Source of the DNA: Phycisphaerae bacterium
Lineage (GTDB): Bacteria; Planctomycetota; Phycisphaerae; UBA1845
Direction: 5' to 3'
NCBI GenBank assembly: GCA_029260055.1
Contig: JAJDDX010000097.1
Location: forward strand, 1-53,493
Length of the DNA: 53,493 nt
The notes beneath the pieces were generated by a model that saw only the letters and a list, made by a program, of their open reading frames with translations, was not told the DNA's origin and did no database searches. Numbering within the stretch: the first letter of the stretch is position 1; each line of letters starts with the position of its first letter. This document shows positions 1-53,493 of this stretch, piece by piece. The translations under genes were made by a program, and so were the position numbers.

Positions 1-339
1 TCCGTGCGAGACACCTGGCGCGTTCTGGCGGAATGGACCGCCACCGAGTTCACATGGCTGTGGTCAGCACGCCTTCGCGCGGCGAACACAGCAACGGCAA
101 ACCGCGCTGCGTAAACCTGTGATCTTCAACGGGCTGCTAGGCCCGCACGGGAATCGGTTGAAGTATCGCGCCTGCCCATGGATGCCCTAGTGGAGATCTC
201 TTGCATTGCATACCTTGGAAACTAGGAGGCTGCCAAAAAAGCCAGTTTCGGGGTTTCGCTTCTGGAGCGTTCTTAATCCTGTCCTGTGTTGGTCCAGCGC
301 TTCTTGCGCGGACGATTATCTTGATCTGCCAGCCTTCTT
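1..339. other. Left edge, no assignable gene
   Basis: Bases 1-114 are open on the plus strand and could be the last 37 codons of a gene that starts outside the window, but nothing in the translation is recognisable. The rest of the stretch, up to the integrase fragment, holds no ORF of useful length, no tRNA fragment and no clear repeat. No copy of the tRNA-Val 3' end found at 46.1 kb is visible here. Confidence 0.3.
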
Positions 340-807
340 GTGGGTGAAAAACGCACTCGAAGTCGCGTGTTAGAGGTTGTCGCTCACGAAAACCTCATCC
401 GACGCGTATCCCGGCTGACGCTGTTCAGCGAGCTGCGGCAGGGCATCATCCTGAAGGAGAACGGTGAACCCTATCAGTCCGTCGCCGATTTCGTCAAGGA
501 CTTCCGCAGCTTCTGGCACTGGCACATGGAGAGCCAGCGGAAGGAAGGCGTAACGGTACCCGACGTAGCGATCTACCTGGATGCCCGGAAGGAAAAACCC
601 CGCTGGGTCTATCTTACCCTCGACGAGGTGAAGCGACTCTGCAGCGAAGCCAAGTATGAATACCGCGTGTTGATGATGTTTTTACTGGATACCGGCATGC
701 GGAGCCCGAGCGAACTCGTCAACATCCGTGTGGCCGATTTCTACGACGATTTCACGAAGGTCCACATCCGCGACGAGGTCCGCGCGAACTGGCCCGCGCG
801 ACGTTGA
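340..807 (+). pseudogene. Archaeal-type tyrosine integrase, central fragment (truncated)
   Basis: This fragment carries the end of the core-binding domain and the start of the catalytic domain of a tyrosine recombinase. From about residue 50 the order SVADFVKDFRSFWHWH, then KPRWVYLTLDEVKRLC, then YRVLMMFLLDTGMRSPSEL is typical of integrases from archaea (DPANN and related lineages); the arginine in TGMRSPSEL is the first catalytic Arg. The frame stops shortly after VHIRDEV, so the HxxR, second histidine and tyrosine nucleophile are missing and it cannot be catalytically active. The missing N-terminus lies just downstream on the opposite strand (943 down to about 790), so the gene was broken by a local inversion. 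Family assignment rests on recall of motif patterns; a profile search would settle it. Confidence 0.7.
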
Positions 808-943
808 GCCCCAGATCCATATCGCGAAGGTACCGCTCAATCAGCCGGGCGTCGGCTTCGGGCACGTTCGTGATCTTGCCGCCTGTTTCGGTTTTCCAAC
901 GCTTGTAGGTTTCCTCTCGCTTGTAGGGATCGATTCGTTTCAT
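752..943 (-). pseudogene. Archaeal-type tyrosine integrase, N-terminal fragment (inverted)
   Basis: The first 50 or so residues (MKRIDPYKREETYKRWK, then ADARLIERYLRDMDLGLNVA) match the N-terminal SAM-like core-binding domain of archaeal integrases. Homology seems to stop near residue 50-55, where the reading frame crosses into sequence antisense to the central fragment at 340-807. The two pieces share the breakpoint around 785-807 and point in opposite directions. The start has no Shine-Dalgarno sequence; a TTAAATAC box centred 24-25 nt upstream (964-971) has archaeal spacing. Two inverted repeats lie just beyond it (1001-1130). The true fragment is probably 790-943; the extra codons to 752 are read-through. 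Confidence 0.65.
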
Positions 944-963
944 AGTGGTTTATGTGCTGTCGC

Positions 964-971
964 GTATTTAA
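964..971 (-). promoter_or_regulatory. TATA-like box for the integrase N-terminal fragment
   Basis: TTAAATAC on the minus strand is centred 24.5 nt before the ATG at 943, with no Shine-Dalgarno sequence between. The spacing fits a leaderless archaeal transcript. Confidence 0.45.
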
Positions 972-999
972 CCGATCAACCGATTTGCATCGCCGAGAA

Positions 1000-1130
1000 A
1001 TGCCAAGATGGTGACATGCGCCATAGGGGCTCTGTACCTTCTTGGCAGGTCGGAGTGATGTCCTCTTTGACTCTACTCGATTATGCCAAGATGGTGGCAT
1101 GCGCGGTACGGGCTTGAGCCCATCTTGGCA
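1000..1130. repeat. Tandem pair of inverted repeats (TGCCAAGATGG family)
   Basis: Two near-identical 22-mers start at 1000 and 1083 (one mismatch). Each is the left arm of a hairpin: TGCCAAGA at 1001-1008 with TCTTGGCA at 1040-1047, and TGCCAAGATGG at 1084-1094 with CCATCTTGGCA at 1120-1130 (11 bp perfect). They lie 30-160 bp upstream of the promoter-like box of the inverted integrase fragment. They could be operators, recombinase arm sites or a replication iteron-like element; the sequence does not decide between these. Confidence 0.6.
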
Positions 1131-2001
1131 GATCCCAGCGATGTTCGTTCGGTGTGATCAGCGAATCCACAACAGTGATCGCAATAGGGACAACGGACTA
1201 TTTAACTCTTTCGGTGGAGCGTGAGCGGAGGAGTGGCAGGTCCCGAAGTTCAGTGAGCCAACGCCCAGGACTACTGTCGCCGCCACACGGTTACGCTCGA
1301 TCTCGCGTCGCATGACAAAGTTCTTAAGGGCCCGTGGCGTCCATTCTTCTATGGAAAAAGCACATGATCCAGCGAGGGCGTTCATCAAGGCAGGTTACTC
1401 AAGGGCTGTGCGGAACGCGGATATCAGTATTGAAACGACGGGGGCCGGGATCCGACCGCCGTTCAGCCGGAGAAAACTTCAGGATTCGACGTGTCTTGGG
1501 CGACAATGCTGTCAAGAATCAGTAGTTTCGTTCGCAAAGGAGCCCGCCTTGTCAGGACCCAGGACCCCATACAGTCCAGAGCAATCCCGCTCGCCACGAC
1601 AAACGGTAGACGGTCCGAGAAGTGGCCTGGCTCATTCTGTCTGGGCATCGCCCGCGACGCGCGCTGATGTGCACTCACAGATGTGGCGGGACGGCCTGCC
1701 GTTCGGCTCGATAGTCCGGGCGCTACAGGCTTGGGTGAACAGCGAAGTTCATGTCAGTTCGGTTGCGGTTGACTACAGCAGAGGTTACCGCGTCGGCATC
1801 ATCACGAACCAGCTGACGCGCGACATAATGAGATCGCTGCACGGCAGTTTCGAACGGTTGCGGCCTAGGTTTGGCTGTCACCAGCCAGCGGTCTATGTGC
1901 TCGGCATCCAGAGCCGGAACGAGGACATCGTCTCCGATGGCGCGTCCTACATTGTCCGACGGTCAGACTAACGGCGTGCCTCACAGGCGCCGAAGTCGGA
2001 G
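1131..2001. other. Intergenic or decayed region
   Basis: A plus-strand frame from 1312 to 1971 is open for 219 codons, and its last third (from the internal ATG at 1681) has a protein-like composition. No Shine-Dalgarno sequence, TATA-like box or recognisable domain supports it, and the first half looks random. It could be the tail of a decayed gene. Nothing else is seen here. Confidence 0.25.
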
Positions 2002-3447
2002 TTAGGCCGTGTTTCCGGACGCTAGAGTCTTCCGTTTCGTGTACAACTCCGCCAAAGCGCTGTGAACGTCGGGATTCCCTTTGGCGTTATCGAGAGTCGC
2101 CAGCAAACGCCCCTCGACGTCTTCGAGTTGGCTCGCCTCAACGGCCTGCGCTACCCGGATGCGGCAGTCGATCAAAGTGTATTCGAGGTCAGCGCGCTCC
2201 CTGTGTCCATCGTGGATCGGCTTGGCTTCCCAACACAACTTGGCTGCCGTGGCAAGGTCGCTGGTCCCGCCATCTGGGCCAGCTTCCTTCGCCCGAGTCA
2301 GCAGCAGGTGGGCGAGCTGCATCTTCCCTTCCAGGATGCCGGGGACGTCGAGGTCTAGGCTGGCCAATGCGACTGCGGTCTCCGTGTGCTCGATAGCCTT
2401 GTCCAAGTCGCCGAGGTCGCCGCCGTGCAGTTCGAAATGGCGCAACCGCGCAAGGCCAACGAGCAACCACACTCGGTAGTACTTGGGATGGCTTTGGGTC
2501 GCTGCCGCCAAGTGATCGCGAAGTGCCTCGCACTCTTCAGCGATCCGTAACCGCGTGGCGTCCGATGACAGCAACACGCTGCTCAGCCCGAATCGGCCTT
2601 CGAAGGACTGGGGGTCATCTTCGACGATCAGGGCGAATGCCTCGTAGGCTCGGGCAAGAGATTCCGCGTCCCCCTTGAGGAATAAAGTGCACGCCTTGTC
2701 GAGTTGCTTCTTGAGCTGCGGACGAATCGGACGCCGATGACCCGAGAGAGGTACGTGACTGGGGTGCCACTCGTCGCCCACCGGGAGCGCCATCCGGATG
2801 CACAGCCTATCGGTTAGCCCTTTCAGGAACCTCCTGCTCGCCCGGCCAGCGTTCTTGAAGACTAACTCGCCGCCAGCAGCCTGGAACGTCTCCTGCTCGG
2901 TGCAGAGCAGTTGTTCGTCATCGGCAAGGCTGCAGAGTCGGGCTGCGACATCGACGGTCGTACCCTGGGGGTCTTCCATAGGAGACTCGGGAAACCGAAA
3001 GGTCCAAACGGGTCCTGAGTGAATACCAATCCGGGTCAGTATATCGGCATCGCCGTTCTTGTCCTTGTCCTTGTTTCTGCGTGCAGTGTTTTTCTTACGA
3101 AACTCCCGCAAGATTGCGAGGCCAGCGTCGACAGCTCGTTGTTCGCAGGCTTCACCGTCGAACATCACCATTACCCCGTCGCCCATTGACTTGATCACCT
3201 TACCAGCGTATGGCTTCTGCTTGACGATTGCGCAAATGGTGAGGTGATGCTGATAGGGCTTTTCCAGCGCGTCGAGCGCCTCGCGGTCCTTCTTGAACGC
3301 GGTGGACCCTCCCATGTCGGCGAAAAGGACGCTGGCGTGCCTTGCCGCCTTCTCGATCAGATCCTTGAGTTCCGTGTGCTTCTCAACGAGTTGTTGGGGT
3401 CGGGTCTTCCGGGCGGCCTTCCTGGCCTTCTTCGTTGCCTTTGCCAT
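2002..3447 (-). CDS. Class III nucleotidyl cyclase with C-terminal helical repeats
   Basis: This 481-residue protein has a basic N-terminus, a class III adenylate/guanylate cyclase domain (about 35-200) and a helical, TPR-like C-terminal half (about 250-480). Metal-binding aspartates are visible in LFADMGGST (D44) and KSMGDGV (D90); K86 and VDVAARL (R170) sit where nucleotide-contacting and transition-state residues fall, with Asp replacing the usual Asn at 166. No receptor or membrane domain is present, so it is probably cytosolic. I place the start at 3447 (GGAG 8 nt upstream), because the decayed paralogue at 31.9-32.1 kb begins at the same residue; a frame extends upstream to 3501. It follows a patatin-like gene on the same strand (338-bp gap). 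A Pycsar-like role is possible but the nucleotide made is unknown. Confidence 0.85.
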   Translation of the reverse strand: MAKATKKARKAARKTRPQQLVEKHTELKDLIEKAARHASVLFADMGGSTAFKKDREALDALEKPYQHHLTICAIVKQKPYAGKVIKSMGDGVMVMFDGEACEQRAVDAGLAILREFRKKNTARRNKDKDKNGDADILTRIGIHSGPVWTFRFPESPMEDPQGTTVDVAARLCSLADDEQLLCTEQETFQAAGGELVFKNAGRASRRFLKGLTDRLCIRMALPVGDEWHPSHVPLSGHRRPIRPQLKKQLDKACTLFLKGDAESLARAYEAFALIVEDDPQSFEGRFGLSSVLLSSDATRLRIAEECEALRDHLAAATQSHPKYYRVWLLVGLARLRHFELHGGDLGDLDKAIEHTETAVALASLDLDVPGILEGKMQLAHLLLTRAKEAGPDGGTSDLATAAKLCWEAKPIHDGHRERADLEYTLIDCRIRVAQAVEASQLEDVEGRLLATLDNAKGNPDVHSALAELYTKRKTLASGNTA

Positions 3448-3785
3448 CCGTGGTCTCCGGCTCTGGTATACCGAGCAGACGAAAGTCGAGACTGCGATCA
3501 AGCAAGTAGGCTACCGAGACGTTGGACGTTGTCAACTGGTTTTTTCGTGAGGGTACGAGCCCAATCCGTCCGAGAAACGCGCTTGGTGAGCGGATCCTCG
3601 GACCTCTGGCCTGTCGTAGGTCGGCGACATTCGGTGGCACGGACCTTATGGGCGGGGATCGTCGCCCATGCGGTAACGATCAGCTTCTGACGGGGGTGAC
3701 GCGCCCCCACCTGATCTGTGAGAACTTTACGTTAGCGAGGGGCGACACCGCGTCGCGGCCCGAGTGGGCAGATTCAGAGCCGCCA
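3448..3785. other. Intergenic between cyclase and patatin genes
   Basis: This 338-bp gap has open frames in several directions but none with a start signal or recognisable motif. It presumably holds the cyclase promoter. No hairpin with a T tract was found. Confidence 0.4.
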
Positions 3786-4955
3786 TTAGAGTTCGCCTCC
3801 GTACGGAAACCCCGCCGGTGGAGCCAAGCGATCATCAACGTGCTTCCGCAGGGCCGCGTCACAGATCGCGTATCCCCAGTTGATCAAATGCTCCTGCCGG
3901 TCCCCTGAAACGCGTTTCAGGCGCGTCGGCGTTGCGGCAAGGTCAAGCGTCTGCTCATGCGGGCACGGAAGCGAATCGTCGAGCCCGTAGTGACCGATGT
4001 CCGACCCGATGCTCCAATAGGCACCGTCGTGCGGGTCCTGCGCATCAACGAAGCCCCTGATGATTTGCCGCTTACGAAGGTTCCGGACCTGGTTGTCAAT
4101 CATGAGCAGGACCCGGTAGGCGTGACGCCCCCAATCCCGCTTGGGGTCTTCCTCGGGCGCCATGGCGCCACCGGCATCGCTGACAAGGACGGTCTTGTAC
4201 CGTTTCCAGGCTGTCTCGAGGCCGAGGTTGTCGTATACGCCACCGTCGGTGAGAACGACGTCGCTTGTGAAGGGCTCACGTTGCAGGTCCATGCCCTTGC
4301 CAGGTTCAAAACTCCCCGGCTCTATCTCAAGCTCGACGGGCGATAGGACCGGAGGGAAGGCTGAAGAAGCCGCCACCGCCTTTGCAAGCGTAACGATCGG
4401 ATTCCGCACCATGCCGACACGATAATCGGCCATGTAGGGCTTGCTGAAGCGCCAGAGCGCACCGGATTGGACATTGGTTGCGTTGATCACGAAACGGGGC
4501 GCGTCCGGCAGATCCTGCAGGGTTGCATCACCATATAAGTAGTTGGCATACGCCCTCTCGACTCGGTCGCCGGCGTTCCCCGGCAGCAGGATCCCTCCGA
4601 GCACCGCGCTGGCGTCGACGTTCCGGCCTGCAAAGGACCGTATCGGTTTCACGACCTCCTGCTCGAAACGTGCGGCCACGCCACCTTGATCGAAGGCCAA
4701 CCGGGACCACTTGAGTCCGAGCATCGCAGCCATGATGGAGCCACCGGAGACGCTCGACACGCGGTTGAGCTTCGGAAGCAGGGCGGCTTCGTTCAGTCGC
4801 CAGAGCGCTCCGAGGTGAAAGAGCATCGCACGGAATCCACCCCCGGACAGGCAGAGTGCGATTCCCGTCTCTGGCTCCCTCGCCTCACTGTCCGGTGGAA
4901 TGAAGCTGACCGGCTGATCCGGCACCATTCTCGGGCCGTGCTTTGGATTCGGCAT
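3786..4955 (-). CDS. Patatin-like phospholipase
   Basis: A 389-residue protein of the patatin/cPLA2 hydrolase family. The oxyanion-hole glycines GGGFRA lie at 38-43, the nucleophile serine is in SVSGGS (S70, with Ser in place of the first Gly of GxSxG), and the dyad aspartate is in LTDGGVYDN (D237). The family releases fatty acids from membrane phospholipids. There is no signal peptide or membrane span, so it is probably a soluble protein acting on the inner leaflet. It lies between the exported MBL-fold gene (114 bp upstream) and the cyclase gene (downstream), all on one strand. Patatin proteins serve as membrane-degrading effectors in nucleotide-signal defence systems, but no nucleotide-sensor domain is visible here. 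A weak AAAGGGA site precedes the start. Confidence 0.9.
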   Translation of the reverse strand: MPNPKHGPRMVPDQPVSFIPPDSEAREPETGIALCLSGGGFRAMLFHLGALWRLNEAALLPKLNRVSSVSGGSIMAAMLGLKWSRLAFDQGGVAARFEQEVVKPIRSFAGRNVDASAVLGGILLPGNAGDRVERAYANYLYGDATLQDLPDAPRFVINATNVQSGALWRFSKPYMADYRVGMVRNPIVTLAKAVAASSAFPPVLSPVELEIEPGSFEPGKGMDLQREPFTSDVVLTDGGVYDNLGLETAWKRYKTVLVSDAGGAMAPEEDPKRDWGRHAYRVLLMIDNQVRNLRKRQIIRGFVDAQDPHDGAYWSIGSDIGHYGLDDSLPCPHEQTLDLAATPTRLKRVSGDRQEHLINWGYAICDAALRKHVDDRLAPPAGFPYGGEL

Positions 4956-5069
4956 AGCTGTTCCCTTTCTTCAAACGAAAACCACGCACTTCAGGCCCGA
5001 GCCCCCGGGGTGCGCTGGCATCATGCTGGCGTCCGACGCACGGCCGAGATGCCGGTTCGGGGGGCTGCT

Positions 5070-6158
5070 TCAATTGACCTTGACCCACAAGATCTGGGAA
5101 AGCTTGGTCCCGTCGGACACGAAAATGAAGGAATCGTCGCCCTCAGGTTCCCGCTCGTCTCTGTCCACGCGCTTCTCCGGAGTCATGTCTCCGACGTCCG
5201 TTCGCAGCACATGGTCATCAGGGAGGCCCGTTTTCTCGACACGACGTAGCGAACCAGGGTGGGGATGGTTGTGCTCATGGCCGGCCGTGAACACCAGCCA
5301 CTCGGGATCCACTGCCTCAAGGAACGGAAGCGAGCACGATCCGTTAGAGCCGTGATGGGGGGCCTGCAGGACGGTTGCGTGGAGTGAGCAGGAATCATCC
5401 GCCTTGTGCCTTTGCACAAGCTCGAATTCCTCACTGTCGATTTCGACGTCATCATCCGGGTGTTCGAGGTCCTTGTCCCGACCGTTGATATCGCCGGTGA
5501 AGAGGAACGACGTGTCGCCGTATTCGATCTTGAACACGATGGAGGCGTTGTTCCGACGCTGCGATTCAGAGAAGGTCCGAGTGGATACTGGGTCTTTCTT
5601 TGGCGGAGTACTGTCGACGTTCAGGTAGAGAATCGTTACATCGTCGTCGGGCCCGCCCGCAGCCCCTTCGTCGAGCACTTCATACTCGCAGGGGTCGACC
5701 CAGTCCTCCAACGGTGCGAAGACCTCGGCGCCTTCTTTGTCGATGTCCGTGAGCAGTTTGCCCCAGGTCTTGCCCAGTTCGGCGCTGGTGTAGCCAGAAT
5801 GCACGAACCACTCCACATCGTAGGCCTTGACCACGTTGCGCAGGCCCTTGTAGTGGTCGTAGTCGGGATGCGTGACGAGTGCCATGGAGATCGGCTCATC
5901 GTCGGCCACGAAGTGCGCCAGGTACTTCATCATGCCCTTCGTACCGCGCTTGCCGCCGTCGATGAAGATGTTCTTCTCGCTCGGCGTTTCGATGAGTACA
6001 GCCATGCCGGGTCCCACGTCAATGAAATGGACCCGAAGCGTTCCCGGAGCGAGCGTTACGTCTTGAAGCCTGACGGGGCTCGACGGCGGATCGACGGCGA
6101 GAGACGAATCAACGAGACAGACCAACACGATGGAGCAGACAGTACGCATGTGCATCAT
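5070..6158 (-). CDS. Exported ComEC-like metallo-beta-lactamase-fold hydrolase
   Basis: A 362-residue protein with a hydrophobic N-terminal export signal (about 6-21) and an MBL-fold domain. The metal site HxDxDH is seen as THPDYDH (H97, D99, D101, H102). Later blocks, LFTGDI and APHHGSNGS, match the ComEC/Rec2-like competence-type MBL branch. The fold hydrolyses phosphoesters, lactones or nucleic acids; the substrate cannot be read from the sequence. I chose the start at 6158 because AGGAGA lies 8 nt upstream; a frame extends to 6245 without such support. It is the first gene of the MBL-patatin-cyclase series. Confidence 0.85.
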   Translation of the reverse strand: MMHMRTVCSIVLVCLVDSSLAVDPPSSPVRLQDVTLAPGTLRVHFIDVGPGMAVLIETPSEKNIFIDGGKRGTKGMMKYLAHFVADDEPISMALVTHPDYDHYKGLRNVVKAYDVEWFVHSGYTSAELGKTWGKLLTDIDKEGAEVFAPLEDWVDPCEYEVLDEGAAGGPDDDVTILYLNVDSTPPKKDPVSTRTFSESQRRNNASIVFKIEYGDTSFLFTGDINGRDKDLEHPDDDVEIDSEEFELVQRHKADDSCSLHATVLQAPHHGSNGSCSLPFLEAVDPEWLVFTAGHEHNHPHPGSLRRVEKTGLPDDHVLRTDVGDMTPEKRVDRDEREPEGDDSFIFVSDGTKLSQILWVKVN

Positions 6159-6477
6159 CGGCTTTCTCCTTTTGCCACGGCGACCCGATACCGGCAAGGG
6201 CCGACGGTCTGAAGTGTACGCCGAGCCGACAGCGCAAATTCCCAAACAGCACGGTGGCCCAGAAGTTCATTCTCGCAGTCTCCTGGCCGCATCGCATCAG
6301 GGATAACCCTGATACCTGGCGCACGGTATTCAGGCGTGCGATCGGAGAAGCGGCGTTCGTCGGGAGCGGTCTCCTGTCTCGCTCGGGCGGGTGATGCCAC
6401 GCTGCAGCCGCAGACAGTAGGTACGCGAGTGCAGCCCATCTTGGTGCGTTGCTCGGACCCTTCGGTCGCTTGCAAGT
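6159..6477. other. Intergenic region
   Basis: This 319-bp stretch separates the MBL gene from the small-gene operon. It contains only out-of-frame shadow ORFs. A short imperfect inverted repeat around 6296-6312 is visible, without a T tract. No gene is supported. Confidence 0.35.
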
Positions 6478-6903
6478 TCAATTCAGCTCCGTGAGCACGA
6501 GATCGCAAAGGGCTCTGGCTCCGGCATGGTCGTGGAGACGATCGATGTCGTCTCCGCGGTCGTAGTTGAACAGTGTGGTAATGGTCTCGTGCGGCCTTCC
6601 GACGACCTTGGCTAGCACGTCCACGGACCGAACCTGGATGGCCAACTTTGAGATCTTCCCATGGTCGATTCCGTATTGCGACGGCTCGTTGAAGAACTTG
6701 ATCATGGCTCGGAGTTCGGGCTCCTTCGCGTACCATCGCTCTGGCGTATAAACATCCATGGTGTTATCGCCGTCGGGATACCAGGAAACCGAATAGCCTC
6801 GTGACACGAACGTGATCGCCTTCCGGCGTTTGTAGTCCTTCCATCGTCTCAGTGACTCTGGCGTGCCTTCCCAGTGGATGCCGTTCTCTTCGAATCCTGT
6901 CAT
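6478..6903 (-). CDS. Hypothetical protein, last of a three-gene operon
   Basis: A 141-residue protein that I do not recognise. The N-terminal half is rich in aromatic and charged residues (HWEG, RRWKDYKRRK, WYPDGD); the C-terminal half is helical and ends in a hydrophobic helix. There is no signal peptide or membrane span. It starts 33 bp after the preceding gene on the same strand and is the third gene of the unit that begins at 7601. No Shine-Dalgarno sequence is evident. Confidence 0.6.
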   Translation of the reverse strand: MTGFEENGIHWEGTPESLRRWKDYKRRKAITFVSRGYSVSWYPDGDNTMDVYTPERWYAKEPELRAMIKFFNEPSQYGIDHGKISKLAIQVRSVDVLAKVVGRPHETITTLFNYDRGDDIDRLHDHAGARALCDLVLTELN

Positions 6904-6936
6904 GTTGCGATGATGATTGGCTGCGCAGAGGTTCGA

Positions 6937-7275
6937 TCAGAACCAGCTTGCCAGATCCGGCCTCCTTCCGGTGTCCAGCTGATGCCGGACGATGCTTAGC
7001 GCGAGTTCGTAAGATGCCATGTAGCCGTGATGGGCCTTGCGGCCACGGATGGCGCTGGAAACGGCACGCCGTGGGTCACGGTCGTAACAAGAGAAGATCC
7101 ACTCGCACCAGTTCTCCTTGCCCTCATGGGCGTCCTTCAGGATCGTGGCCGCGACACCCGGTGTGGCATACCCAAGCGATTCGGCGATGATGTGAGCGCA
7201 TATCCGTGGGTAGCGGTGGAGGTAATCCACCGCTGTGCCCAGTTTTCGGGTGCGGTCTTGAGTCACGGTCGCCAC
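6937..7275 (-). CDS. Hypothetical helical protein, second of a three-gene operon
   Basis: A 112-residue protein of unknown family, mostly alpha-helical in appearance, with a conserved-looking block of Trp, Cys and Tyr (NWCEWIFSCYDRD) in the middle. The start is GTG at 7275, which overlaps the end of the upstream gene by 13 nt, indicating translational coupling. No DNA-binding or catalytic motif was identified. Confidence 0.6.
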   Translation of the reverse strand: MATVTQDRTRKLGTAVDYLHRYPRICAHIIAESLGYATPGVAATILKDAHEGKENWCEWIFSCYDRDPRRAVSSAIRGRKAHHGYMASYELALSIVRHQLDTGRRPDLASWF

Positions 7276-7601
7276 CCCCGAGCCTTCGCCTCATCGAACT
7301 GTTCGCGGGAGAGCGCGGCTTCGCCGAGGGCGACATGCACGTCACCCAGCTCGCCGTCGGGGCAGGCCACGGAATAACAGCAACAGAAACGGAAGTGGCG
7401 AAGATACGACGGGCGTTCTTCTTCCTCTTCCATGACCCGGCAGTAGATCGGAAACCCACAGCCGCTGTCATGTCTGAAGTAATCGTGTGCTCGGATGGCC
7501 TCTTGCCAGGGCTGGACATGTGCATCCGACTCCAGGATCAGAGCGCGCAGGGATTCCCGTGCTTGCTGAAGCGATGCAAAGTGCTTGACTTCTCTTCCCA
7601 T
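7263..7601 (-). CDS. Hypothetical protein, first of a three-gene operon
   Basis: A 112-residue protein with a Cys-rich stretch (FRFCCCYSVACPDGE) and an acidic run (MEEEEERP); the cysteines might bind a metal but are not in a standard zinc-ribbon arrangement. I do not recognise the family. There is no Shine-Dalgarno sequence. An AACTTAAG box (7623-7630), preceded by an A-rich CCAAAGA stretch, is centred about 25.5 nt before the ATG, as in leaderless archaeal genes. It heads the unit that continues with the genes ending at 6937 and 6478. Confidence 0.6.
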   Translation of the reverse strand: MGREVKHFASLQQARESLRALILESDAHVQPWQEAIRAHDYFRHDSGCGFPIYCRVMEEEEERPSYLRHFRFCCCYSVACPDGELGDVHVALGEAALSREQFDEAKARGWRP

Positions 7602-7994
7602 GCCAAACGAAGGGCTCCGGCGCTTAAGTTCTTTGGACCGGTTTCAGCGGAAGTATCCTGACTGGATTCGAGAATCGACTGGTGTCGCCTTTTGACGCGC
7701 GGCCGCGGTCCACATCGTATCCGAATAGCCTGCACTGCGGCGTTGCTGCCAACTGCATGTAGTGCTATGCTCGTGCATATGTGATCGCGGGTGGGAAGGC
7801 TACGCCTGCCCGCGAGTGGCCCCGTCCGGACACCTCGTCGGTCGGGGCTTCTTCGTAGGTACTGTTCCCTAGCGCACTTCCGGCATCCTGGGCCGTGGGG
7901 GAATTCAGCTGGCTGCGTGCCAGGGTCGATATGGCGCGACCTTCCAGCCTCGCGGATGCGCGACCTTTAATAGTCACCGTGTCCTCTGTCGGCG
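7602..7994. other. Divergent promoter region
   Basis: This 393-bp stretch separates the leftward three-gene operon from the rightward toxin gene. It contains a TATA-like box for each (7623-7630 minus, 7966-7973 plus). No gene between them is supported. Confidence 0.4.
7966..7973 (+). promoter_or_regulatory. TATA-like box for the toxin gene
   Basis: TTTAATAG is centred 25.5 nt before the ATG at 7995. No Shine-Dalgarno sequence lies between, which fits a leaderless archaeal-type transcript. Confidence 0.45.
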
Positions 7995-8300
7995 ATGTAC
8001 GCCGTCATCGGGACCGAGACCTACAAGAGACAGATCGTCTCATGGGGCAGGGCCGCAGAGCGAATACCCGCGAGGCTTGCACTCAACCCGTTCGCCAGCA
8101 AGCCGCTCAACGTGCGGTTCCTTCGGGAGAAGCGCGTCGGAGAGAAACGGCTGTACTACCTCGTCTATGAGGACTTGAAACTCGTGCTCCTTATTGCAGC
8201 GAGCGGGAAGAAGGACCAGCAGCACAGCATCGATTACTTCAAGGAACATCTGAGCGATTTCCGTGAGATTGCGAAGTGCCTCGTCAGGCAAGAACGCTGA
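7995..8300 (+). CDS. RelE/ParE-fold toxin, archaeal type
   Basis: A 101-residue protein with the small RelE/ParE toxin pattern: an N-terminal helix pair, then LALNPFASKPL, then beta strands FLREKRVGEKRLYYLVYED and LVLLIAASGKKDQQ. The order ...NP..GKPL..FFREK..G..R.YYL.YED... is typical of archaeal members, which act on ribosome-bound mRNA or related targets. There is no Shine-Dalgarno sequence; the start is 25.5 nt after a TTTAATAG box. The antitoxin-like gene at 8284-8439 is convergent and overlaps the 3' end by 17 nt, not upstream on the same strand as usual. Activity is not shown by sequence alone. Confidence 0.7.
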   Translation: MYAVIGTETYKRQIVSWGRAAERIPARLALNPFASKPLNVRFLREKRVGEKRLYYLVYEDLKLVLLIAASGKKDQQHSIDYFKEHLSDFREIAKCLVRQER

Positions 8301-8439
8301 AGCGGCCGTCCAGAAGATCTTGCTTGCTGCTCAGAAACTGCCGCACCAAGTCGAAGTCGATCGCCTTGAGCTGCTCGAGCTGTTCAGCCTTCTTCTTCAG
8401 GTTCTCGTACTCGTGCTTACTGATCGTGATTGTTGCCAT
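8284..8439 (-). CDS. Antitoxin-like 51-residue protein, archaeal type
   Basis: The short protein begins MATITISKHEYENLKKKAEQ, continues with a leucine-rich coiled helix and ends near DFDLVRQF...LLDGRFSV. This matches the small antitoxin-like proteins that precede RelE-family toxins in archaeal genomes (a beta strand and long helix for dimerisation, then a toxin-wrapping tail). It has no Shine-Dalgarno sequence. The box CCTATATAAA (8461-8470 minus) is centred about 25.5 nt upstream of the ATG. It is convergent with, and overlaps, the toxin gene at 7995-8300, so the pair must be expressed from two promoters. Confidence 0.65.
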   Translation of the reverse strand: MATITISKHEYENLKKKAEQLEQLKAIDFDLVRQFLSSKQDLLDGRFSVLA

Positions 8440-8460
8440 TCTTGGACATGGAGGCATCGG

Positions 8461-8470
8461 TTTATATAGG
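8461..8470 (-). promoter_or_regulatory. TATA-like box for the antitoxin gene
   Basis: CCTATATAAA on the minus strand is the closest match in the window to an archaeal TATA box. It is centred 25.5 nt before the ATG at 8439. Confidence 0.5.
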
Positions 8471-8515
8471 TTACGGTGTTGCTCGCGACACACGATCGCG
8501 TGCCTTGCTGCCCAT

Positions 8516-8725
8516 CTACGGTATTCGCCGCGGTAAGTGCTCCACCTCTCCGCCGTTGATGTGCCGCCGAAGGCAGTCCTCGTCGCAGAAGAACTTCCTC
8601 TCGCCCAGCGGTACGAATCCGCGGGGGCCGAGCACGCCGTAGTTGAGGGCGACGGCATCGACGCCGAGATCCAGTTCACGCCGGCACTCGACGCATTCAG
8701 TGGGTTTCGTTTCCTCTTCTTTCAT
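8516..8725 (-). CDS. Small Cys4 zinc-binding protein
   Basis: A 69-residue protein with two cysteine pairs, CVEC near the N-terminus and CDEDC near residue 49, which would form one treble-clef or ribbon zinc site around a central GVLGPRGFVPLGERKFF hairpin. This layout resembles small archaeal and viral zinc proteins, but no specific family is recognised. The start at 8725 has no Shine-Dalgarno sequence; a TTTTTATG box (8746-8753 minus) is centred about 25 nt upstream. Confidence 0.55.
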   Translation of the reverse strand: MKEEETKPTECVECRRELDLGVDAVALNYGVLGPRGFVPLGERKFFCDEDCLRRHINGGEVEHLPRRIP

Positions 8726-8846
8726 GGGCGGACCACGCGGCGAGCCATAAAAAGCGCTGAACCGATTTGCCGGTCGTCGACGCAATCAACTGACACGCCT
8801 CGAGGGTGACGGCTGGGCGCCCGCACTCGACAGTGGTTTCAATCAC
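8697..8846 (-). CDS. Possible 49-residue protein
   Basis: A GTG start at 8846 has AAGGA about 6 nt upstream, and the frame runs 49 codons, overlapping the zinc-protein start by 29 nt. The composition is protein-like but no family is recognised. A longer in-frame extension to 8936 exists without support. It may be spurious. Confidence 0.25.
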   Translation of the reverse strand: MIETTVECGRPAVTLEACQLIASTTGKSVQRFLWLAAWSAHERRGNETH

Positions 8847-8932
8847 AATAATCCTTATTAATTCTGAGTGCCTCTGAAATGGTCGCAGAAGAACGTCCCG
8901 CCCCTCACAGACGAGAGGCGGAACCGGAAAGA

Positions 8933-8973
8933 GCACGAAACTCTACCCGTACACGCGGAGTCTCGTGTTTTTT
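8933..8973 (+). terminator. Intrinsic terminator-like hairpin
   Basis: CACGAAACTC (8934-8943) pairs with GAGTCTCGTG (8958-8967) with one mismatch, followed at once by six T residues. It reads as a rho-independent or archaeal T-tract terminator on the plus strand. It stands directly before the promoter-like box of the winged-helix gene region, so it could insulate that operon. Confidence 0.55.
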
Positions 8974-8976
8974 CTA

Positions 8977-9081
8977 CTTAAAGATATCGGTCATCGAAGC
9001 CACATGTCGTGGGCGCGACCGCGCAAGTCGGTTCAAGCGCTAAGAAGGTGGGGCGTCTTCTGTTCAATGCCAATTGGATAG
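8977..9081 (+). promoter_or_regulatory. TATA-like box and 25-codon leader ORF ahead of the wHTH operon
   Basis: CTTAAAGA (8977-8984) is centred about 24 nt before an ATG at 9004 that opens a 25-codon reading frame ending at 9081. No Shine-Dalgarno sequence is present. The mini-ORF is basic and has no recognisable family; it could be a regulatory leader peptide of the downstream operon or a chance frame. Confidence 0.3.
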
Positions 9082-9082
9082 C

Positions 9083-9126
9083 GGCGGATCTGTCTGATCC
9101 GCCAGGAGGAAGATCAGCCGGCTGAT
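9083..9126. promoter_or_regulatory. Two operator-like palindromes before the wHTH gene
   Basis: GGCGGATC (9083-9090) and GATCCGCC (9096-9103) form a perfect 8-bp hairpin with a 5-nt loop. Ten bases on, ATCAGCCGGCTGAT (9113-9126) is a perfect 14-bp palindrome that ends 10 nt before the GTG of the winged-helix gene. Their position suggests autoregulation by that protein. Confidence 0.5.
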
Positions 9127-9136
9127 TGCATACTAC

Positions 9137-9715
9137 GTGCAACTTAGCGAAGCCTATAGACACATACACCACAGCGAAAGACGCCAGCGCGTCCTGAAGA
9201 GCCTGAGCCAGCCGCTTACGGCCAAGCAGATTGCCCGCAAGACGGGGCTGCGTTTCGACAGCTGCCGGGACGCGGTTCGCGAACTCGCGAAGCTGGGCCT
9301 GATTCACTGCATCAACGAGACTGCTCGACGTAGTAGGCTCTACTGGCTCACGAAGCCGGGGCAGGCATGTCAACGTCGACTCGCCAGCCTGTCGGGCGAC
9401 ATGGCACTCGCACATCACGTTCCCGTGATCGATTGGGCGCTCTACGGCTGGGTCTGCTACAGCCACCGATCCGTGATTCTCAAGACGCTTACCGAGCCGA
9501 TGCAGCCGGCGGACATCAAGCGAAAGGCCCGTAGCCGTGAGGCAGGCCTTCGCATGAGCGCCAACAACGTTCGAGACATCATCCGCGTGTTCAGGGTGAG
9601 GGGGATCGTGAGACCTGTTCGGATCCGGAAGAAGGCCCATTTGCGTTACGAGCTGACACCAGCCGGTTTGCAGTTTCAGGAGTTGTTGAGACGAGCGGAG
9701 GTGCCCACCAGATGA
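9137..9715 (+). CDS. Double winged-helix transcription regulator
   Basis: This 192-residue protein appears to contain two winged-helix DNA-binding units, each with a helix-turn-helix followed by a two-stranded wing. The first spans about 10-80 (RVLKSLSQPLTAKQIARKTG, then SRLYWLTKPG) and the second about 110-185 (VILKTLTEPMQPADIKRKA, then LRYELTPAG). The pattern resembles archaeal MarR/ArsR-like regulators. The start is GTG at 9137, but the frame is open upstream and an alternative start near 9125 is possible. Perfect palindromes lie just upstream. Its stop overlaps the methyltransferase start by 4 nt (ATGA), so it is probably the control protein of that operon. Confidence 0.7.
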   Translation: MQLSEAYRHIHHSERRQRVLKSLSQPLTAKQIARKTGLRFDSCRDAVRELAKLGLIHCINETARRSRLYWLTKPGQACQRRLASLSGDMALAHHVPVIDWALYGWVCYSHRSVILKTLTEPMQPADIKRKARSREAGLRMSANNVRDIIRVFRVRGIVRPVRIRKKAHLRYELTPAGLQFQELLRRAEVPTR

Positions 9716-10458
9716 ACAAGCCGCTCGCCGTCAACAGAATCCACCGAATTGACGCCCTCGCTGGCTTGCGGCGGTTAGAGGACAACAGCGTCGATCTGGT
9801 CGTGACGGATCCACCGTACAACATCGCCGCGACCGACCGCATCACCATGAAGAGTAGTAAGCCGCTCTCGACGATGGAGGCCTGGGGCCATTGGGACCGG
9901 TTTCATCCCTTCGATTACGACGTGCTGATCATGCAGGTGATCAGCGAGTGCCACCGCGTGCTCAAGCCCGGCGGTGCGCTGTACATGTTCACCGCGCGGG
10001 AACAGAGCGGCTACTTCGTTCGCAAAGCGATCGCGAGGGGCTTTACCTACCGTAACCAGCTTGCCATGGTCAAGAAGAATCCCCTGCCAAGTCTGAGCAA
10101 GACGAATTGGCGCAGCGCATTCGAGTTGTGCATGTATCTGACCAAGGGCAAGCCGGGCGTATTCAACTTCATCTCGCAGACGGAGTGCAAGAACGTGTTT
10201 CACTACTCGAACTCGCGCCGAGCCACCAAGCATCCGACCGAGAAGCCCCTCGAGTTCATCAAGCTGCTCGTTCAGGTAAGCTCGAATGTCGGGGACCTAG
10301 TCCTCGATCCATTCATGGGTTCCGGCACCACGGCGGTTGCGGCCCGTGATCTCGGGCGAGGCTACGTCGGTTTCGAGCTTGGACGGGATTACATCAAGAT
10401 GGCAAACGCCAGGTTGAAAACAGGTTGCCACACTGGAGCCGGACGACGGGCAGCCTGA
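9712..10458 (+). CDS. DNA methyltransferase (N6-adenine or N4-cytosine)
   Basis: A 248-residue DNA methyltransferase of the N6/N4 family. The catalytic motif IV TDPPYNI lies at 32-38 and the AdoMet-binding motif I DPFMGSGTTA near 200, in beta-class order; the C-terminal GRGYVGFEL completes the AdoMet pocket. It transfers a methyl group to an exocyclic amino group in a short recognition sequence that cannot be predicted. No restriction endonuclease is adjacent, so it is either a solitary methylase or works with a distant partner. It is translationally coupled to the upstream winged-helix gene. Confidence 0.9.
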   Translation: MNKPLAVNRIHRIDALAGLRRLEDNSVDLVVTDPPYNIAATDRITMKSSKPLSTMEAWGHWDRFHPFDYDVLIMQVISECHRVLKPGGALYMFTAREQSGYFVRKAIARGFTYRNQLAMVKKNPLPSLSKTNWRSAFELCMYLTKGKPGVFNFISQTECKNVFHYSNSRRATKHPTEKPLEFIKLLVQVSSNVGDLVLDPFMGSGTTAVAARDLGRGYVGFELGRDYIKMANARLKTGCHTGAGRRAA

Positions 10459-10514
10459 CGGTTGAAGGTCACTTCCGGCGTCGCTGCGTTCTTCTCATTC
10501 GCCGCCGCGCAGCG

Positions 10515-10522
10515 TTTATAAA
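10515..10522 (+). promoter_or_regulatory. TATA-like box for the small acidic protein
   Basis: TTTATAAA is centred 25.5 nt before the ATG at 10544. Another in-frame ATG at 10529 lies too near the box to be served by it as a leaderless start. Confidence 0.45.
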
Positions 10523-10543
10523 CGACGCATGCATCGCAAGAAG

Positions 10544-10711
10544 ATGAAAAACAACGATGTAACCCAAGATGACTTTGACGACATCGAAGAGGCACTCGAC
10601 CTTTTCGGCGAAACGATCGACGAGGACAACGACGACAGCAAGTGTCTTGGCAGGGCATACGACGCACTCGACAAGCTCAAACGACTGATGACCTGCGCCC
10701 AAGTCGTGTAG
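10544..10711 (+). CDS. Small acidic protein
   Basis: A 55-residue, strongly acidic protein (VTQDDFDDIEEALDLF, TIDEDNDDS) with a predicted helical C-terminus. I do not recognise the family; acidic mini-proteins of this kind on mobile elements can be DNA mimics or antitoxins, but that is speculation. I prefer the ATG at 10544 over 10529 because a TTTATAAA box lies 25 nt upstream. No Shine-Dalgarno sequence is seen. Confidence 0.45.
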   Translation: MKNNDVTQDDFDDIEEALDLFGETIDEDNDDSKCLGRAYDALDKLKRLMTCAQVV

Positions 10712-10813
10712 CGGGAATCCAGAGAGCCGGCGGTAGCAGAAGTCAAGCGTTAGTCGGGCATGATCATGCGTGGCCTGTCAAGCGGTGCATCAGACGACCA
10801 CCACAGTTCAAAG

Positions 10814-10823
10814 CCTTAAAAGG
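10814..10823 (+). promoter_or_regulatory. TATA-like box for the ArdC-like gene
   Basis: CCTTAAAAGG, preceded by TTCAAAG (BRE-like), is centred 24-25 nt before the ATG at 10843. No Shine-Dalgarno sequence lies between. Confidence 0.5.
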
Positions 10824-10842
10824 GCATGCGCGTCGCCTGCGA

Positions 10843-11697
10843 ATGGGAAGCGTCTACGATGTCATCACCGATCGGATCATAAAACTCCTGGAAGCCGGCA
10901 CCGTTCCCTGGCATCGGCCATGGGGCGGGACGCATCGCCAGCCGCGCAACGTCGTCTCCAACAAACCGTACCGCGGCGTCAACACGTTTCTACTATCGGC
11001 GGCCGGCTACGAAACTCCCTATTGGCTGACCTTCAAACAGGCCCGTGATCGTGATGGTCATGTGAAGAAGGGCGAGCACGGCTACCCATGTATCTTCTGG
11101 AAGTGGATTGAACGCGATGACCCCGACAGCGGGGAAGCGACTCGCCGCCCGTTCCTCAAGTACTACACCGTGTTCAACGCAGAGCAATGCGCGGGGATCG
11201 ACGTTCCCGTCACGCAGACGCCGACGCGTGCGTTCTCGGCGATTCAGTGCTGCGAACATGTCGTGACCGGCATGCCACGGGCGCCACCGATCAGCCATGG
11301 CGGTGATCGCGCGTGCTACGAACCAACGTCGGACCGGGTACGGCTGCCACCGAAGGAGCGTTTTGACAGCTCTGAGGCCTACTACGGCACGCTGTTTCAC
11401 GAGTTGGTCCACAGCACCGGTCATGAATCGCGGCTCGCCCGATCGGGGATCACCGACACGATCGTCTTCGGATCCCGTACGTACAGCAAGGAAGAACTCG
11501 TCGCCGAGATGGGAGCTACGTTCCTGTGCGGCCACACGGGGATCGAGAACAAACTGATTGAAAACTCGGCCTCCTACATCGCCTCCTGGCTCCAGCGCCT
11601 CCGCAATGACAGCCGGCTCGTGATTCAAAGCGCAGGACAAGCCCAGAAAGCGGCGGACTACATACTCGATCGGCGGGAGGAGGAAGTGTCAGGTTGA
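10843..11697 (+). CDS. ArdC-like antirestriction / zincin protein
   Basis: A 284-residue protein with the two-part ArdC layout. The N-terminal ssDNA-binding domain (about 1-130) contains VPWHRPWGG, NPYRGVN-like NKPYRGVNTF and the GEHGYPCIFWKW strand. The C-terminal zincin-like domain has FHELVHSTGH (HExxH, near residue 190) and a downstream glutamate in KEELVAEMGA. ArdC proteins are carried by conjugative plasmids, phages and archaeal elements, and protect incoming single-stranded DNA. I chose ATG 10843 because the conserved domain starts there and a TATA-like box stands 24-25 nt upstream; a frame extends to 10642 without support. Its stop overlaps the TTG start of the next gene (TTGA). Confidence 0.85.
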   Translation: MGSVYDVITDRIIKLLEAGTVPWHRPWGGTHRQPRNVVSNKPYRGVNTFLLSAAGYETPYWLTFKQARDRDGHVKKGEHGYPCIFWKWIERDDPDSGEATRRPFLKYYTVFNAEQCAGIDVPVTQTPTRAFSAIQCCEHVVTGMPRAPPISHGGDRACYEPTSDRVRLPPKERFDSSEAYYGTLFHELVHSTGHESRLARSGITDTIVFGSRTYSKEELVAEMGATFLCGHTGIENKLIENSASYIASWLQRLRNDSRLVIQSAGQAQKAADYILDRREEEVSG

Positions 11698-12134
11698 GCG
11701 GCCGCAAGAAGAAGGTCCGCATCCTGGATCCGAAGCCAGCACGGCCGAAGTCCTCGGAGCGGCTCGAGCAGCGAGCCCGCGAACTTACCCGGCGCAACGG
11801 GTGGCGAGATGGCAAGGATCCGATCACTGCCATCGTTGAGCGCGAGGTGGCTCTTACGCTTGATCATCTGGACGAGCTGCGCCAAGTCCATCGCAGGATA
11901 CACCGCAGCCTGATACGCCACGAATGCTACCTCGGAACCGAGATCATCCAGCGCGAACCCACGCCTCCGGCTTACGAAGATCCTCGCTTGCCGGAACGGG
12001 ACCGACTTCGTGACCGGTTGCGGAAGATCGACGAGGAACGCCGTCGCTGGGCCGCCCAATATGCCAAGGAGTGCCAGACGCTTCTCGACCGTCTTCTTTC
12101 GCTCGTCGGGAGGCGTGAGCAACTCGGCCGCTGA
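11694..12134 (+). CDS. Basic coiled-coil protein coupled to the HerA-like ATPase
   Basis: A 146-residue, Arg-rich protein predicted to be almost entirely helical, with long amphipathic stretches such as RLRDRLRKIDEERRRW. No enzyme motif is visible. The TTG start at 11694 overlaps the ArdC stop codon (TTGA), and the gene ends 3 bp before the HerA-like ATPase start, so the three form one translational unit. It could be an accessory subunit or DNA-binding partner of the ATPase, an inference from position only. Confidence 0.6.
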   Translation: MSGRKKKVRILDPKPARPKSSERLEQRARELTRRNGWRDGKDPITAIVEREVALTLDHLDELRQVHRRIHRSLIRHECYLGTEIIQREPTPPAYEDPRLPERDRLRDRLRKIDEERRRWAAQYAKECQTLLDRLLSLVGRREQLGR

Positions 12135-12137
12135 ACC

Positions 12138-14111
12138 ATGGACATCGAGAAGATCGCTCGCAAGTTGAAGCCGCTGATGCCCACGGACGTGGACCGCTGG
12201 CTCCGCACGCGAGAATCCGCCGAACCCGGGCTGAAGGGCCTGATCGATAAGCAGATCCTGTCGAAAGCCCGGACGACGTTTGGCGACCTCGACTCTCGTA
12301 TCCTTCTGTCCTTGCCGCCACCGCACAAGGCGCGTGGGGCGATTCACCTGGGGGCCGTTCTGTACGAACAGGAGAAGTGGCCGGCGGGAGTATCGTCAGG
12401 AGAGTTGTTGCAGAACCTCGCTATCTTCGGGCGTTCGGGCGCGGGCAAGACCAACGTGGCGTTCCATTTGTTGGAGCAGTTTGGGGCGAAGAAGATTCCC
12501 TTTTTGTTCCTGGATTGGAAGCGTACCGCTCGCCACCTGCTTCCCCGCCTAAAGGCGAAGGTCAACGTCTACACGCCGGGCAGACCTCTCGCACCGCTCG
12601 TCTTCAACCCTTTCATCGTGCCGCCCGGCCTGGAACCCAACGTTTACATCAATCAGGTTGTCGATGTCATGGCTGACGCCTTCACGCTGGGCGACGGTGC
12701 GAGAAGCGTGCTGCAGCGCAGCGTCGTCGCCTGCTACAATCAAGGCAATCATGCTCCATTGGCATCGGAGGTGCTTGCCGAATTGGGCAAGCTTCCGGGT
12801 ACGGGTCGTGCGGGCGGCTGGAAGATCTCGGCGACGCGGGCCCTCGAGAGCCTGACCTTCGCGGATCTCTCGGGCAAGGATCGGGTGTCGCAGGAACAGC
12901 TCGCGCGGTTGTTGCTTGAAGAGAACACGATCATCGAGCTGGATGCCCTGTCGGAAAGCGGCAAGAAGTTCCTCGTTCCGTTACTTCTTCTGTGGCTGTT
13001 CTACGTACAGCTCGGTGGTACCGAGCGCGAAAAACTCAAGCTCGCGGTGTTCGTCGAAGAGGCACACCATTTGCTTTACCGGCAGGAGCGGCGATCCAGC
13101 GAGACGGTCATGAACATACTCCTTCGACAATGCCGAGAAGTGGGCTTGGCCATGCTTGTGATCGACCAGCACCCACACATGATCTCGAGCGTGGCGCTGG
13201 GCAACTGCTATACGAGCATTTGCATGAATCTGAAGGACCCGAGCGACATGAACAAGGCCGCGGCGATCTCGCTCGTGGACGAGGAAGACAAGCGTCTGTT
13301 CAGCAGGTTGCCGGTGGGGCAGGGGGTGGTGAAGCTGCAGGACCGATGGCGACGGCCGTTTCTGGTGGGGTTTCCGCTGGTGAAGATCAACAAAGGAGCC
13401 GTGACCGATGCAGCGCTTGCCCGTTACGTGCGGCGGAATTCAACGGGTACGGCCCGAAACCGGGCCCTGTCGCACGAATTGGGACGGGTTTCGCAGAGTT
13501 CGCTGTGGGATGGGGGGCTCTCTGACACCGCGTTGCGGTTCATAGAGGATGTCATCATCCATCAGGATGATGGAGTGAAGAGGCGCTACGAGCGGTTGAG
13601 CCTGAACGCGGGGGCCGGTACGAGGCTCAAGGAGGAGTTGATCGAGGACGGCTGGCTGGACTCGGAGACAGTAAGCGTGGGGCGGACACGGAAGGTGTTG
13701 TTGCGCCCGACGGTTGAGGCAAGGAAGTTGCTCGGGTTGGAGGAGGGTATCGAACTGCGGGCTTCGGTCGCGCATGAGTACTGGAAGCGGTTCTACGCCC
13801 GGCGGTTCGCCGAGAAGGGCTACAAGATTGAGCTCGAAGCGCAGCGGGCAGGCGGTCGAGTCGACGTGCTAGCCGTGAAGAACGGTGAACGCGTTGGAAT
13901 CGAGGTGGAAACCGGGAAATCCGACGTCGTGGCGAACGTACGAAACTGCCTGCGAAGCGGGTTTGCAAGAGTCATGGTTGTAGCAACGGATGAGGTCGCC
14001 ATGCGGAAGGTGGAACGACAGCTCGCCGAGGCCGGTCTGTTGATTCCGACGCGTGTCGAGCTCGGTCTTCGAGATGAGAATACCGTGGCGATTGACCGTC
14101 ATCCCCATTGA
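12138..14111 (+). CDS. HerA/VirD4-like DNA-pumping ATPase with wHTH and nuclease-like C-terminus
   Basis: A 657-residue FtsK/HerA-superfamily ATPase. Walker A is GRSGAGKTN (98-106), Walker B is in LAVFVEEAHHLLY, and IDQHPHMIS is the sensor-like block. The C-terminal third has a winged-helix region (about 450-530), then a PD-(D/E)XK-like core: RVDVLAV (D576) followed by VGIEVETGKSD (E589, E591, K594). Such proteins form hexameric motors that move double-stranded DNA in conjugation, packaging or end processing. The partner may be the coiled-coil protein just upstream. A similar ATPase plus nuclease-like pair, there as two genes, occurs at 23.0-25.2 kb. No Shine-Dalgarno sequence is apparent; expression is probably coupled to the upstream gene. 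Confidence 0.8.
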   Translation: MDIEKIARKLKPLMPTDVDRWLRTRESAEPGLKGLIDKQILSKARTTFGDLDSRILLSLPPPHKARGAIHLGAVLYEQEKWPAGVSSGELLQNLAIFGRSGAGKTNVAFHLLEQFGAKKIPFLFLDWKRTARHLLPRLKAKVNVYTPGRPLAPLVFNPFIVPPGLEPNVYINQVVDVMADAFTLGDGARSVLQRSVVACYNQGNHAPLASEVLAELGKLPGTGRAGGWKISATRALESLTFADLSGKDRVSQEQLARLLLEENTIIELDALSESGKKFLVPLLLLWLFYVQLGGTEREKLKLAVFVEEAHHLLYRQERRSSETVMNILLRQCREVGLAMLVIDQHPHMISSVALGNCYTSICMNLKDPSDMNKAAAISLVDEEDKRLFSRLPVGQGVVKLQDRWRRPFLVGFPLVKINKGAVTDAALARYVRRNSTGTARNRALSHELGRVSQSSLWDGGLSDTALRFIEDVIIHQDDGVKRRYERLSLNAGAGTRLKEELIEDGWLDSETVSVGRTRKVLLRPTVEARKLLGLEEGIELRASVAHEYWKRFYARRFAEKGYKIELEAQRAGGRVDVLAVKNGERVGIEVETGKSDVVANVRNCLRSGFARVMVVATDEVAMRKVERQLAEAGLLIPTRVELGLRDENTVAIDRHPH

Positions 14112-14267
14112 TATTCGGAGGAGCCATGACACTGGCGAGGGAGGCCGCTAAGATGCCTCTTCGCCTGTTTCGCAAGATGGCCGTCGTGCGGCACGATCTG
14201 GCGGCACCAGGCTAACGCACGATTCGTTTCTCGCCCGTCGGGGCGTACTTTTGGTAGAGGGAGTTGC

Positions 14268-16418
14268 TTGTTGAAGACGTGCAACGAAGCCCAACTGGCG
14301 CGAGGTCGCTACCTATCGATCGCCGGGATGGGTGCGTCGCAAGTCGAGCAAGTTGTGGATCGCTGCCTCGAAGGTAGTGGGTTCCGCGTGCGCATACGGC
14401 GCACGTCACCGGAGAGGTCGCTGGTAACTGGGGTGCAACGTGCGGCTTGGTATCGCGTCCTACTCTTTGCGCTGCCTCAACGAATTGTCTTCGAGATCAA
14501 GAACGAGCCCAACGCTGACGCCGTTCAGGTAGCGTACGATGAGCGATACGCGCCTTGGTACTTGGCGGTCCTGGTTGCTGTGGCAGCCATCATGACTCCA
14601 TATTGGGTTGATACGCTGTCGACGCTCCTTCGCATGGCGTTGGCGCCGACCCAGTTTCACGGCTTCCACGCCGCGCAGTTTTGGGGAGTTGGTCTGGCCG
14701 GTGTCGTTTTCGCGCGTCTGCTGGTGGGCTCGAGTGCGAGGGCTACGTTCGTGCTGCTGGAGGAGATCAGGCTGCGTGTACGGCATGCCGGTGCGAAGGT
14801 CGATCAGCCGAAGTCCGGGACGCTAACAACAACTGGCCTCGTGAAGATGCTGTTCCTGATACACTTGACCACTGTTGTGGTGCTCGGTGTGTATGCAGCT
14901 CTGGGGCCGGCTAACTTGGTCTTTCTCGGCAGCCGAAGAGACGCGCTGATAGCTGCCGGGGTAGTCGGCACGGTGGTTGTGTTTGTAGTCTCCTTGGCCA
15001 GGGGAACATCCCATACAGTTAACAGCATCGGTGGGGAAGAACGTCTCGCCATGGTTGGCACAGGCGTTACCGTCCAGTTTGGCGTTATCTCGCTTCTTGT
15101 CGCTCAGCTCGGTTTCATTTTGCTTGGCCAGACAACTGACGAGTTCTGGGCTGCGTTGTTCCGTGCCGGGGCGCGCCTTGCAATGGACGCGGAGCAGGTT
15201 CGTGCCGCCGGTCTTGACTGCCTTCCGTGCGGTTGCCTCGAAACTGAGTTCGACAAGACTCGCGCGCTCGGCCACGTACTACTTATGGCATCTTCGGCGC
15301 CGGGCTGTCTCGGTCTTGCCATGATTCTGTGGAGTATCCGATTGGCACCAGTTATGCGCCGCATGTGCGAACGCGTTCACGAAGACATCGAGTTAGATTA
15401 CGGGCGCGCGGCGGCTTCAGTTGACGGTCTTCATCAGCGGTCTCAACGGGCGTTCCTGGTAGTATGGGGTTTCTCCGCTACCGTGATTGTGATCGGGCTG
15501 CTCAGTTTGTTGCGGTTAGGTGCGAGAAGTCTCGACGACGTCTTGGGGGGGCACACGCCTGTAACCGAAATCGGCGCGGTGGATGCCACGGGCAACGCAA
15601 TCAACTTTCTTGCCGGTCTAGGGGCGCAGTCCTATGTGGGGCTGCGCACAAGCCGCGTCTTCTTTGCGTCTTGGGCCATCACTCTCTCCCTTCCGGTTGC
15701 GCTGTCCGTGCTGACGGGGTACCTTTCCTCCCGGCGGCTCAGATCCCTGCTATGTGCGTCTTCCAATTCGCTGCCGAGCCAAGCTTTGGGGCTGAAGCAT
15801 GAGCTCGCTGCAATGGCTTCGTCGGCTGGCCTGAAAGTTGCCCTTGCGGTGTCACCGGGTCAGAAGGCGAGGGCTGTGGCGCACCGTGTCGGGCTTCTGC
15901 GGCCCCGGAGCTTTGTCGAAGTGTCCAGTCGTTGTCTTGAGATCCTCGATGTGGCGGAGCAGAGGGCTCTAGTGGCCCACGAACTCGGCCATCATCTGAG
16001 AGGGCATTGTCGAAGGCACAACGTCATGCAGTGGCTCGGCCGTTTGACGTACGTCGGCGGCACCTTCGTGGTCTCCATGGAGGACAGCTTCGGATTCGAA
16101 TTGCAGGCGGATCGGGCGGCGATCGAGACCTTCGGCGTTGACCAACGTACGTTACGAAGTTGCCTCTTGAAGATGCGTGCCGATGCGGTTGTCCAGCGGC
16201 TGGGTGAAATGAACGGTGGATTGAGTGCCGTTGGGCAGGCTGATTCGCTTGGACGACTTGATTCAACCGTATCGATGGGAATTCCCAGCTGGAGGACCGC
16301 TCTGCGCGATTGGCTCGCACTGCTTCGGGCAGATGCGGAGATGGCATACTGGCATCCGTCGGTCGCCGACCGCATTCGAGCCCTAGCAGGGGATCGTGGC
16401 AAGGAGTCGAGCGCCTGA
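14268..16418 (+). CDS. Membrane M48-family metalloprotease (paralogue 1)
   Basis: A 716-residue integral membrane protein with about eight hydrophobic spans and a C-terminal M48 peptidase domain. The zinc motif HELGHH lies near residue 570 and the third ligand glutamate in FELQADRAA about 50 residues later, as in HtpX/Ste24-type proteases. The N-terminal 500 residues, with several spans and a soluble stretch, are unlike HtpX (about 290 residues). The start is TTG at 14268 with GGGAG 6 nt upstream. It shares closely matching blocks with the gene at 16813-18987 (CRRHN.(M/L)QWLGRLT, then EDSFG). Likely role: cleavage of membrane or membrane-adjacent proteins, perhaps in signalling with the winged-helix gene downstream. 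Confidence 0.8.
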   Translation: MLKTCNEAQLARGRYLSIAGMGASQVEQVVDRCLEGSGFRVRIRRTSPERSLVTGVQRAAWYRVLLFALPQRIVFEIKNEPNADAVQVAYDERYAPWYLAVLVAVAAIMTPYWVDTLSTLLRMALAPTQFHGFHAAQFWGVGLAGVVFARLLVGSSARATFVLLEEIRLRVRHAGAKVDQPKSGTLTTTGLVKMLFLIHLTTVVVLGVYAALGPANLVFLGSRRDALIAAGVVGTVVVFVVSLARGTSHTVNSIGGEERLAMVGTGVTVQFGVISLLVAQLGFILLGQTTDEFWAALFRAGARLAMDAEQVRAAGLDCLPCGCLETEFDKTRALGHVLLMASSAPGCLGLAMILWSIRLAPVMRRMCERVHEDIELDYGRAAASVDGLHQRSQRAFLVVWGFSATVIVIGLLSLLRLGARSLDDVLGGHTPVTEIGAVDATGNAINFLAGLGAQSYVGLRTSRVFFASWAITLSLPVALSVLTGYLSSRRLRSLLCASSNSLPSQALGLKHELAAMASSAGLKVALAVSPGQKARAVAHRVGLLRPRSFVEVSSRCLEILDVAEQRALVAHELGHHLRGHCRRHNVMQWLGRLTYVGGTFVVSMEDSFGFELQADRAAIETFGVDQRTLRSCLLKMRADAVVQRLGEMNGGLSAVGQADSLGRLDSTVSMGIPSWRTALRDWLALLRADAEMAYWHPSVADRIRALAGDRGKESSA

Positions 16419-16812
16419 TATAGGATGGGTTGTTGATGACCGGGCATGGAACGATCAACCTGGACTCCGTCGTCCGCGAGCTTCATGAGGCGTTTCTGAA
16501 GGCACGGAACGCACTCGTCCGAGTATTCGTCGAGTTGCACCTTGGGCCGAGATCGAGTGGCGGAGTCCGCATGTCGTGTGGCCATTCCGACGCCGGTGAA
16601 GGCCAAACGGCCGGACAAGCGGCTACGTCCGTCGTCGTGCACATGCTGCGGTGGCCGGCGAGTGAGTCTCTTAGTCTCTCTCTGGCGGCAAGCCCCGGAG
16701 ATAGGTGTACGGAGCGATTGTCTTGAGGCCGCGTGTGATTAGAATGTCGTCATCATTCGGTAGGGCGACATGCCGGCGCTTGCGGGCTGGTTGGTGTCTG
16801 TGAAACCGGGAG
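16419..16812. other. Intergenic between the two M48 genes
   Basis: This 394-bp stretch contains only short overlapping frames (for example 16430-16726 plus) with Arg- and Ser-rich, non-protein-like translations. No promoter, hairpin or repeat is evident. It may hold the promoter of the second protease. Confidence 0.35.
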
Positions 16813-18987
16813 ATGCCAACTGCTGTGAAGGCGTTCGGTCGAACATTCCAGTGCACAGGCTCATCCGTTGCGGAAGCCGAGGACTTGGCTCTGCGTTCTG
16901 CCGAGTCATTCGGGCTCGCCAAGACACGCCGTGTTGCGACTCCCGCTGGCGTGTACATTGAGCTGGCGCAACAGTGCCACTGGCCTGCCGTTATCCTGAC
17001 GATCCCTGTTCAGCGGCTGTCCATCGCGATTCGACGCTTGCGGGCGTCGGACACGCTCGAGCTTCACCTGGATCAGACGCGGTTCGCCTGGTGTCGCTGT
17101 CTCATCTGCGGCCTTGCCTGCGCAGGTGGCATACTCTGGCTCTACGGAATCGCGACGTTGTTTGCGGAACCGATACTGCCGGAACAGATCCTGTTCCCAT
17201 GTGCCGCGGCTGTTCCGATCTTCTTCGCCACTCGTCTCGTTTTGTCTGGCGGCCGGAGCGGCTTTCTAGGTCTCATCGAGGAGTTGCGGCGAGAGTTCCG
17301 AGTCCAAGGATGCGCGCTCGATGAAGTCTCCGCGCCGCATCGAGATCGGGGAGATCGCGGCGCCGCGCACTACCTGCTCTTCATACTCTCGCTCGCAGCC
17401 GCGACGTTCTTGTTGATTGAGTACCCGGACTTCGACATTGATGACGCTGGCGACCTCTGTGTGGCACTTACGATCTTCGTGGTGGTATTGTCGGGGCTCG
17501 CTGCAGCGACTGGTATTCTCGTTGCCATGCGAAGGCGTGGAGTCGAGGCGCGTTTTGCGACGTTGGCCCCGGCGCTCAGTTTCGGCATGGGGGCAATCCT
17601 CCTGACCGTGTCGCTCGGGGCGTTCTTCTTTTTCGGAAGCATCGACACAGAAGGCTGGTTCGCTGCGTTCTACTCGCGCCAGTTACTAGCGCGTGCGGCA
17701 GGCGAGATCATAGTGGGACCGAGCGGGCCCGTGCCCGCGGCCGTGATCGAGGAGAAACTCGGCCAGGTTCGCTCAATGATGGTTTTTCTGCTGACTCTGC
17801 CTTGCCTGGCCTGGCTCATGGCGGCGGCATTCATCTGGAAGAGCCTCCGTGGCATAGACTTGATCACCCAGATCTGCCGGCGCATCGGTGCCGACATAAC
17901 GACGGAAGGCGCTCGACTGGCTGCATCCGGGGAACGGTTCCTGAAGTGGTTTCGATTCTCGTTTGCGACGATGTGGGTTTGCTGCGGCGTCTTTGTTGTC
18001 GCGGGTTATGGCGCGATCATCACCGTCATCGTAAGCTGCGTGCGCTTCCTGAGTTCGCTGCCGAACGAGGAACCGGTCGGGGTGATCATAGGTACGGCTT
18101 CAGCAGTGTCCCTTGCCCTTGGCTATGAACAAGTGTCGGCCGGCGTGCTCACGGCTTCTTGGATCGCTTGGATCGGGATCTGCGCTGTGGCGCTGGCTGT
18201 ACCTGGCGTCTCTCTCGGACAGCGTTTTGTGCAGCGGTTACGAGCGTTTCGCCAGCTCAGTGAAACACCCGATGCGCACACAGGGTTGTTGCTCGCTCAG
18301 GTCGGCGTGGCGGTGAAGATCCTCGCCCGACGTGCCGGTTGCGCGATTCCGAATGTAACGATCATCGAGGCTGGGCGCCCATACGCCATGGCGTTTGAGT
18401 TCGGGTGGATTCGACCGCAACGGTTCATCGCAGTGTCCCCCGAGGCGATTCGCACATTGAATCCCGTTGACCTAGAGGCGCTTCTCGCACATGAGATGGC
18501 GCATCTTGTCTGCGGGCACTGCCGGCGGCACAACCTATTGCAGTGGCTCGGAAGGCTCACGCTCATGGGCGGAACCTTCGTGGGCGGTCTTGAGGACAGC
18601 TTCGGTCACGAACGCGTAGCCGACCGCCTCGCGCTGACCCGGTTTGGCGTATCTCGGGAGGCACTGCAGAGCTGCCTGATGGTCACGCACGCGGCGTCTT
18701 CGGTTTGCGCCCTCGTACCTTTGGAGCGGCACACGGGGCAAGGCCTGCCATTTGCGGCCACAGCCGATCTGCCGTCTGAATCCAACGCCCAGCGCAATCT
18801 TCTTCGCGAATTCCGCGGACAGATAACCGAGTGGCTAGCGTATTACTTCGCCGATACGACGCTTGCGTATTGGCATCCGTCTCTTCAGGAGCGAATGCGG
18901 AACCTGTCGGAAGAACTGGCGATCGACACTCAGGAGGCGCGCCTCGTCGAGGATGATGACGCTCGAATGGAGGTCCGCCGAACGTAG
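16813..18987 (+). CDS. Membrane M48-family metalloprotease (paralogue 2)
   Basis: A 724-residue paralogue of the preceding M48 gene with the same layout: many hydrophobic spans, then a peptidase domain with HEMAHL near residue 559 and the third zinc ligand in GHERVADRLA. The shared core (CGHCRRHN, LQWLGRLT, GGTFV, EDSFG) indicates tandem duplication, while the N-terminal halves have diverged, so the copies probably recognise different inputs or substrates. ATG 16813 is the first possible start in the frame, since a stop lies at 16801-16803; the Shine-Dalgarno signal is poor. The next gene is a soluble winged-helix protein on the same strand 80 bp on. Confidence 0.8.
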   Translation: MPTAVKAFGRTFQCTGSSVAEAEDLALRSAESFGLAKTRRVATPAGVYIELAQQCHWPAVILTIPVQRLSIAIRRLRASDTLELHLDQTRFAWCRCLICGLACAGGILWLYGIATLFAEPILPEQILFPCAAAVPIFFATRLVLSGGRSGFLGLIEELRREFRVQGCALDEVSAPHRDRGDRGAAHYLLFILSLAAATFLLIEYPDFDIDDAGDLCVALTIFVVVLSGLAAATGILVAMRRRGVEARFATLAPALSFGMGAILLTVSLGAFFFFGSIDTEGWFAAFYSRQLLARAAGEIIVGPSGPVPAAVIEEKLGQVRSMMVFLLTLPCLAWLMAAAFIWKSLRGIDLITQICRRIGADITTEGARLAASGERFLKWFRFSFATMWVCCGVFVVAGYGAIITVIVSCVRFLSSLPNEEPVGVIIGTASAVSLALGYEQVSAGVLTASWIAWIGICAVALAVPGVSLGQRFVQRLRAFRQLSETPDAHTGLLLAQVGVAVKILARRAGCAIPNVTIIEAGRPYAMAFEFGWIRPQRFIAVSPEAIRTLNPVDLEALLAHEMAHLVCGHCRRHNLLQWLGRLTLMGGTFVGGLEDSFGHERVADRLALTRFGVSREALQSCLMVTHAASSVCALVPLERHTGQGLPFAATADLPSESNAQRNLLREFRGQITEWLAYYFADTTLAYWHPSLQERMRNLSEELAIDTQEARLVEDDDARMEVRRT

Positions 18988-19070
18988 AGCGGGTACACAT
19001 GACCTTCCTTGAACCGTCGGCGCCGCCATGCGAAGCGTGGCCGGAGCAATAAACTCGTGAGGTGCCAACC

Positions 19071-20102
19071 ATGTACGACGAACTGACGAATAACTTGGAT
19101 CCGCTGATATATGATCTCGCGAGCGTCTTCGTGGCCGAGCACTATTCCTGGGAGCTTGAAAGCGTTCCGATCATCCATGATCTATTGGAGAAACACCTCG
19201 CCACCACTGAGGGCAGCAGTACAACGCAGGGTGATGCCAAGTGGTTGCGTGGCGGCCTGCCATTTGCGGATGATCGAGCCGAACAGCTGGTCAGTCCTTT
19301 TGTGCTTCTGACGCTTGATGCAGTCGTCCGTGAACTCCACCACCTGGGGCAGACACCCGATCTCTCCGGAATCGAAGATGCGATCCGCGGCGCGGCGAAG
19401 GCTTTTGGCGCGTCGTCGCGCCTTGTCGGTGAGCTCGCGCGTGATCTGGCACCGAAGCTGGCGAGTGCGTTCGCCGGTGACCCCACCGGCACGGATACGA
19501 CTGACAAGGTCGGTGGATCAGGGACCGCGTCAGTTTCGGAGAACCGCGTCGTGGTCGCGAGACTCGCACCAGGCACGCCGGAGGTGCAGACCAACCCATG
19601 CGATCGAGCGGATGTAGAGGCGCTACTTGCGGAAACGCCGTACGACGTGATTGTCAACGAGTTGCGTCACATTGTGATTGTCCGGCCGGAGGGTGCGGAG
19701 AAAGAGCAATCGCTCGGCAAGATCGGCAGGTCATTACGGGTCTTGCTTTGGCTGGCGTTGACGCATGTCGGAAGGACGTTCGAGTTTCAGGATCTTCGCA
19801 CCCGTTTGGGTTACGGCGAGACGTTGGACGAGACACAGTTCTCACAACTCGTGTACCAGTATCGCAACCGCCTCCGTCGGTTACTCGGAACGGGCGCCGT
19901 TTCGCTCAAGAAGAAGCGTCGTCCGCCGGTCGGGCGCAAGTCGGGCGCTGCGCCGGTCGGCGACACGCATGCTACGCTGATTGAACGAATGCTGACTCCC
20001 GGCGGCGTACGGACATACCACGTCCCAGCGAGCGGTTGGACGTTCTGCTGGGTCCGTAGTGACTCAGATGTGGCTAGAAGCGCGCTGCTTCGAACGCGTT
20101 AA
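19071..20102 (+). CDS. Protein with C-terminal OmpR-type winged helix
   Basis: A 343-residue soluble protein. The N-terminal 160 residues are helical and of unknown family, then comes a low-complexity Thr/Gly/Ser linker (about 145-175), then a C-terminal domain with LGKIGRSLRVLLWLALTH, YRNRLRRLLG and VPASGWTFCWVR, which fits a winged helix of the OmpR/PhoB effector type (recognition helix followed by a beta-hairpin wing). Start ATG 19071 has AGGTG 7 nt upstream; a GTG at 19062 is an alternative. It follows two membrane proteases on the same strand, so it might be released or regulated by them. That link is inference. Confidence 0.55.
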   Translation: MYDELTNNLDPLIYDLASVFVAEHYSWELESVPIIHDLLEKHLATTEGSSTTQGDAKWLRGGLPFADDRAEQLVSPFVLLTLDAVVRELHHLGQTPDLSGIEDAIRGAAKAFGASSRLVGELARDLAPKLASAFAGDPTGTDTTDKVGGSGTASVSENRVVVARLAPGTPEVQTNPCDRADVEALLAETPYDVIVNELRHIVIVRPEGAEKEQSLGKIGRSLRVLLWLALTHVGRTFEFQDLRTRLGYGETLDETQFSQLVYQYRNRLRRLLGTGAVSLKKKRRPPVGRKSGAAPVGDTHATLIERMLTPGGVRTYHVPASGWTFCWVRSDSDVARSALLRTR

Positions 20103-20683
20103 GCGGTATTGGCACGGCCGTCGGACGACCAGTAGGGGAGGCCTGACGTTGCGAAGAGCCCATTCACCGCGTCTGAACCCGACGCGCAGCGGACAAGCAA
20201 TTGTGCCAGAGCTGCCTCCGCGGTTTTCACATCGTCGCGACCAAGATCTATCCGTTGGCGAACAACCTTGCTGCGACCGATGTAGCCTGCCATCCAGCAA
20301 GGCCTGACCGGTCGACCCTCGTACGCGCGCGGCGTTCGGTGCACCAGGATTCTCCGGTCCTGGTCCAAGCCTCGCTCCCCGAAGAGGCCAGCCATTAGCG
20401 CGTCAGGCGCTTGGGCAGGGCCGAGAACCCAGGTCTGGAGTGCCATATTGACGGCAGCGTTGCCATCACCGGGCTCGTAGCTTCGAGAATAGGCCAGCCT
20501 GCGGCAGCGAGCCGTTGCGACCCATGCCGTGGCTTCCTCGGGAGTGGCGAACGCGGTTTCCCGCGGCCTGAACATCAAGGGCGTCTTCGGAGCCAACTGG
20601 CGAATCGTCTCGAGATCATGGAGCTGCCCGGCTGTCAACAACAGGTAGTTATGTGTGTCCTGCATGACGACTTGTTTTACCAT
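20099..20683 (-). CDS. Hypothetical protein with an archaeal-type promoter
   Basis: A 194-residue soluble protein of unknown family, with a block TAFATPEEATAWVATARCRR in the first half and an Ala-rich helical C-terminus. It is convergent with the winged-helix gene, and the two overlap by 4 nt at their 3' ends. The upstream region is the best archaeal-like promoter in the window: CCGAAAG followed by ACTTATAAAAG (about 20703-20719 minus), with the TATA centre 24.5 nt before the ATG and no Shine-Dalgarno sequence. Confidence 0.55.
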   Translation of the reverse strand: MVKQVVMQDTHNYLLLTAGQLHDLETIRQLAPKTPLMFRPRETAFATPEEATAWVATARCRRLAYSRSYEPGDGNAAVNMALQTWVLGPAQAPDALMAGLFGERGLDQDRRILVHRTPRAYEGRPVRPCWMAGYIGRSKVVRQRIDLGRDDVKTAEAALAQLLVRCASGSDAVNGLFATSGLPYWSSDGRANTA

Positions 20684-20702
20684 TGATCAGGGATGACACG
20701 GG

Positions 20703-20719
20703 CTTTTATAAGTCTTTCG
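20703..20719 (-). promoter_or_regulatory. BRE + TATA-like promoter of the 20.1-20.7 kb gene
   Basis: On the minus strand CCGAAAG is followed directly by ACTTATAAAA. An A-rich BRE followed by CTTATAAA is a textbook archaeal promoter, and the spacing to the ATG at 20683 (24.5 nt) fits a leaderless transcript. Confidence 0.55.
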
Positions 20720-20892
20720 GTCCCGTGCCCGTGGGATGCACCGCGGCGACTCTCTCCCCTTCACAAATCTAAGCAGCTTCTCAAACCCGCGTCAGCGATG
20801 CGTAGGGGGCACTTCGATCATCATGATCAGCAATGAAGGCGACCCGTCGCGGGCCGCCCAACTACTGAGCACCGTAACGGAGTGATGAAACG

Positions 20893-21381
20893 ATGAACGA
20901 TGCCAAAGTGTTGATGAGCCGAGTTACCGGCATTCTGGACGACAAAGATGTTTGCTACGAGTCCTCTAAGAGCGGTCGGGTGATCAGAACCGGATCCCGC
21001 ATCGAGTGTGGCTTCGTGGAGATCCTGATCAGCGCGATCGAGGATCCCGCCCTGCTGCAAGTCCTGGTGCGTCTCCCCCTCGCGGCACCGGAGAACAAGC
21101 GACGTGACATCGCTGAGGCGATGATGAGGGTCAACGCCGATCTGTACCTGGGGCGTTTTGAACTGGACTTCCGGAAGGGGGATATGACCTTCTCCGCAAG
21201 CATCCCGTTGATGGGCACCGTGCTGAACGACGATCAGTTCCACGCAGTGCTCGGTATGGCGCTTCACTCGTGCGATCGGTACTGTCGAGCGTTTGGGCGG
21301 ATGATGTTCGATGACGATCTCACCCCGGCACAGGCGGTTGCCGAGGTCGACATGGCCGAAGGTGACGATTCTGGCTCGTAA
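20893..21381 (+). CDS. YbjN-domain protein
   Basis: A 162-residue protein resembling the YbjN/type III secretion chaperone-like fold: LQVLVRLPLAAPENKRRDIAEAMMRVNADLYLGRF followed by alternating strands and a C-terminal helix (read here in short blocks). YbjN proteins are of poorly known function and often sit near stress or secretion genes. It is the first gene of the rightward module that ends with the integrase at 29.2-30.5 kb. CGGAG lies about 15 nt before the ATG, which is rather far. Confidence 0.6.
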   Translation: MNDAKVLMSRVTGILDDKDVCYESSKSGRVIRTGSRIECGFVEILISAIEDPALLQVLVRLPLAAPENKRRDIAEAMMRVNADLYLGRFELDFRKGDMTFSASIPLMGTVLNDDQFHAVLGMALHSCDRYCRAFGRMMFDDDLTPAQAVAEVDMAEGDDSGS

Positions 21382-21440
21382 AGCCAGCCTCAGCTGCCGG
21401 AGACCAGGAAACTCGAGATTCGAGACGCTGAGAGGCCGTC

Positions 21441-21977
21441 ATGGGAACGGATTTGACTCAAGCCCGCCGGAAGGACCCACGGTGGGACGAGGTGTGCGCC
21501 TCGCTTCCCGCCGTGCGGCGCTGGCTTGAGTTGGTCGCGCAGCTGGTCGGTGAGCTCGAACCCGGAGTTCCGTCCGAGACGCTCGATCTGAACGTCGGTG
21601 TTTCGCCGTCAGTGGGGCGCACGCTAGCCGGTATGCCCGGTGTCGCGGACGACTTGGCTGCGCCGCCTAGCTCCGTGTCGGTGTCACTCGGTCGTCCTGT
21701 CGATTCTATGCCCGACGACGTCGACGAGCGCGTTCGGTTGCGCCTGCTCTTCGAGCAGTACGAGACGTGCCAGGAGGAGCTGTCATCACGGCAGTGGCGG
21801 ACCGTCTGCCTTCGGTTCCGAGATGGGCTCACGCAATCTCAGATTGGCGTGACGCTCAAGAAGAGCCGGAGTTCCGTTCACGGTCTCCTGAAGCGTGCCC
21901 ATCAGGTCAAGGAGGCGTACCGGCAGCGGCTTCGGTCGGAGCGATACCGTCTCGCGCGAAAAAACCTGAATCCATAA
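21441..21977 (+). CDS. Sigma-70 region 4-like HTH protein
   Basis: A 178-residue protein whose C-terminal part has the sigma region 4 pattern: LSSRQWRTVCLRFRDGLTQ, then QIGVTLKKSRSSVHGLLKRA. The N-terminal 110 residues are acidic and carry no region 2, so it is not a complete ECF sigma factor and may be an anti-terminator, a sigma-like activator or a plain HTH regulator. AGAGG lies 7 nt before the ATG. It is near the head of the integrative-element module and is a natural candidate for its control protein. Confidence 0.65.
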   Translation: MGTDLTQARRKDPRWDEVCASLPAVRRWLELVAQLVGELEPGVPSETLDLNVGVSPSVGRTLAGMPGVADDLAAPPSSVSVSLGRPVDSMPDDVDERVRLRLLFEQYETCQEELSSRQWRTVCLRFRDGLTQSQIGVTLKKSRSSVHGLLKRAHQVKEAYRQRLRSERYRLARKNLNP

Positions 21978-22094
21978 GTAAAAACGCGGCGCTTGACCGG
22001 GCTTCCAGGGGGACCTGCCGATGCCGACGAGGTTGCGGCGGGGCGTTGAGTGTGCCCGGTGGAGCGAATCAGACCCCTGACAGAGGAGATTGCG

Positions 22095-22382
22095 ATGAAG
22101 ATTAACTGTGGTGTTCCCGGTTCGGACCGGTTGCCGCCGGCGTATAGGCGCGCGGCCAACCTGCGAACAGACCTCGGCCGAGCCGTTGGCCTGTACGCCA
22201 TCGGCGATAGGTCAGACGTGGTCTTGCGAACGCTGGCGCAAGGCAAAGCAGCCTATGACCAGATCGGCGCGCGAATCCCGGTTCCTCTCGGCATCAAGCC
22301 GGTCGAGTGGGCGGGGATTCTGGATGCGTTGAAGAAGCGCTACGTCTTGAAGCCCTTCGACCACACGCCGCAGGCCGCCTAA
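22095..22382 (+). CDS. Hypothetical 95-residue protein
   Basis: A small basic protein of unknown family with a helical centre (DRSDVVLRTLAQGKAAYDQIG) and a motif PLGIKPVEWAGILDALKKRY near the C-terminus. A strong GAGGAGA Shine-Dalgarno site lies 7 nt before ATG 22095. It is followed after 12 bp by a small membrane protein gene, so the two are probably co-translated. Confidence 0.6.
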   Translation: MKINCGVPGSDRLPPAYRRAANLRTDLGRAVGLYAIGDRSDVVLRTLAQGKAAYDQIGARIPVPLGIKPVEWAGILDALKKRYVLKPFDHTPQAA

Positions 22383-22394
22383 GGGAGTCGACCC

Positions 22395-22574
22395 ATGAAC
22401 CCCTGGAAACAGACCATCCTCTACCTGTTGCGCGATATCCTGCGATTCGCGATCTGGCTCGTGCTCGTGATCAACGGGCTTCTGTTCGCAATCTTCTCCG
22501 TCGCGTTCGTCTACCAGCTCCTGCGCCACCTGTGGACTTGGTGCGATCGCGTTCTCTTTCCCGGCACGTGGTGA
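22395..22574 (+). CDS. Small membrane protein (59 residues)
   Basis: This short gene has AAGGGAG 7 nt before its ATG. The protein is dominated by one long hydrophobic stretch (about 15-42; LRFAIWLVLVINGLLFAIF) with Trp and Arg at both ends, so it should be an inner-membrane protein with one or two spans. No homology is recognised. Small membrane proteins of this type are common next to VirD4-like coupling ATPases, and one lies 0.4 kb downstream. Confidence 0.6.
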   Translation: MNPWKQTILYLLRDILRFAIWLVLVINGLLFAIFSVAFVYQLLRHLWTWCDRVLFPGTW

Positions 22575-22611
22575 TCAGAGGCGGCGTCTGCAAGACCCGG
22601 ATGGTGAATTC

Positions 22612-23010
22612 ATGCAACCGATTCGCGGCGAACGAGAACGGGAAGTCATCCATGATCCCTGGGATCAAGACGAGCAACAGGTCGGACAAAACGACACGAC
22701 ACACATCCTCAACGACGAAGGCGCGATCGAGTCGCTTCGTACCGGGCGCCGGGTCGCCTGCGTGTGTGGATGTCTCAAGCCAGCGGGGGGCTTCTGCGCC
22801 GCATGCACCAAGCCCGTGTGCGTGGATTGCTACGGTTTTTGTAGCAGTTGTTTTATGCCTCTGTGTCCGCGCCACAGCGTGTTCAGCCGAATCGAAGATG
22901 GTTCAACCGCGCGCCTCTGTCGGGCGTGTGGCGGGACATCGGCACGCAAGCGGCTTCTGCGCGGTGTTGTGCGAGGTGTGTTGTCTCCCTTCATCCGGTT
23001 CGACGACTGA
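22612..23010 (+). CDS. Cys-rich zinc-finger protein
   Basis: A 132-residue protein with about twelve cysteines between residues 48 and 110, in the order CVCGC, CAAC, CVDC, CSSC, CPRH and CRAC; the spacing fits several structural zinc sites resembling B-box or double-zinc-ribbon domains. The N-terminus is charged, and a short basic C-terminal helix (RKRLLRGVVRGVL) follows the last pair. It ends one base before the start of the coupling-type ATPase. It is probably a structural or nucleic-acid-binding accessory protein of that ATPase. Confidence 0.6.
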   Translation: MQPIRGEREREVIHDPWDQDEQQVGQNDTTHILNDEGAIESLRTGRRVACVCGCLKPAGGFCAACTKPVCVDCYGFCSSCFMPLCPRHSVFSRIEDGSTARLCRACGGTSARKRLLRGVVRGVLSPFIRFDD

Positions 23011-23011
23011 T

Positions 23012-24790
23012 ATGACCAAGGATCCATCATCCCATCTCATCGAAGATCTGCTTTACGCGTACGAGCATCGGCTGCTTACCGATCCGGTCGGTCAGGCGGT
23101 CGACCGTTCCATCGCCGCCGGCGTTCAGGGTAAGTTCGACATGGCGGAGCTCACGCGCCGGGTCGGGAAACACCAAACGGCGCAGCGGTTTGCCGGGCCG
23201 TTTCGTCGGCATGAACTAACGCGGGGCGCCATCCTCCTCGGGCACGATCTTCAGGGCAGGGCGGTGCGGATACCGGTTCAGCCGTTGTGCGCTCACAGCC
23301 TTACACTCGGAGGCAGTGGATCCGGGAAGACCACGAAATCTCGCTGGCAGATTCTCCAGGTCGCGTCGCGGGTGCCGGGCCTGTGGCTCTTCGATTTCCG
23401 GAAACGCGAATACGCCTGCCTCGTGCCTTACCTCGCCGCACTCGGCGTCGATTTGATCGTGGTGCCGGCACGCTCCTTGAAACTCAACCCCCTTCAGCTA
23501 CCGGCGGGTGTCGATCCGCACAGCTGGGCGTCACGGGTTGCGGACATGCTCGTTCAGGTGTTCAGGTTGCCGGCTCGGGCCACCAAGCTCCTGCAGCTCA
23601 CGGTGATCGATCTGTTCGAACGGCGCGGCGTGCTGCGGGGGACGGACGACTATCCTACCCTCTTCGATCTGCGTGAGGCGATCGCACGTAACGTTGCGGC
23701 GAATCCGCAGGCTCGTGCGGCGATCGTCGACGTCCTGGACCCGGTGTTGATGTCGCTGCGGTCTGTACTTGCCTACCGGCGCGGGTGGTCGAGTCAGGAT
23801 CTCGCGCAGCACCGGATCGTGTTCGAGCTGGATGGTGTCGGCGAGGTCGAGAAGGACCTGATCCTGTCAAGCCTCGTACTTCCAGAATTCACGTCCCGCG
23901 TGGCTCGGGGGATCTCCAATCGGAGCATGAACCTCTGGATCTGCTGCGACGAAGCCGCTCGGCTCGTGTCGACCTCGACAACCGCGGGAGGGATGGCCGA
24001 CCTGATCGGCCTGATACGGGGGTCGGGTCTCGGTTTGGATTTGTCGATTCAATCGGCCGACATCGCCCCCGCCGTGCTATCCAATACGGCCAGCAAGTTC
24101 ATCGGTCGCTGCGGAAGCAGTCGCGACTACGATTCCATCGCCTCGGCGATGGGGCTAAGTCCGGACCAGCGCAAGCAACTCGCCACGGTGCTGGTGCCCG
24201 GCGTGTTCGTCGGCCAGGTCGGCGAGGGTGATTGGCGACATCCGTTCATCTACCGGGTGCCGGACGTGGATCTATCCGAACCGCCACATGTGGCGATGCC
24301 GCCGGGCGGCTCGGTGCCGGTAGGTCTGCTGCCCAGACCGCAAGCTGGCGCCGGTGCTGATGTCACCTGCGATCACGCATCCGGACGCCATGCCGATGTT
24401 CTAGGGTCGCTACCGATCGAGCCGGCGCCGGAGTTCGCTGATTGGCACTTCGATCCGGCGCGACGACGGGCGACGGCGACATCCCCGGCGGATTCACAAA
24501 CCGATACCCATGCCGCCCAACCGAATAACCCGCCGCACGTAAACGGACCCACCGAGACCCTGAGTGATGCGGAGCGGAGGTTCCTGCGGGCCGTGATCGA
24601 CCATCCCGGCACTGTCTCGAGTGGGTTGGCCAGGCTCGCCAGTATCGGGACTCATCAGGCGATTGCGGTGCGGAAGCGGCTGATCGAGCGTGGCCTCGTT
24701 CGTGAGCACCGCGTCAACACGTCGAATCGGGGTCGAGCTTCCATCGTACTAGAACCGCTGCCGGCGGGACTGGCGGCCATGCAAACCTAG
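23012..24790 (+). CDS. VirD4/HerA-like coupling ATPase with C-terminal winged helix
   Basis: A 592-residue ATPase of the VirD4/TraG/HerA superfamily. Walker A is GGSGSGKTTKS (near residue 100), Walker B is in MNLWICCDEAARLV, and SIQSADIAP is the following sensor-like block. The C-terminal 80 residues (LSDAERRFLRAVIDHPG, then GLVREHRVNTSNRGR) form a winged helix. No N-terminal membrane spans are present, unlike classical VirD4. Such motors pump DNA during conjugative or related transfer. It stands between a Cys-rich protein and a nuclease-like protein. The frame is open upstream, but I start at ATG 23012 because the Cys-rich gene ends there. Confidence 0.8.
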   Translation: MTKDPSSHLIEDLLYAYEHRLLTDPVGQAVDRSIAAGVQGKFDMAELTRRVGKHQTAQRFAGPFRRHELTRGAILLGHDLQGRAVRIPVQPLCAHSLTLGGSGSGKTTKSRWQILQVASRVPGLWLFDFRKREYACLVPYLAALGVDLIVVPARSLKLNPLQLPAGVDPHSWASRVADMLVQVFRLPARATKLLQLTVIDLFERRGVLRGTDDYPTLFDLREAIARNVAANPQARAAIVDVLDPVLMSLRSVLAYRRGWSSQDLAQHRIVFELDGVGEVEKDLILSSLVLPEFTSRVARGISNRSMNLWICCDEAARLVSTSTTAGGMADLIGLIRGSGLGLDLSIQSADIAPAVLSNTASKFIGRCGSSRDYDSIASAMGLSPDQRKQLATVLVPGVFVGQVGEGDWRHPFIYRVPDVDLSEPPHVAMPPGGSVPVGLLPRPQAGAGADVTCDHASGRHADVLGSLPIEPAPEFADWHFDPARRRATATSPADSQTDTHAAQPNNPPHVNGPTETLSDAERRFLRAVIDHPGTVSSGLARLASIGTHQAIAVRKRLIERGLVREHRVNTSNRGRASIVLEPLPAGLAAMQT

Positions 24791-24807
24791 GACAGGGGGA
24801 CATATTC

Positions 24808-25197
24808 GTGCGAGGTAGATATCTGCACAACGAATTGATGGTTCATCCGCTGGCCGGAGCTTTCGATTGCGAAGACTGGCAGACCGATCTCGAGGTCCCC
24901 ATTCGGATGGGCGAGACGATCGGCTTCGTGGATCTGGTGGCGGAGCGGGAGGGCTATTGCATCGCCGTCGAGGCGGAGTGCTCCGCCGCGCGGGTCGAGC
25001 GTGACCTTGATAAGGCCCAGGCCCTGCGGGCGGATGAGCTCTGGATCGTGACGCCGACTCGTCGGGTGGCCGACGCGGTGCAGCGCAGGCTCGGTCGGCT
25101 GCTCATTCCGGTCGATCCGGACAGCATTTGTGTGCTGACACAAGGCCAGGCGCTGCATCGGGTTACGTCTTGTTTGCCGCTGATTGCCGGGCGGTAA
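24808..25197 (+). CDS. PD-(D/E)XK-like small protein paired with the ATPase
   Basis: A 129-residue protein with the core pattern of a restriction-endonuclease-like fold: IGFVDLVAEREGYCIAVEAE, giving Asp near 42 and the pair E53/E55, then the strand ADELWIVTPTR. The canonical lysine of the ExK motif is not obvious, as the second position is Glu. The same D...VExE arrangement occurs in the fused C-terminus of the HerA-like ATPase at 12.1-14.1 kb, so the two are probably related modules. The start is GTG 24808 with AGGGGGA about 9 nt upstream. It may be a nuclease or a DNA-binding relic. Confidence 0.5.
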   Translation: MRGRYLHNELMVHPLAGAFDCEDWQTDLEVPIRMGETIGFVDLVAEREGYCIAVEAECSAARVERDLDKAQALRADELWIVTPTRRVADAVQRRLGRLLIPVDPDSICVLTQGQALHRVTSCLPLIAGR

Positions 25198-25236
25198 GGC
25201 AACATACAAACCGGCAAAGAAAGGAACACTGGACCC

Positions 25237-25470
25237 TTGGAAATCAGATGGACCAACGTGGCGGCGTTCGGGATTGCGGTCGTTGCTGCCGTACTAGCCC
25301 TGCGTCACCGCGGTGACGTGCAAGCGGCGCTGTCGACGGTTTCTGCGATCGGGCCGGGGCACACCCCGGATGAGCAGATCCGAGGTTTGTGCGTGCTCGG
25401 CGTCATCCTCGTGACGCTGGTTGTGATCATTCGGCTGGCCATCGCAGGCAACGGGAGGAAGGACAAGTGA
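25237..25470 (+). CDS. Small membrane protein (77 residues)
   Basis: A protein with two hydrophobic segments (about 8-22 and 50-70; VLGVILVTLVVIIRLAIAG) and a basic tail, so probably a double-spanning inner-membrane protein. It starts with TTG at 25237; the stop codon overlaps the GTG start of the GrpE-like gene (GTGA), tying the two together. No family is recognised. Confidence 0.5.
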   Translation: MEIRWTNVAAFGIAVVAAVLALRHRGDVQAALSTVSAIGPGHTPDEQIRGLCVLGVILVTLVVIIRLAIAGNGRKDK

Positions 25471-26195
25471 CCAGAGGTACAGAGACAGCAGAGAGGCAGG
25501 AACGACTGGTCCTGGGCGACACGGTTGTGATCGAGAGGCCGTGCCTTGACGCCGGCGTGGAGGAAGACGGCGCCGACGACACCGATGTTGGCCGAAACGG
25601 TGCGGGTGTCGGCACGGCCGCCGCGAATGCGAGCGAACCGCTCGACCGGATCGACGACCTGGCCGTGTCGCTCGGCGCGATTGGGCAGGATCTGGACGGA
25701 CTTACCGAGAGCGTCGCGCAGCAGCGTGAGCAAATCGCTGAGCTGCTGGCACGCGATGAGCTATTCGGCCAGCTTCATGAACGACTGGCGGGCTACGAGC
25801 AGGACGAGCGGCGGCGCACATTCATCGAGCCGCTGACGAGGAAGCTCGCGGCCCTGCAGCGGAGCCTCCTCGAAAACCGCGCCTTCGTTGAGAAAGCGCT
25901 TCGCTCCCTCCCGCAACCGCTGCGATCCCATTCCGCCTACTTCTGGTCCGGCCAGGTGCTGGAGGGGATCTGCATCGAGCTGGAGTCCGTGCTCGCGGAC
26001 TTCGGGGTCGAGCCGTTCACGTCGGAGTCGAACCGATTCGATCGGACGTGCCAGGAGGCAGTTCAGCGGGTTGCGGCGACCGATGCGGCCCAAGTCGGGC
26101 GCATCGCGACGCGGATCGCGCCGGGTCTTCGGATCGAGGATCGCGTCATCATTGCGGAACAAGTCGCCGTGTTCGTCGGCCGGACGACCGGCTGA
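25467..26195 (+). CDS. GrpE-like nucleotide exchange factor
   Basis: A 242-residue protein with an acidic disordered N-terminus (about 1-60), a long coiled-coil helix (about 60-140) and a C-terminal region that resembles the GrpE beta domain: SVLADFGVEPFTSESNRFD, then EAVQRVAATDA, then GLRIEDRVIIAEQVAVFVG. GrpE dimers release ADP from Hsp70 proteins, and the very next gene encodes an Hsp70-like protein, which supports the call. Sequence similarity is modest and the protein is longer than housekeeping GrpE (about 200). It is translationally coupled to the preceding membrane protein. Confidence 0.7.
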   Translation: MTRGTETAERQERLVLGDTVVIERPCLDAGVEEDGADDTDVGRNGAGVGTAAANASEPLDRIDDLAVSLGAIGQDLDGLTESVAQQREQIAELLARDELFGQLHERLAGYEQDERRRTFIEPLTRKLAALQRSLLENRAFVEKALRSLPQPLRSHSAYFWSGQVLEGICIELESVLADFGVEPFTSESNRFDRTCQEAVQRVAATDAAQVGRIATRIAPGLRIEDRVIIAEQVAVFVGRTTG

Positions 26196-26228
26196 AACGA
26201 CATCTCATTCTGAAAGGACGATGGAACA

Positions 26229-27743
26229 ATGATAGTTATAGGTATGGACGTCGGCACGACGCGGAGCAAGGTCGCTGCCATGGACGAGACGGGGCGCCCG
26301 CAGATCGTACTGAACCGTCGCGGGGATCCCTTCACGCCGTCGGTTATCTACTTTGAGGATGGCAGGACTCCCATCGTGGGCGCCGAGGCTTTGGCCGAGG
26401 GGTTCCTCCATCCGGAATATGTCCACTCGTGTTTCAAGCGAGCTCTGGGGTCGCCGGACGGGCTGCACACGGATGCGTCTGGCAAGTCGTACACGGCGAC
26501 CGGCTTCACGCAGATCCTGATCACCGATCTGAAGCAGGACGTGGAGGCCCGATTCAACGAGGAGGTCGACGAGGCGGTCTTCACCGTTCCGGCCAACTTC
26601 CAGGACCACAAGAAGCAGGCCATGATCGACGCGGCAGGGGCGGCCGGGATTAAGGTGGTCAAGCTGGTACACGAGCCGACCGCAGCCGGGATCGCGTATG
26701 CCCTGCAGAAGAAGAGGGATTTTCGGTTCGTGGTGTTCGATCTCGGCGGTGGCACGCTCGACGTGTCGATTCTCGAAGCCGCCGGAAGCGAGATCACGGT
26801 GCTCAGCACGACCGGACGCGAGAAACTCGGGGGCGAGGACTTCAACGCTCGGATAGAGCGGCTCGTGGTGGAGCAGTTCGCCAAGGAGACGGGGTACGAG
26901 CCGACCGTTGAGTCTGACGCGATGTTCTTCCAGGAGCTCGCCGACAAGGCCGAGCGAGCCAAGATCCATCTCTCCCAAAAAACGGCGACCAAGATCGTCG
27001 CGGGCTGCCAGGGTCGCCAAGCCATCGTCGAGATCACGCGCGATCAGTTCGAGTCGCTCACGTCGGATCTGCTTCAGGACGCCCTCGGTTGCACGACGCA
27101 GGCAGTGGAAGAGGCGAGCCTCTCGTGGACCGACCTCGACTCGATCATCCTCGTCGGCGGCAGCGTTCGCATGCCCGCGGTCCAGTCCGCCCTCGCCGAT
27201 CTGAGCAGTATCGTCCCGCACTGCGACATCGAGCCCGACCGTGCCGTCTGTTACGGGGCGGCCCAGATGTGTGCCATGGAATTCGCCAAGCAGGGCAAGG
27301 CCATCATGATCGGTGGTCGTGCGATTCCGACGCCGCAGGCCTTCGTTCAGGAGGTGACCGCGTACGGCGTCGGCTGCTGCGTGGCGGACAAGGATGGAGC
27401 GCTGCGCAACGCCGTGATCCTGTCCAAGGGCACTTCCATTCCGACCACGAAGACCGACCGGTTCTCACTCCTTCACGAGGATCAGACCGAGGCCCGCATC
27501 GAGATCCTGCAAGGCGGTGAGGGGCAGGCATACGACGAGTGCCTCTCCATCGGTGAGATTGTCCTGACGAACCTGCCGGTTGAGCACAAGAAGTCCAAGC
27601 GGATCGAGGTGACCTACGCCATCGACGCCAACGGCATGATCCGCGCGACGGGCAAGGACCTCGTCGGCGGGGAGCAGGTCGAGATCCGTATCGACTACAG
27701 CAAGGGAACGACGAGTAGCAAGCCGGGCCGCGACGCCGCGTAG
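26229..27743 (+). CDS. Hsp70-like chaperone without lid
   Basis: A 504-residue Hsp70/DnaK-family protein. The actin-like ATPase domain is complete in outline: MDVGTTRS (D7), FDLGGGTLDVSIL in the phosphate-2 loop, and ILVGGSVRMPAVQ. A short substrate-binding beta domain follows, ending with GMIRATGKDLVGG near residue 480. The alpha-helical lid of DnaK is absent, so it is more than 100 residues shorter than DnaK. AAAGGA lies 11 nt before the ATG. It pairs with the GrpE-like gene directly upstream and precedes a von Willebrand A protein; no J-domain gene is visible. Likely role: a dedicated chaperone switch for the element's own machinery. Confidence 0.9.
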   Translation: MIVIGMDVGTTRSKVAAMDETGRPQIVLNRRGDPFTPSVIYFEDGRTPIVGAEALAEGFLHPEYVHSCFKRALGSPDGLHTDASGKSYTATGFTQILITDLKQDVEARFNEEVDEAVFTVPANFQDHKKQAMIDAAGAAGIKVVKLVHEPTAAGIAYALQKKRDFRFVVFDLGGGTLDVSILEAAGSEITVLSTTGREKLGGEDFNARIERLVVEQFAKETGYEPTVESDAMFFQELADKAERAKIHLSQKTATKIVAGCQGRQAIVEITRDQFESLTSDLLQDALGCTTQAVEEASLSWTDLDSIILVGGSVRMPAVQSALADLSSIVPHCDIEPDRAVCYGAAQMCAMEFAKQGKAIMIGGRAIPTPQAFVQEVTAYGVGCCVADKDGALRNAVILSKGTSIPTTKTDRFSLLHEDQTEARIEILQGGEGQAYDECLSIGEIVLTNLPVEHKKSKRIEVTYAIDANGMIRATGKDLVGGEQVEIRIDYSKGTTSSKPGRDAA

Positions 27744-27777
27744 AGAGCCTGCGGCTGCGTACCTTGGAGATAAGACC

Positions 27778-28455
27778 ATGAGATATCTTGATTTTGCAGC
27801 TGGGCAGGCGGATCCGAGGGGCCAGAAGCCCGAGCGACTGATCCTGGCGATCGATGCCTCCCCGTCCATGGATGATACCGATTGGCCGCCTTCCCGGTTG
27901 GCAGCGGCCATCGCGGCGGCCGTGGCGCTGATCGCACGGAAGCTCAAGATCGCACCCGATGACGAGGTGGGCATCGTCGCCTATGCCTCGAAGGCGTGGT
28001 GGGTCGCGCAGCCTGCGGTCGTCCGGAAGAAGCACACTACCCTGCGCGGCGCCCTTAGCGGCATTCGAACGCGCTGCGCGACGAACATCACCTCGGCCCT
28101 GCAGCTTGCCGGGCCGGCGCTGCGCCGTGGTCAGCGCCCAACGCTGCTCGATCGACTCCTTCCACCGATCAAGGTGGCGGATTCTGACGGCTGCGTGCCG
28201 AGGATCGTGATCCTCTCGGACGGTTTTCACAACACGGGAGACAGCCCCCGCGGTGAAGCCAAGGCCCTCAAGAAAAAAGGCGTCTGCATCGACTGCGTGG
28301 GCATCGGCGGCAAGCCCTCGGACGTGGACGAGAAGCTGCTGAAGGCCATCGCGTCGACCCACGCCGACGGCGTCACGCCGCGGTACACGTTCATCGGGGA
28401 CAAGGGCGAACTGATCGAAAAGTTCGAGGAACTGGCGGGGCGGATCACACGGTGA
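27778..28455 (+). CDS. von Willebrand factor A domain protein
   Basis: A 225-residue protein that is essentially one vWA domain. The MIDAS motif is DASPS (DxSxS, near residue 25) with a conserved threonine in TNITSAL and the aspartate in VILSDGFHNTG. These domains bind a divalent metal and mediate protein-protein contacts, often together with AAA or chaperone ATPases. There is no signal peptide, so it should be cytosolic. It lies 34 bp after the Hsp70-like gene, which suggests a functional unit GrpE-Hsp70-vWA. Confidence 0.85.
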   Translation: MRYLDFAAGQADPRGQKPERLILAIDASPSMDDTDWPPSRLAAAIAAAVALIARKLKIAPDDEVGIVAYASKAWWVAQPAVVRKKHTTLRGALSGIRTRCATNITSALQLAGPALRRGQRPTLLDRLLPPIKVADSDGCVPRIVILSDGFHNTGDSPRGEAKALKKKGVCIDCVGIGGKPSDVDEKLLKAIASTHADGVTPRYTFIGDKGELIEKFEELAGRITR

Positions 28456-28513
28456 CGCGGCGCCTGGCACGTTCATCCGCCGTCACACTAACCCCGAAAA
28501 GCGAGACAACACC

Positions 28514-28822
28514 ATGGGACTAATCACGTTCTTGATGATTACGTTCGGTCAGGCGATCGGCCTGCTGCTCGAAGTGCTGGCTCTTCTGATCGTGATCCGT
28601 GCGATTTGCGGTCGACGATCCATACCCGTTCTGGCGGAGTTCAACGACGCCGGCCGACCGTTGGTGGATCGGGCGCTCGGGCACGTTGGCCGGTTTTGGC
28701 AGCGAATTGTGCCGAGCCGGCCGTTATCCCCGAACCGGCTGCTGCTCGTGGCATGGCTCAGCGTCACGGCCTTTCGTTGGCTTGCGGCGGTGTTGATCAG
28801 GGTCGCTGCGCAGGGCGCGTAG
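28514..28822 (+). CDS. Small membrane protein (102 residues)
   Basis: An N-terminal hydrophobic span (about 3-30; LITFLMITFGQAIGLLLEVL) and a weaker C-terminal one (about 75-98) suggest a double-pass membrane protein with a basic central loop. No family is recognised and the Shine-Dalgarno signal is weak. It lies between the vWA gene and the excisionase-like gene on the same strand. Confidence 0.5.
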   Translation: MGLITFLMITFGQAIGLLLEVLALLIVIRAICGRRSIPVLAEFNDAGRPLVDRALGHVGRFWQRIVPSRPLSPNRLLLVAWLSVTAFRWLAAVLIRVAAQGA

Positions 28823-28886
28823 CGGATCGCCGGGTCGCGGTGGCCGAACGGAGGCGGCCCCCCCAAGGTCCGAGGAGTTGCCGGGC

Positions 28887-29144
28887 ATGAGCCAGCCGTT
28901 GATTCAGCCGCTGCCGATCGTGATGACCACCGACGAGGTGGCGGCGATTCTGCGCTGTTCCCCCGACACCGTCCGGCGGTACGTCTTCAGCCACCGGCTG
29001 GCCGCCATCAGGATTGGCCGTCAGCGGCGTTTCCGGGCCGACGACGTGGCTGATTTTATAGCGGCGTGCCCCGTCACGGCCCAGTGCGACAAACGCCGCC
29101 TTCGCCGAAAGACTGCCAATTCGGCCGTCCGTTCGCGGAGATAG
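28887..29144 (+). CDS. Excisionase-like HTH protein
   Basis: An 85-residue protein containing a MerR/excisionase-type winged helix: MTTDEVAAILRCSPDTVRRY, then AIRIGRQRRFRADDVADFI, then a basic tail. These proteins bend DNA at attachment sites and steer the integrase towards excision. I chose ATG 28887 because AGGAG lies 9 nt upstream; a TTG at 28878 is in frame. It directly precedes the integrase gene, the normal arrangement in bacterial integrative elements. Confidence 0.8.
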   Translation: MSQPLIQPLPIVMTTDEVAAILRCSPDTVRRYVFSHRLAAIRIGRQRRFRADDVADFIAACPVTAQCDKRRLRRKTANSAVRSRR

Positions 29145-29229
29145 GTGTCACTTTATTGACACTTCTTTCTGAATCTGACTTGATCGATCGGCCGAATCGA
29201 GCCATCGTCACGCGATCCGGGAGGTCTCT

Positions 29230-30483
29230 ATGAACACGTCCGTCAGCTTGCTCCACGAGCCCAAACGGCAAAAGCCGTGGCTCGTGCGCTGGTACGGCGA
29301 GCCCGACGAGCGTGGCACGCAGAGGCGCTACAGCAAGGCCTTCCGGTACTGCCACGAGGCCAAGGCCTTCCATACCAACAAGCAGGCCGCGTTCAACCGG
29401 GGCGAGCCGCGTGATCCGGTCAACGTGACGCTTGAAGAGCTCGTGGAGGATTTCGGGGAGGCGCGTCTTTCGACCCTTAGCTACGCCTCCAAGATTGGCT
29501 ACGGCAACACGCTCGGTCAATTGACCTCCTACTTCGGTCCGGGGCGGAAGGTACGTGAGGTCCGGCGGCGGGAGGCCGAGGCCTTCATCGCCACCCGGAC
29601 TCGACAGGATGGCCGTCCCGGGGGCCTGTCGGATTGGTCGAAGGCGCGGCATCTGATCCATTGCCGGGCGGTCTTCGCCGCCGCGGTGGCCTGGGAATAC
29701 GCGGACGAGAATCCTTTCCGAACCAACGGCGGAGTCGGTGGTTCACCGCTTCGCATGAACCCCAAGGGCAAGCCCTGGCAGCACATCACGCCCGACGAGT
29801 TCAGGAGGCTCCTCGCGCAGACAGACACGCCGCAGAGGCGAGCCGCCTACTGGCTCATGTACGGCTGCGGACTCCGTGCCGGCGAAGCCTACAATATGAT
29901 GGTCGCCAATGTCGATCTCGCCGCACGCCGTGTCCACGTCGTCAACCGAGCCGCCACCGCCGATGCGCCTCCGTTTACCGTCAAGGCCGAGCGGCAATCC
30001 GAATCGAGCAAGGAGCGGTCGGTCCCGATTCCCGAGGCGGCGATAGCGGATCTCACCGAGGCGATGCGTCAGGCGTTCAAGTCCGGCGGATTCCTGGCGC
30101 TGACCGAGGAGCGGTTCCGGACCGTGCAGGAACACTGGCGCCTGTGCCGGGAGGGCAAGCCCTGGGCGGGTGCAGACGCCGGGCGTCCCTGGCAGAACCG
30201 TAACATGATGAACAACCTGTTGCGGGACACTAAGCAACTCCTCATTGCCGCAGGAGTCGAACTGACCGCCCCCTTCACGCTCCACACCTTCCGCAAGAGC
30301 TTCGCCCAGAACCACGCCGATGCCGGCACGCCGCCGTGCACGCTCGCCAAGCTGCTCGGCCACACCAACACGCGGGTCACGCTGCAGTTCTACAACCGTG
30401 TCACCGACGCCAACGAGCGGGCCGCGGGCGAAGCCATGGATCGATTGTTGGCTCCCGGACGAACTTCGGCCCATGCAGGCTAG
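29230..30483 (+). CDS. int: Tyrosine recombinase/integrase
   Basis: A 417-residue site-specific recombinase that appears intact. It has an N-terminal SAM-like core-binding domain (about 60-165) and a catalytic domain with the Arg of GCGLRAGEAYN (near 216), HTFRKS (HxxR, near 351), the histidine in LLGHTNTRVT and the tyrosine nucleophile in QFYNRV (near 388). GGGAGGT lies 6 nt before the ATG, a normal bacterial site. Together with the HTH gene just upstream it makes a complete integration/excision pair and defines the right end of the 20.9-30.5 kb module. The attachment site was not found; a copy within the next few hundred bases is expected. Confidence 0.92.
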   Translation: MNTSVSLLHEPKRQKPWLVRWYGEPDERGTQRRYSKAFRYCHEAKAFHTNKQAAFNRGEPRDPVNVTLEELVEDFGEARLSTLSYASKIGYGNTLGQLTSYFGPGRKVREVRRREAEAFIATRTRQDGRPGGLSDWSKARHLIHCRAVFAAAVAWEYADENPFRTNGGVGGSPLRMNPKGKPWQHITPDEFRRLLAQTDTPQRRAAYWLMYGCGLRAGEAYNMMVANVDLAARRVHVVNRAATADAPPFTVKAERQSESSKERSVPIPEAAIADLTEAMRQAFKSGGFLALTEERFRTVQEHWRLCREGKPWAGADAGRPWQNRNMMNNLLRDTKQLLIAAGVELTAPFTLHTFRKSFAQNHADAGTPPCTLAKLLGHTNTRVTLQFYNRVTDANERAAGEAMDRLLAPGRTSAHAG

Positions 30484-30858
30484 ACAGCGATGCTGCGGCT
30501 TCTTGGGGCTGCTCTACCCCAGTCCACCCCACGCCCGCCGCCATCCGGCCAAATCGGTCGAACGCTTATCAGCCCGGATGGCCTCACCACTACTAATGAT
30601 CAACGAAACCACAACGCCGACATTCCGGGCGGCTCGGGTTGGCCCTCTGGCGGAAACCGTGTGCAGGCGTTCGGCCAACGCGGCTCCCGATTTCGCTCGA
30701 TTGGCGATCAGTCCGGAACAGGCAATTTGGCCAGCCAGGCCGTTCCTGAGCGTCACACCACCCTATGCGGCCTGTCCGTGCGATGACGCGGCTGACGGTG
30801 GATGTCCTGGTTATTTTCGTAGCGTGTTCGCAAGTAGCAGCTGGGGAGGCGTGTAACC
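30484..30858. other. Region downstream of the integrase
   Basis: This 375-bp stretch holds no supported gene; the open frames across it are antisense or shifted extensions. It is the expected place for an attachment site of the upstream integrase, but I see no tRNA fragment or direct repeat to prove it. Confidence 0.35.
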
Positions 30859-31398
30859 ATGGCGTGGCGGCCGCACCGGTATCTCATATTGGGCGAGTTG
30901 GACAATACCGAGCGTCACCGGGTCACCGGCTGGATGCAGTTCCAGGGACTGGACGACAAGGTGACGTTTGACCTTGAGGGCGAGTTCCACCGTGACATCC
31001 GCGGCACCACAATCTCGCTGATCGGCGAATTCCCTGACGACGTGGACGCGAAAGAGGCGGTCGACTACATGCGCCACTTTGCCACGCACCAGACCGGCCG
31101 GGTCGGCGACATCACTGCCGGCCTGCCACCCCGAGACTACGTGTCCTACCCCTACATCGAATGGTACTCGGATCAGAGCGGTCGAGTCGTACTTGAGCTC
31201 GACCCCGAGCAACTTGAGGTCGTTGGGTCGCCGATTCCCGCGTGTGAGTCGTTTCCGGTGTCCCGGGCGGATCAGGATCGAAACATGTTGTCCTACCTGC
31301 AGGGGATGATGGAGGAACTCGGCGGAACACCTGATGCCGACAAGAAACGGCAAGAACCGCCAGGGCCCGATGTTGAAGGGAGTACGTCCGATGAGTAG
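30859..31398 (+). CDS. Hypothetical protein
   Basis: A 179-residue acidic protein with a strong Shine-Dalgarno site (GGGGAGG, 9 nt upstream). The first 60 residues alternate strands (YLILGELDN, VTFDLEGEFH, TISLIGEF) like a small beta-barrel; the C-terminus is charged and probably disordered. I do not recognise the family. It lies 65 bp before another small gene of similar composition, and both follow the integrase. Confidence 0.6.
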   Translation: MAWRPHRYLILGELDNTERHRVTGWMQFQGLDDKVTFDLEGEFHRDIRGTTISLIGEFPDDVDAKEAVDYMRHFATHQTGRVGDITAGLPPRDYVSYPYIEWYSDQSGRVVLELDPEQLEVVGSPIPACESFPVSRADQDRNMLSYLQGMMEELGGTPDADKKRQEPPGPDVEGSTSDE

Positions 31399-31463
31399 TC
31401 GGCGTGGCGAGGGTGGTTTGGCGCACGCTGGCTGCAAAGTGGAGGGCACGAGGTGAGACCAAG

Positions 31464-31859
31464 ATGACAAGGGCTAGAGCGACGATCACGATCAGGAACG
31501 GTGCTACGCACGTGGACTTGCGGGATCCGGATACCGAGGTCGAGGTGCGTGACTACGACGCTGCGGAAGCCAGCCGTGACCGTGGCGAGCGGTGGATCGA
31601 CGAACAGGGCAATACCTGTGAACGATACTTCGTCACCGCTACCGGCGAATCGGCGTCGGGTACGCCCGTCACGCTCGGATTGGAGCGGTTTGCGGAAGAT
31701 CTTCGGGATCACGCAGGGATGGAAGCGGTTTTCGAGGCGGACGAGTCGGCCAACGGGTTGCACACGCTAACGATCAGCAGGGTGGATTTCTACTTCGGGG
31801 CGGACGGGAGCGGGTACGATGGGTGGGGGCGATACGTGGGCGGCAACGATGACGCCTGA
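31464..31859 (+). CDS. Hypothetical protein
   Basis: A 131-residue acidic protein rich in predicted beta strands (RATITIRNGATHVDL, TEVEVRDYD, HTLTISRVDFYFG), ending in a Gly/Tyr/Trp-rich tail. It has no signal peptide, membrane span or recognised motif. It is co-directional with the preceding gene and ends just before the cyclase remnant. Confidence 0.55.
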   Translation: MTRARATITIRNGATHVDLRDPDTEVEVRDYDAAEASRDRGERWIDEQGNTCERYFVTATGESASGTPVTLGLERFAEDLRDHAGMEAVFEADESANGLHTLTISRVDFYFGADGSGYDGWGRYVGGNDDA

Positions 31860-31884
31860 ACGGCCTCATATTGCAGGACAGACG

Positions 31885-32145
31885 ATTCTCGACACCTGGC
31901 CGGCGTATTGGCTTTGCTTCACAATCTCACACACGCCCCAGTGGTGTTGGTAGGGCTTCTCAAGAGCGTCCAGCGCCTCGCGCTCCTCCGTAATGGCGGT
32001 GGAGCCCACCATGTCGGCAATAAGATGGCTTGCGTGTTCTTGCGGCCTTTCGGATAAGATCCTTAAGTTCTGTGTGCTTCTCAACGAGGCGTTGGGGGGC
32101 GGTCTTTCGAACGGCCTTCCTAGCCTGCCTCTTCGCTAGAGCCAT
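31885..32145 (-). pseudogene. Decayed N-terminal copy of the class III cyclase
   Basis: The first 37 codons (MALAKRQARKAVRKTAPQRL, then EKHTELKDLI) align with the N-terminus of the cyclase at 2002-3447. A frameshift near 32035 moves the homology into another frame, which continues with ADMVGST, EALDALEKPYQHH and YAGQV and then stops matching near 31885, before the GDG metal site. The rest of the gene is absent. DNA identity to the intact copy is roughly three quarters by eye. Both copies point left, so they are direct repeats bracketing 3.4-31.9 kb. Confidence 0.8.
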
Positions 32146-32812
32146 ACGTGTCCTCTAGCTCCAGACGAGTTGTGGAGACGAGGGCCAAAACGCCAACAGG
32201 GCATGTAGATTACGGCTTACGTGGGCCTTGCCAACGTGCTTATTCGTAATACCGTCGACGTGGATTCTGGGGCGCCGGTCCGCGGAAACCGGCCGTTTCA
32301 ACGGGTGTGTGCGTACCTCGACCGCGGATGGTCGACACAAGCAGACCGATTCAAGAGTTCAAGCCGCGACGATAGCGATAATGCCGGCCGCCGACCTGCG
32401 GGATAGCCTGCGTGGTCATGTAGGGCCTAAACTTGCGCATCAGGGTTTTCCCCGATGCGGGACCGCCTGCCTTTTTCCATAATGTTCAAGTTGTGGGGAG
32501 GATGTGCGTCGAAACGGACATGAACTGCGGGAGCCACAGCTACGGAGCCGACCGGATGGGAATAAACACAGCCAAGCACCGCTCTTCGCTTGCGTCGGGC
32601 ACTGCGACTCCGTACGTTAATGGCTCGGCGCCAGACTTAACTGATGGCGCAGGCGTTTTCCGGGTTTCGGTTGCGGAAGCCTGGGTCGCCGACAGCGTGA
32701 CGGAGTAGGTCGATCTCATGTCCAAACAAGATGTACTTCGAAGGGCTCAGCGTCCGTGCCGAACAACGCGGTAGGGGAAACCTTTATAGGCACGCTCGTC
32801 CTGTTTCTCAGC
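32146..32812. other. Intergenic region upstream of the small-molecule operon
   Basis: No gene is supported over these 667 bp. The only signal is a TATA-like box near its right end (32783-32790). Confidence 0.4.
32776..32790 (+). promoter_or_regulatory. BRE + TATA-like promoter of the small-molecule operon
   Basis: GGAAACC is followed by TTTATAGG, centred about 26.5 nt before the ATG at 32813, with no Shine-Dalgarno sequence. It matches the archaeal leaderless pattern seen elsewhere in the island. Confidence 0.45.
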
Positions 32813-33049
32813 ATGGTATTCGAAGAGCTGAGGAAGAAAGACGATGCGGCGCTCTTCATCATCCGGCGCACGGAAGTTGCGCAGGATTTGGATCCGAGCC
32901 TCGCTGAGACGGAGTACCGCGGGGAGGAAGTCGAGATAGTCTCGCCTCGGCCAGCGGCCCTCTATTGTCCACCCAAGGGCCTTTGGCAATACAATCGAAA
33001 ACGTGTGGAAGTCGAACCAGGTTACTACGTAGTGGGAGCCCAACCATGA
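32813..33049 (+). CDS. Small protein leading the small-molecule operon
   Basis: A 78-residue protein beginning MVFEELRKKDDAALFIIRR, with several predicted strands and a Cys-Pro-Pro turn; it lacks the DSL motif of an acyl carrier protein. Its stop codon overlaps the next start (ATGA), arguing for a real, co-translated gene. A frame continues upstream to a GTG at 32756, but ATG 32813 is better placed relative to the TTTATAGG box. An antisense frame (32747-33043) is equally long and cannot be wholly excluded. Confidence 0.5.
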   Translation: MVFEELRKKDDAALFIIRRTEVAQDLDPSLAETEYRGEEVEIVSPRPAALYCPPKGLWQYNRKRVEVEPGYYVVGAQP

Positions 33050-33627
33050 AGACGGCGCTGCTGATTATTGATCCTCAGAAGGTGTACACTGACGAAGAGT
33101 CAGAACTCTATTGCCCTGATGCCAGCGCCACAATCGCGCGCATTAACTCCATCGCACAGCATTTCGAAGCGACTGGGGATCCCGTCTTCTTAGTCCGCCA
33201 CGTCCACAAGGCCGATGGTTCTGACCTCGGCCGCATGTTCGACTATCTCGGAGAGCCTGAGGAGGATTTCGGCTTCAAGGAAGGAACCACGCCGGTCGAA
33301 TTCGACGACAGCCTGTACCGACCATCGCGTGCAATCGAGCTACGCAAGACGCGCTATTCAGCCTTTGTGGCCACGGACCTGGACAAGCAACTGAAATCCC
33401 TGGGCGTCCAGGCGGTCGTAATATGCGGCTTCATGGCCAACTGCTGTTGTGACGCTACGGCTCGGGATGCTCACGCCTTGGACTACTATGTTACGTTTGT
33501 GGTCGACGCGACCGGCAGCCCAGGGACGGACAACTACGGCGAGAGCGAGATTCGCAAAATTGAAGCGGATTTCATGGAAGCGGCGTTCGCAAGGGTAGTC
33601 ACGGCTGACGAACTCACGCAGCGTTAA
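33046..33627 (+). CDS. Isochorismatase-like cysteine hydrolase
   Basis: A 193-residue member of the isochorismatase-like (cysteine hydrolase) superfamily. The triad is visible as D9 in LIIDPQ, K101 in RKTRYSAF and C134 in GFMANCCCDATARDA; three cysteines in a row occupy 133-135, and the usual threonine of the cis-peptide is Ala131. Relatives hydrolyse nicotinamide, N-carbamoyl compounds, ureidoacrylate or vinyl ethers, so the substrate is open. The start overlaps the upstream stop (ATGA), and the ligase gene begins 33 bp downstream. It is probably a tailoring or release step of this operon's product. Confidence 0.85.
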   Translation: MKTALLIIDPQKVYTDEESELYCPDASATIARINSIAQHFEATGDPVFLVRHVHKADGSDLGRMFDYLGEPEEDFGFKEGTTPVEFDDSLYRPSRAIELRKTRYSAFVATDLDKQLKSLGVQAVVICGFMANCCCDATARDAHALDYYVTFVVDATGSPGTDNYGESEIRKIEADFMEAAFARVVTADELTQR

Positions 33628-33660
33628 TCACTGCTGCTTCTCGCAAAACGGAAAACGACG

Positions 33661-35157
33661 ATGCAATTCGGCATTTCAGAGTGTCTTACGCATTGGGGGC
33701 TATACCACTCAGACGCCCCTGCCGTGAGCGCGAACGGCGCGTGCTACTCATACGCCGAGTGCAATCGGATGATTGACGCTACCAGCCATTTGATTGACGC
33801 GAGCTTCGCTCAGGATCGGCGAATCGCGGTTGCGGCGCGACGGAAGGTAGAGCTTCTTCTCGGAATCGTGAGCATCTTGCGAACCGGCAGATCTGTCGTA
33901 CTTCTGAACCCGGGACTTGAGGACGAGGCGATTCGCCAGAACATAGGAGAGGCGGAGGTTTCTGCTTTTCTATTCGACTCGGCGCGGTTCTCGGAATCCC
34001 TCCCCGCTGACGCACGTATGGTACCCCTTCAACCGCTAGATCACTTGACGAGCGCAGGCCCACCGTATGTCCCATCTACCTTCGCGCTTCGAGAGCAAGA
34101 GTGGGGCGTGCTCTTCTCCTCGGGGACGAGCGGCACTCCAAAAGGGATTGAGCGCGATCACGAGTCAATCGTAACGGAACTGCTCGGCTGGGTGCTGGAA
34201 CTCGAGCTACGCAGCGGTGATAGATTCTACATTGGGCGACCACTATACTACACAGGAGGTCTTGTGCTCGCGCTCTCTACACTCCTTGTTGGCGGAATGG
34301 TGTACCTGAACGACACGGACGATGCCCCGTCGTCGGTAACGGGTGCAGGGGACGTGTGGGCGGACTACCAAATCGTTGCGAAGCAGCAGTCCCTGGATTG
34401 GGCGTTCTTTCTGCCTGACCAAGTGAGACGGTTTGTCGCCATTTGTCGGCGTACTGAAAACAACGAGATCTTCGGCTCCAAGACGATTCTGGTTATGGGT
34501 GCACCGATAGACGGAGCGGAGAAGAAGGAGGCCGCAGAGCTTCTCCAGAGCGGGATCGTCGAATCGTGGGGCAATACGGAATCCCTGGGTACGATCACCG
34601 AAGTCTCAGATATTGAGATCCGTCCAAACTCGATTGGTCGACCGTTTCTGACAGATCGGCTTTGGATCGTAGATGAGCGGGGGAACCCCCTGCCCCCACA
34701 TTCGGCGGGCAGGATCGCTGGGAATGAGGAAGCTGGTTTCTGTAGGTACGCTAATCGTCCGGAGGAAACGGGCCAAGTGAAAAGGGCCAACCGGATCATC
34801 TCCAGCGATGTCGGTTACACGGACGCAGATGGCTATTTCTACATTCACGGACGGGTGGAAGATGAGCTATCGGATGGTGTGTTTTTACCTTTGATAGAGG
34901 CGGAGCTTCGGCGCATGCCAGAGATTGACGATTGCTGCGTCCTTCCCGATTCAGAGGAGAGACAGAGAATCTCAGTTCTCCTCATACCGACCTCGCGATC
35001 GAAACTATCCGAAGCTGAGCTTGAAGGGTGCGTCCAGAGCGCTCTCCCAGCCGGTGTCGATCTGCGTTGCGTGAAAACCACGGACGATCTTCCCGTTCTT
35101 CCGTCCGGGAAAAAAGACAGGGTCAAATGCGCTCAACTCCTGGCGAGTCCACAGTGA
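33661..35157 (+). CDS. AMP-forming acyl/aminoacyl ligase (ANL superfamily)
   Basis: A 498-residue adenylate-forming enzyme. Core motifs are present in order: FSSGTSGTPKG (A3, near 152-162), ESWGNTES (A5), SDVGYTDADGYFYIHGR (A7-A8 region) and LPSGKKDR with the catalytic A10 lysine near 484. It activates a carboxylate as an acyl-adenylate and transfers it to a thiol or amine. There is no fused carrier domain and no carrier protein gene nearby, so the acceptor is probably CoA or a free amine. Its stop overlaps the start of the PLP decarboxylase (GTGA). The specificity pocket was not assigned. Confidence 0.9.
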   Translation: MQFGISECLTHWGLYHSDAPAVSANGACYSYAECNRMIDATSHLIDASFAQDRRIAVAARRKVELLLGIVSILRTGRSVVLLNPGLEDEAIRQNIGEAEVSAFLFDSARFSESLPADARMVPLQPLDHLTSAGPPYVPSTFALREQEWGVLFSSGTSGTPKGIERDHESIVTELLGWVLELELRSGDRFYIGRPLYYTGGLVLALSTLLVGGMVYLNDTDDAPSSVTGAGDVWADYQIVAKQQSLDWAFFLPDQVRRFVAICRRTENNEIFGSKTILVMGAPIDGAEKKEAAELLQSGIVESWGNTESLGTITEVSDIEIRPNSIGRPFLTDRLWIVDERGNPLPPHSAGRIAGNEEAGFCRYANRPEETGQVKRANRIISSDVGYTDADGYFYIHGRVEDELSDGVFLPLIEAELRRMPEIDDCCVLPDSEERQRISVLLIPTSRSKLSEAELEGCVQSALPAGVDLRCVKTTDDLPVLPSGKKDRVKCAQLLASPQ

Positions 35158-36359
35158 ATCAAGACTACTGGACCCCTCTCATCTCCTCTGCGCTTAGGGC
35201 GTGCGGCACTCCGTGTTACTTGTTCTGTTGGCAGCCCGTGCAGGATGTTCTTGACGGGTGTCCGCGCACCAGGTCAGGATTACCGATTCGGCACTGGCTG
35301 TCGTTCAAAACGCAACCCTTGCGCCCACTGGTGCGGCGCTGGAAGGAGACGGGTCAGGGTGCTGAAGTCGTCAGCGAGTTTGAGTTGCGTGCTGCGCTTC
35401 GAGAGGGCTTTGAACCCAGCGACATATTGGTGAATGGTGTAGCGAAACACACCTGGCTAACCGACGTCAATGTTGGACGGCTTCGCGTTCAGCTAGACTC
35501 CTTGGCTGAGGTGGCACCTATCGCTCGGGCCGCTCGCGAACTCGGTTGGACCATTGGGATTCGTTGCCACGTCAAGGACGAGCACGACGCAGACGAACCT
35601 GAGTTTGGGGGGCAGTTCGGCCTTTCGCAAGATGAAGTTGGCGTGGCGGCCCGGGAGCTGGCCCGTGCCCGGGTCCAAGTCGCGGGCATGCACTTTCATC
35701 TCCGCAGCAACGTGTCCTCGGTTAGTGCCTATCGCAGAGCGGTCCGCGAGGTTGCCGCGGTGTCTAGATCGTGCGGGCTTCACCCAGAATACGTTGATTG
35801 CGGAGGCGGCGTGCCAGTTCCTGGCGAGTATCCGACTGACGGCAGCGAAGCGGCCTTCGCTTCTTTCAATATGGCTGACTACTGGCGCGTACTCGATTCC
35901 ATCCCAGCACTTTTCGACCGGTGCGCAGAGATCTGGCTAGAGAACGGCCGTTATCTGACCGCCAGAGCTGGGGTGTTCATTACTCGGGTAGTGGATGTCA
36001 AAAACCGACCTGACTGTCGCTACCTGATCTGCGATGGTGGCCGTACGAATCATGCTCTCGTCTCTGATTGGGAGACTCACGAGTTCTTCACGATCCCTGA
36101 GCGAAATGGCACGCGGGTGCTGACCACCGTGTGCGGGCCGACGTGCATGGCCTTTGACCGCATGGTTCGTCAAGTCCTTCCGGATGACATCGCCGTTGGA
36201 GACGTGTTTGTCTGGCGGAACGCCGGCGCCTACCATATCCCTTGGGAGACGAGGTTCTCTCACGGCCTGGCGCCAGTCGTCTGGGCTGATGCGAACGGGC
36301 AGTGCCTTGTCGCACGACGCCGCGAGACGTTTGACGAATGGTGGGCAATGTGGTGCTAA
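35154..36359 (+). CDS. Fold-type III PLP-dependent decarboxylase
   Basis: A 401-residue protein of the ornithine/diaminopimelate/arginine decarboxylase group 2. The PLP lysine is K52 in WLSFKTQP; also present are GMHFHLRSN (near 179), the glycine-rich phosphate loop DCGGGVPVPGEYP (near 215-227), ENGRYLTA (near 262), CGPTCMAFD (near 326-334) and NAGAYHIPW (near 357). The cysteine loop reads CGPTCMAFD instead of CGPxCESxD, so the substrate probably differs from lysine, ornithine or DAP. Relatives act on carrier-bound or unusual amino acids in natural-product pathways and in exosortase-linked clusters that also contain an acyl-AMP ligase. It is translationally coupled to the ligase gene. Confidence 0.85.
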   Translation: MNQDYWTPLISSALRACGTPCYLFCWQPVQDVLDGCPRTRSGLPIRHWLSFKTQPLRPLVRRWKETGQGAEVVSEFELRAALREGFEPSDILVNGVAKHTWLTDVNVGRLRVQLDSLAEVAPIARAARELGWTIGIRCHVKDEHDADEPEFGGQFGLSQDEVGVAARELARARVQVAGMHFHLRSNVSSVSAYRRAVREVAAVSRSCGLHPEYVDCGGGVPVPGEYPTDGSEAAFASFNMADYWRVLDSIPALFDRCAEIWLENGRYLTARAGVFITRVVDVKNRPDCRYLICDGGRTNHALVSDWETHEFFTIPERNGTRVLTTVCGPTCMAFDRMVRQVLPDDIAVGDVFVWRNAGAYHIPWETRFSHGLAPVVWADANGQCLVARRRETFDEWWAMWC

Positions 36360-36402
36360 ACCGCCGGAGTTACGGTGCGATGGAAAGTGCGCGTGCTGGT
36401 AT

Positions 36403-37275
36403 ATGAGCGACACGATGAAGCGATTCTCTCCAACTTGGATAATGCGAACGCGCAGTGGGTTTAAGGCAGGCTTCGGCGCCTTTATCGTCGCAGTCGGTGT
36501 AAGCGGAGCGATTGTCGGGGGCATCTCTGCAACCGACACCCGCGTTCCGCTGCCCATCGTCGTCGCCTTTCCTTTCGCCTGCGCTGCGATTGGCACGCTA
36601 GTGGCCTATATCCGAGGGAGGTTCGTTCTCCTACCCGATTCCCTAGTCGATGAGATGAGCGCGGACGGTCGCTACACATGCACGGTTATGACGCGATCAC
36701 ACCTGCGCGAGGCTTGCGAGATGTCGCGCCCCTATTACGGGCACGAGTACGTCGCAGCCGACCAGGTCGAGCAGTGGCGCCAGAAAAACCCCAGCGCGTT
36801 TCTGGGTATAACGAACGCCCATAATGAGCTGTGCGCAGGGTTTGGCATTATTGGGCTTGTGCCGAGCTTCATGGACTTCTATGTTGCCGGAAAGCTACAG
36901 GACACGCAGATTGACGCAATCAACGTCTGTTCGGCGAACGAGACAAAGCAGCTGACCTGCCTGTATATCAGCGGCGTCATCGTTCGCGACTCTGCGACTT
37001 ACATTGGGCGGAAGCGCGCATTCGTCTTGCTCTGGGCGATACTGACATATATACACCGCAGCTTCGGCCTTGAGCAGGAGCGGGAGCTGTTTGCACTTGC
37101 CGTAACGAAGGAGTCGGAGAGGCTCATGAAGCACATCGGGTTCGAACTCGCGTGTCCTGCCAACCGCCGCGTTGATAGGTACAACCTCTTCAAGTTCCGC
37201 CTCACCAGGAAGAGTTGGACAGCCACCTGCAGCCGGATCGGCGATCTCTCCGCAATGTGCGAGTTTTGCGATTGA
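36403..37275 (+). CDS. Membrane-anchored GNAT-type acyltransferase
   Basis: A 290-residue protein with two N-terminal membrane spans (about 22-42 and 52-72) and a cytoplasmic GNAT-like domain (about 90-270). The acetyl-CoA fold is suggested by the strand LYISGVIVRD, a following helix and the ELFALAVTKESERLMKHIGFEL block, where the KHIGFEL element is typical of GNAT enzymes. GNAT proteins N-acylate amines, so the amine produced by the upstream decarboxylase is a plausible substrate, presented at the membrane. It lies 43 bp after the decarboxylase on the same strand. I start at ATG 36403; an in-frame ATG 12 nt later is possible. Confidence 0.65.
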   Translation: MSDTMKRFSPTWIMRTRSGFKAGFGAFIVAVGVSGAIVGGISATDTRVPLPIVVAFPFACAAIGTLVAYIRGRFVLLPDSLVDEMSADGRYTCTVMTRSHLREACEMSRPYYGHEYVAADQVEQWRQKNPSAFLGITNAHNELCAGFGIIGLVPSFMDFYVAGKLQDTQIDAINVCSANETKQLTCLYISGVIVRDSATYIGRKRAFVLLWAILTYIHRSFGLEQERELFALAVTKESERLMKHIGFELACPANRRVDRYNLFKFRLTRKSWTATCSRIGDLSAMCEFCD

Positions 37276-37312
37276 GTGTGATGCCTTCTTGGCAAAGCAG
37301 TGGAGAAGTGAC

Positions 37313-37831
37313 ATGGAGCGGCTGGTCTCTGTGGCCCCGATAGTGATGTCTGTTTTGGCTCTTGCGGTATCGATCACGGTGTTTTGCCTGCAGAGAACCC
37401 ACGATCGCCGGGTGCGGGGGTATCAGTCAGAAGTGCAGTTTACAGCGTGGTTCGGTGACGTGAACAGGGCGCTGATCGACTATCCGGAGTTGTGGGAGCT
37501 GTATTCAAATGACGACCAACCGTTGTCGAAGGAAACGGAGCGCCGGGTTCAGGGAATCGTGTACATGCAGTGCAACATGTTTGCTACCGTGTGCGCACAC
37601 TACGGGTACGGTGATCGCAGGTTAACGGGGCTGGAGCGGGAGCAGTGGGATGCTTGGCGGCGTACGATGTTGAGCTTGTTCTTCGAGAGCCGTATGACGC
37701 GCACGGTCTGGCAGTCCAGCTTTGCGAGGCGCCATTACCACAAGCGTTTTGTAGAGTTCATGGACGGACTTCTTTCGTCGGCGATGGAGAGCCGCGCAAC
37801 TGAAGGAGGGAGCGCGACGGGCCAAGCGTGA
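37313..37831 (+). CDS. Single-span membrane protein with helical cytosolic domain
   Basis: A 172-residue protein with one N-terminal span (about 5-25; VAPIVMSVLALAVSITVFCL), a basic stop and a long helical domain containing YPELWELY and WDAWRRTMLSLFFESRM. It resembles the protein encoded at 38421-38915 in layout and in several positions (Y..L/Q.E, P.L..L, W..W, F..FM). GGAGA lies 7 nt before the ATG. It starts 37 bp after the GNAT gene, so it may be the operon's last gene. The family is not recognised; such proteins occur near defence and toxin loci. Confidence 0.6.
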   Translation: MERLVSVAPIVMSVLALAVSITVFCLQRTHDRRVRGYQSEVQFTAWFGDVNRALIDYPELWELYSNDDQPLSKETERRVQGIVYMQCNMFATVCAHYGYGDRRLTGLEREQWDAWRRTMLSLFFESRMTRTVWQSSFARRHYHKRFVEFMDGLLSSAMESRATEGGSATGQA

Positions 37832-38420
37832 GCGTGCCTAGGTCCAGTGGCGATCACATGCCAAGCGGTGCGATCCGGCGCGCGATGGTGGCGCGGATCT
37901 ACCGGTTAGCGTGAGGGAACAGGCCGATATCGTTAAGTGTGGGTCACGAGTGCTCCGCACGCTTGCACCGGGCAGGTTCAAACCCGGCACTACTGGGCTG
38001 TCAAGACCGGCAACATGCCCCTAGCTGTCTTTCGTTCCGAGCACCCTGCATCCTTGCCCAGAGGGCGTGGCATCTAGGAACCCGGACGAGCGTGACCAGC
38101 TGGCACCGCGGGCGTTGGGCGTCGTCCGTGAACGGATGCACAGTCGATTTCAGGAACAGATTTCAACCTCAGGTGTTTCGGCTCATGCCTTGCTCGGGCC
38201 TCAACAACCGCGCGGCGCGTCCGCCTTGCTTCCGCGGCGTCGTTCCATTCCCGCCAGTTTGCGCCCACAATCGCAATGGCTATTTCCTGCTGCCGGTCCA
38301 GATTCGACGGGTCAGAGCCTGGTGCTTCAAGAACGGGTCCGGATGGCCTCTACGGGAAAGACAGCCTACTCAAGACACCGCACAGGGACATCCGTGTGAG
38401 ACGCCACCTCGCGACCCGAG
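37832..38420. other. Intergenic region
   Basis: This 589-bp stretch has a plus-strand open frame (37939-38463) with Cys-, Arg- and Pro-rich composition that looks like chance. A short segment near 37965-37992 resembles a tRNA T-arm but has no acceptor or anticodon arm. No gene is supported. Confidence 0.4.
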
Positions 38421-38915
38421 CTACGCCCGTTTCTTCGCGTTGGCAACAAGCTGGCCCATATAGGCTACGAACTCAGAGTCGAACTGGCCCCCGAGATGCT
38501 CTTGCCAGCATGCTTGGAAGTCTCTTCGGCCCGCCCACTCTCGTAGATAGTGGTCCCAGCCTGTCCACTGCCGTCTCTTGAATTCGGAAGCGTGGTCTCG
38601 ATTGTAGAGGAAGAAGGCACTTTCGAGCATCGAAACGAGAATCTCGAACGCAACCATCCGGCGCTTCTGTTGGTCCGGTGTCAGGGCCTTTTTTGTGTCG
38701 GGATCGTAGTCATGGAGGGGTAGGTCGGGGTTCTCCAGGCATAGTCTCAAGAAGTTCGAATACTCGGATTGGAGGGCGCGGTAGGTTTCTTGCTCTCTCG
38801 CAACTCGTACCTGCTGGCGGTCGCGGACAAAGATCCAGATCGCGAGCGGTATTCCGAAGAACGCGGCCACGTTTGAAAGAACAGCCGTAATGCCAATGAG
38901 CGAGTCTAGAGTCAA
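38421..38915 (-). CDS. Single-span membrane protein with helical cytosolic domain (paralogue)
   Basis: A 164-residue protein with the same plan as the gene at 37313-37831: an N-terminal span (about 10-30; AVLSNVAAFFGIPLAIWIFV), a charged linker RDRQQVRVAREQETY and a helical domain with MLESAFFLYNRD and WTGWDHYLREW. It starts with TTG at 38915, with GGAGG about 8 nt upstream. It faces the other paralogue across a 0.6-kb gap. Function unknown; a membrane-acting effector or inhibitor pair is one option. Confidence 0.6.
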   Translation of the reverse strand: MTLDSLIGITAVLSNVAAFFGIPLAIWIFVRDRQQVRVAREQETYRALQSEYSNFLRLCLENPDLPLHDYDPDTKKALTPDQQKRRMVAFEILVSMLESAFFLYNRDHASEFKRRQWTGWDHYLREWAGRRDFQACWQEHLGGQFDSEFVAYMGQLVANAKKRA

Positions 38916-39273
38916 TGCGAGTGCCTCCTATCCACGCAGGGTCGAGCGGAACGTGTCGTCAGCCCAGGCTCTATCTGCTTCCCTTGGGTCCACGAACAGC
39001 CGGTTTCGACGGCCAATTCTGCTCGGTCTCGGCCCGTCGCTCGGACAAGAACTACTGTCATGACCCGAGGCCACGGCATGCCGCTCTCACGCGCGTCCCG
39101 AGCCGACGAAGGCACACGGTAACTCCCCACTCAACTCGCCCAGTTCCACCCGGAAGACGTCTTCAGCAACGACACCGGGTTTTCCGTTGAATCGAGCGGG
39201 GAGGCTACGTAGGATGGTCGTTAGGTGGGCGGCATCGGGAAGAGCCGGATCGCACATCTAGCGGAGAGCGTAT
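38916..39273. other. Intergenic region
   Basis: This 358-bp stretch separates two oppositely oriented membrane-protein genes and should contain both promoters. Open frames here are short and unlikely. Nothing else was found. Confidence 0.35.
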
Positions 39274-39744
39274 ATGCGAGGTCATGAAGCTCGGGTCTTG
39301 GCTCTCGGCTTGGCCGCATTCATCGTCATGTGCGTCGTGGCGACTCCACCGAAGTTCTGGACGCAGATGATCCTCGTTCTCGCATTGCTGGTGTGTGGCG
39401 TACTATTCCTCGTTGGCTACGCAATAGACTTTGTGATTATGCGGGCGATTGGAATTGCGATAGCTGGCGTGTGCGGGATCGCTGCTGCTGAGGTGGTGCG
39501 GCTGGGCCTCCGGGTCGTTGGCATCGTGTCGCTTGTTGCTACGCTCATCACCATCGGCGTCGCTTTTTCACGCTTGCCAGTAGTGAACGCGCTTGCCCTG
39601 GAGACGATTCCTACCGAGTATCTTGGAATCGCCGGAGGGTGCAGACTTGCGGAGAGAGTCATCGCGACGTTCGGTGCGATATACGTGAAGAGCTTGCTAG
39701 TTGTCTCCTTTGGCTCGCTTGCGATTGGGGCGGCATCGGATTAA
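39274..39744 (+). CDS. Multi-span membrane protein
   Basis: A 156-residue, very hydrophobic protein with four or five predicted spans (about 8-25, 30-50, 52-70, 76-98, 130-150) and few charged residues. GCGGAG lies about 8 nt before the ATG. No family is recognised. It is one of several small membrane proteins clustered between the small-molecule operon and the Gabija-like genes. Confidence 0.55.
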   Translation: MRGHEARVLALGLAAFIVMCVVATPPKFWTQMILVLALLVCGVLFLVGYAIDFVIMRAIGIAIAGVCGIAAAEVVRLGLRVVGIVSLVATLITIGVAFSRLPVVNALALETIPTEYLGIAGGCRLAERVIATFGAIYVKSLLVVSFGSLAIGAASD

Positions 39745-40108
39745 CCGGTCGGACGGTGCTGACCTCAGGTCGGGACCGGGTATGAGGGCAGGTCACGCTC
39801 ATCGTGCTGGTGTTTGTCGTGGTTTTCGCCGTTGGGCCGGTCCGAGGGAGGACTTCTGCGGGGGGCGGCTTGGCACACCGCCGTAAAGGGGCAGGTTAGG
39901 GGAACCGGATGGCGAATACCTCTGACTATAGTGCGTTCGCGCAAACATCACGCAGTGCTACCTGCCACGGCATTCTGCACTTTCGTGCGCGAGTTCTCGC
40001 CACTCGGGCTGCGTGCGGGCCGGATCGAGAAAGGCACCTGCGCGGTCGAGGTCGGATCGTCCTACGACCAGCCACCCCGCGCAGAAGTCAAGAGAAAAAA
40101 GTGCTGTT
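39745..40108. other. Intergenic region with left copy of the 44-bp inverted repeat
   Basis: Most of this 364-bp stretch has no supported gene. It contains a fragment of a coding sequence (about 39960-40110, plus strand) whose translation LPATAFCTFVREFSPLGLR matches the frame of the 94-residue protein at 41472-41756. It has no credible start of its own. Confidence 0.4.
39971..40014 (+). repeat. 44-bp perfect inverted repeat, left copy
   Basis: This 44-base segment is identical to the reverse complement of 41679-41722. Both copies read in the same protein frame (FCTFVREFSPLGLR), and the flanks on each side are similar but diverged. The pair bounds a 1.66-kb segment containing two minus-strand genes. 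Confidence 0.85.
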
Positions 40109-40576
40109 TCAGTCGGCTTCCCGAAGAATCTTGGCAAGGAGACGCACGACGCGTTCACAAGCCAGCGCGGCCGCGACAGCGCAGTACACCAAGATGGCTG
40201 CAAGTAGCCACGCCCACCAGACGCCGGCCTTCAGTCCCATTACGAGCCCCACGACGCTGAAGACGGCCACCGCGATACACAGGTATACCGCATGCATCAG
40301 GTAGTCGATCAGTAGATCGTAGTACTTGCCCTGGAACGCGGGGTCCTTCATCATACGGAGAACACGCTGTCGCCCCATCGACATGATGATCGAAAGGGCT
40401 GTGCCGAGAAACCCGATCGCAATCGAACTCAGCGTGAGGGTCGATTGAAGGAGGCTGGCCGTCTTGGTGTCAGCAGGAAGAGGGCAGTCGACCGTCCATA
40501 TGCGGATAGCTAGGAAGGCGGCGCTCACCACGCCCGCGACCACGAACGGGTAGCTGCGCTCTTTGCGGATTGTCAC
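40109..40576 (-). CDS. Multi-span membrane protein
   Basis: A 155-residue protein with about four hydrophobic spans (10-28, 42-65, 92-112, 118-140), a short extracytoplasmic loop containing CPLPADT and a basic C-terminal helix. The GTG start at 40576 is preceded by a strong AGGAGGT site. It follows the zinc-ribbon gene on the same strand. No family is recognised; it lies inside the segment bounded by the 44-bp inverted repeats. Confidence 0.6.
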   Translation of the reverse strand: MTIRKERSYPFVVAGVVSAAFLAIRIWTVDCPLPADTKTASLLQSTLTLSSIAIGFLGTALSIIMSMGRQRVLRMMKDPAFQGKYYDLLIDYLMHAVYLCIAVAVFSVVGLVMGLKAGVWWAWLLAAILVYCAVAAALACERVVRLLAKILREAD

Positions 40577-40660
40577 CGCCCACCTCCTATCGAGGCTTTG
40601 CGAACAACTTCCTCAGGTCAGCAAGCCGCGCCTCGAACCCCTTACGCACCGCCGCGACCC

Positions 40661-41152
40661 TCACCTCATTCCGACGCCGCTCAGGAACCCGAGCCACATC
40701 AGTACGGTTCCCACGGTCCGCACGGAACGCGCTTCACGTACAAGTGCCTCCCCCTCTTTCGCCGATCGGTTGGCCTCGCCCGCCTCGCGCTGCGCTCGCT
40801 CTGACGCTCGTCGCCGGCTAAACTCCTCGGCGTCGAGGGTCTCCGCCTCCATCTGGTTTCTTAGCTTTTCGGCCTGCTTGGCGACTTGCTGCTCGTGACG
40901 GCGCGCACGCTCCGCTTCCGCGGTGCGTTTCCTTTCCGCCGCTTCGCGGTCGTGCCGGTCCTTCTCCGCCGCCTTCGCCAGCGCGCGCACTTCCCGGTCG
41001 CGTTCCCGGCTAAACTTACCGACCGGCGCCTTGTGGCCGCATTCCCTGCATGTAAGTAGCGGCAGTTGGCCGGGCGGCGCATTGAACACGGCGGCGTCGA
41101 CGGCCAAGCGGGTATGGCACTTCGGGCAGGCAACTTCGATAGCTTCCGACAT
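40661..41152 (-). CDS. Zinc-ribbon coiled-coil protein
   Basis: A 163-residue protein with an N-terminal zinc ribbon, CPKCHTRL and CRECGHK (CxxC...CxxC, residues about 9-39), a long highly charged coiled coil (about 50-140; alternating Lys/Arg and Glu/Ala) and a short hydrophobic C-terminal segment (VLMWLGFLSGVG). I start at ATG 41152, where the ribbon begins, instead of 41194. The stop overlaps a 25-codon frame in GTGA fashion whose product (EARLADLRKLFAKPR) looks like a natural continuation, so a frameshift near 40663 may have cut a longer protein. Confidence 0.6.
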   Translation of the reverse strand: MSEAIEVACPKCHTRLAVDAAVFNAPPGQLPLLTCRECGHKAPVGKFSRERDREVRALAKAAEKDRHDREAAERKRTAEAERARRHEQQVAKQAEKLRNQMEAETLDAEEFSRRRASERAQREAGEANRSAKEGEALVREARSVRTVGTVLMWLGFLSGVGMR

Positions 41153-41194
41153 GTTTCCGTCCTTGCGATCCACTCCCCGATCCGTTGCCCTCAT

Positions 41195-41471
41195 GATACC
41201 ACAGGGACCCGATGCAGCTATCAGGGGAAGTCCGGATCAGGACTCCGTTTCTCACAATTGGTTCCTGTCCGTTCTGTTTATTCCGTACTTGTTGTCAGAA
41301 AAGCACTTACGGTTTGGCGCTTTCCACGCCTCGGCTGCGCTTTCAGCATGTGATTTCGGCGGATTCGAGCAAGGGAGATAGGCATGTCGGGGCTCCGGAT
41401 TACATTGGCTCTCGTCGGTGCAGTTTCCACGACCGCACTCAACTGCCGGCGGGTGCGGCTGCACTCAGCGG
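41195..41471. other. Intergenic region
   Basis: These 277 bp hold no supported gene; the open frames across them are short and overlapping. It would contain the promoter of the leftward zinc-ribbon gene. Confidence 0.3.
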
Positions 41472-41756
41472 TCAGTCCATCAACCGTAGCGAACTGGGCC
41501 GGTCCCCCTGCGGCGCAAAGACGAGATACGACACGGCGAGATCGACATCGTATTCGGTCGTCTCGGGCAGGCGGTTGGTGAGATCCACGCTCGATACGGT
41601 CAGCGTCGGGTCTTCGATGTCGAACGCTGCATTCTTGCACGGCTCGCGCATGACGGTGCCTTCCGCGACCACACCCAGACGCAGCCCGAGTGGCGAGAAC
41701 TCGCGCACGAAAGTGCAGAATGTCGTGGCGGATAGCATCGCACGGACCGCCGGCAC
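41472..41756 (-). CDS. Hypothetical 94-residue protein downstream of gajB
   Basis: A small protein of unknown family. It begins with GTG at 41756, 55 bp after the GajB-like gene on the same strand, and contains SATTFCTFVREFSPLGLRLG followed by a strand-rich C-terminus. Part of it is duplicated, in inverted orientation and with 44 bp of perfect DNA identity, at 39971-40014. The frame is open further upstream, so the start is uncertain. It could be a third gene of the defence operon or a displaced gene fragment. Confidence 0.45.
   Translation of the reverse strand: MPAVRAMLSATTFCTFVREFSPLGLRLGVVAEGTVMREPCKNAAFDIEDPTLTVSSVDLTNRLPETTEYDVDLAVSYLVFAPQGDRPSSLRLMD
41679..41722 (-). repeat. 44-bp perfect inverted repeat, right copy
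   Basis: Reverse complement of 39971-40014 with no mismatch over 44 bases; it lies within the 94-residue protein gene at 41472-41756. Confidence 0.85.
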
Positions 41757-41811
41757 AACTCTGCGTCGACCAACGCGTCCGACGCCGGATGACGTTTTCG
41801 AGAGGGACAGG

Positions 41812-43653
41812 TCAGGCCAGAATGCTGATCTGCGATTCTTGAAAGAGCCGCTGCTCCGCTAGTTCTCGTTTCGCCAAGTCGGGGTCGGGCGTGAAGAGCA
41901 GTACACGCAGGTTGCGCGCTGCTCTCGAGAAGCACACGTACGCAAGCTTGCGGCTCCGATCCTTCTGGCTGTCTCTAGCCTCGCCAGCCACTTGGGGCGT
42001 CAACGTTTTCGCGAAGCGGTAATTGTTCCACGCGGCCTCAACGTCGTCGAACACAACGATCACGTCATCGTATTCTTCCCCCTTCACGCCGTGTTGCGTG
42101 CTGTACGGCGTACTCTCGTCGAGGAAGCTGCAGTAGTTTTCAACCTCGGCGCTGCGCAGGTCGAAGAACGCATCCGCTAGCCAGTCCACTTTTTCTTCCG
42201 CGTGTCGCTCATCATCGTACTCTTCTTCGCGCGGCGGACGGTCCAGATTACTGCTGAGTCGTTCAGGCACCTGGATTAGTTCCTGCTCACGACAGTATCG
42301 AATAACATCTTCAAGCTTGCTCGAAGCAAACAGGTCCGCTAGGACTGCGGTGGCTTCGTTGGCGATGTTCCTTACCTCCCGGATAGACTTATCCATGTGT
42401 GCTCCTCCAGGGCGAAACGCGACCGTCTTACTGGTCAGTACACGCATGGCCGCCCGTGCATTTCGGTCGCGATGTGCTCTGACAAGCGGAACAACCGTCT
42501 CAACAAGCGGTTTGAGAAGGAAATGTCTCCCTTCCTCGTAGGCGTTCTTGGCGCGAGTTGACGCATAGCGACCGGTAAACAGGTCGTGTAAACGCAAGAA
42601 GCCAAGACGACGGGCAATCATCCGCCGGGCGAGGAAGAGTTGCTTCGCCTCGTTCCTCTCCGTCCATCCCCAGGACTGGATGGCCTCGCGAAGTCGCCGG
42701 CTCGCGCGTCCGAGTTGGTCGTCACTGTACTGTCCTCTCGTCGCTTCCGGCTTTTCAGCTTTCACCAAGGTGATACCGACGCTGCCCTCTAACGAGGCGT
42801 TGCTCCCGGCGGCAATCTGCTTCACATTCCGGCGGAAAGCGTTGAGAAGGTTTATGACTTCGGGGGCGCTGCGAAAGTTCTCTTCCTTGGTGATAACCTT
42901 CGATCCTTGTGGACCGCCGAAATCGCCCATCCCTTTGTCGTAGATCTGTTGCATCGGGTCCCCGAAGTAGCCCACGATCGGCAACCCTGCGTCAGCACAG
43001 AGCGTGTTGAGTGCGTCAACGATTTCGGGGAAGGTGTCCTGCGCCTCGTCTACAAACACGTAGGGGTACTTCTGGCCGAGGACGCGGCGAAGCGGGTGGC
43101 TCGTTTGGATCATGTTGGCGGCAATAGCGACTAGGTCGTCGTGGCCGATTTCCCCGCGGAGGTAATTACTGAACGGCGTGTCGTCGCCGTAGCGGAACCT
43201 CTGGACGGAATCGAGCTGCGAGAGGGCGTGCTCAAGATCTGTGGCCTTCGCCCGTGCCTCGGTCGCCTTCTTACTATTCCCGCCGTTGTCTCTTTCCTTC
43301 TGCATGGCAAAGTGCGTGGGCAGCACGCTACGCCGCAACGACTCGCGGATGCTCTTTTGAAAGTGCCGTATCTCGCTCCAGAGGAACCTGTGAAGCGTAG
43401 AGACAACGAACAACGGGTTCTGGCGGAGCCTGTCACTGATGACCTCCGCTGCTCGATTGGTGTACGTGATGCAGACAGCCCTTTGGCCATCCCGAAGCAT
43501 ACGCTCTCCTTCGGTCTTGACCAGCGATTTTAGTGCTTCCACGAGGGAAGTCGTCTTTCCCGACCCGGCCCCGGCGACCATCGAGAAGGATTGTCTTCGC
43601 TTCAGGCACTCGACAACCTCCTCGTCCGCCCGCGTTGGAACATAGCCCGTCAC
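41812..43653 (-). CDS. gajB: GajB-like UvrD/Rep-family helicase (Gabija)
   Basis: A 613-residue superfamily 1A helicase. Walker A is GAGSGKTTS (28-36), the DEAQD box is YVFVDEAQD (near 200), and the late motifs are STQHGVKGEEYDDVIVV and LAYVCFSRAARNL. It is coupled to the OLD-family nuclease gene just upstream: GTG 43653 overlaps the stop codon (GTGA). That two-gene arrangement is the Gabija anti-phage system, in which GajB senses free DNA ends or nucleotide state and supports GajA. It is about 120 residues longer than the characterised Bacillus GajB (about 494), so it may be a divergent subtype. Confidence 0.85.
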   Translation of the reverse strand: MTGYVPTRADEEVVECLKRRQSFSMVAGAGSGKTTSLVEALKSLVKTEGERMLRDGQRAVCITYTNRAAEVISDRLRQNPLFVVSTLHRFLWSEIRHFQKSIRESLRRSVLPTHFAMQKERDNGGNSKKATEARAKATDLEHALSQLDSVQRFRYGDDTPFSNYLRGEIGHDDLVAIAANMIQTSHPLRRVLGQKYPYVFVDEAQDTFPEIVDALNTLCADAGLPIVGYFGDPMQQIYDKGMGDFGGPQGSKVITKEENFRSAPEVINLLNAFRRNVKQIAAGSNASLEGSVGITLVKAEKPEATRGQYSDDQLGRASRRLREAIQSWGWTERNEAKQLFLARRMIARRLGFLRLHDLFTGRYASTRAKNAYEEGRHFLLKPLVETVVPLVRAHRDRNARAAMRVLTSKTVAFRPGGAHMDKSIREVRNIANEATAVLADLFASSKLEDVIRYCREQELIQVPERLSSNLDRPPREEEYDDERHAEEKVDWLADAFFDLRSAEVENYCSFLDESTPYSTQHGVKGEEYDDVIVVFDDVEAAWNNYRFAKTLTPQVAGEARDSQKDRSRKLAYVCFSRAARNLRVLLFTPDPDLAKRELAEQRLFQESQISILA

Positions 43654-45797
43654 GCCTTGGCCTCCTCTTCGGTGTGCAGACCTGTTACCCGCAGCTCTTT
43701 CGCAAGCCACTGCAAGCCCTCGACGATGTACTTGGGCGTGATCCACTCGTTCTTGGAGGAAGCCACCGACAGCGCGAATTCGGTCTTCTTGAACGTCGCC
43801 GACTTCACTGCCTCATAAATCGCATCGTATTCCTCTTCGTGGTCCTGTTCCACTGGCAACGTCTTTCCCAAACTCAGCGATCCGTCACGGAACAGTTTGA
43901 TGTTCTCGTAGGCAAAGGTCTCTTCAAAGGTACGGCCGTGCATCGAACGAGTGCCGCCGTAGCCATCGACTACAGAGGGTCTTTGGTATGCGATGTAACA
44001 TCTCCGCGATTCGACATGCTGCTTTGGGGCGTCGAGGCTGACCAGATCATCTACCGACGACTTCGAGAGGAAGTACGCAATCGCCTTGTTCGACGAGGTG
44101 GCCTCGGGCGTGTCGGCTCGGCAGGCGGACCTGTTCTTCTTCGGGTCGACCGAGTCGATGTCGGTGATCACCAAGTACGGGACTGACAGAAACTCGAACA
44201 AACCCGCAAACCGGTGCGAATACGCTCCACCGACTTCAAGCACCGTCAAGTACCGTCGCCGCAGCCCGCTAGCATCCTTCTCGATCATTACGGGGAGCAG
44301 GAGCTTCTCGACAGTCCCCTCGACCAGGATGGCCGCATCGGCAAAAAAAAGGTCGCAGTGAGTGAGCTTGAGATATCGCTTCAAGAAGTTGAGCGTGTCC
44401 TGGGCATCATCGGGGTGTTCGTTGTCGCCAGCTTCCCCTTTGCTTGCCTCGGTATCACGGCTGACATCGGGATTGGTAGCATCTGAAGGACTCGTTGATG
44501 GGTTGAAACGTCCGAGGTTCAGCACCGTCGAGGCGTTCAGCGTTGTCGTGGTGGCGGAGTCTTCTCCGACGCAGGGGCTCCGGCGGAAGTAGCGGACGTG
44601 GGCAAAATCCACCGTGTCCAAGATGTGCGACGAGTGGGTCGTCACCACAACCTGCGGTGTCTTGTCTTCCTCATCGCAGCGTTTGGACGCCTCCTTGATG
44701 ATATGCCAAGCGTTCGCGATGAAAGTCTGCTGAGCCTGGGCGTGCAGGTGCACCTCGGGCTCTTCCACAAAGAGGATTAGCGACAGGGGCCGATCTTCGT
44801 CGGTGTTTATCCAATTGAGGTGGAATTCACAGATTTGGACGGCCAGATAAATCAAGTTCTTAAAGCCCAGCCCATTGTATTTCTCGGGAAGATCGTGGTT
44901 CCGCGTCTCGTCCCGGTAAGTGAGCGTTGTGTTGCTCTGCAGCACCGCCTCGGGGACAATGGATGAGATCACCCTCAGAGACCGGTCATTCACCGCCGGA
45001 ACACCCAACTCTTGGATGACCTTCAGCAAGTCGGCGAAGACCGTAGCGTAGTGGCCCGTCAGGTCTTCATTATGCTTGTCGATCAGCTGGTTCGCCGCGT
45101 CGGCCGACTTCGCCTGCAGTAGGTTCCGCTTGTAGTACCCAGTGAGTACTTTCGAGAGCCTCGTGCTACCCGCCTGTTCGTAGTCGTCGATCTTCCTTTG
45201 GGCATCGACAAACTCGACCCGTACGAGCGACTTCAACACGCGCTTCCCCTCGTCCGGGGCCAGCGACCTTTCGATGGCCTCTTCCCATGATCCTTCAAGG
45301 GCGTAGTAAGCAACGATGAAATGTTGTTTGAACGTTCCGGGCAGCGACAGATAGTGCGAGAGGGGCTTTCTGGGTGCACCTCCGGCTTGCGGGGTGAGCC
45401 GGGCTAGGTAGCTTTCCTTGAGCTTCTCCGCGTCGCTAACCATGTAGCGGAGACGAAGGCCCACTGTATCGTAGTCCTGTTCAGTGTCGGGAAGCAGCAC
45501 ACTAGCTCTTCCAAACTCGGTATCGGGATCGATCGAAAACCAGAGATCGAGCTCGATGTGCGGGAGCCCCTCTTCGCCGATCTCGCCATGACCGTAATCG
45601 TCAAGCTTCGATACCTGTGAGACGGAGAAATCGTGTATGGAGAACTCGCCCGACTTCAAGAAAAGGCGGAATATGTCGGTGGCCGATGTCTTCCCGCTGT
45701 TGTTCGGGCCCACGAAGACCGTTTCCGACTCCTCGAAGTCGATCAATATGTCTTCCAGCCTCCGAAAGCCCCGTACCCTTGCTTGAATGAGCTTCAT
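43650..45797 (-). CDS. gajA: GajA-like OLD-family ATPase-nuclease (Gabija)
   Basis: A 715-residue OLD-family protein. The ABC-type ATPase domain has Walker A GPNNSGKT (30-37), a signature region near LGFKNLIYLAVQI, and the Walker B-like LILFVEEPEVHLH with the following TTHSSHIL histidine switch. The C-terminal TOPRIM domain shows the glutamate in ILVEGTVEKLLL (near 490) and the DxD of ITDIDS (near 545), which coordinate the metal for DNA nicking. GajA of the characterised system is about 578 residues; the insertions here are mainly between the ATPase lobes and at the C-terminus. A TAGAAT -10-like box lies in the region upstream, and the ribosome site is weak. It neighbours the tRNA-Val boundary. 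Confidence 0.88.
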   Translation of the reverse strand: MKLIQARVRGFRRLEDILIDFEESETVFVGPNNSGKTSATDIFRLFLKSGEFSIHDFSVSQVSKLDDYGHGEIGEEGLPHIELDLWFSIDPDTEFGRASVLLPDTEQDYDTVGLRLRYMVSDAEKLKESYLARLTPQAGGAPRKPLSHYLSLPGTFKQHFIVAYYALEGSWEEAIERSLAPDEGKRVLKSLVRVEFVDAQRKIDDYEQAGSTRLSKVLTGYYKRNLLQAKSADAANQLIDKHNEDLTGHYATVFADLLKVIQELGVPAVNDRSLRVISSIVPEAVLQSNTTLTYRDETRNHDLPEKYNGLGFKNLIYLAVQICEFHLNWINTDEDRPLSLILFVEEPEVHLHAQAQQTFIANAWHIIKEASKRCDEEDKTPQVVVTTHSSHILDTVDFAHVRYFRRSPCVGEDSATTTTLNASTVLNLGRFNPSTSPSDATNPDVSRDTEASKGEAGDNEHPDDAQDTLNFLKRYLKLTHCDLFFADAAILVEGTVEKLLLPVMIEKDASGLRRRYLTVLEVGGAYSHRFAGLFEFLSVPYLVITDIDSVDPKKNRSACRADTPEATSSNKAIAYFLSKSSVDDLVSLDAPKQHVESRRCYIAYQRPSVVDGYGGTRSMHGRTFEETFAYENIKLFRDGSLSLGKTLPVEQDHEEEYDAIYEAVKSATFKKTEFALSVASSKNEWITPKYIVEGLQWLAKELRVTGLHTEEEAKA

Positions 45798-46122
45798 GGT
45801 TCAGCGTCCTCTCGTCGAGTGAACTCTTGCTGGCTATTCTAGCAACGAAGTCCGGGCACCTGCCAGTTCACTCGGTGTGAGCGCCTGCGTGCGTGTCGAA
45901 AAGCGCTCACGGGTTGCGCGAGCCGAACGCCGGCGTGAGCTGTTGATCGTCTTCCAGCGGCTGCAATCGAGGGTGGCAAGAGGCACGCGGAACGAGCGCA
46001 GACCTGTGACTTCTTGCTGGGTGACCCTTTTCAGACCCCAAACGCGCATTTCGGTCGATTTCGGGCAGATTCCGCCGCGGCTGCTGGAACGTAAGTCGTG
46101 TAGCAGGCGTGGTTTACGGGAA
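45798..46122. other. Intergenic between gajA and tRNA-Val
   Basis: No gene is supported over these 325 bp. It contains the gajA promoter region and would carry an island attachment site beside the tRNA 3' end, but no second copy of the tRNA tail is visible in the window. Confidence 0.4.
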
Positions 46123-46196
46123 TGGGCGATACAGGACTTGAACCTGTGACCTCCTGCGTGTCGAGCAGGCGCTCTGGCCAACTGAGCTAATCGCCC
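46123..46196 (-). tRNA. tRNA-Val (GAC)
   Basis: Read on the minus strand, the gene folds into a full cloverleaf: acceptor GGGCGAT paired with ATCGCCC, D-arm GCTC/GAGC, anticodon stem CCTGC/GCAGG with loop TCGACAC, and T-arm ACAGG/CCTGT with loop TTCAAGT. The anticodon is GAC. Position 33 is C where U is almost universal. CCA is not encoded. Its 3' end faces the island (lower coordinates), which makes it the likely integration target of one of the elements. Confidence 0.92.
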
Positions 46197-46603
46197 TCAG
46201 AGAACCAGAAATATACAGCGTACCTCGCCGGACGCAAGGGCGGCTGCCCCGGGCGCGGAACCGATCGTGGGTGTGGCGAAGCCGTGGCTGTCCGTTGTCG
46301 CCTAGGACTCCGCCAAGCCGGCGGGCTCCGGACGAGTTGGACATCTGGAAGGGGGCGTCTATCGGACCAGTCTCCCCGGCACGCAACGTGGTTCGGCCCG
46401 GCGATTTGGCTCACGGGTTGTGGCATGCCGGCAACTGGACGATGCTCTATGATACGCCGAATCTCACATCAGATCGGTGGTGAACCGGGCAGGTGGAATC
46501 GGCCTGGGGCTGACACGTCCGATACAATCAGTGTGGTCGCACGGCCGACCGACACACGACGACACGGCGGCGCCGACGCGGCGCCGCCCATCGGAGGCAT
46601 ACC
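46197..46603. other. Divergent promoter region of tRNA-Val and pfk
   Basis: This 407-bp stretch contains no gene. A TACAAT -10-like box lies at about 46521-46526 upstream of the phosphofructokinase gene. Near its end is a perfect hairpin, annotated separately. Confidence 0.4.
46566..46588 (+). promoter_or_regulatory. GC-rich hairpin in the pfk leader
   Basis: GGCGGCGCCG (46566-46575) and CGGCGCCGCC (46579-46588) form a perfect 10-bp stem with a 3-nt loop. It ends 3 bases before the CGGAGG ribosome-binding site of the phosphofructokinase gene, close enough to affect translation. Confidence 0.6.
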
Positions 46604-47710
46604 ATGACAGGTGCTACGCGCTTGCGGCGGATCGGCGTGCTGACGGGCGGAGGAGACTGCCCGGGGCTCAATGCGGTGATCCGCGCGGTGACGAAGTCTG
46701 CCATCACGGAGCACGGCCTGGAGGTCGTCGGCATACACGACGGCTTCCTCGGCTTGATCGAGGACCGCGTCCAGCCGCTGAGGTTCGACGATGTCTCTAA
46801 CATCCTCGACCGAGGCGGGACGATTCTCGGCACCAGCAACAAGGCCGATCCGTCGCGGTTCGTGGTGGGTCGCAATCCCGACGGATCACTCATTTTCGAA
46901 GACGTGAGAGATCGAGTCATGGCGACCGCCGAGCGACACGGCATCGATGTCGTTGTCTGTATCGGCGGCGACGGCACCATGTCCGGGGCGTCGCGCCTTG
47001 TCGAGAAAGGCATGCACTTCGTCGGTGTACCCAAGACGATCGACAACGACTTGATGTTCACAGATGTCACGTTCGGGTTCGACACCGCCGTGTCGACCGC
47101 GACGGATGCCCTCGACCGTATTCGTACGACGGCCGCAAGCCACCACCGGGTCATGCTCGTCGAGATGATGGGGCGCAACGCGGGCTGGATCACCCTGCAC
47201 GCAGGCATCGCGGGTGGGGCGGACGTCATCCTCATACCTGAGATCGAATTCTCGCTAGCAGCCTTGTGCAAGAGTTGCGTCGACCGAAGCGAAAAGCAAA
47301 AAGCCTATACGCTGATCGCCGTGTCGGAGGGAGCCAAACCGATCGGTGGACAGGCGGTGGTCGATCAGGTTGTCGCCGATTCTCCCGACCCGATCCGCCT
47401 TGGCGGCGTGAGCGATGTGCTCTGCCACCAGATTTCCGAGCGCACCGACCTGGAGTGCCGCGCGACGATCCTCGGGCATGTTCAGCGAGGAGGCCGGCCG
47501 ACGCCGCACGACCGTGTGCTGGCAACTCAGTTCGGCTGCCACGCGGTCAAGTTGGTCACGGGCGGCGAGCATAACCGGATGGTGGCCATGCAGCGCGGGC
47601 AACTTACGAGCGTTCCGATCGCCGAGGTAGCTGACAGGCAGCGGATGGTCGCCGGCGATCACCCATTGCTTGCCGCCGGTCGTGCGACCGGAGCGAGTTT
47701 CGGGGACTAG
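46604..47710 (+). CDS. pfkA: 6-phosphofructokinase (PFK-A family)
   Basis: A 368-residue phosphofructokinase that phosphorylates fructose 6-phosphate in glycolysis. The N-terminal nucleotide loop is LTGGGDCPGLNAVIRA, the donor site GGDGT lies at 121-125, the catalytic block PKTIDND at 143-149, the substrate-binding EMMGRNAGW near 186 and HVQRGG near 288. The combination of Gly at 124 (GGDGT) with Lys at 144 (PKTIDND) is that of the mixed long-clade enzymes; the Gly favours ATP while the Lys is shared with pyrophosphate enzymes, so the donor is not certain. CGGAGG precedes the ATG. It is convergent with rsmG. Confidence 0.9.
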   Translation: MTGATRLRRIGVLTGGGDCPGLNAVIRAVTKSAITEHGLEVVGIHDGFLGLIEDRVQPLRFDDVSNILDRGGTILGTSNKADPSRFVVGRNPDGSLIFEDVRDRVMATAERHGIDVVVCIGGDGTMSGASRLVEKGMHFVGVPKTIDNDLMFTDVTFGFDTAVSTATDALDRIRTTAASHHRVMLVEMMGRNAGWITLHAGIAGGADVILIPEIEFSLAALCKSCVDRSEKQKAYTLIAVSEGAKPIGGQAVVDQVVADSPDPIRLGGVSDVLCHQISERTDLECRATILGHVQRGGRPTPHDRVLATQFGCHAVKLVTGGEHNRMVAMQRGQLTSVPIAEVADRQRMVAGDHPLLAAGRATGASFGD

Positions 47711-47721
47711 CCCGGAGTCGT

Positions 47722-48402
47722 TCAGCGCCGGGTGTGATACACGTACAGCGCACGCTCGATCCGCTCATCTCCGAGTTGCAGGTCGTATTGGAACGGATCG
47801 GCGACCGACAGGCCGATCGCGCGCGCTGTGGCATGAGCGGAATTCACTTCAGCCGCCTCGAGTGTCGCCGTCTTGTAGGCGATCACCGATCCACCGCTGG
47901 AGGCAAAGCGGCTGCCAATCGAGACACACTCGCTCAATGATGAGACCGCGCGCATTGTCACCAAGTCGAACCGGCTCGCCGGCTGCCAATGGTCGGTGTG
48001 CGCGTGTTCCGCTTTGAGGTTCTGCAAGCCGAGTTGACGCGCGGTGTCCGTCACGAAACGGATCTTCTTGGCGGTCGAGTCGATCGCCGTGATGTCCCAG
48101 TGTGGCCGCATCACCGCGAGCGGGATCGCCGGAAAACCCGCCCCCGTTCCGATGTCTAGCACCGTTCGCGTATTGGGCGCGTGCGCTTCGCTCCAAAGTA
48201 GCATGGCCAGCGAGTCCGCGTAGTGCTTGACAGCGGCCTCAGTCGGGTCGGTCATGCGCGTCAGGTTAAGAGTGCGGTTCGTTTCGACCATGGCCACGAA
48301 GTGGGCGCGAAATTGGGCAAGTTTTTCGGGGTCGAGAAAGACTTTCCAGCGTGCCATCGAGGCGGTCAACGTGTCGCGGAAGGTGTTGTCTGAGTCCGAC
48401 AT
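47722..48402 (-). CDS. rsmG: 16S rRNA (guanine-527-N7) methyltransferase RsmG
   Basis: A 226-residue AdoMet-dependent methyltransferase that modifies G527 of 16S rRNA. The AdoMet motif is LDIGTGAGFPAIPLA, followed by ITAIDSTAKKIRFV and the NLKAEHAH block typical of RsmG/GidB; the N-terminal helix carries MVETNRTLNLT. The family is confined to bacteria and organelles, so it marks the surrounding DNA as a bacterial chromosome. It is convergent with the phosphofructokinase gene, with a gap of only 11 bp. Confidence 0.92.
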   Translation of the reverse strand: MSDSDNTFRDTLTASMARWKVFLDPEKLAQFRAHFVAMVETNRTLNLTRMTDPTEAAVKHYADSLAMLLWSEAHAPNTRTVLDIGTGAGFPAIPLAVMRPHWDITAIDSTAKKIRFVTDTARQLGLQNLKAEHAHTDHWQPASRFDLVTMRAVSSLSECVSIGSRFASSGGSVIAYKTATLEAAEVNSAHATARAIGLSVADPFQYDLQLGDERIERALYVYHTRR

Positions 48403-48728
48403 GCGAGCAATATGCGCGATCGAGCCGTTCTATGCCACCCACTGGGAGGGGCGGGGGGCGTTCGTTGTAAGAGGAATCGCGGTGCGCGCGCGGCGGAGCC
48501 GAAGTTACCGGGCTCTTGCTGTCCGATAACAACCGAAACACCTGGCGCACTTTCTCGGACTGGGGTGTTCTGCGCATTTCTCATTCCGGCGCAGGCATAG
48601 GTGCAAACAATGCCACGCGCGCTAAACACAACCGGTAGCGGTGGGCGTCGTGTGCGGCGCTTCAGAATCGGTCGTTGCTTCGCGCGGCGCTGGTACAAAG
48701 CGCTCCGCGTGTCAGGGACGGGCTGTGA
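48403..48728. other. Intergenic region
   Basis: This 326-bp stretch between the epimerase and rsmG genes has no supported gene or RNA. It should contain the rsmG promoter. Confidence 0.35.
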
Positions 48729-49763
48729 TCAGTCGATCGCCAGTTGATGCTTGTGAAGTGTCTGATCCGCGCGTCCTTCATCGATCAACGTTTGCAGGCG
48801 TTGTGACCGGCGAAAGCGGTCGGACCTGAAATCACCCGGTGTGACACCGGCATTGCACAGAGCGTTTTGGAGCTGTCGTACGCCGACGGGTAGCGTCCAG
48901 CGCGGTGCGAAGTCCGGGAACGTGCGTGCGAGCTTGGACCCATCCAAACGCAGGCTCTGGTCGTCGTACGCCTCGGCGGCCGCCGCGCGCGTGCATCCCG
49001 GGAGCATCTCCGCGATGGCGTCCGCGAGTTCGACGACGCGAAAGCTCTGATCGGCGGCCACGGCGTTGTAGATCTGCCCGGCGACGATCTCGTCCTGTGC
49101 CGTCAAGGCGGCTCTGAAGACGCGACACAAGTCCTCGATGTGGATCAGTGATCGCCAACCGGCTCCGCCCGCGTTGAGCGTGATGCGGCCGTGCGTGACC
49201 GCGGCGGCCACCATCTCGTTGACGAGCAAGTCGAGTCGTTGCCTGGGGGAGACACCGAACACTTCACCGACCCGCATGATCACCGGCGTAAAGGTCGAAT
49301 TGGCGAGCGCCATCAGGTCGCGTTCGCAGCGCAACTTCGATTGGGCATGTGCCGTGACGGGGCGTGTGGGCGCGTTTTCATCAAGCGCGCCCAAGGCGCC
49401 GCGGCCGTAGACTGACCCGGAGGATGCGAAGACGAAGCGGGTCACGTTCGCGTGCTTGGCTCGCTCGGCGAGCCGCATCGTGGCGCGATAGTTGATCTCG
49501 TCGACGACGCTCGCGCCGACCCTTTCACCGATGTCTTCTGGTAATGCGGCGAGATGGACGATCGCGTCGAATGATAGCAGGTCCGCCAGTTCGATTTGGC
49601 GGATATCGGTGTCGAAGGAGGGGATCGATTCGTCGACGCGTCCGAACTCACATCCTTCAAAGAACTCACAGTCCAGACCGACCACGTCAAACCTGGCGTG
49701 GCGAAGCACGCACGTCATGACCGAGCCGATATAGCCGCGATGACCGGTTACGAGGACCCTCAT
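48729..49763 (-). CDS. NAD-dependent epimerase/dehydratase (extended SDR) with altered active site
   Basis: A 344-residue extended short-chain dehydrogenase of the sugar-nucleotide epimerase type. The NAD motif is TGHRGYIG (6-13), LAALPED follows the third strand, and the catalytic Ser/Thr strand is FASSGSVYG (112-120). In the YxxxK motif the lysine is K143, but the tyrosine position is His139 (HAQSK). The SDR tyrosine is the general acid-base, so the enzyme may be inactive, use the histidine, or serve as a binding protein. The C-terminal half carries the substrate domain. It lies upstream of, and convergent in orientation with, no partner gene; it is probably monocistronic. Confidence 0.8.
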   Translation of the reverse strand: MRVLVTGHRGYIGSVMTCVLRHARFDVVGLDCEFFEGCEFGRVDESIPSFDTDIRQIELADLLSFDAIVHLAALPEDIGERVGASVVDEINYRATMRLAERAKHANVTRFVFASSGSVYGRGALGALDENAPTRPVTAHAQSKLRCERDLMALANSTFTPVIMRVGEVFGVSPRQRLDLLVNEMVAAAVTHGRITLNAGGAGWRSLIHIEDLCRVFRAALTAQDEIVAGQIYNAVAADQSFRVVELADAIAEMLPGCTRAAAAEAYDDQSLRLDGSKLARTFPDFAPRWTLPVGVRQLQNALCNAGVTPGDFRSDRFRRSQRLQTLIDEGRADQTLHKHQLAID

Positions 49764-49907
49764 GAGTGGCGACGTCCTTGTGCCAATGGTTAGAGCGGTG
49801 GTGAGGGTCTTTAGCGCGAGGGCATCCGAGCATCACCGTGGTCCGGCATCCGTGCCGACTAGTATCGGATATCGGCTATCGGTGCCGAATGGCTTTGGCG
49901 GGATCGG

Positions 49908-51035
49908 TCAGGTGGGTGCCGGGGCACGGACGCGGGGCTCGGCGACTGAGATAGCGGAGGCTTTGACGATGGCGTACACGTCCGCGCCGGGCTTTAGATC
50001 GAGTTCGTCGATGGCACTTTGCGTGAGCTGGACGATCCAGTCCGCGCCCACGTCGACGCCCACGAGCATCCGCTGCCCGGCTGCGGTCACGTCGGTGATA
50101 CGCCCGCGCAGTACATTGCGTGCGCTGATCAATTCGGGCTTCTTCCTGGCCAGGATGATGTCCGTTCCGTAAATGGACAGCATCGCTTCGGAGCCGGAGG
50201 CGCTGCCGGCGCCGGACACGACGAGTGGCTGATCCCCCACGAGGAAGGTTGTGAACTCTTCACGGGTCGTTTCGGCGGGGCGGGCCATGAAGACGTTTTC
50301 GAGATGGCGCGTGGCGAACGTCTCCGCCGCGGCGGAGTGCATGAGTATGGCACGCGGTGATCCCTGCGTGACGAGTTCACCGTCCGTGATCAGCCAAGCT
50401 TCTTCGCAGAGCAGCAGTACGTCACTGATCGAATGGGAGACGTACATCGCCGGCAATTCGAACGCCTCGAGCACCCGCTGGAGGTAGGCCAGGGTGATGC
50501 GGGCCAGGCGGCGATCAAGCCCCGTGAGTGGTTCATCCAAGAGGAGGACTCTCGGCGCGGACATCAATGCTCGGCCGATGGCGACCCTCCGTGTTTCGCC
50601 GCCCGAGAGCGTGTCCGCCCGCTGAGACAAGAGCTGGCCTAACTCGAGGATGTCGACTACGTCGCGGAAACCCGGCCCGGGTCCGTGGGCGTGAAAGCCG
50701 TAGCGAAGGTTGGCTTCGACTGTCATGTGCGGGAAGAGAAGACCATCCTGGAATACGAAACCGACCCCGCGATCGGCGATCGGCACGCGGAGCCCTGATT
50801 GCGACGAGTCGAAGAGCGTTCGCGAATCTAAGGTGATCCGGCCACGGTCGGGATCGGCGATTCCGGCAACGCAGTTCAGCAGCGTGGTCTTGCCACAGCC
50901 GGATGGGCCGACAATACCGAGGACGCGAGCATCGCTCGTCGCAGCGATTCGGAGCGAGAAAGTGGGGAGGCTCTTGCTAACGTCGATGTCGAACAACGTT
51001 GCCTCCTTTGCTCGTGCGACGAACCAGCCACTCAC
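49908..51035 (-). CDS. modC: Molybdate ABC transporter ATP-binding protein ModC
   Basis: A 375-residue ATPase that drives molybdate import. Walker A is GPSGCGKTT, the Q-loop VFQDGLLFPH, the signature LSGGETRR, Walker B VLLLDEPLTGLD and the switch histidine is in YVSHSI. A C-terminal molybdate-binding TOBE domain (about 300-370) follows, as in ModC. The ORF starts at ATG 51035, overlapping modB by 59 nt; a start about 12 codons further on would reduce the overlap. It is the third gene of the modA-modB-modC operon. Confidence 0.92.
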   Translation of the reverse strand: MSGWFVARAKEATLFDIDVSKSLPTFSLRIAATSDARVLGIVGPSGCGKTTLLNCVAGIADPDRGRITLDSRTLFDSSQSGLRVPIADRGVGFVFQDGLLFPHMTVEANLRYGFHAHGPGPGFRDVVDILELGQLLSQRADTLSGGETRRVAIGRALMSAPRVLLLDEPLTGLDRRLARITLAYLQRVLEAFELPAMYVSHSISDVLLLCEEAWLITDGELVTQGSPRAILMHSAAAETFATRHLENVFMARPAETTREEFTTFLVGDQPLVVSGAGSASGSEAMLSIYGTDIILARKKPELISARNVLRGRITDVTAAGQRMLVGVDVGADWIVQLTQSAIDELDLKPGADVYAIVKASAISVAEPRVRAPAPT

Positions 51036-51660
51036 TCAATGCGATGGCCGCAGCCGACAGCGCGGCGGCCGCCACGATCAATGGCACCACGCTTCGGCCC
51101 GTCGGCGATTGGATGGCCGTCCAGATCGCGAGCGGAATGGTCCTCGTTTCGCCGGGAATGTTGCCCGCCACCACGATCGTTGCGCCGAATTCTCCGAGTG
51201 CCCGTGCCCACGCCAGCAGTACGCCGCCTACGATCCCTTTCCACGCGAGCGGCCAGGTGATCGTGCGAAGGCTTCGCAGTCGCGATGCACCGAGGGTGGC
51301 TGCCACGTGTGGCAAACGCGGGTCGATGACTTCGATGGCGGCCCTCGTCGTGCGAATGAGAAGCGGTACGCTGACGATCGCGGCGGCGAAGACCGCGGCC
51401 CACCATGTGAAAAGAATGTCAAAAGGAAGAGAGCGAAGCACAATCAACAGGATGAAGCCGGTCACGACCGGCGGCATGACCAGCGGCGCCATCGTGACGA
51501 CCTCGACGATCGGACGACAGCGCGACCGGGTCCGCGCGAGCCAGGTAGCCAACAGGACGCCGGGCACGATCATGACCACGACGGCCGCGCACGAGACGCG
51601 GATCGAGAGGGCGATAGCGGAGAGATCCCCGGTCCCGGCAAGAGTCGTCGCACCGGTCAC
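50977..51660 (-). CDS. modB: Molybdate ABC transporter permease ModB
   Basis: A 227-residue inner-membrane permease with about five spans and the cytoplasmic EAA loop AATLGASRLRSLRTITWP (the contact site for ModC), followed by ARALGEFGATIVVAGNIPG, a conserved block of molybdate and sulfate permeases. The GTG start at 51660 overlaps the modA stop (GTGA), so I do not use the longer frame to 51762. It acts with ModA and ModC. Confidence 0.9.
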   Translation of the reverse strand: MTGATTLAGTGDLSAIALSIRVSCAAVVVMIVPGVLLATWLARTRSRCRPIVEVVTMAPLVMPPVVTGFILLIVLRSLPFDILFTWWAAVFAAAIVSVPLLIRTTRAAIEVIDPRLPHVAATLGASRLRSLRTITWPLAWKGIVGGVLLAWARALGEFGATIVVAGNIPGETRTIPLAIWTAIQSPTGRSVVPLIVAAAALSAAAIALSEWLVRRTSKGGNVVRHRR

Positions 51661-52562
51661 GGCCTTTCTCCGTTTTCCGCCGTCTTTCCGATAGGGTGGG
51701 CAGCGGACGCCGGCTCGGCCCGTGCGGATGGGGCGGCCGGGATGAAGCCGTGCCGGCGCCATACTATCTCGCTGTCGGATGACGTGAGCAGGTCGAGGAA
51801 TTCGCGGGCGGCTCGGCTCTCGGTGACGACGACGCCTGTGTATTCAATCGGCGCATGTGACTCCGCGGGGAAGGTGTACACAGCCATCAGGTCTGTCTCG
51901 GGACCGGTTTCATTCGCGTAGACGATGGCTGCGTCCACGGCGCGGAGCGTCAGGTAGTTGGCTGCGGCCCTTGCGTTGTCCGCCATGACCAGCTTGGGTG
52001 CGAGCTTCTCCCAGAGCCCGGCCTTCGACAGCGCTTGCCGCGCGTAGGCGCCGGCTGGAGCGTAGTCCGGGCTGGCGACCGCAATTCGGCGAAACGGAGC
52101 CTCGATCAAGCCGTCGGGCATGTGGAGCCCGCGGACGGTGGGCTGGGGTCCCCGTCGGACCGCCACCACGAGTCGATTGCCGGCGATCACGCGTGTGGAT
52201 CCCCCGACCGCCAGATTCGCGTCGATCAATGCGCTGGCGTGAGCAGGGTCGGCGGTGATGAAGAGGTCGCAGGGAGCGCCCATTTCGATCTGTTTTCTCA
52301 AGGCGCCGGTCGCTCCGGCGCTGAGCGCGATCTTGTGCGAGGTTGTTTGGTCGAACCGTGTGGCGAGTTCGGACACTACGTCATCCACACTGGCGGCGGC
52401 GAGTACGATCAGGCTTCGGGTCTCACTCCGTCGGGTCGGCGGTTCGTCCGGCCGGCAGCCGGCCGAGCAGGCGATCCCGGCGAACAGAATCACCCGTACG
52501 ACGGTGACCTGCGTCGGGCTCGAGCGGTGTTGGGTCGATGTGGAGGTGCGCGTCGACATCAT
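51657..52562 (-). CDS. modA: Molybdate-binding lipoprotein ModA
   Basis: A 301-residue extracytoplasmic solute-binding protein that delivers molybdate to ModB. The N-terminus has a hydrophobic signal ending in the lipobox CSAGC (Cys near residue 35), so it is predicted to be a membrane-anchored lipoprotein. The mature protein opens with SLIVLAAASVDDVVSEL, followed by the binding-site block LSAGATGALRKQIEMGAP and CDLFITADP, all typical of ModA. The ORF could extend upstream to 53054, but the lipoprotein signal places the start at one of two adjacent ATGs (52562 or 52559). Confidence 0.9.
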   Translation of the reverse strand: MMSTRTSTSTQHRSSPTQVTVVRVILFAGIACSAGCRPDEPPTRRSETRSLIVLAAASVDDVVSELATRFDQTTSHKIALSAGATGALRKQIEMGAPCDLFITADPAHASALIDANLAVGGSTRVIAGNRLVVAVRRGPQPTVRGLHMPDGLIEAPFRRIAVASPDYAPAGAYARQALSKAGLWEKLAPKLVMADNARAAANYLTLRAVDAAIVYANETGPETDLMAVYTFPAESHAPIEYTGVVVTESRAAREFLDLLTSSDSEIVWRRHGFIPAAPSARAEPASAAHPIGKTAENGERP

Positions 52563-53142
52563 TGGATCGCGACCGGTTGGGGGCAATTGGCGAGGACGTC
52601 CGAGAAGGCGTACCGGCGGGGCGGGCCGATGCGCTCGGCACGCCAAGGTCCGGTATCCGGCGTCGATCGGTGCGGGCGTGTCGGCAATTTGTCGCGCGGC
52701 TGGCTCGCGGACACGGTGTTTCTCCGTCCGGGCGTTCGGGGTCGGGGTCGATGAATCCACGGCTCCCGAGCCCCTCGCTCCAATAATAGGTCCCATTCGG
52801 CGAGAGTATGGCCGGAAACGAGATCGAGGGGAAGGGGACGGAGTGTTGCCGCGCCCATGCTTCGCGCCCGGATTGTCGATCCGCCTCACCGTTGAGGCGG
52901 TTTGGTGATGGCTTGCGATGCTGATGGATCGTTTCCGGCGCGTTCCTCCTGTGCGCGGGAACGACGCACGTCGGATCGATCGGCGGTCTGGACTGAGCCG
53001 ACATACATTTCTCGGACGTGGCAGTTGTTTTCGCCGCAGCGTCCGCAAAGCCACGGGCGTGCTTCAGGGCGTCCGGGCGGTACTCGATAAAGATCACGTG
53101 TGATTCCACCGTTGCTGTGGTCCCAGAAGGGTTGGGGATTTC
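52563..53142. other. Intergenic region between modA and the sensor gene
   Basis: This 580-bp stretch separates the divergent modA and sensor genes. Open frames on both strands are Arg/Pro-rich and have no support. It contains the hairpin at 52881-52900 and should hold two promoters. No molybdate riboswitch fold was recognised by eye. Confidence 0.4.
52881..52900. terminator. Perfect 8-bp hairpin
   Basis: CCGCCTCA (52881-52888) and TGAGGCGG (52893-52900) form a perfect stem with a 4-nt loop, followed on the plus strand by TTTGG. It could be a weak terminator or an operator half-site pair. Confidence 0.35.
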
Positions 53143-53493
53143 GTGCAATCTTGGCTTGCCAGATTAAGGGCTTTCCTGACAGCGGAGGAGGTTCCGCGCT
53201 GGTTCGGTCTGTCCATCGTGCTGATCTACCTCGTTGGTGTCGGCGTAGTGTCACGATTCGGCATCGTGCAGGCACGCCGCGAGGCTTCGGAGTTTCAGCA
53301 ACGAAGCAGTGACTACGCGGTCGAGTCCTTGCGTGATCGCCTTGCCGCTTTGACCGATCGGTCCCTGGCAGAGCCGGAACGGCTGATTGCGTACAGGTTG
53401 GCACTCCGCGACTTCTCTGCGCATGTGCCGGCGATCAAGCTGCGTGTGGTGGATGGCGATCGTCGCGTGGTGGCCTCGATCGAGCCGGCGGAG
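53143..53493 (+). CDS. N-terminus of a membrane sensor protein (partial)
   Basis: The 117 codons that fall inside the window begin at GTG 53143 and run off the right edge. One clear membrane span (about 18-40; WFGLSIVLIYLVGVGVVSRF) is followed by an extracytoplasmic segment with helices (AVESLRDRLAALTDRSL) and strand-forming VPAIKLRVVDGDRRVVASI. This is the usual N-terminal layout of a bacterial sensor histidine kinase or a diguanylate cyclase; the deciding domain is outside the window. Confidence 0.5.
   Translation, partial: MQSWLARLRAFLTAEEVPRWFGLSIVLIYLVGVGVVSRFGIVQARREASEFQQRSSDYAVESLRDRLAALTDRSLAEPERLIAYRLALRDFSAHVPAIKLRVVDGDRRVVASIEPAE

What the first reader, a model, noticed from the sequence alone, without database searches (positions are those of the whole stretch)
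20893..30483. Integrative element with its own GrpE-Hsp70-vWA chaperone unit
Between a sigma-like HTH protein and an excisionase/integrase pair lies a fixed-looking series: Cys-rich protein, VirD4/HerA-like ATPase, nuclease-like protein, small membrane protein, GrpE-like factor, lidless Hsp70 and vWA protein. No relaxase, pilus or mating-pair genes are visible. A dedicated Hsp70 with an exchange factor and a vWA partner is unusual for a mobile element and may assemble or regulate an unknown DNA-transfer or defence complex.
Basis: inference. Interest (0 to 1): 0.7.

Follow-up and report, generated by a model that had tools for sequence, protein, structure and literature searches.

The report
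tRNA island with swappable chaperone switch
A planctomycete mobile DNA island carries a DNA motor and a nuclease in one operon with a small chaperone set, and in related islands that chaperone set is repeatedly replaced by a kinase set, a ubiquitin-type enzyme set or a tubulin set, which suggests a modular, perhaps antiviral, machine with interchangeable control units.

Summary
One co-directional gene series (22.1-30.5 kb) encodes small membrane proteins, a zinc-finger protein, a HerA/FtsK-type ATPase with a winged-helix tail, a PD-(D/E)xK nuclease, a GrpE-like factor, a lidless Hsp70, a vWA protein, Xis and Int. The order recurs across Planctomycetota but is not one fixed unit. The ATPase-nuclease core is constant; the segment beside it is exchanged: Hsp70 module (18 of 32 core loci), TerY-like vWA-PP2C-kinase (4), E2/JAB-E1 (2), FHA-tubulin (3), mixed (2), cut or none (3). 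On the ATPase tree this takes at least 8 changes in 28 rows. Recombinases sit beside a tRNA gene in 17 of 25 testable loci, always in the same orientation; one complete genome has a 228-bp repeat reaching into the tRNA. The window's likely site is tRNA-Val at 46123. No relaxase (PF03432) or VirB4 (PF03135) in 12 of 12 genomes. Xis-Int also occurs without the core, and the Hsp70 module with a different HerA-like ATPase. Best reading: an integrative island whose payload is a membrane-associated ATPase-nuclease immune effector governed by an interchangeable cassette, here a chaperone switch. Anatomy and exchange are shown; function is inferred.

The parts
22095..22382 (+). small conserved protein o110 (ATG 22095)
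   Evidence: cluster of 8 ORFs; no Pfam family above cut-off
22395..22574 (+). sTM1, 59 aa, one predicted membrane helix; first gene of the constant core
   Evidence: hydropathy (23 of 23 cluster members have a helix); tblastn
22612..23010 (+). Cys-rich zinc-finger protein; C-terminal half FYVE-like in the model
   Evidence: 9 invariant Cys in 16 sequences; model pLDDT 92.1; VIA-align best 1vfy FYVE Z 6.8, rmsd 2.3, 58 aligned; top 13 rows FYVE or FYVE-like Rab-effector fingers; Foldseek E 0.35 or worse
23012..24790 (+). HerA/FtsK-superfamily ATPase with C-terminal winged-helix-like segment
   Evidence: profile A1 against PDB: five HerA-type chains, E 2.4e-6 to 0.006; invariant Walker A G103/K106; PF01580 only 0.0096
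24808..25197 (+). PD-(D/E)xK nuclease
   Evidence: invariant H7, D42, E57 and nearly invariant E55, K69 in 26 sequences; model pLDDT 92; VIA-align AF1548 Z 10.5, Upx 9.3, NucS 9.0, Can2 8.8
25237..25470 (+). sTM2, two predicted membrane helices; 3' end of the constant core
   Evidence: 15 of 15 cluster members have a helix
25467..26195 (+). GrpE-like factor; start overlaps sTM2 stop by 4 bp; start of the exchangeable module
   Evidence: PF01025 1.9e-7; profile A4 hits GrpE 3a6m 5.8e-11
26229..27743 (+). lidless Hsp70 (NBD + SBD-beta, altered linker)
   Evidence: PF00012 8.4e-97; tree; motif and length comparison
27778..28455 (+). vWA protein with DxSxS MIDAS-type motif
   Evidence: PF13519 7.9e-13; DxSxS in 14 of 14 cluster members
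28514..28822 (+). TM3, small protein with two predicted membrane helices
   Evidence: cluster of 9; no Pfam
28887..29144 (+). Xis-like HTH_17 protein
   Evidence: PF12728 6.2e-15
29230..30483 (+). tyrosine recombinase Int
46123..46196 (-). tRNA-Val(gac), proposed attachment gene
   Evidence: nearest Int relatives with an adjacent tRNA (L037, L186, L187) sit at tRNA-Val(gac)
12138..14111 (+). second, fused HerA-like protein (DUF87 3e-6), upstream cargo
   Evidence: PADLOC HerA 4.7e-10, mad8 7.7e-9
10642..11697 (+). ArdC-type antirestriction protein
   Evidence: PF08401 1e-34, PF18818 2.9e-37
41812..45797 (-). Gabija pair GajB (41812-43746) and GajA (43650-45797), cargo between Int and tRNA-Val
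   Evidence: PADLOC GajB 6.8e-167, GajA 4.8e-196

Best explanation
A tRNA-targeting integrative island carries, next to its Xis-Int pair, a membrane-associated ATPase-nuclease effector (sTM1, zinc-finger protein, HerA-clade ATPase, PD-(D/E)xK nuclease, sTM2) under the control of an interchangeable cassette; in the window that cassette is GrpE, lidless Hsp70 and vWA. Shown: gene content, order, overlap of sTM2 and GrpE, exchange of the cassette in relatives, tRNA association. Inferred: the hexameric ATPase pulls invading DNA to the nuclease at the membrane; the lidless Hsp70, reset by GrpE and bridged by the vWA protein, holds or assembles the complex and releases it when infection supplies its trigger, as a kinase-phosphatase-vWA set, an E1-E2-JAB set or a tubulin set would do in the sister systems. 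It is thus most likely an immune system, less likely part of the island's own transfer.
For: The exchange of the cassette beside a constant core: 18 Hsp70, 4 TerY-like, 2 E2/JAB-E1, 3 FHA-tubulin, 2 mixed, 3 cut or none of 32 loci; at least 8 state changes in 28 tree rows, with well-supported mixed clades such as TerY L083 with Hsp70 L088/L090/L091 (100/98). TerY-P protects against T7-like phages (PMC7699616, one passage), and L039 matches PADLOC TerY at 6.3e-17. Hsp70-GrpE, kinase-PP2C-vWA and tubulin are also the three non-overlapping themes of GAP1-N2 conflict systems (PMC7159879 section 29). The ATPase is nearest HerA, the nuclease fold is clear. Xis-Int works without the core elsewhere (L186, L187, L192 carry primase-type genes instead), so the core reads as payload. 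Other cargo is defence or antirestriction: Gabija, ArdC.
Against: No core or Hsp70-module protein of the window has a strong PADLOC match (ATPase to mad8 3e-7 and HerA 2e-4 only). No phage phenotype is known. A recombinase lies beside nearly every uncut core, which would also fit a role in mobility. ArdC is typical of transferred DNA (recalled). In L086 (both phosphate motifs), L092/L093 and L084/L090/L091 the Hsp70 nucleotide-binding motifs are altered, so a working chaperone cycle cannot be general. In L080 the Hsp70 set lies upstream of the core. The membrane placement of ATPase and nuclease rests on neighbouring small membrane proteins and on N-terminal helices of the nuclease in 3 of 28 loci.
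Confidence: 0.5

Rival explanations
1. The core is the island's own DNA-transfer machine, working like the single FtsK-type translocase of actinobacterial integrative elements (dsDNA moved by one hexameric ATPase, no relaxase or type IV secretion), and the exchangeable module assembles or positions it.
For: HerA/FtsK superfamily ATPase with winged-helix tail and small membrane proteins directly before Xis and Int; no relaxase PF03432 or VirB4 PF03135 in 12 of 12 genomes; ArdC in the same island; large serine recombinases can stand in for Int beside the core (L043, L080, L085).
Against: Close Int relatives are carried by elements without the core (G048, G049, G052, G083, G087); the ATPase is nearest HerA rather than FtsK/TraB; a PD-(D/E)xK nuclease is not needed for such transfer; kinase, ubiquitin-type and tubulin sets do not suggest transfer.
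Confidence: 0.22
2. The core protects or stabilises the island itself: it removes competing elements at the same tRNA, or controls excision, and the chaperone module sets the timing.
For: Tandem remnants of a related element at one tRNA-Asp in G240 (228-bp repeat with the tail of an Int gene, 112.8 kb away); the nuclease model also resembles XisH, the fdxN-element excision factor (2okf, Foldseek 8e-4, VIA Z 7.3 over 106).
Against: XisH is one of many PD-(D/E)xK matches of equal or better score; no experiment.
Confidence: 0.15
3. A stress or protein-quality unit picked up as cargo: the Hsp70 set serves host proteins and its place beside the ATPase is incidental.
For: Hsp70 set also occurs without this core (L185) or with a different HerA-like ATPase (L196, L197).
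Against: sTM2-GrpE overlap by 4 bp; Hsp70 beside the core in 18 of 32 loci; lid and canonical linker lost in 19 of 19 element Hsp70s examined; even L196/L197 pair it with a HerA-like ATPase.
Confidence: 0.08

Closest known systems
GAP1-N2 GTPase-centred conflict systems (Kaur et al. 2020, PMC7159879, section 29 read)
   Same: The alternative gene sets HSP70-GrpE, kinase-PP2C-vWA and tubulin appear as mutually exclusive themes; reported also in planctomycetes; thought to act near the membrane.
   Different: There the centre is a GTPase with GAP1; here a HerA-type ATPase with a PD-(D/E)xK nuclease. No GTPase family was matched among the window proteins scanned. A vWA partner in the HSP70-GrpE theme and an E1/E2 set are not mentioned in that section.
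TerY-P triad, stand-alone antiphage system and CoCoNuT companion (PMC11090510 passages; PMC7699616 passage)
   Same: vWA-PP2C-kinase set occupies the Hsp70 place in L039 and L042; CoCoNuTs also combine TerY-P, Hsp70-like proteins and FtsK/HerA-type ATPases.
   Different: The window has no PP2C or kinase in the operon; CoCoNuT McrB GTPase, McrC and HEPN parts were not found; Hsp70 there is a CnuD homologue with degenerate motifs.
HerA-nuclease defence systems and MADS (PADLOC models HerA, mad8)
   Same: HerA-clade ATPase with a nuclease partner; L196 ATPase matches mad8 at 6.7e-18.
   Different: Window ATPase matches only weakly (3e-7, 2e-4); no SIR2, DUF4297 or other MADS partner matched in the operon.
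DnaK/GrpE chaperone system
   Same: Hsp70 NBD and SBD-beta, GrpE beta-domain.
   Different: No lid, altered linker, no J-domain gene among operon proteins scanned, vWA partner, separate clade.
Integrative elements at tRNA genes, including AICEs
   Same: Tyrosine recombinase, Xis-like HTH, tRNA 3' end facing Int.
   Different: HerA-type rather than FtsK-type ATPase by best match; exchangeable regulatory sets; replication initiator not sought.

Membership tests
Site-specific integrative element at tRNA genes | recombinase plus Xis at one end | tested here: met
Site-specific integrative element at tRNA genes | tRNA gene next to the recombinase | tested here: met
   17 of 25 loci with flank have one within 2 kb, 17 of 17 with the 3' end facing the recombinase. 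In the window itself the tRNA-Val is 15,640 bp away, so for the window alone this is by analogy.
Site-specific integrative element at tRNA genes | direct repeats at both ends | tested here: inconclusive
   Met in G240 (228 bp, 14 mismatches, 112.8 kb apart), but that left copy holds an Int tail and may be a remnant of an older element; none of 13 nt or more in 8 other sequences, 12 nt in the window
Conjugative ICE with type IV secretion | relaxase | tested here: not met
   PF03432 0 of 12 genomes, control rings in 1 of 14; other relaxase families not searched
Conjugative ICE with type IV secretion | VirB4 ATPase | tested here: not met
   PF03135 0 of 12 genomes, control rings in 1 of 14
Actinobacterial-type integrative element (AICE) | FtsK/TraB-type dsDNA translocase | tested here: inconclusive
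   same superfamily; best PDB matches are HerA, PF01580 only 0.0096
Actinobacterial-type integrative element (AICE) | replication initiator gene | not tested
   no dedicated search
TerY-P triad | TerY-like vWA, PP2C and kinase in one set | tested here: not met
   window operon has only the vWA; met in relatives L039/L042
GAP1-N2 conflict system | GTPase with GAP1 component | tested here: inconclusive
   no GTPase family among the window proteins scanned; GAP1 not sought by profile
Known HerA-nuclease or MADS defence system | match of ATPase and partner to PADLOC models | tested here: not met
   only mad8 3e-7 and HerA 2e-4 for the ATPase, none for nuclease, GrpE or vWA at 1
PD-(D/E)xK nuclease superfamily | alpha-beta-beta-beta-alpha-beta core with acidic motif | tested here: met
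   catalysis not tested
Hsp70 | actin-like NBD with phosphate motifs and SBD-beta | tested here: met
DnaK (canonical) | alpha-helical lid and conserved hydrophobic linker | tested here: not met
   132 residues after linker position; VLLLDVTPL-type linker absent
FYVE zinc finger | FYVE fold with basic lipid-binding motif | tested here: inconclusive
   fold resemblance Z 6.8, under the tool's caution level of 8; basic motif not examined

The most novel reading that the evidence does not exclude
A new class of mobile prokaryotic immune system built like a socket: one DNA-translocating HerA-type ATPase plus PD-(D/E)xK nuclease at the membrane accepts any of four unrelated control cassettes (chaperone, phosphorylation, ubiquitin-type conjugation, tubulin), exchanged as blocks between islands. 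The same cassette set serving GAP1-N2 systems would then be a general kit of plug-in switches for bacterial immunity, with the lidless Hsp70-GrpE-vWA set acting as a chaperone-based infection sensor.
Probability: 0.35. Interest if true: 0.85.

Novelty: new variant of a known kind. Interest (0 to 1): 0.62.

Why it matters
If true, four regulatory systems that look unrelated (chaperone cycle, protein phosphorylation, ubiquitin-type conjugation, tubulin) do the same job for one constant DNA-attacking machine. That makes an open question directly testable: what input do TerY-P, bacterial E1-E2 and Hsp70-GrpE sets read during infection? One can swap the cassette and keep the effector. It also gives a role for lidless Hsp70s and vWA partners outside protein folding.

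Tried and rejected
Rejected: (1) one fixed unit, because the Hsp70 module is replaced in 9 of 32 core loci. (2) Ordinary conjugative ICE: PF03432 and PF03135 absent from 12 of 12 genomes; only one family each was searched. (3) Recent copy of host DnaK: separate clade. (4) Reading the 700-aa ATPases as core members: they are a second HerA-like family, and I dropped 11 such genomes from the 35 of 397 class hits and 2 from the 9 of 392 phylum hits before counting.

Led nowhere: clean empty site for G088. DNA similarity with G087 resumes at about 34.8 kb, just outside the tRNA-Val at 34614-34687, but the G087 stretch has no tRNA there and its other side matches nothing in 35 kb, so this is not an empty site. 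G070 flank had no match in G068 or G069. No att repeat in 8 of 9 sequences tested; the 12-nt match in the window is chance level. ATPase not found in plasmid or phage records by tblastn at 1e-5 nor in viral contigs by the pattern scan; these single-sequence queries are insensitive. The zinc-finger protein had no Foldseek match better than E 0.35. No shuffled-label control was run for the slot changes and no random-locus control for tRNA proximity.

Labels mended on checking: the 81-aa protein before E2 in L030 has no Pfam match, so 'ubiquitin-like' is by eye; its JAB part is under Pfam's cut-off (0.017). The membrane protein before the tubulin in L087 has an FHA match but no vWA match. L085 tubulin has no Pfam match and joins by BLAST cluster; L094 also by cluster. 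L042 kinase is 1 bit under Pfam's cut-off. GrpE was clustered in 16 of 18 Hsp70 loci; not in L092 and L093. L041 is cut after the vWA gene. For the tree count L043 (tubulin and vWA upstream, ThiF downstream) was coded as tubulin; L081, L082, L089, L096 were left out.


Full report
WHAT IS THERE. The window is a complete contig (G000:C497, 53,493 bp) of a fragmented planctomycete genome (7.63 Mb in 500 contigs). From 21441 to 30483 all genes run on + with gaps of -4 to 117 bp. In order: sigma-region-4 HTH protein, o110, sTM1, Cys-rich protein, ATPase, nuclease, sTM2, GrpE-like, Hsp70, vWA, TM3, Xis, Int. The GrpE-like start overlaps the sTM2 stop by 4 bp. Pfam supports sigma r4, GrpE, HSP70, vWA and HTH_17; Int resembles XerD-type recombinases.

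THE UNKNOWN PARTS. The ATPase profile (9 sequences, A1) finds five HerA-type chains in the PDB at E 2.4e-6 to 0.006. The nuclease has invariant H7, D42 and E57 and nearly invariant E55 and K69 in 26 sequences. Its model (pLDDT 92) matches PD-(D/E)xK proteins: AF1548 Z 10.5, Upx 9.3, NucS 9.0, Can2 8.8. The Cys-rich protein has 9 invariant cysteines in 16 sequences; residues 59-116 of its model (pLDDT 92.1) look FYVE-like (best Z 6.8, rmsd 2.3 over 58, the top 13 rows all FYVE or FYVE-like), but Foldseek gives E 0.35 or worse, so this is a lead. sTM1, sTM2 and TM3 have predicted membrane helices; in L040, L084 and L087 the nuclease itself starts with one (3 of 28).

THE Hsp70. Nineteen element Hsp70s end 128-134 residues after the linker position, against 249-267 in ten host DnaKs, and all lack the VLLLDVTPL-type linker. 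The window copy keeps both phosphate motifs; L084, L090, L091 (first motif), L092, L093 and L086 (both) do not. In a 35-row tree, 16 element Hsp70s form one clade (100/99) on a long stem, apart from ten host DnaKs (98/96); two cut copies were left out. DxSxS is present in 14 of 14 clustered vWA proteins.

HOW WIDESPREAD. ATPase hits: 24 of 114 genomes of the order at E 1e-10 (second HerA family included), 35 of 397 of the class and 9 of 392 of the phylum at 1e-25. After removing weak hits to the second HerA-like family (11 and 2), 24 of 397 and 7 of 392 carry the core. No match in plasmid or phage records or viral contigs with the single sequence.

THE EXCHANGE. I fetched 31 loci besides the window and clustered their ORFs. 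Beside the core lie: Hsp70 in 18 of 32 (GrpE clustered in 16; in L080 the set lies upstream of the core); TerY-like vWA with PP2C and kinase in 4 (L039, L042, L083, and L041 cut after the vWA); E2 with JAB-E1 in 2 (L030, L031, Bythopirellula polymerisocia); FHA protein with tubulin-like protein in 3 (L087, L094, L085); mixed or displaced in 2 (L043, L082); cut or none in 3 (L081, L089, L096). Pfam: VWA_2 2.9e-6, PP2C_2 2.1e-5, Pkinase 3.1e-7, Prok-E2_E 3.2e-7, ThiF 2.9e-31, Tubulin_2 6.3e-18, FHA 8.9e-5. L039 matches PADLOC TerY 6.3e-17 and STK_OB 1.2e-9; L030 matches E1-E2 1.7e-9. On a 37-row ATPase tree the four states need at least 8 changes in 28 coded rows; well-supported mixed clades are TerY L083 with Hsp70 L088/L090/L091 (100/98), tubulin L094 with Hsp70 L092/L093 (98/94) and tubulin L087 with Hsp70 L084 (100/98). 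No shuffled control was made.

THE ISLAND. With the recombinase turned to +, a tRNA gene lies within 2 kb to its right in 7 of 11 core loci and in 10 of 14 other Int loci with enough flank, 17 of 25 in all; every one of the 17 has its 3' end facing the recombinase. Nine amino-acid types or more are represented (Val, Met, Pro, Asp, Glu, Ser, Lys, Ala, Gly, Thr, Phe). In the complete genome G240 a 228-bp stretch (14 mismatches) holding the tail of Int, the flank and the 3' part of tRNA-Asp is repeated 112.8 kb away; since that copy carries an Int tail it may be left from an older related element in the same tRNA. Int relatives of the window at 65, 67 and 59% identity (L037, L186, L187) lie at tRNA-Val(gac). 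The window's only tRNA is tRNA-Val(gac) at 46123, same orientation, 15,640 bp from Int; between them lies a Gabija pair. I therefore take tRNA-Val as the island's right limit; the left limit is not found.

TRANSFER OR DEFENCE. PF03432 and PF03135 gave 0 of 12 genomes each, with controls ringing in 1 of 14. Int is found at E 1e-40 in 28 of 397 class genomes; close relatives in G048, G049, G052, G083 and G087 lie in genomes without the core. L186 and L187 carry CHC2/AAA or DUF3987-Toprim proteins beside Xis-Int, L192 a TOTE primase. L185 keeps GrpE-Hsp70-vWA-Xis-Int without the core. L196 and L197 couple Hsp70 and Xis-Int to another HerA-like ATPase (mad8 6.7e-18 for L196), L196 also to a GrpE-fused protein (1.1e-4, under the cut-off). 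So core and cassette behave as payload rather than as the mobility machine, and ATPase plus chaperone is a recurring design.

MECHANISM. Shown: composition, order, overlap, exchange, tRNA association, fold of the nuclease. Inferred: the ATPase feeds DNA to the nuclease near the membrane; Hsp70, GrpE and vWA control assembly or release. Precedent: GAP1-N2 conflict systems have tubulin, HSP70-GrpE and kinase-PP2C-vWA as three non-overlapping themes (PMC7159879, section 29 read); TerY-P acts against T7-like phages (PMC7699616, one passage) and accompanies CoCoNuTs, which also use Hsp70 homologues and FtsK/HerA-type ATPases (PMC11090510, passages); TerY-P clusters in Helicobacter islands (PMC4978471, passages).

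NOVELTY. Nine answered library searches listed no paper whose title or shown abstract describes this combination; I opened only the four papers above, and subscription papers, such as the 2012 TerY-P paper cited in them, are not held. PADLOC has no strong model for the window's core or Hsp70 module. I rate it a new variant of modular NTPase-controlled conflict systems, with an open chance that it is a class of its own.

Noticed in passing
window 41812-45797 (-): Gabija pair GajA/GajB beside tRNA-Val (PADLOC 4.8e-196 and 6.8e-167).
   Followed up: partly
window 2002-6245 (-): PycC-like cyclase (2.1e-12, N-terminal part), patatin phospholipase and MBL-fold protein in a row, possibly a further defence set.
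   Followed up: no
window 3341-3463 and 32039-32161: 123-nt direct repeat, 76% identical: a fragment of the cyclase gene lies downstream of Int.
   Followed up: no
window 340-807: Fragment of a second integrase, 62% similar to an intact one in L131 (7038-8186) upstream of the G088 element.
   Followed up: partly
window 14268-18987: Two large membrane-type proteins in tandem; the second matches M48 peptidase (1.3e-9), the first is its homologue by BLAST cluster; related genes precede the core in several relatives.
   Followed up: partly
L196, L197: Different HerA-like ATPase with Hsp70, TM3, Xis and Int at tRNA-Thr, and in L196 a GrpE-fused protein.
   Followed up: partly
L084, L031: IS21-type genes (recognised by eye) directly before a shortened ATPase, probably broken copies.
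   Followed up: no
L034, L035, L036 (G085): Three core copies in one genome, two on contigs that end in or just after the element, as expected for a repeated element.
   Followed up: no
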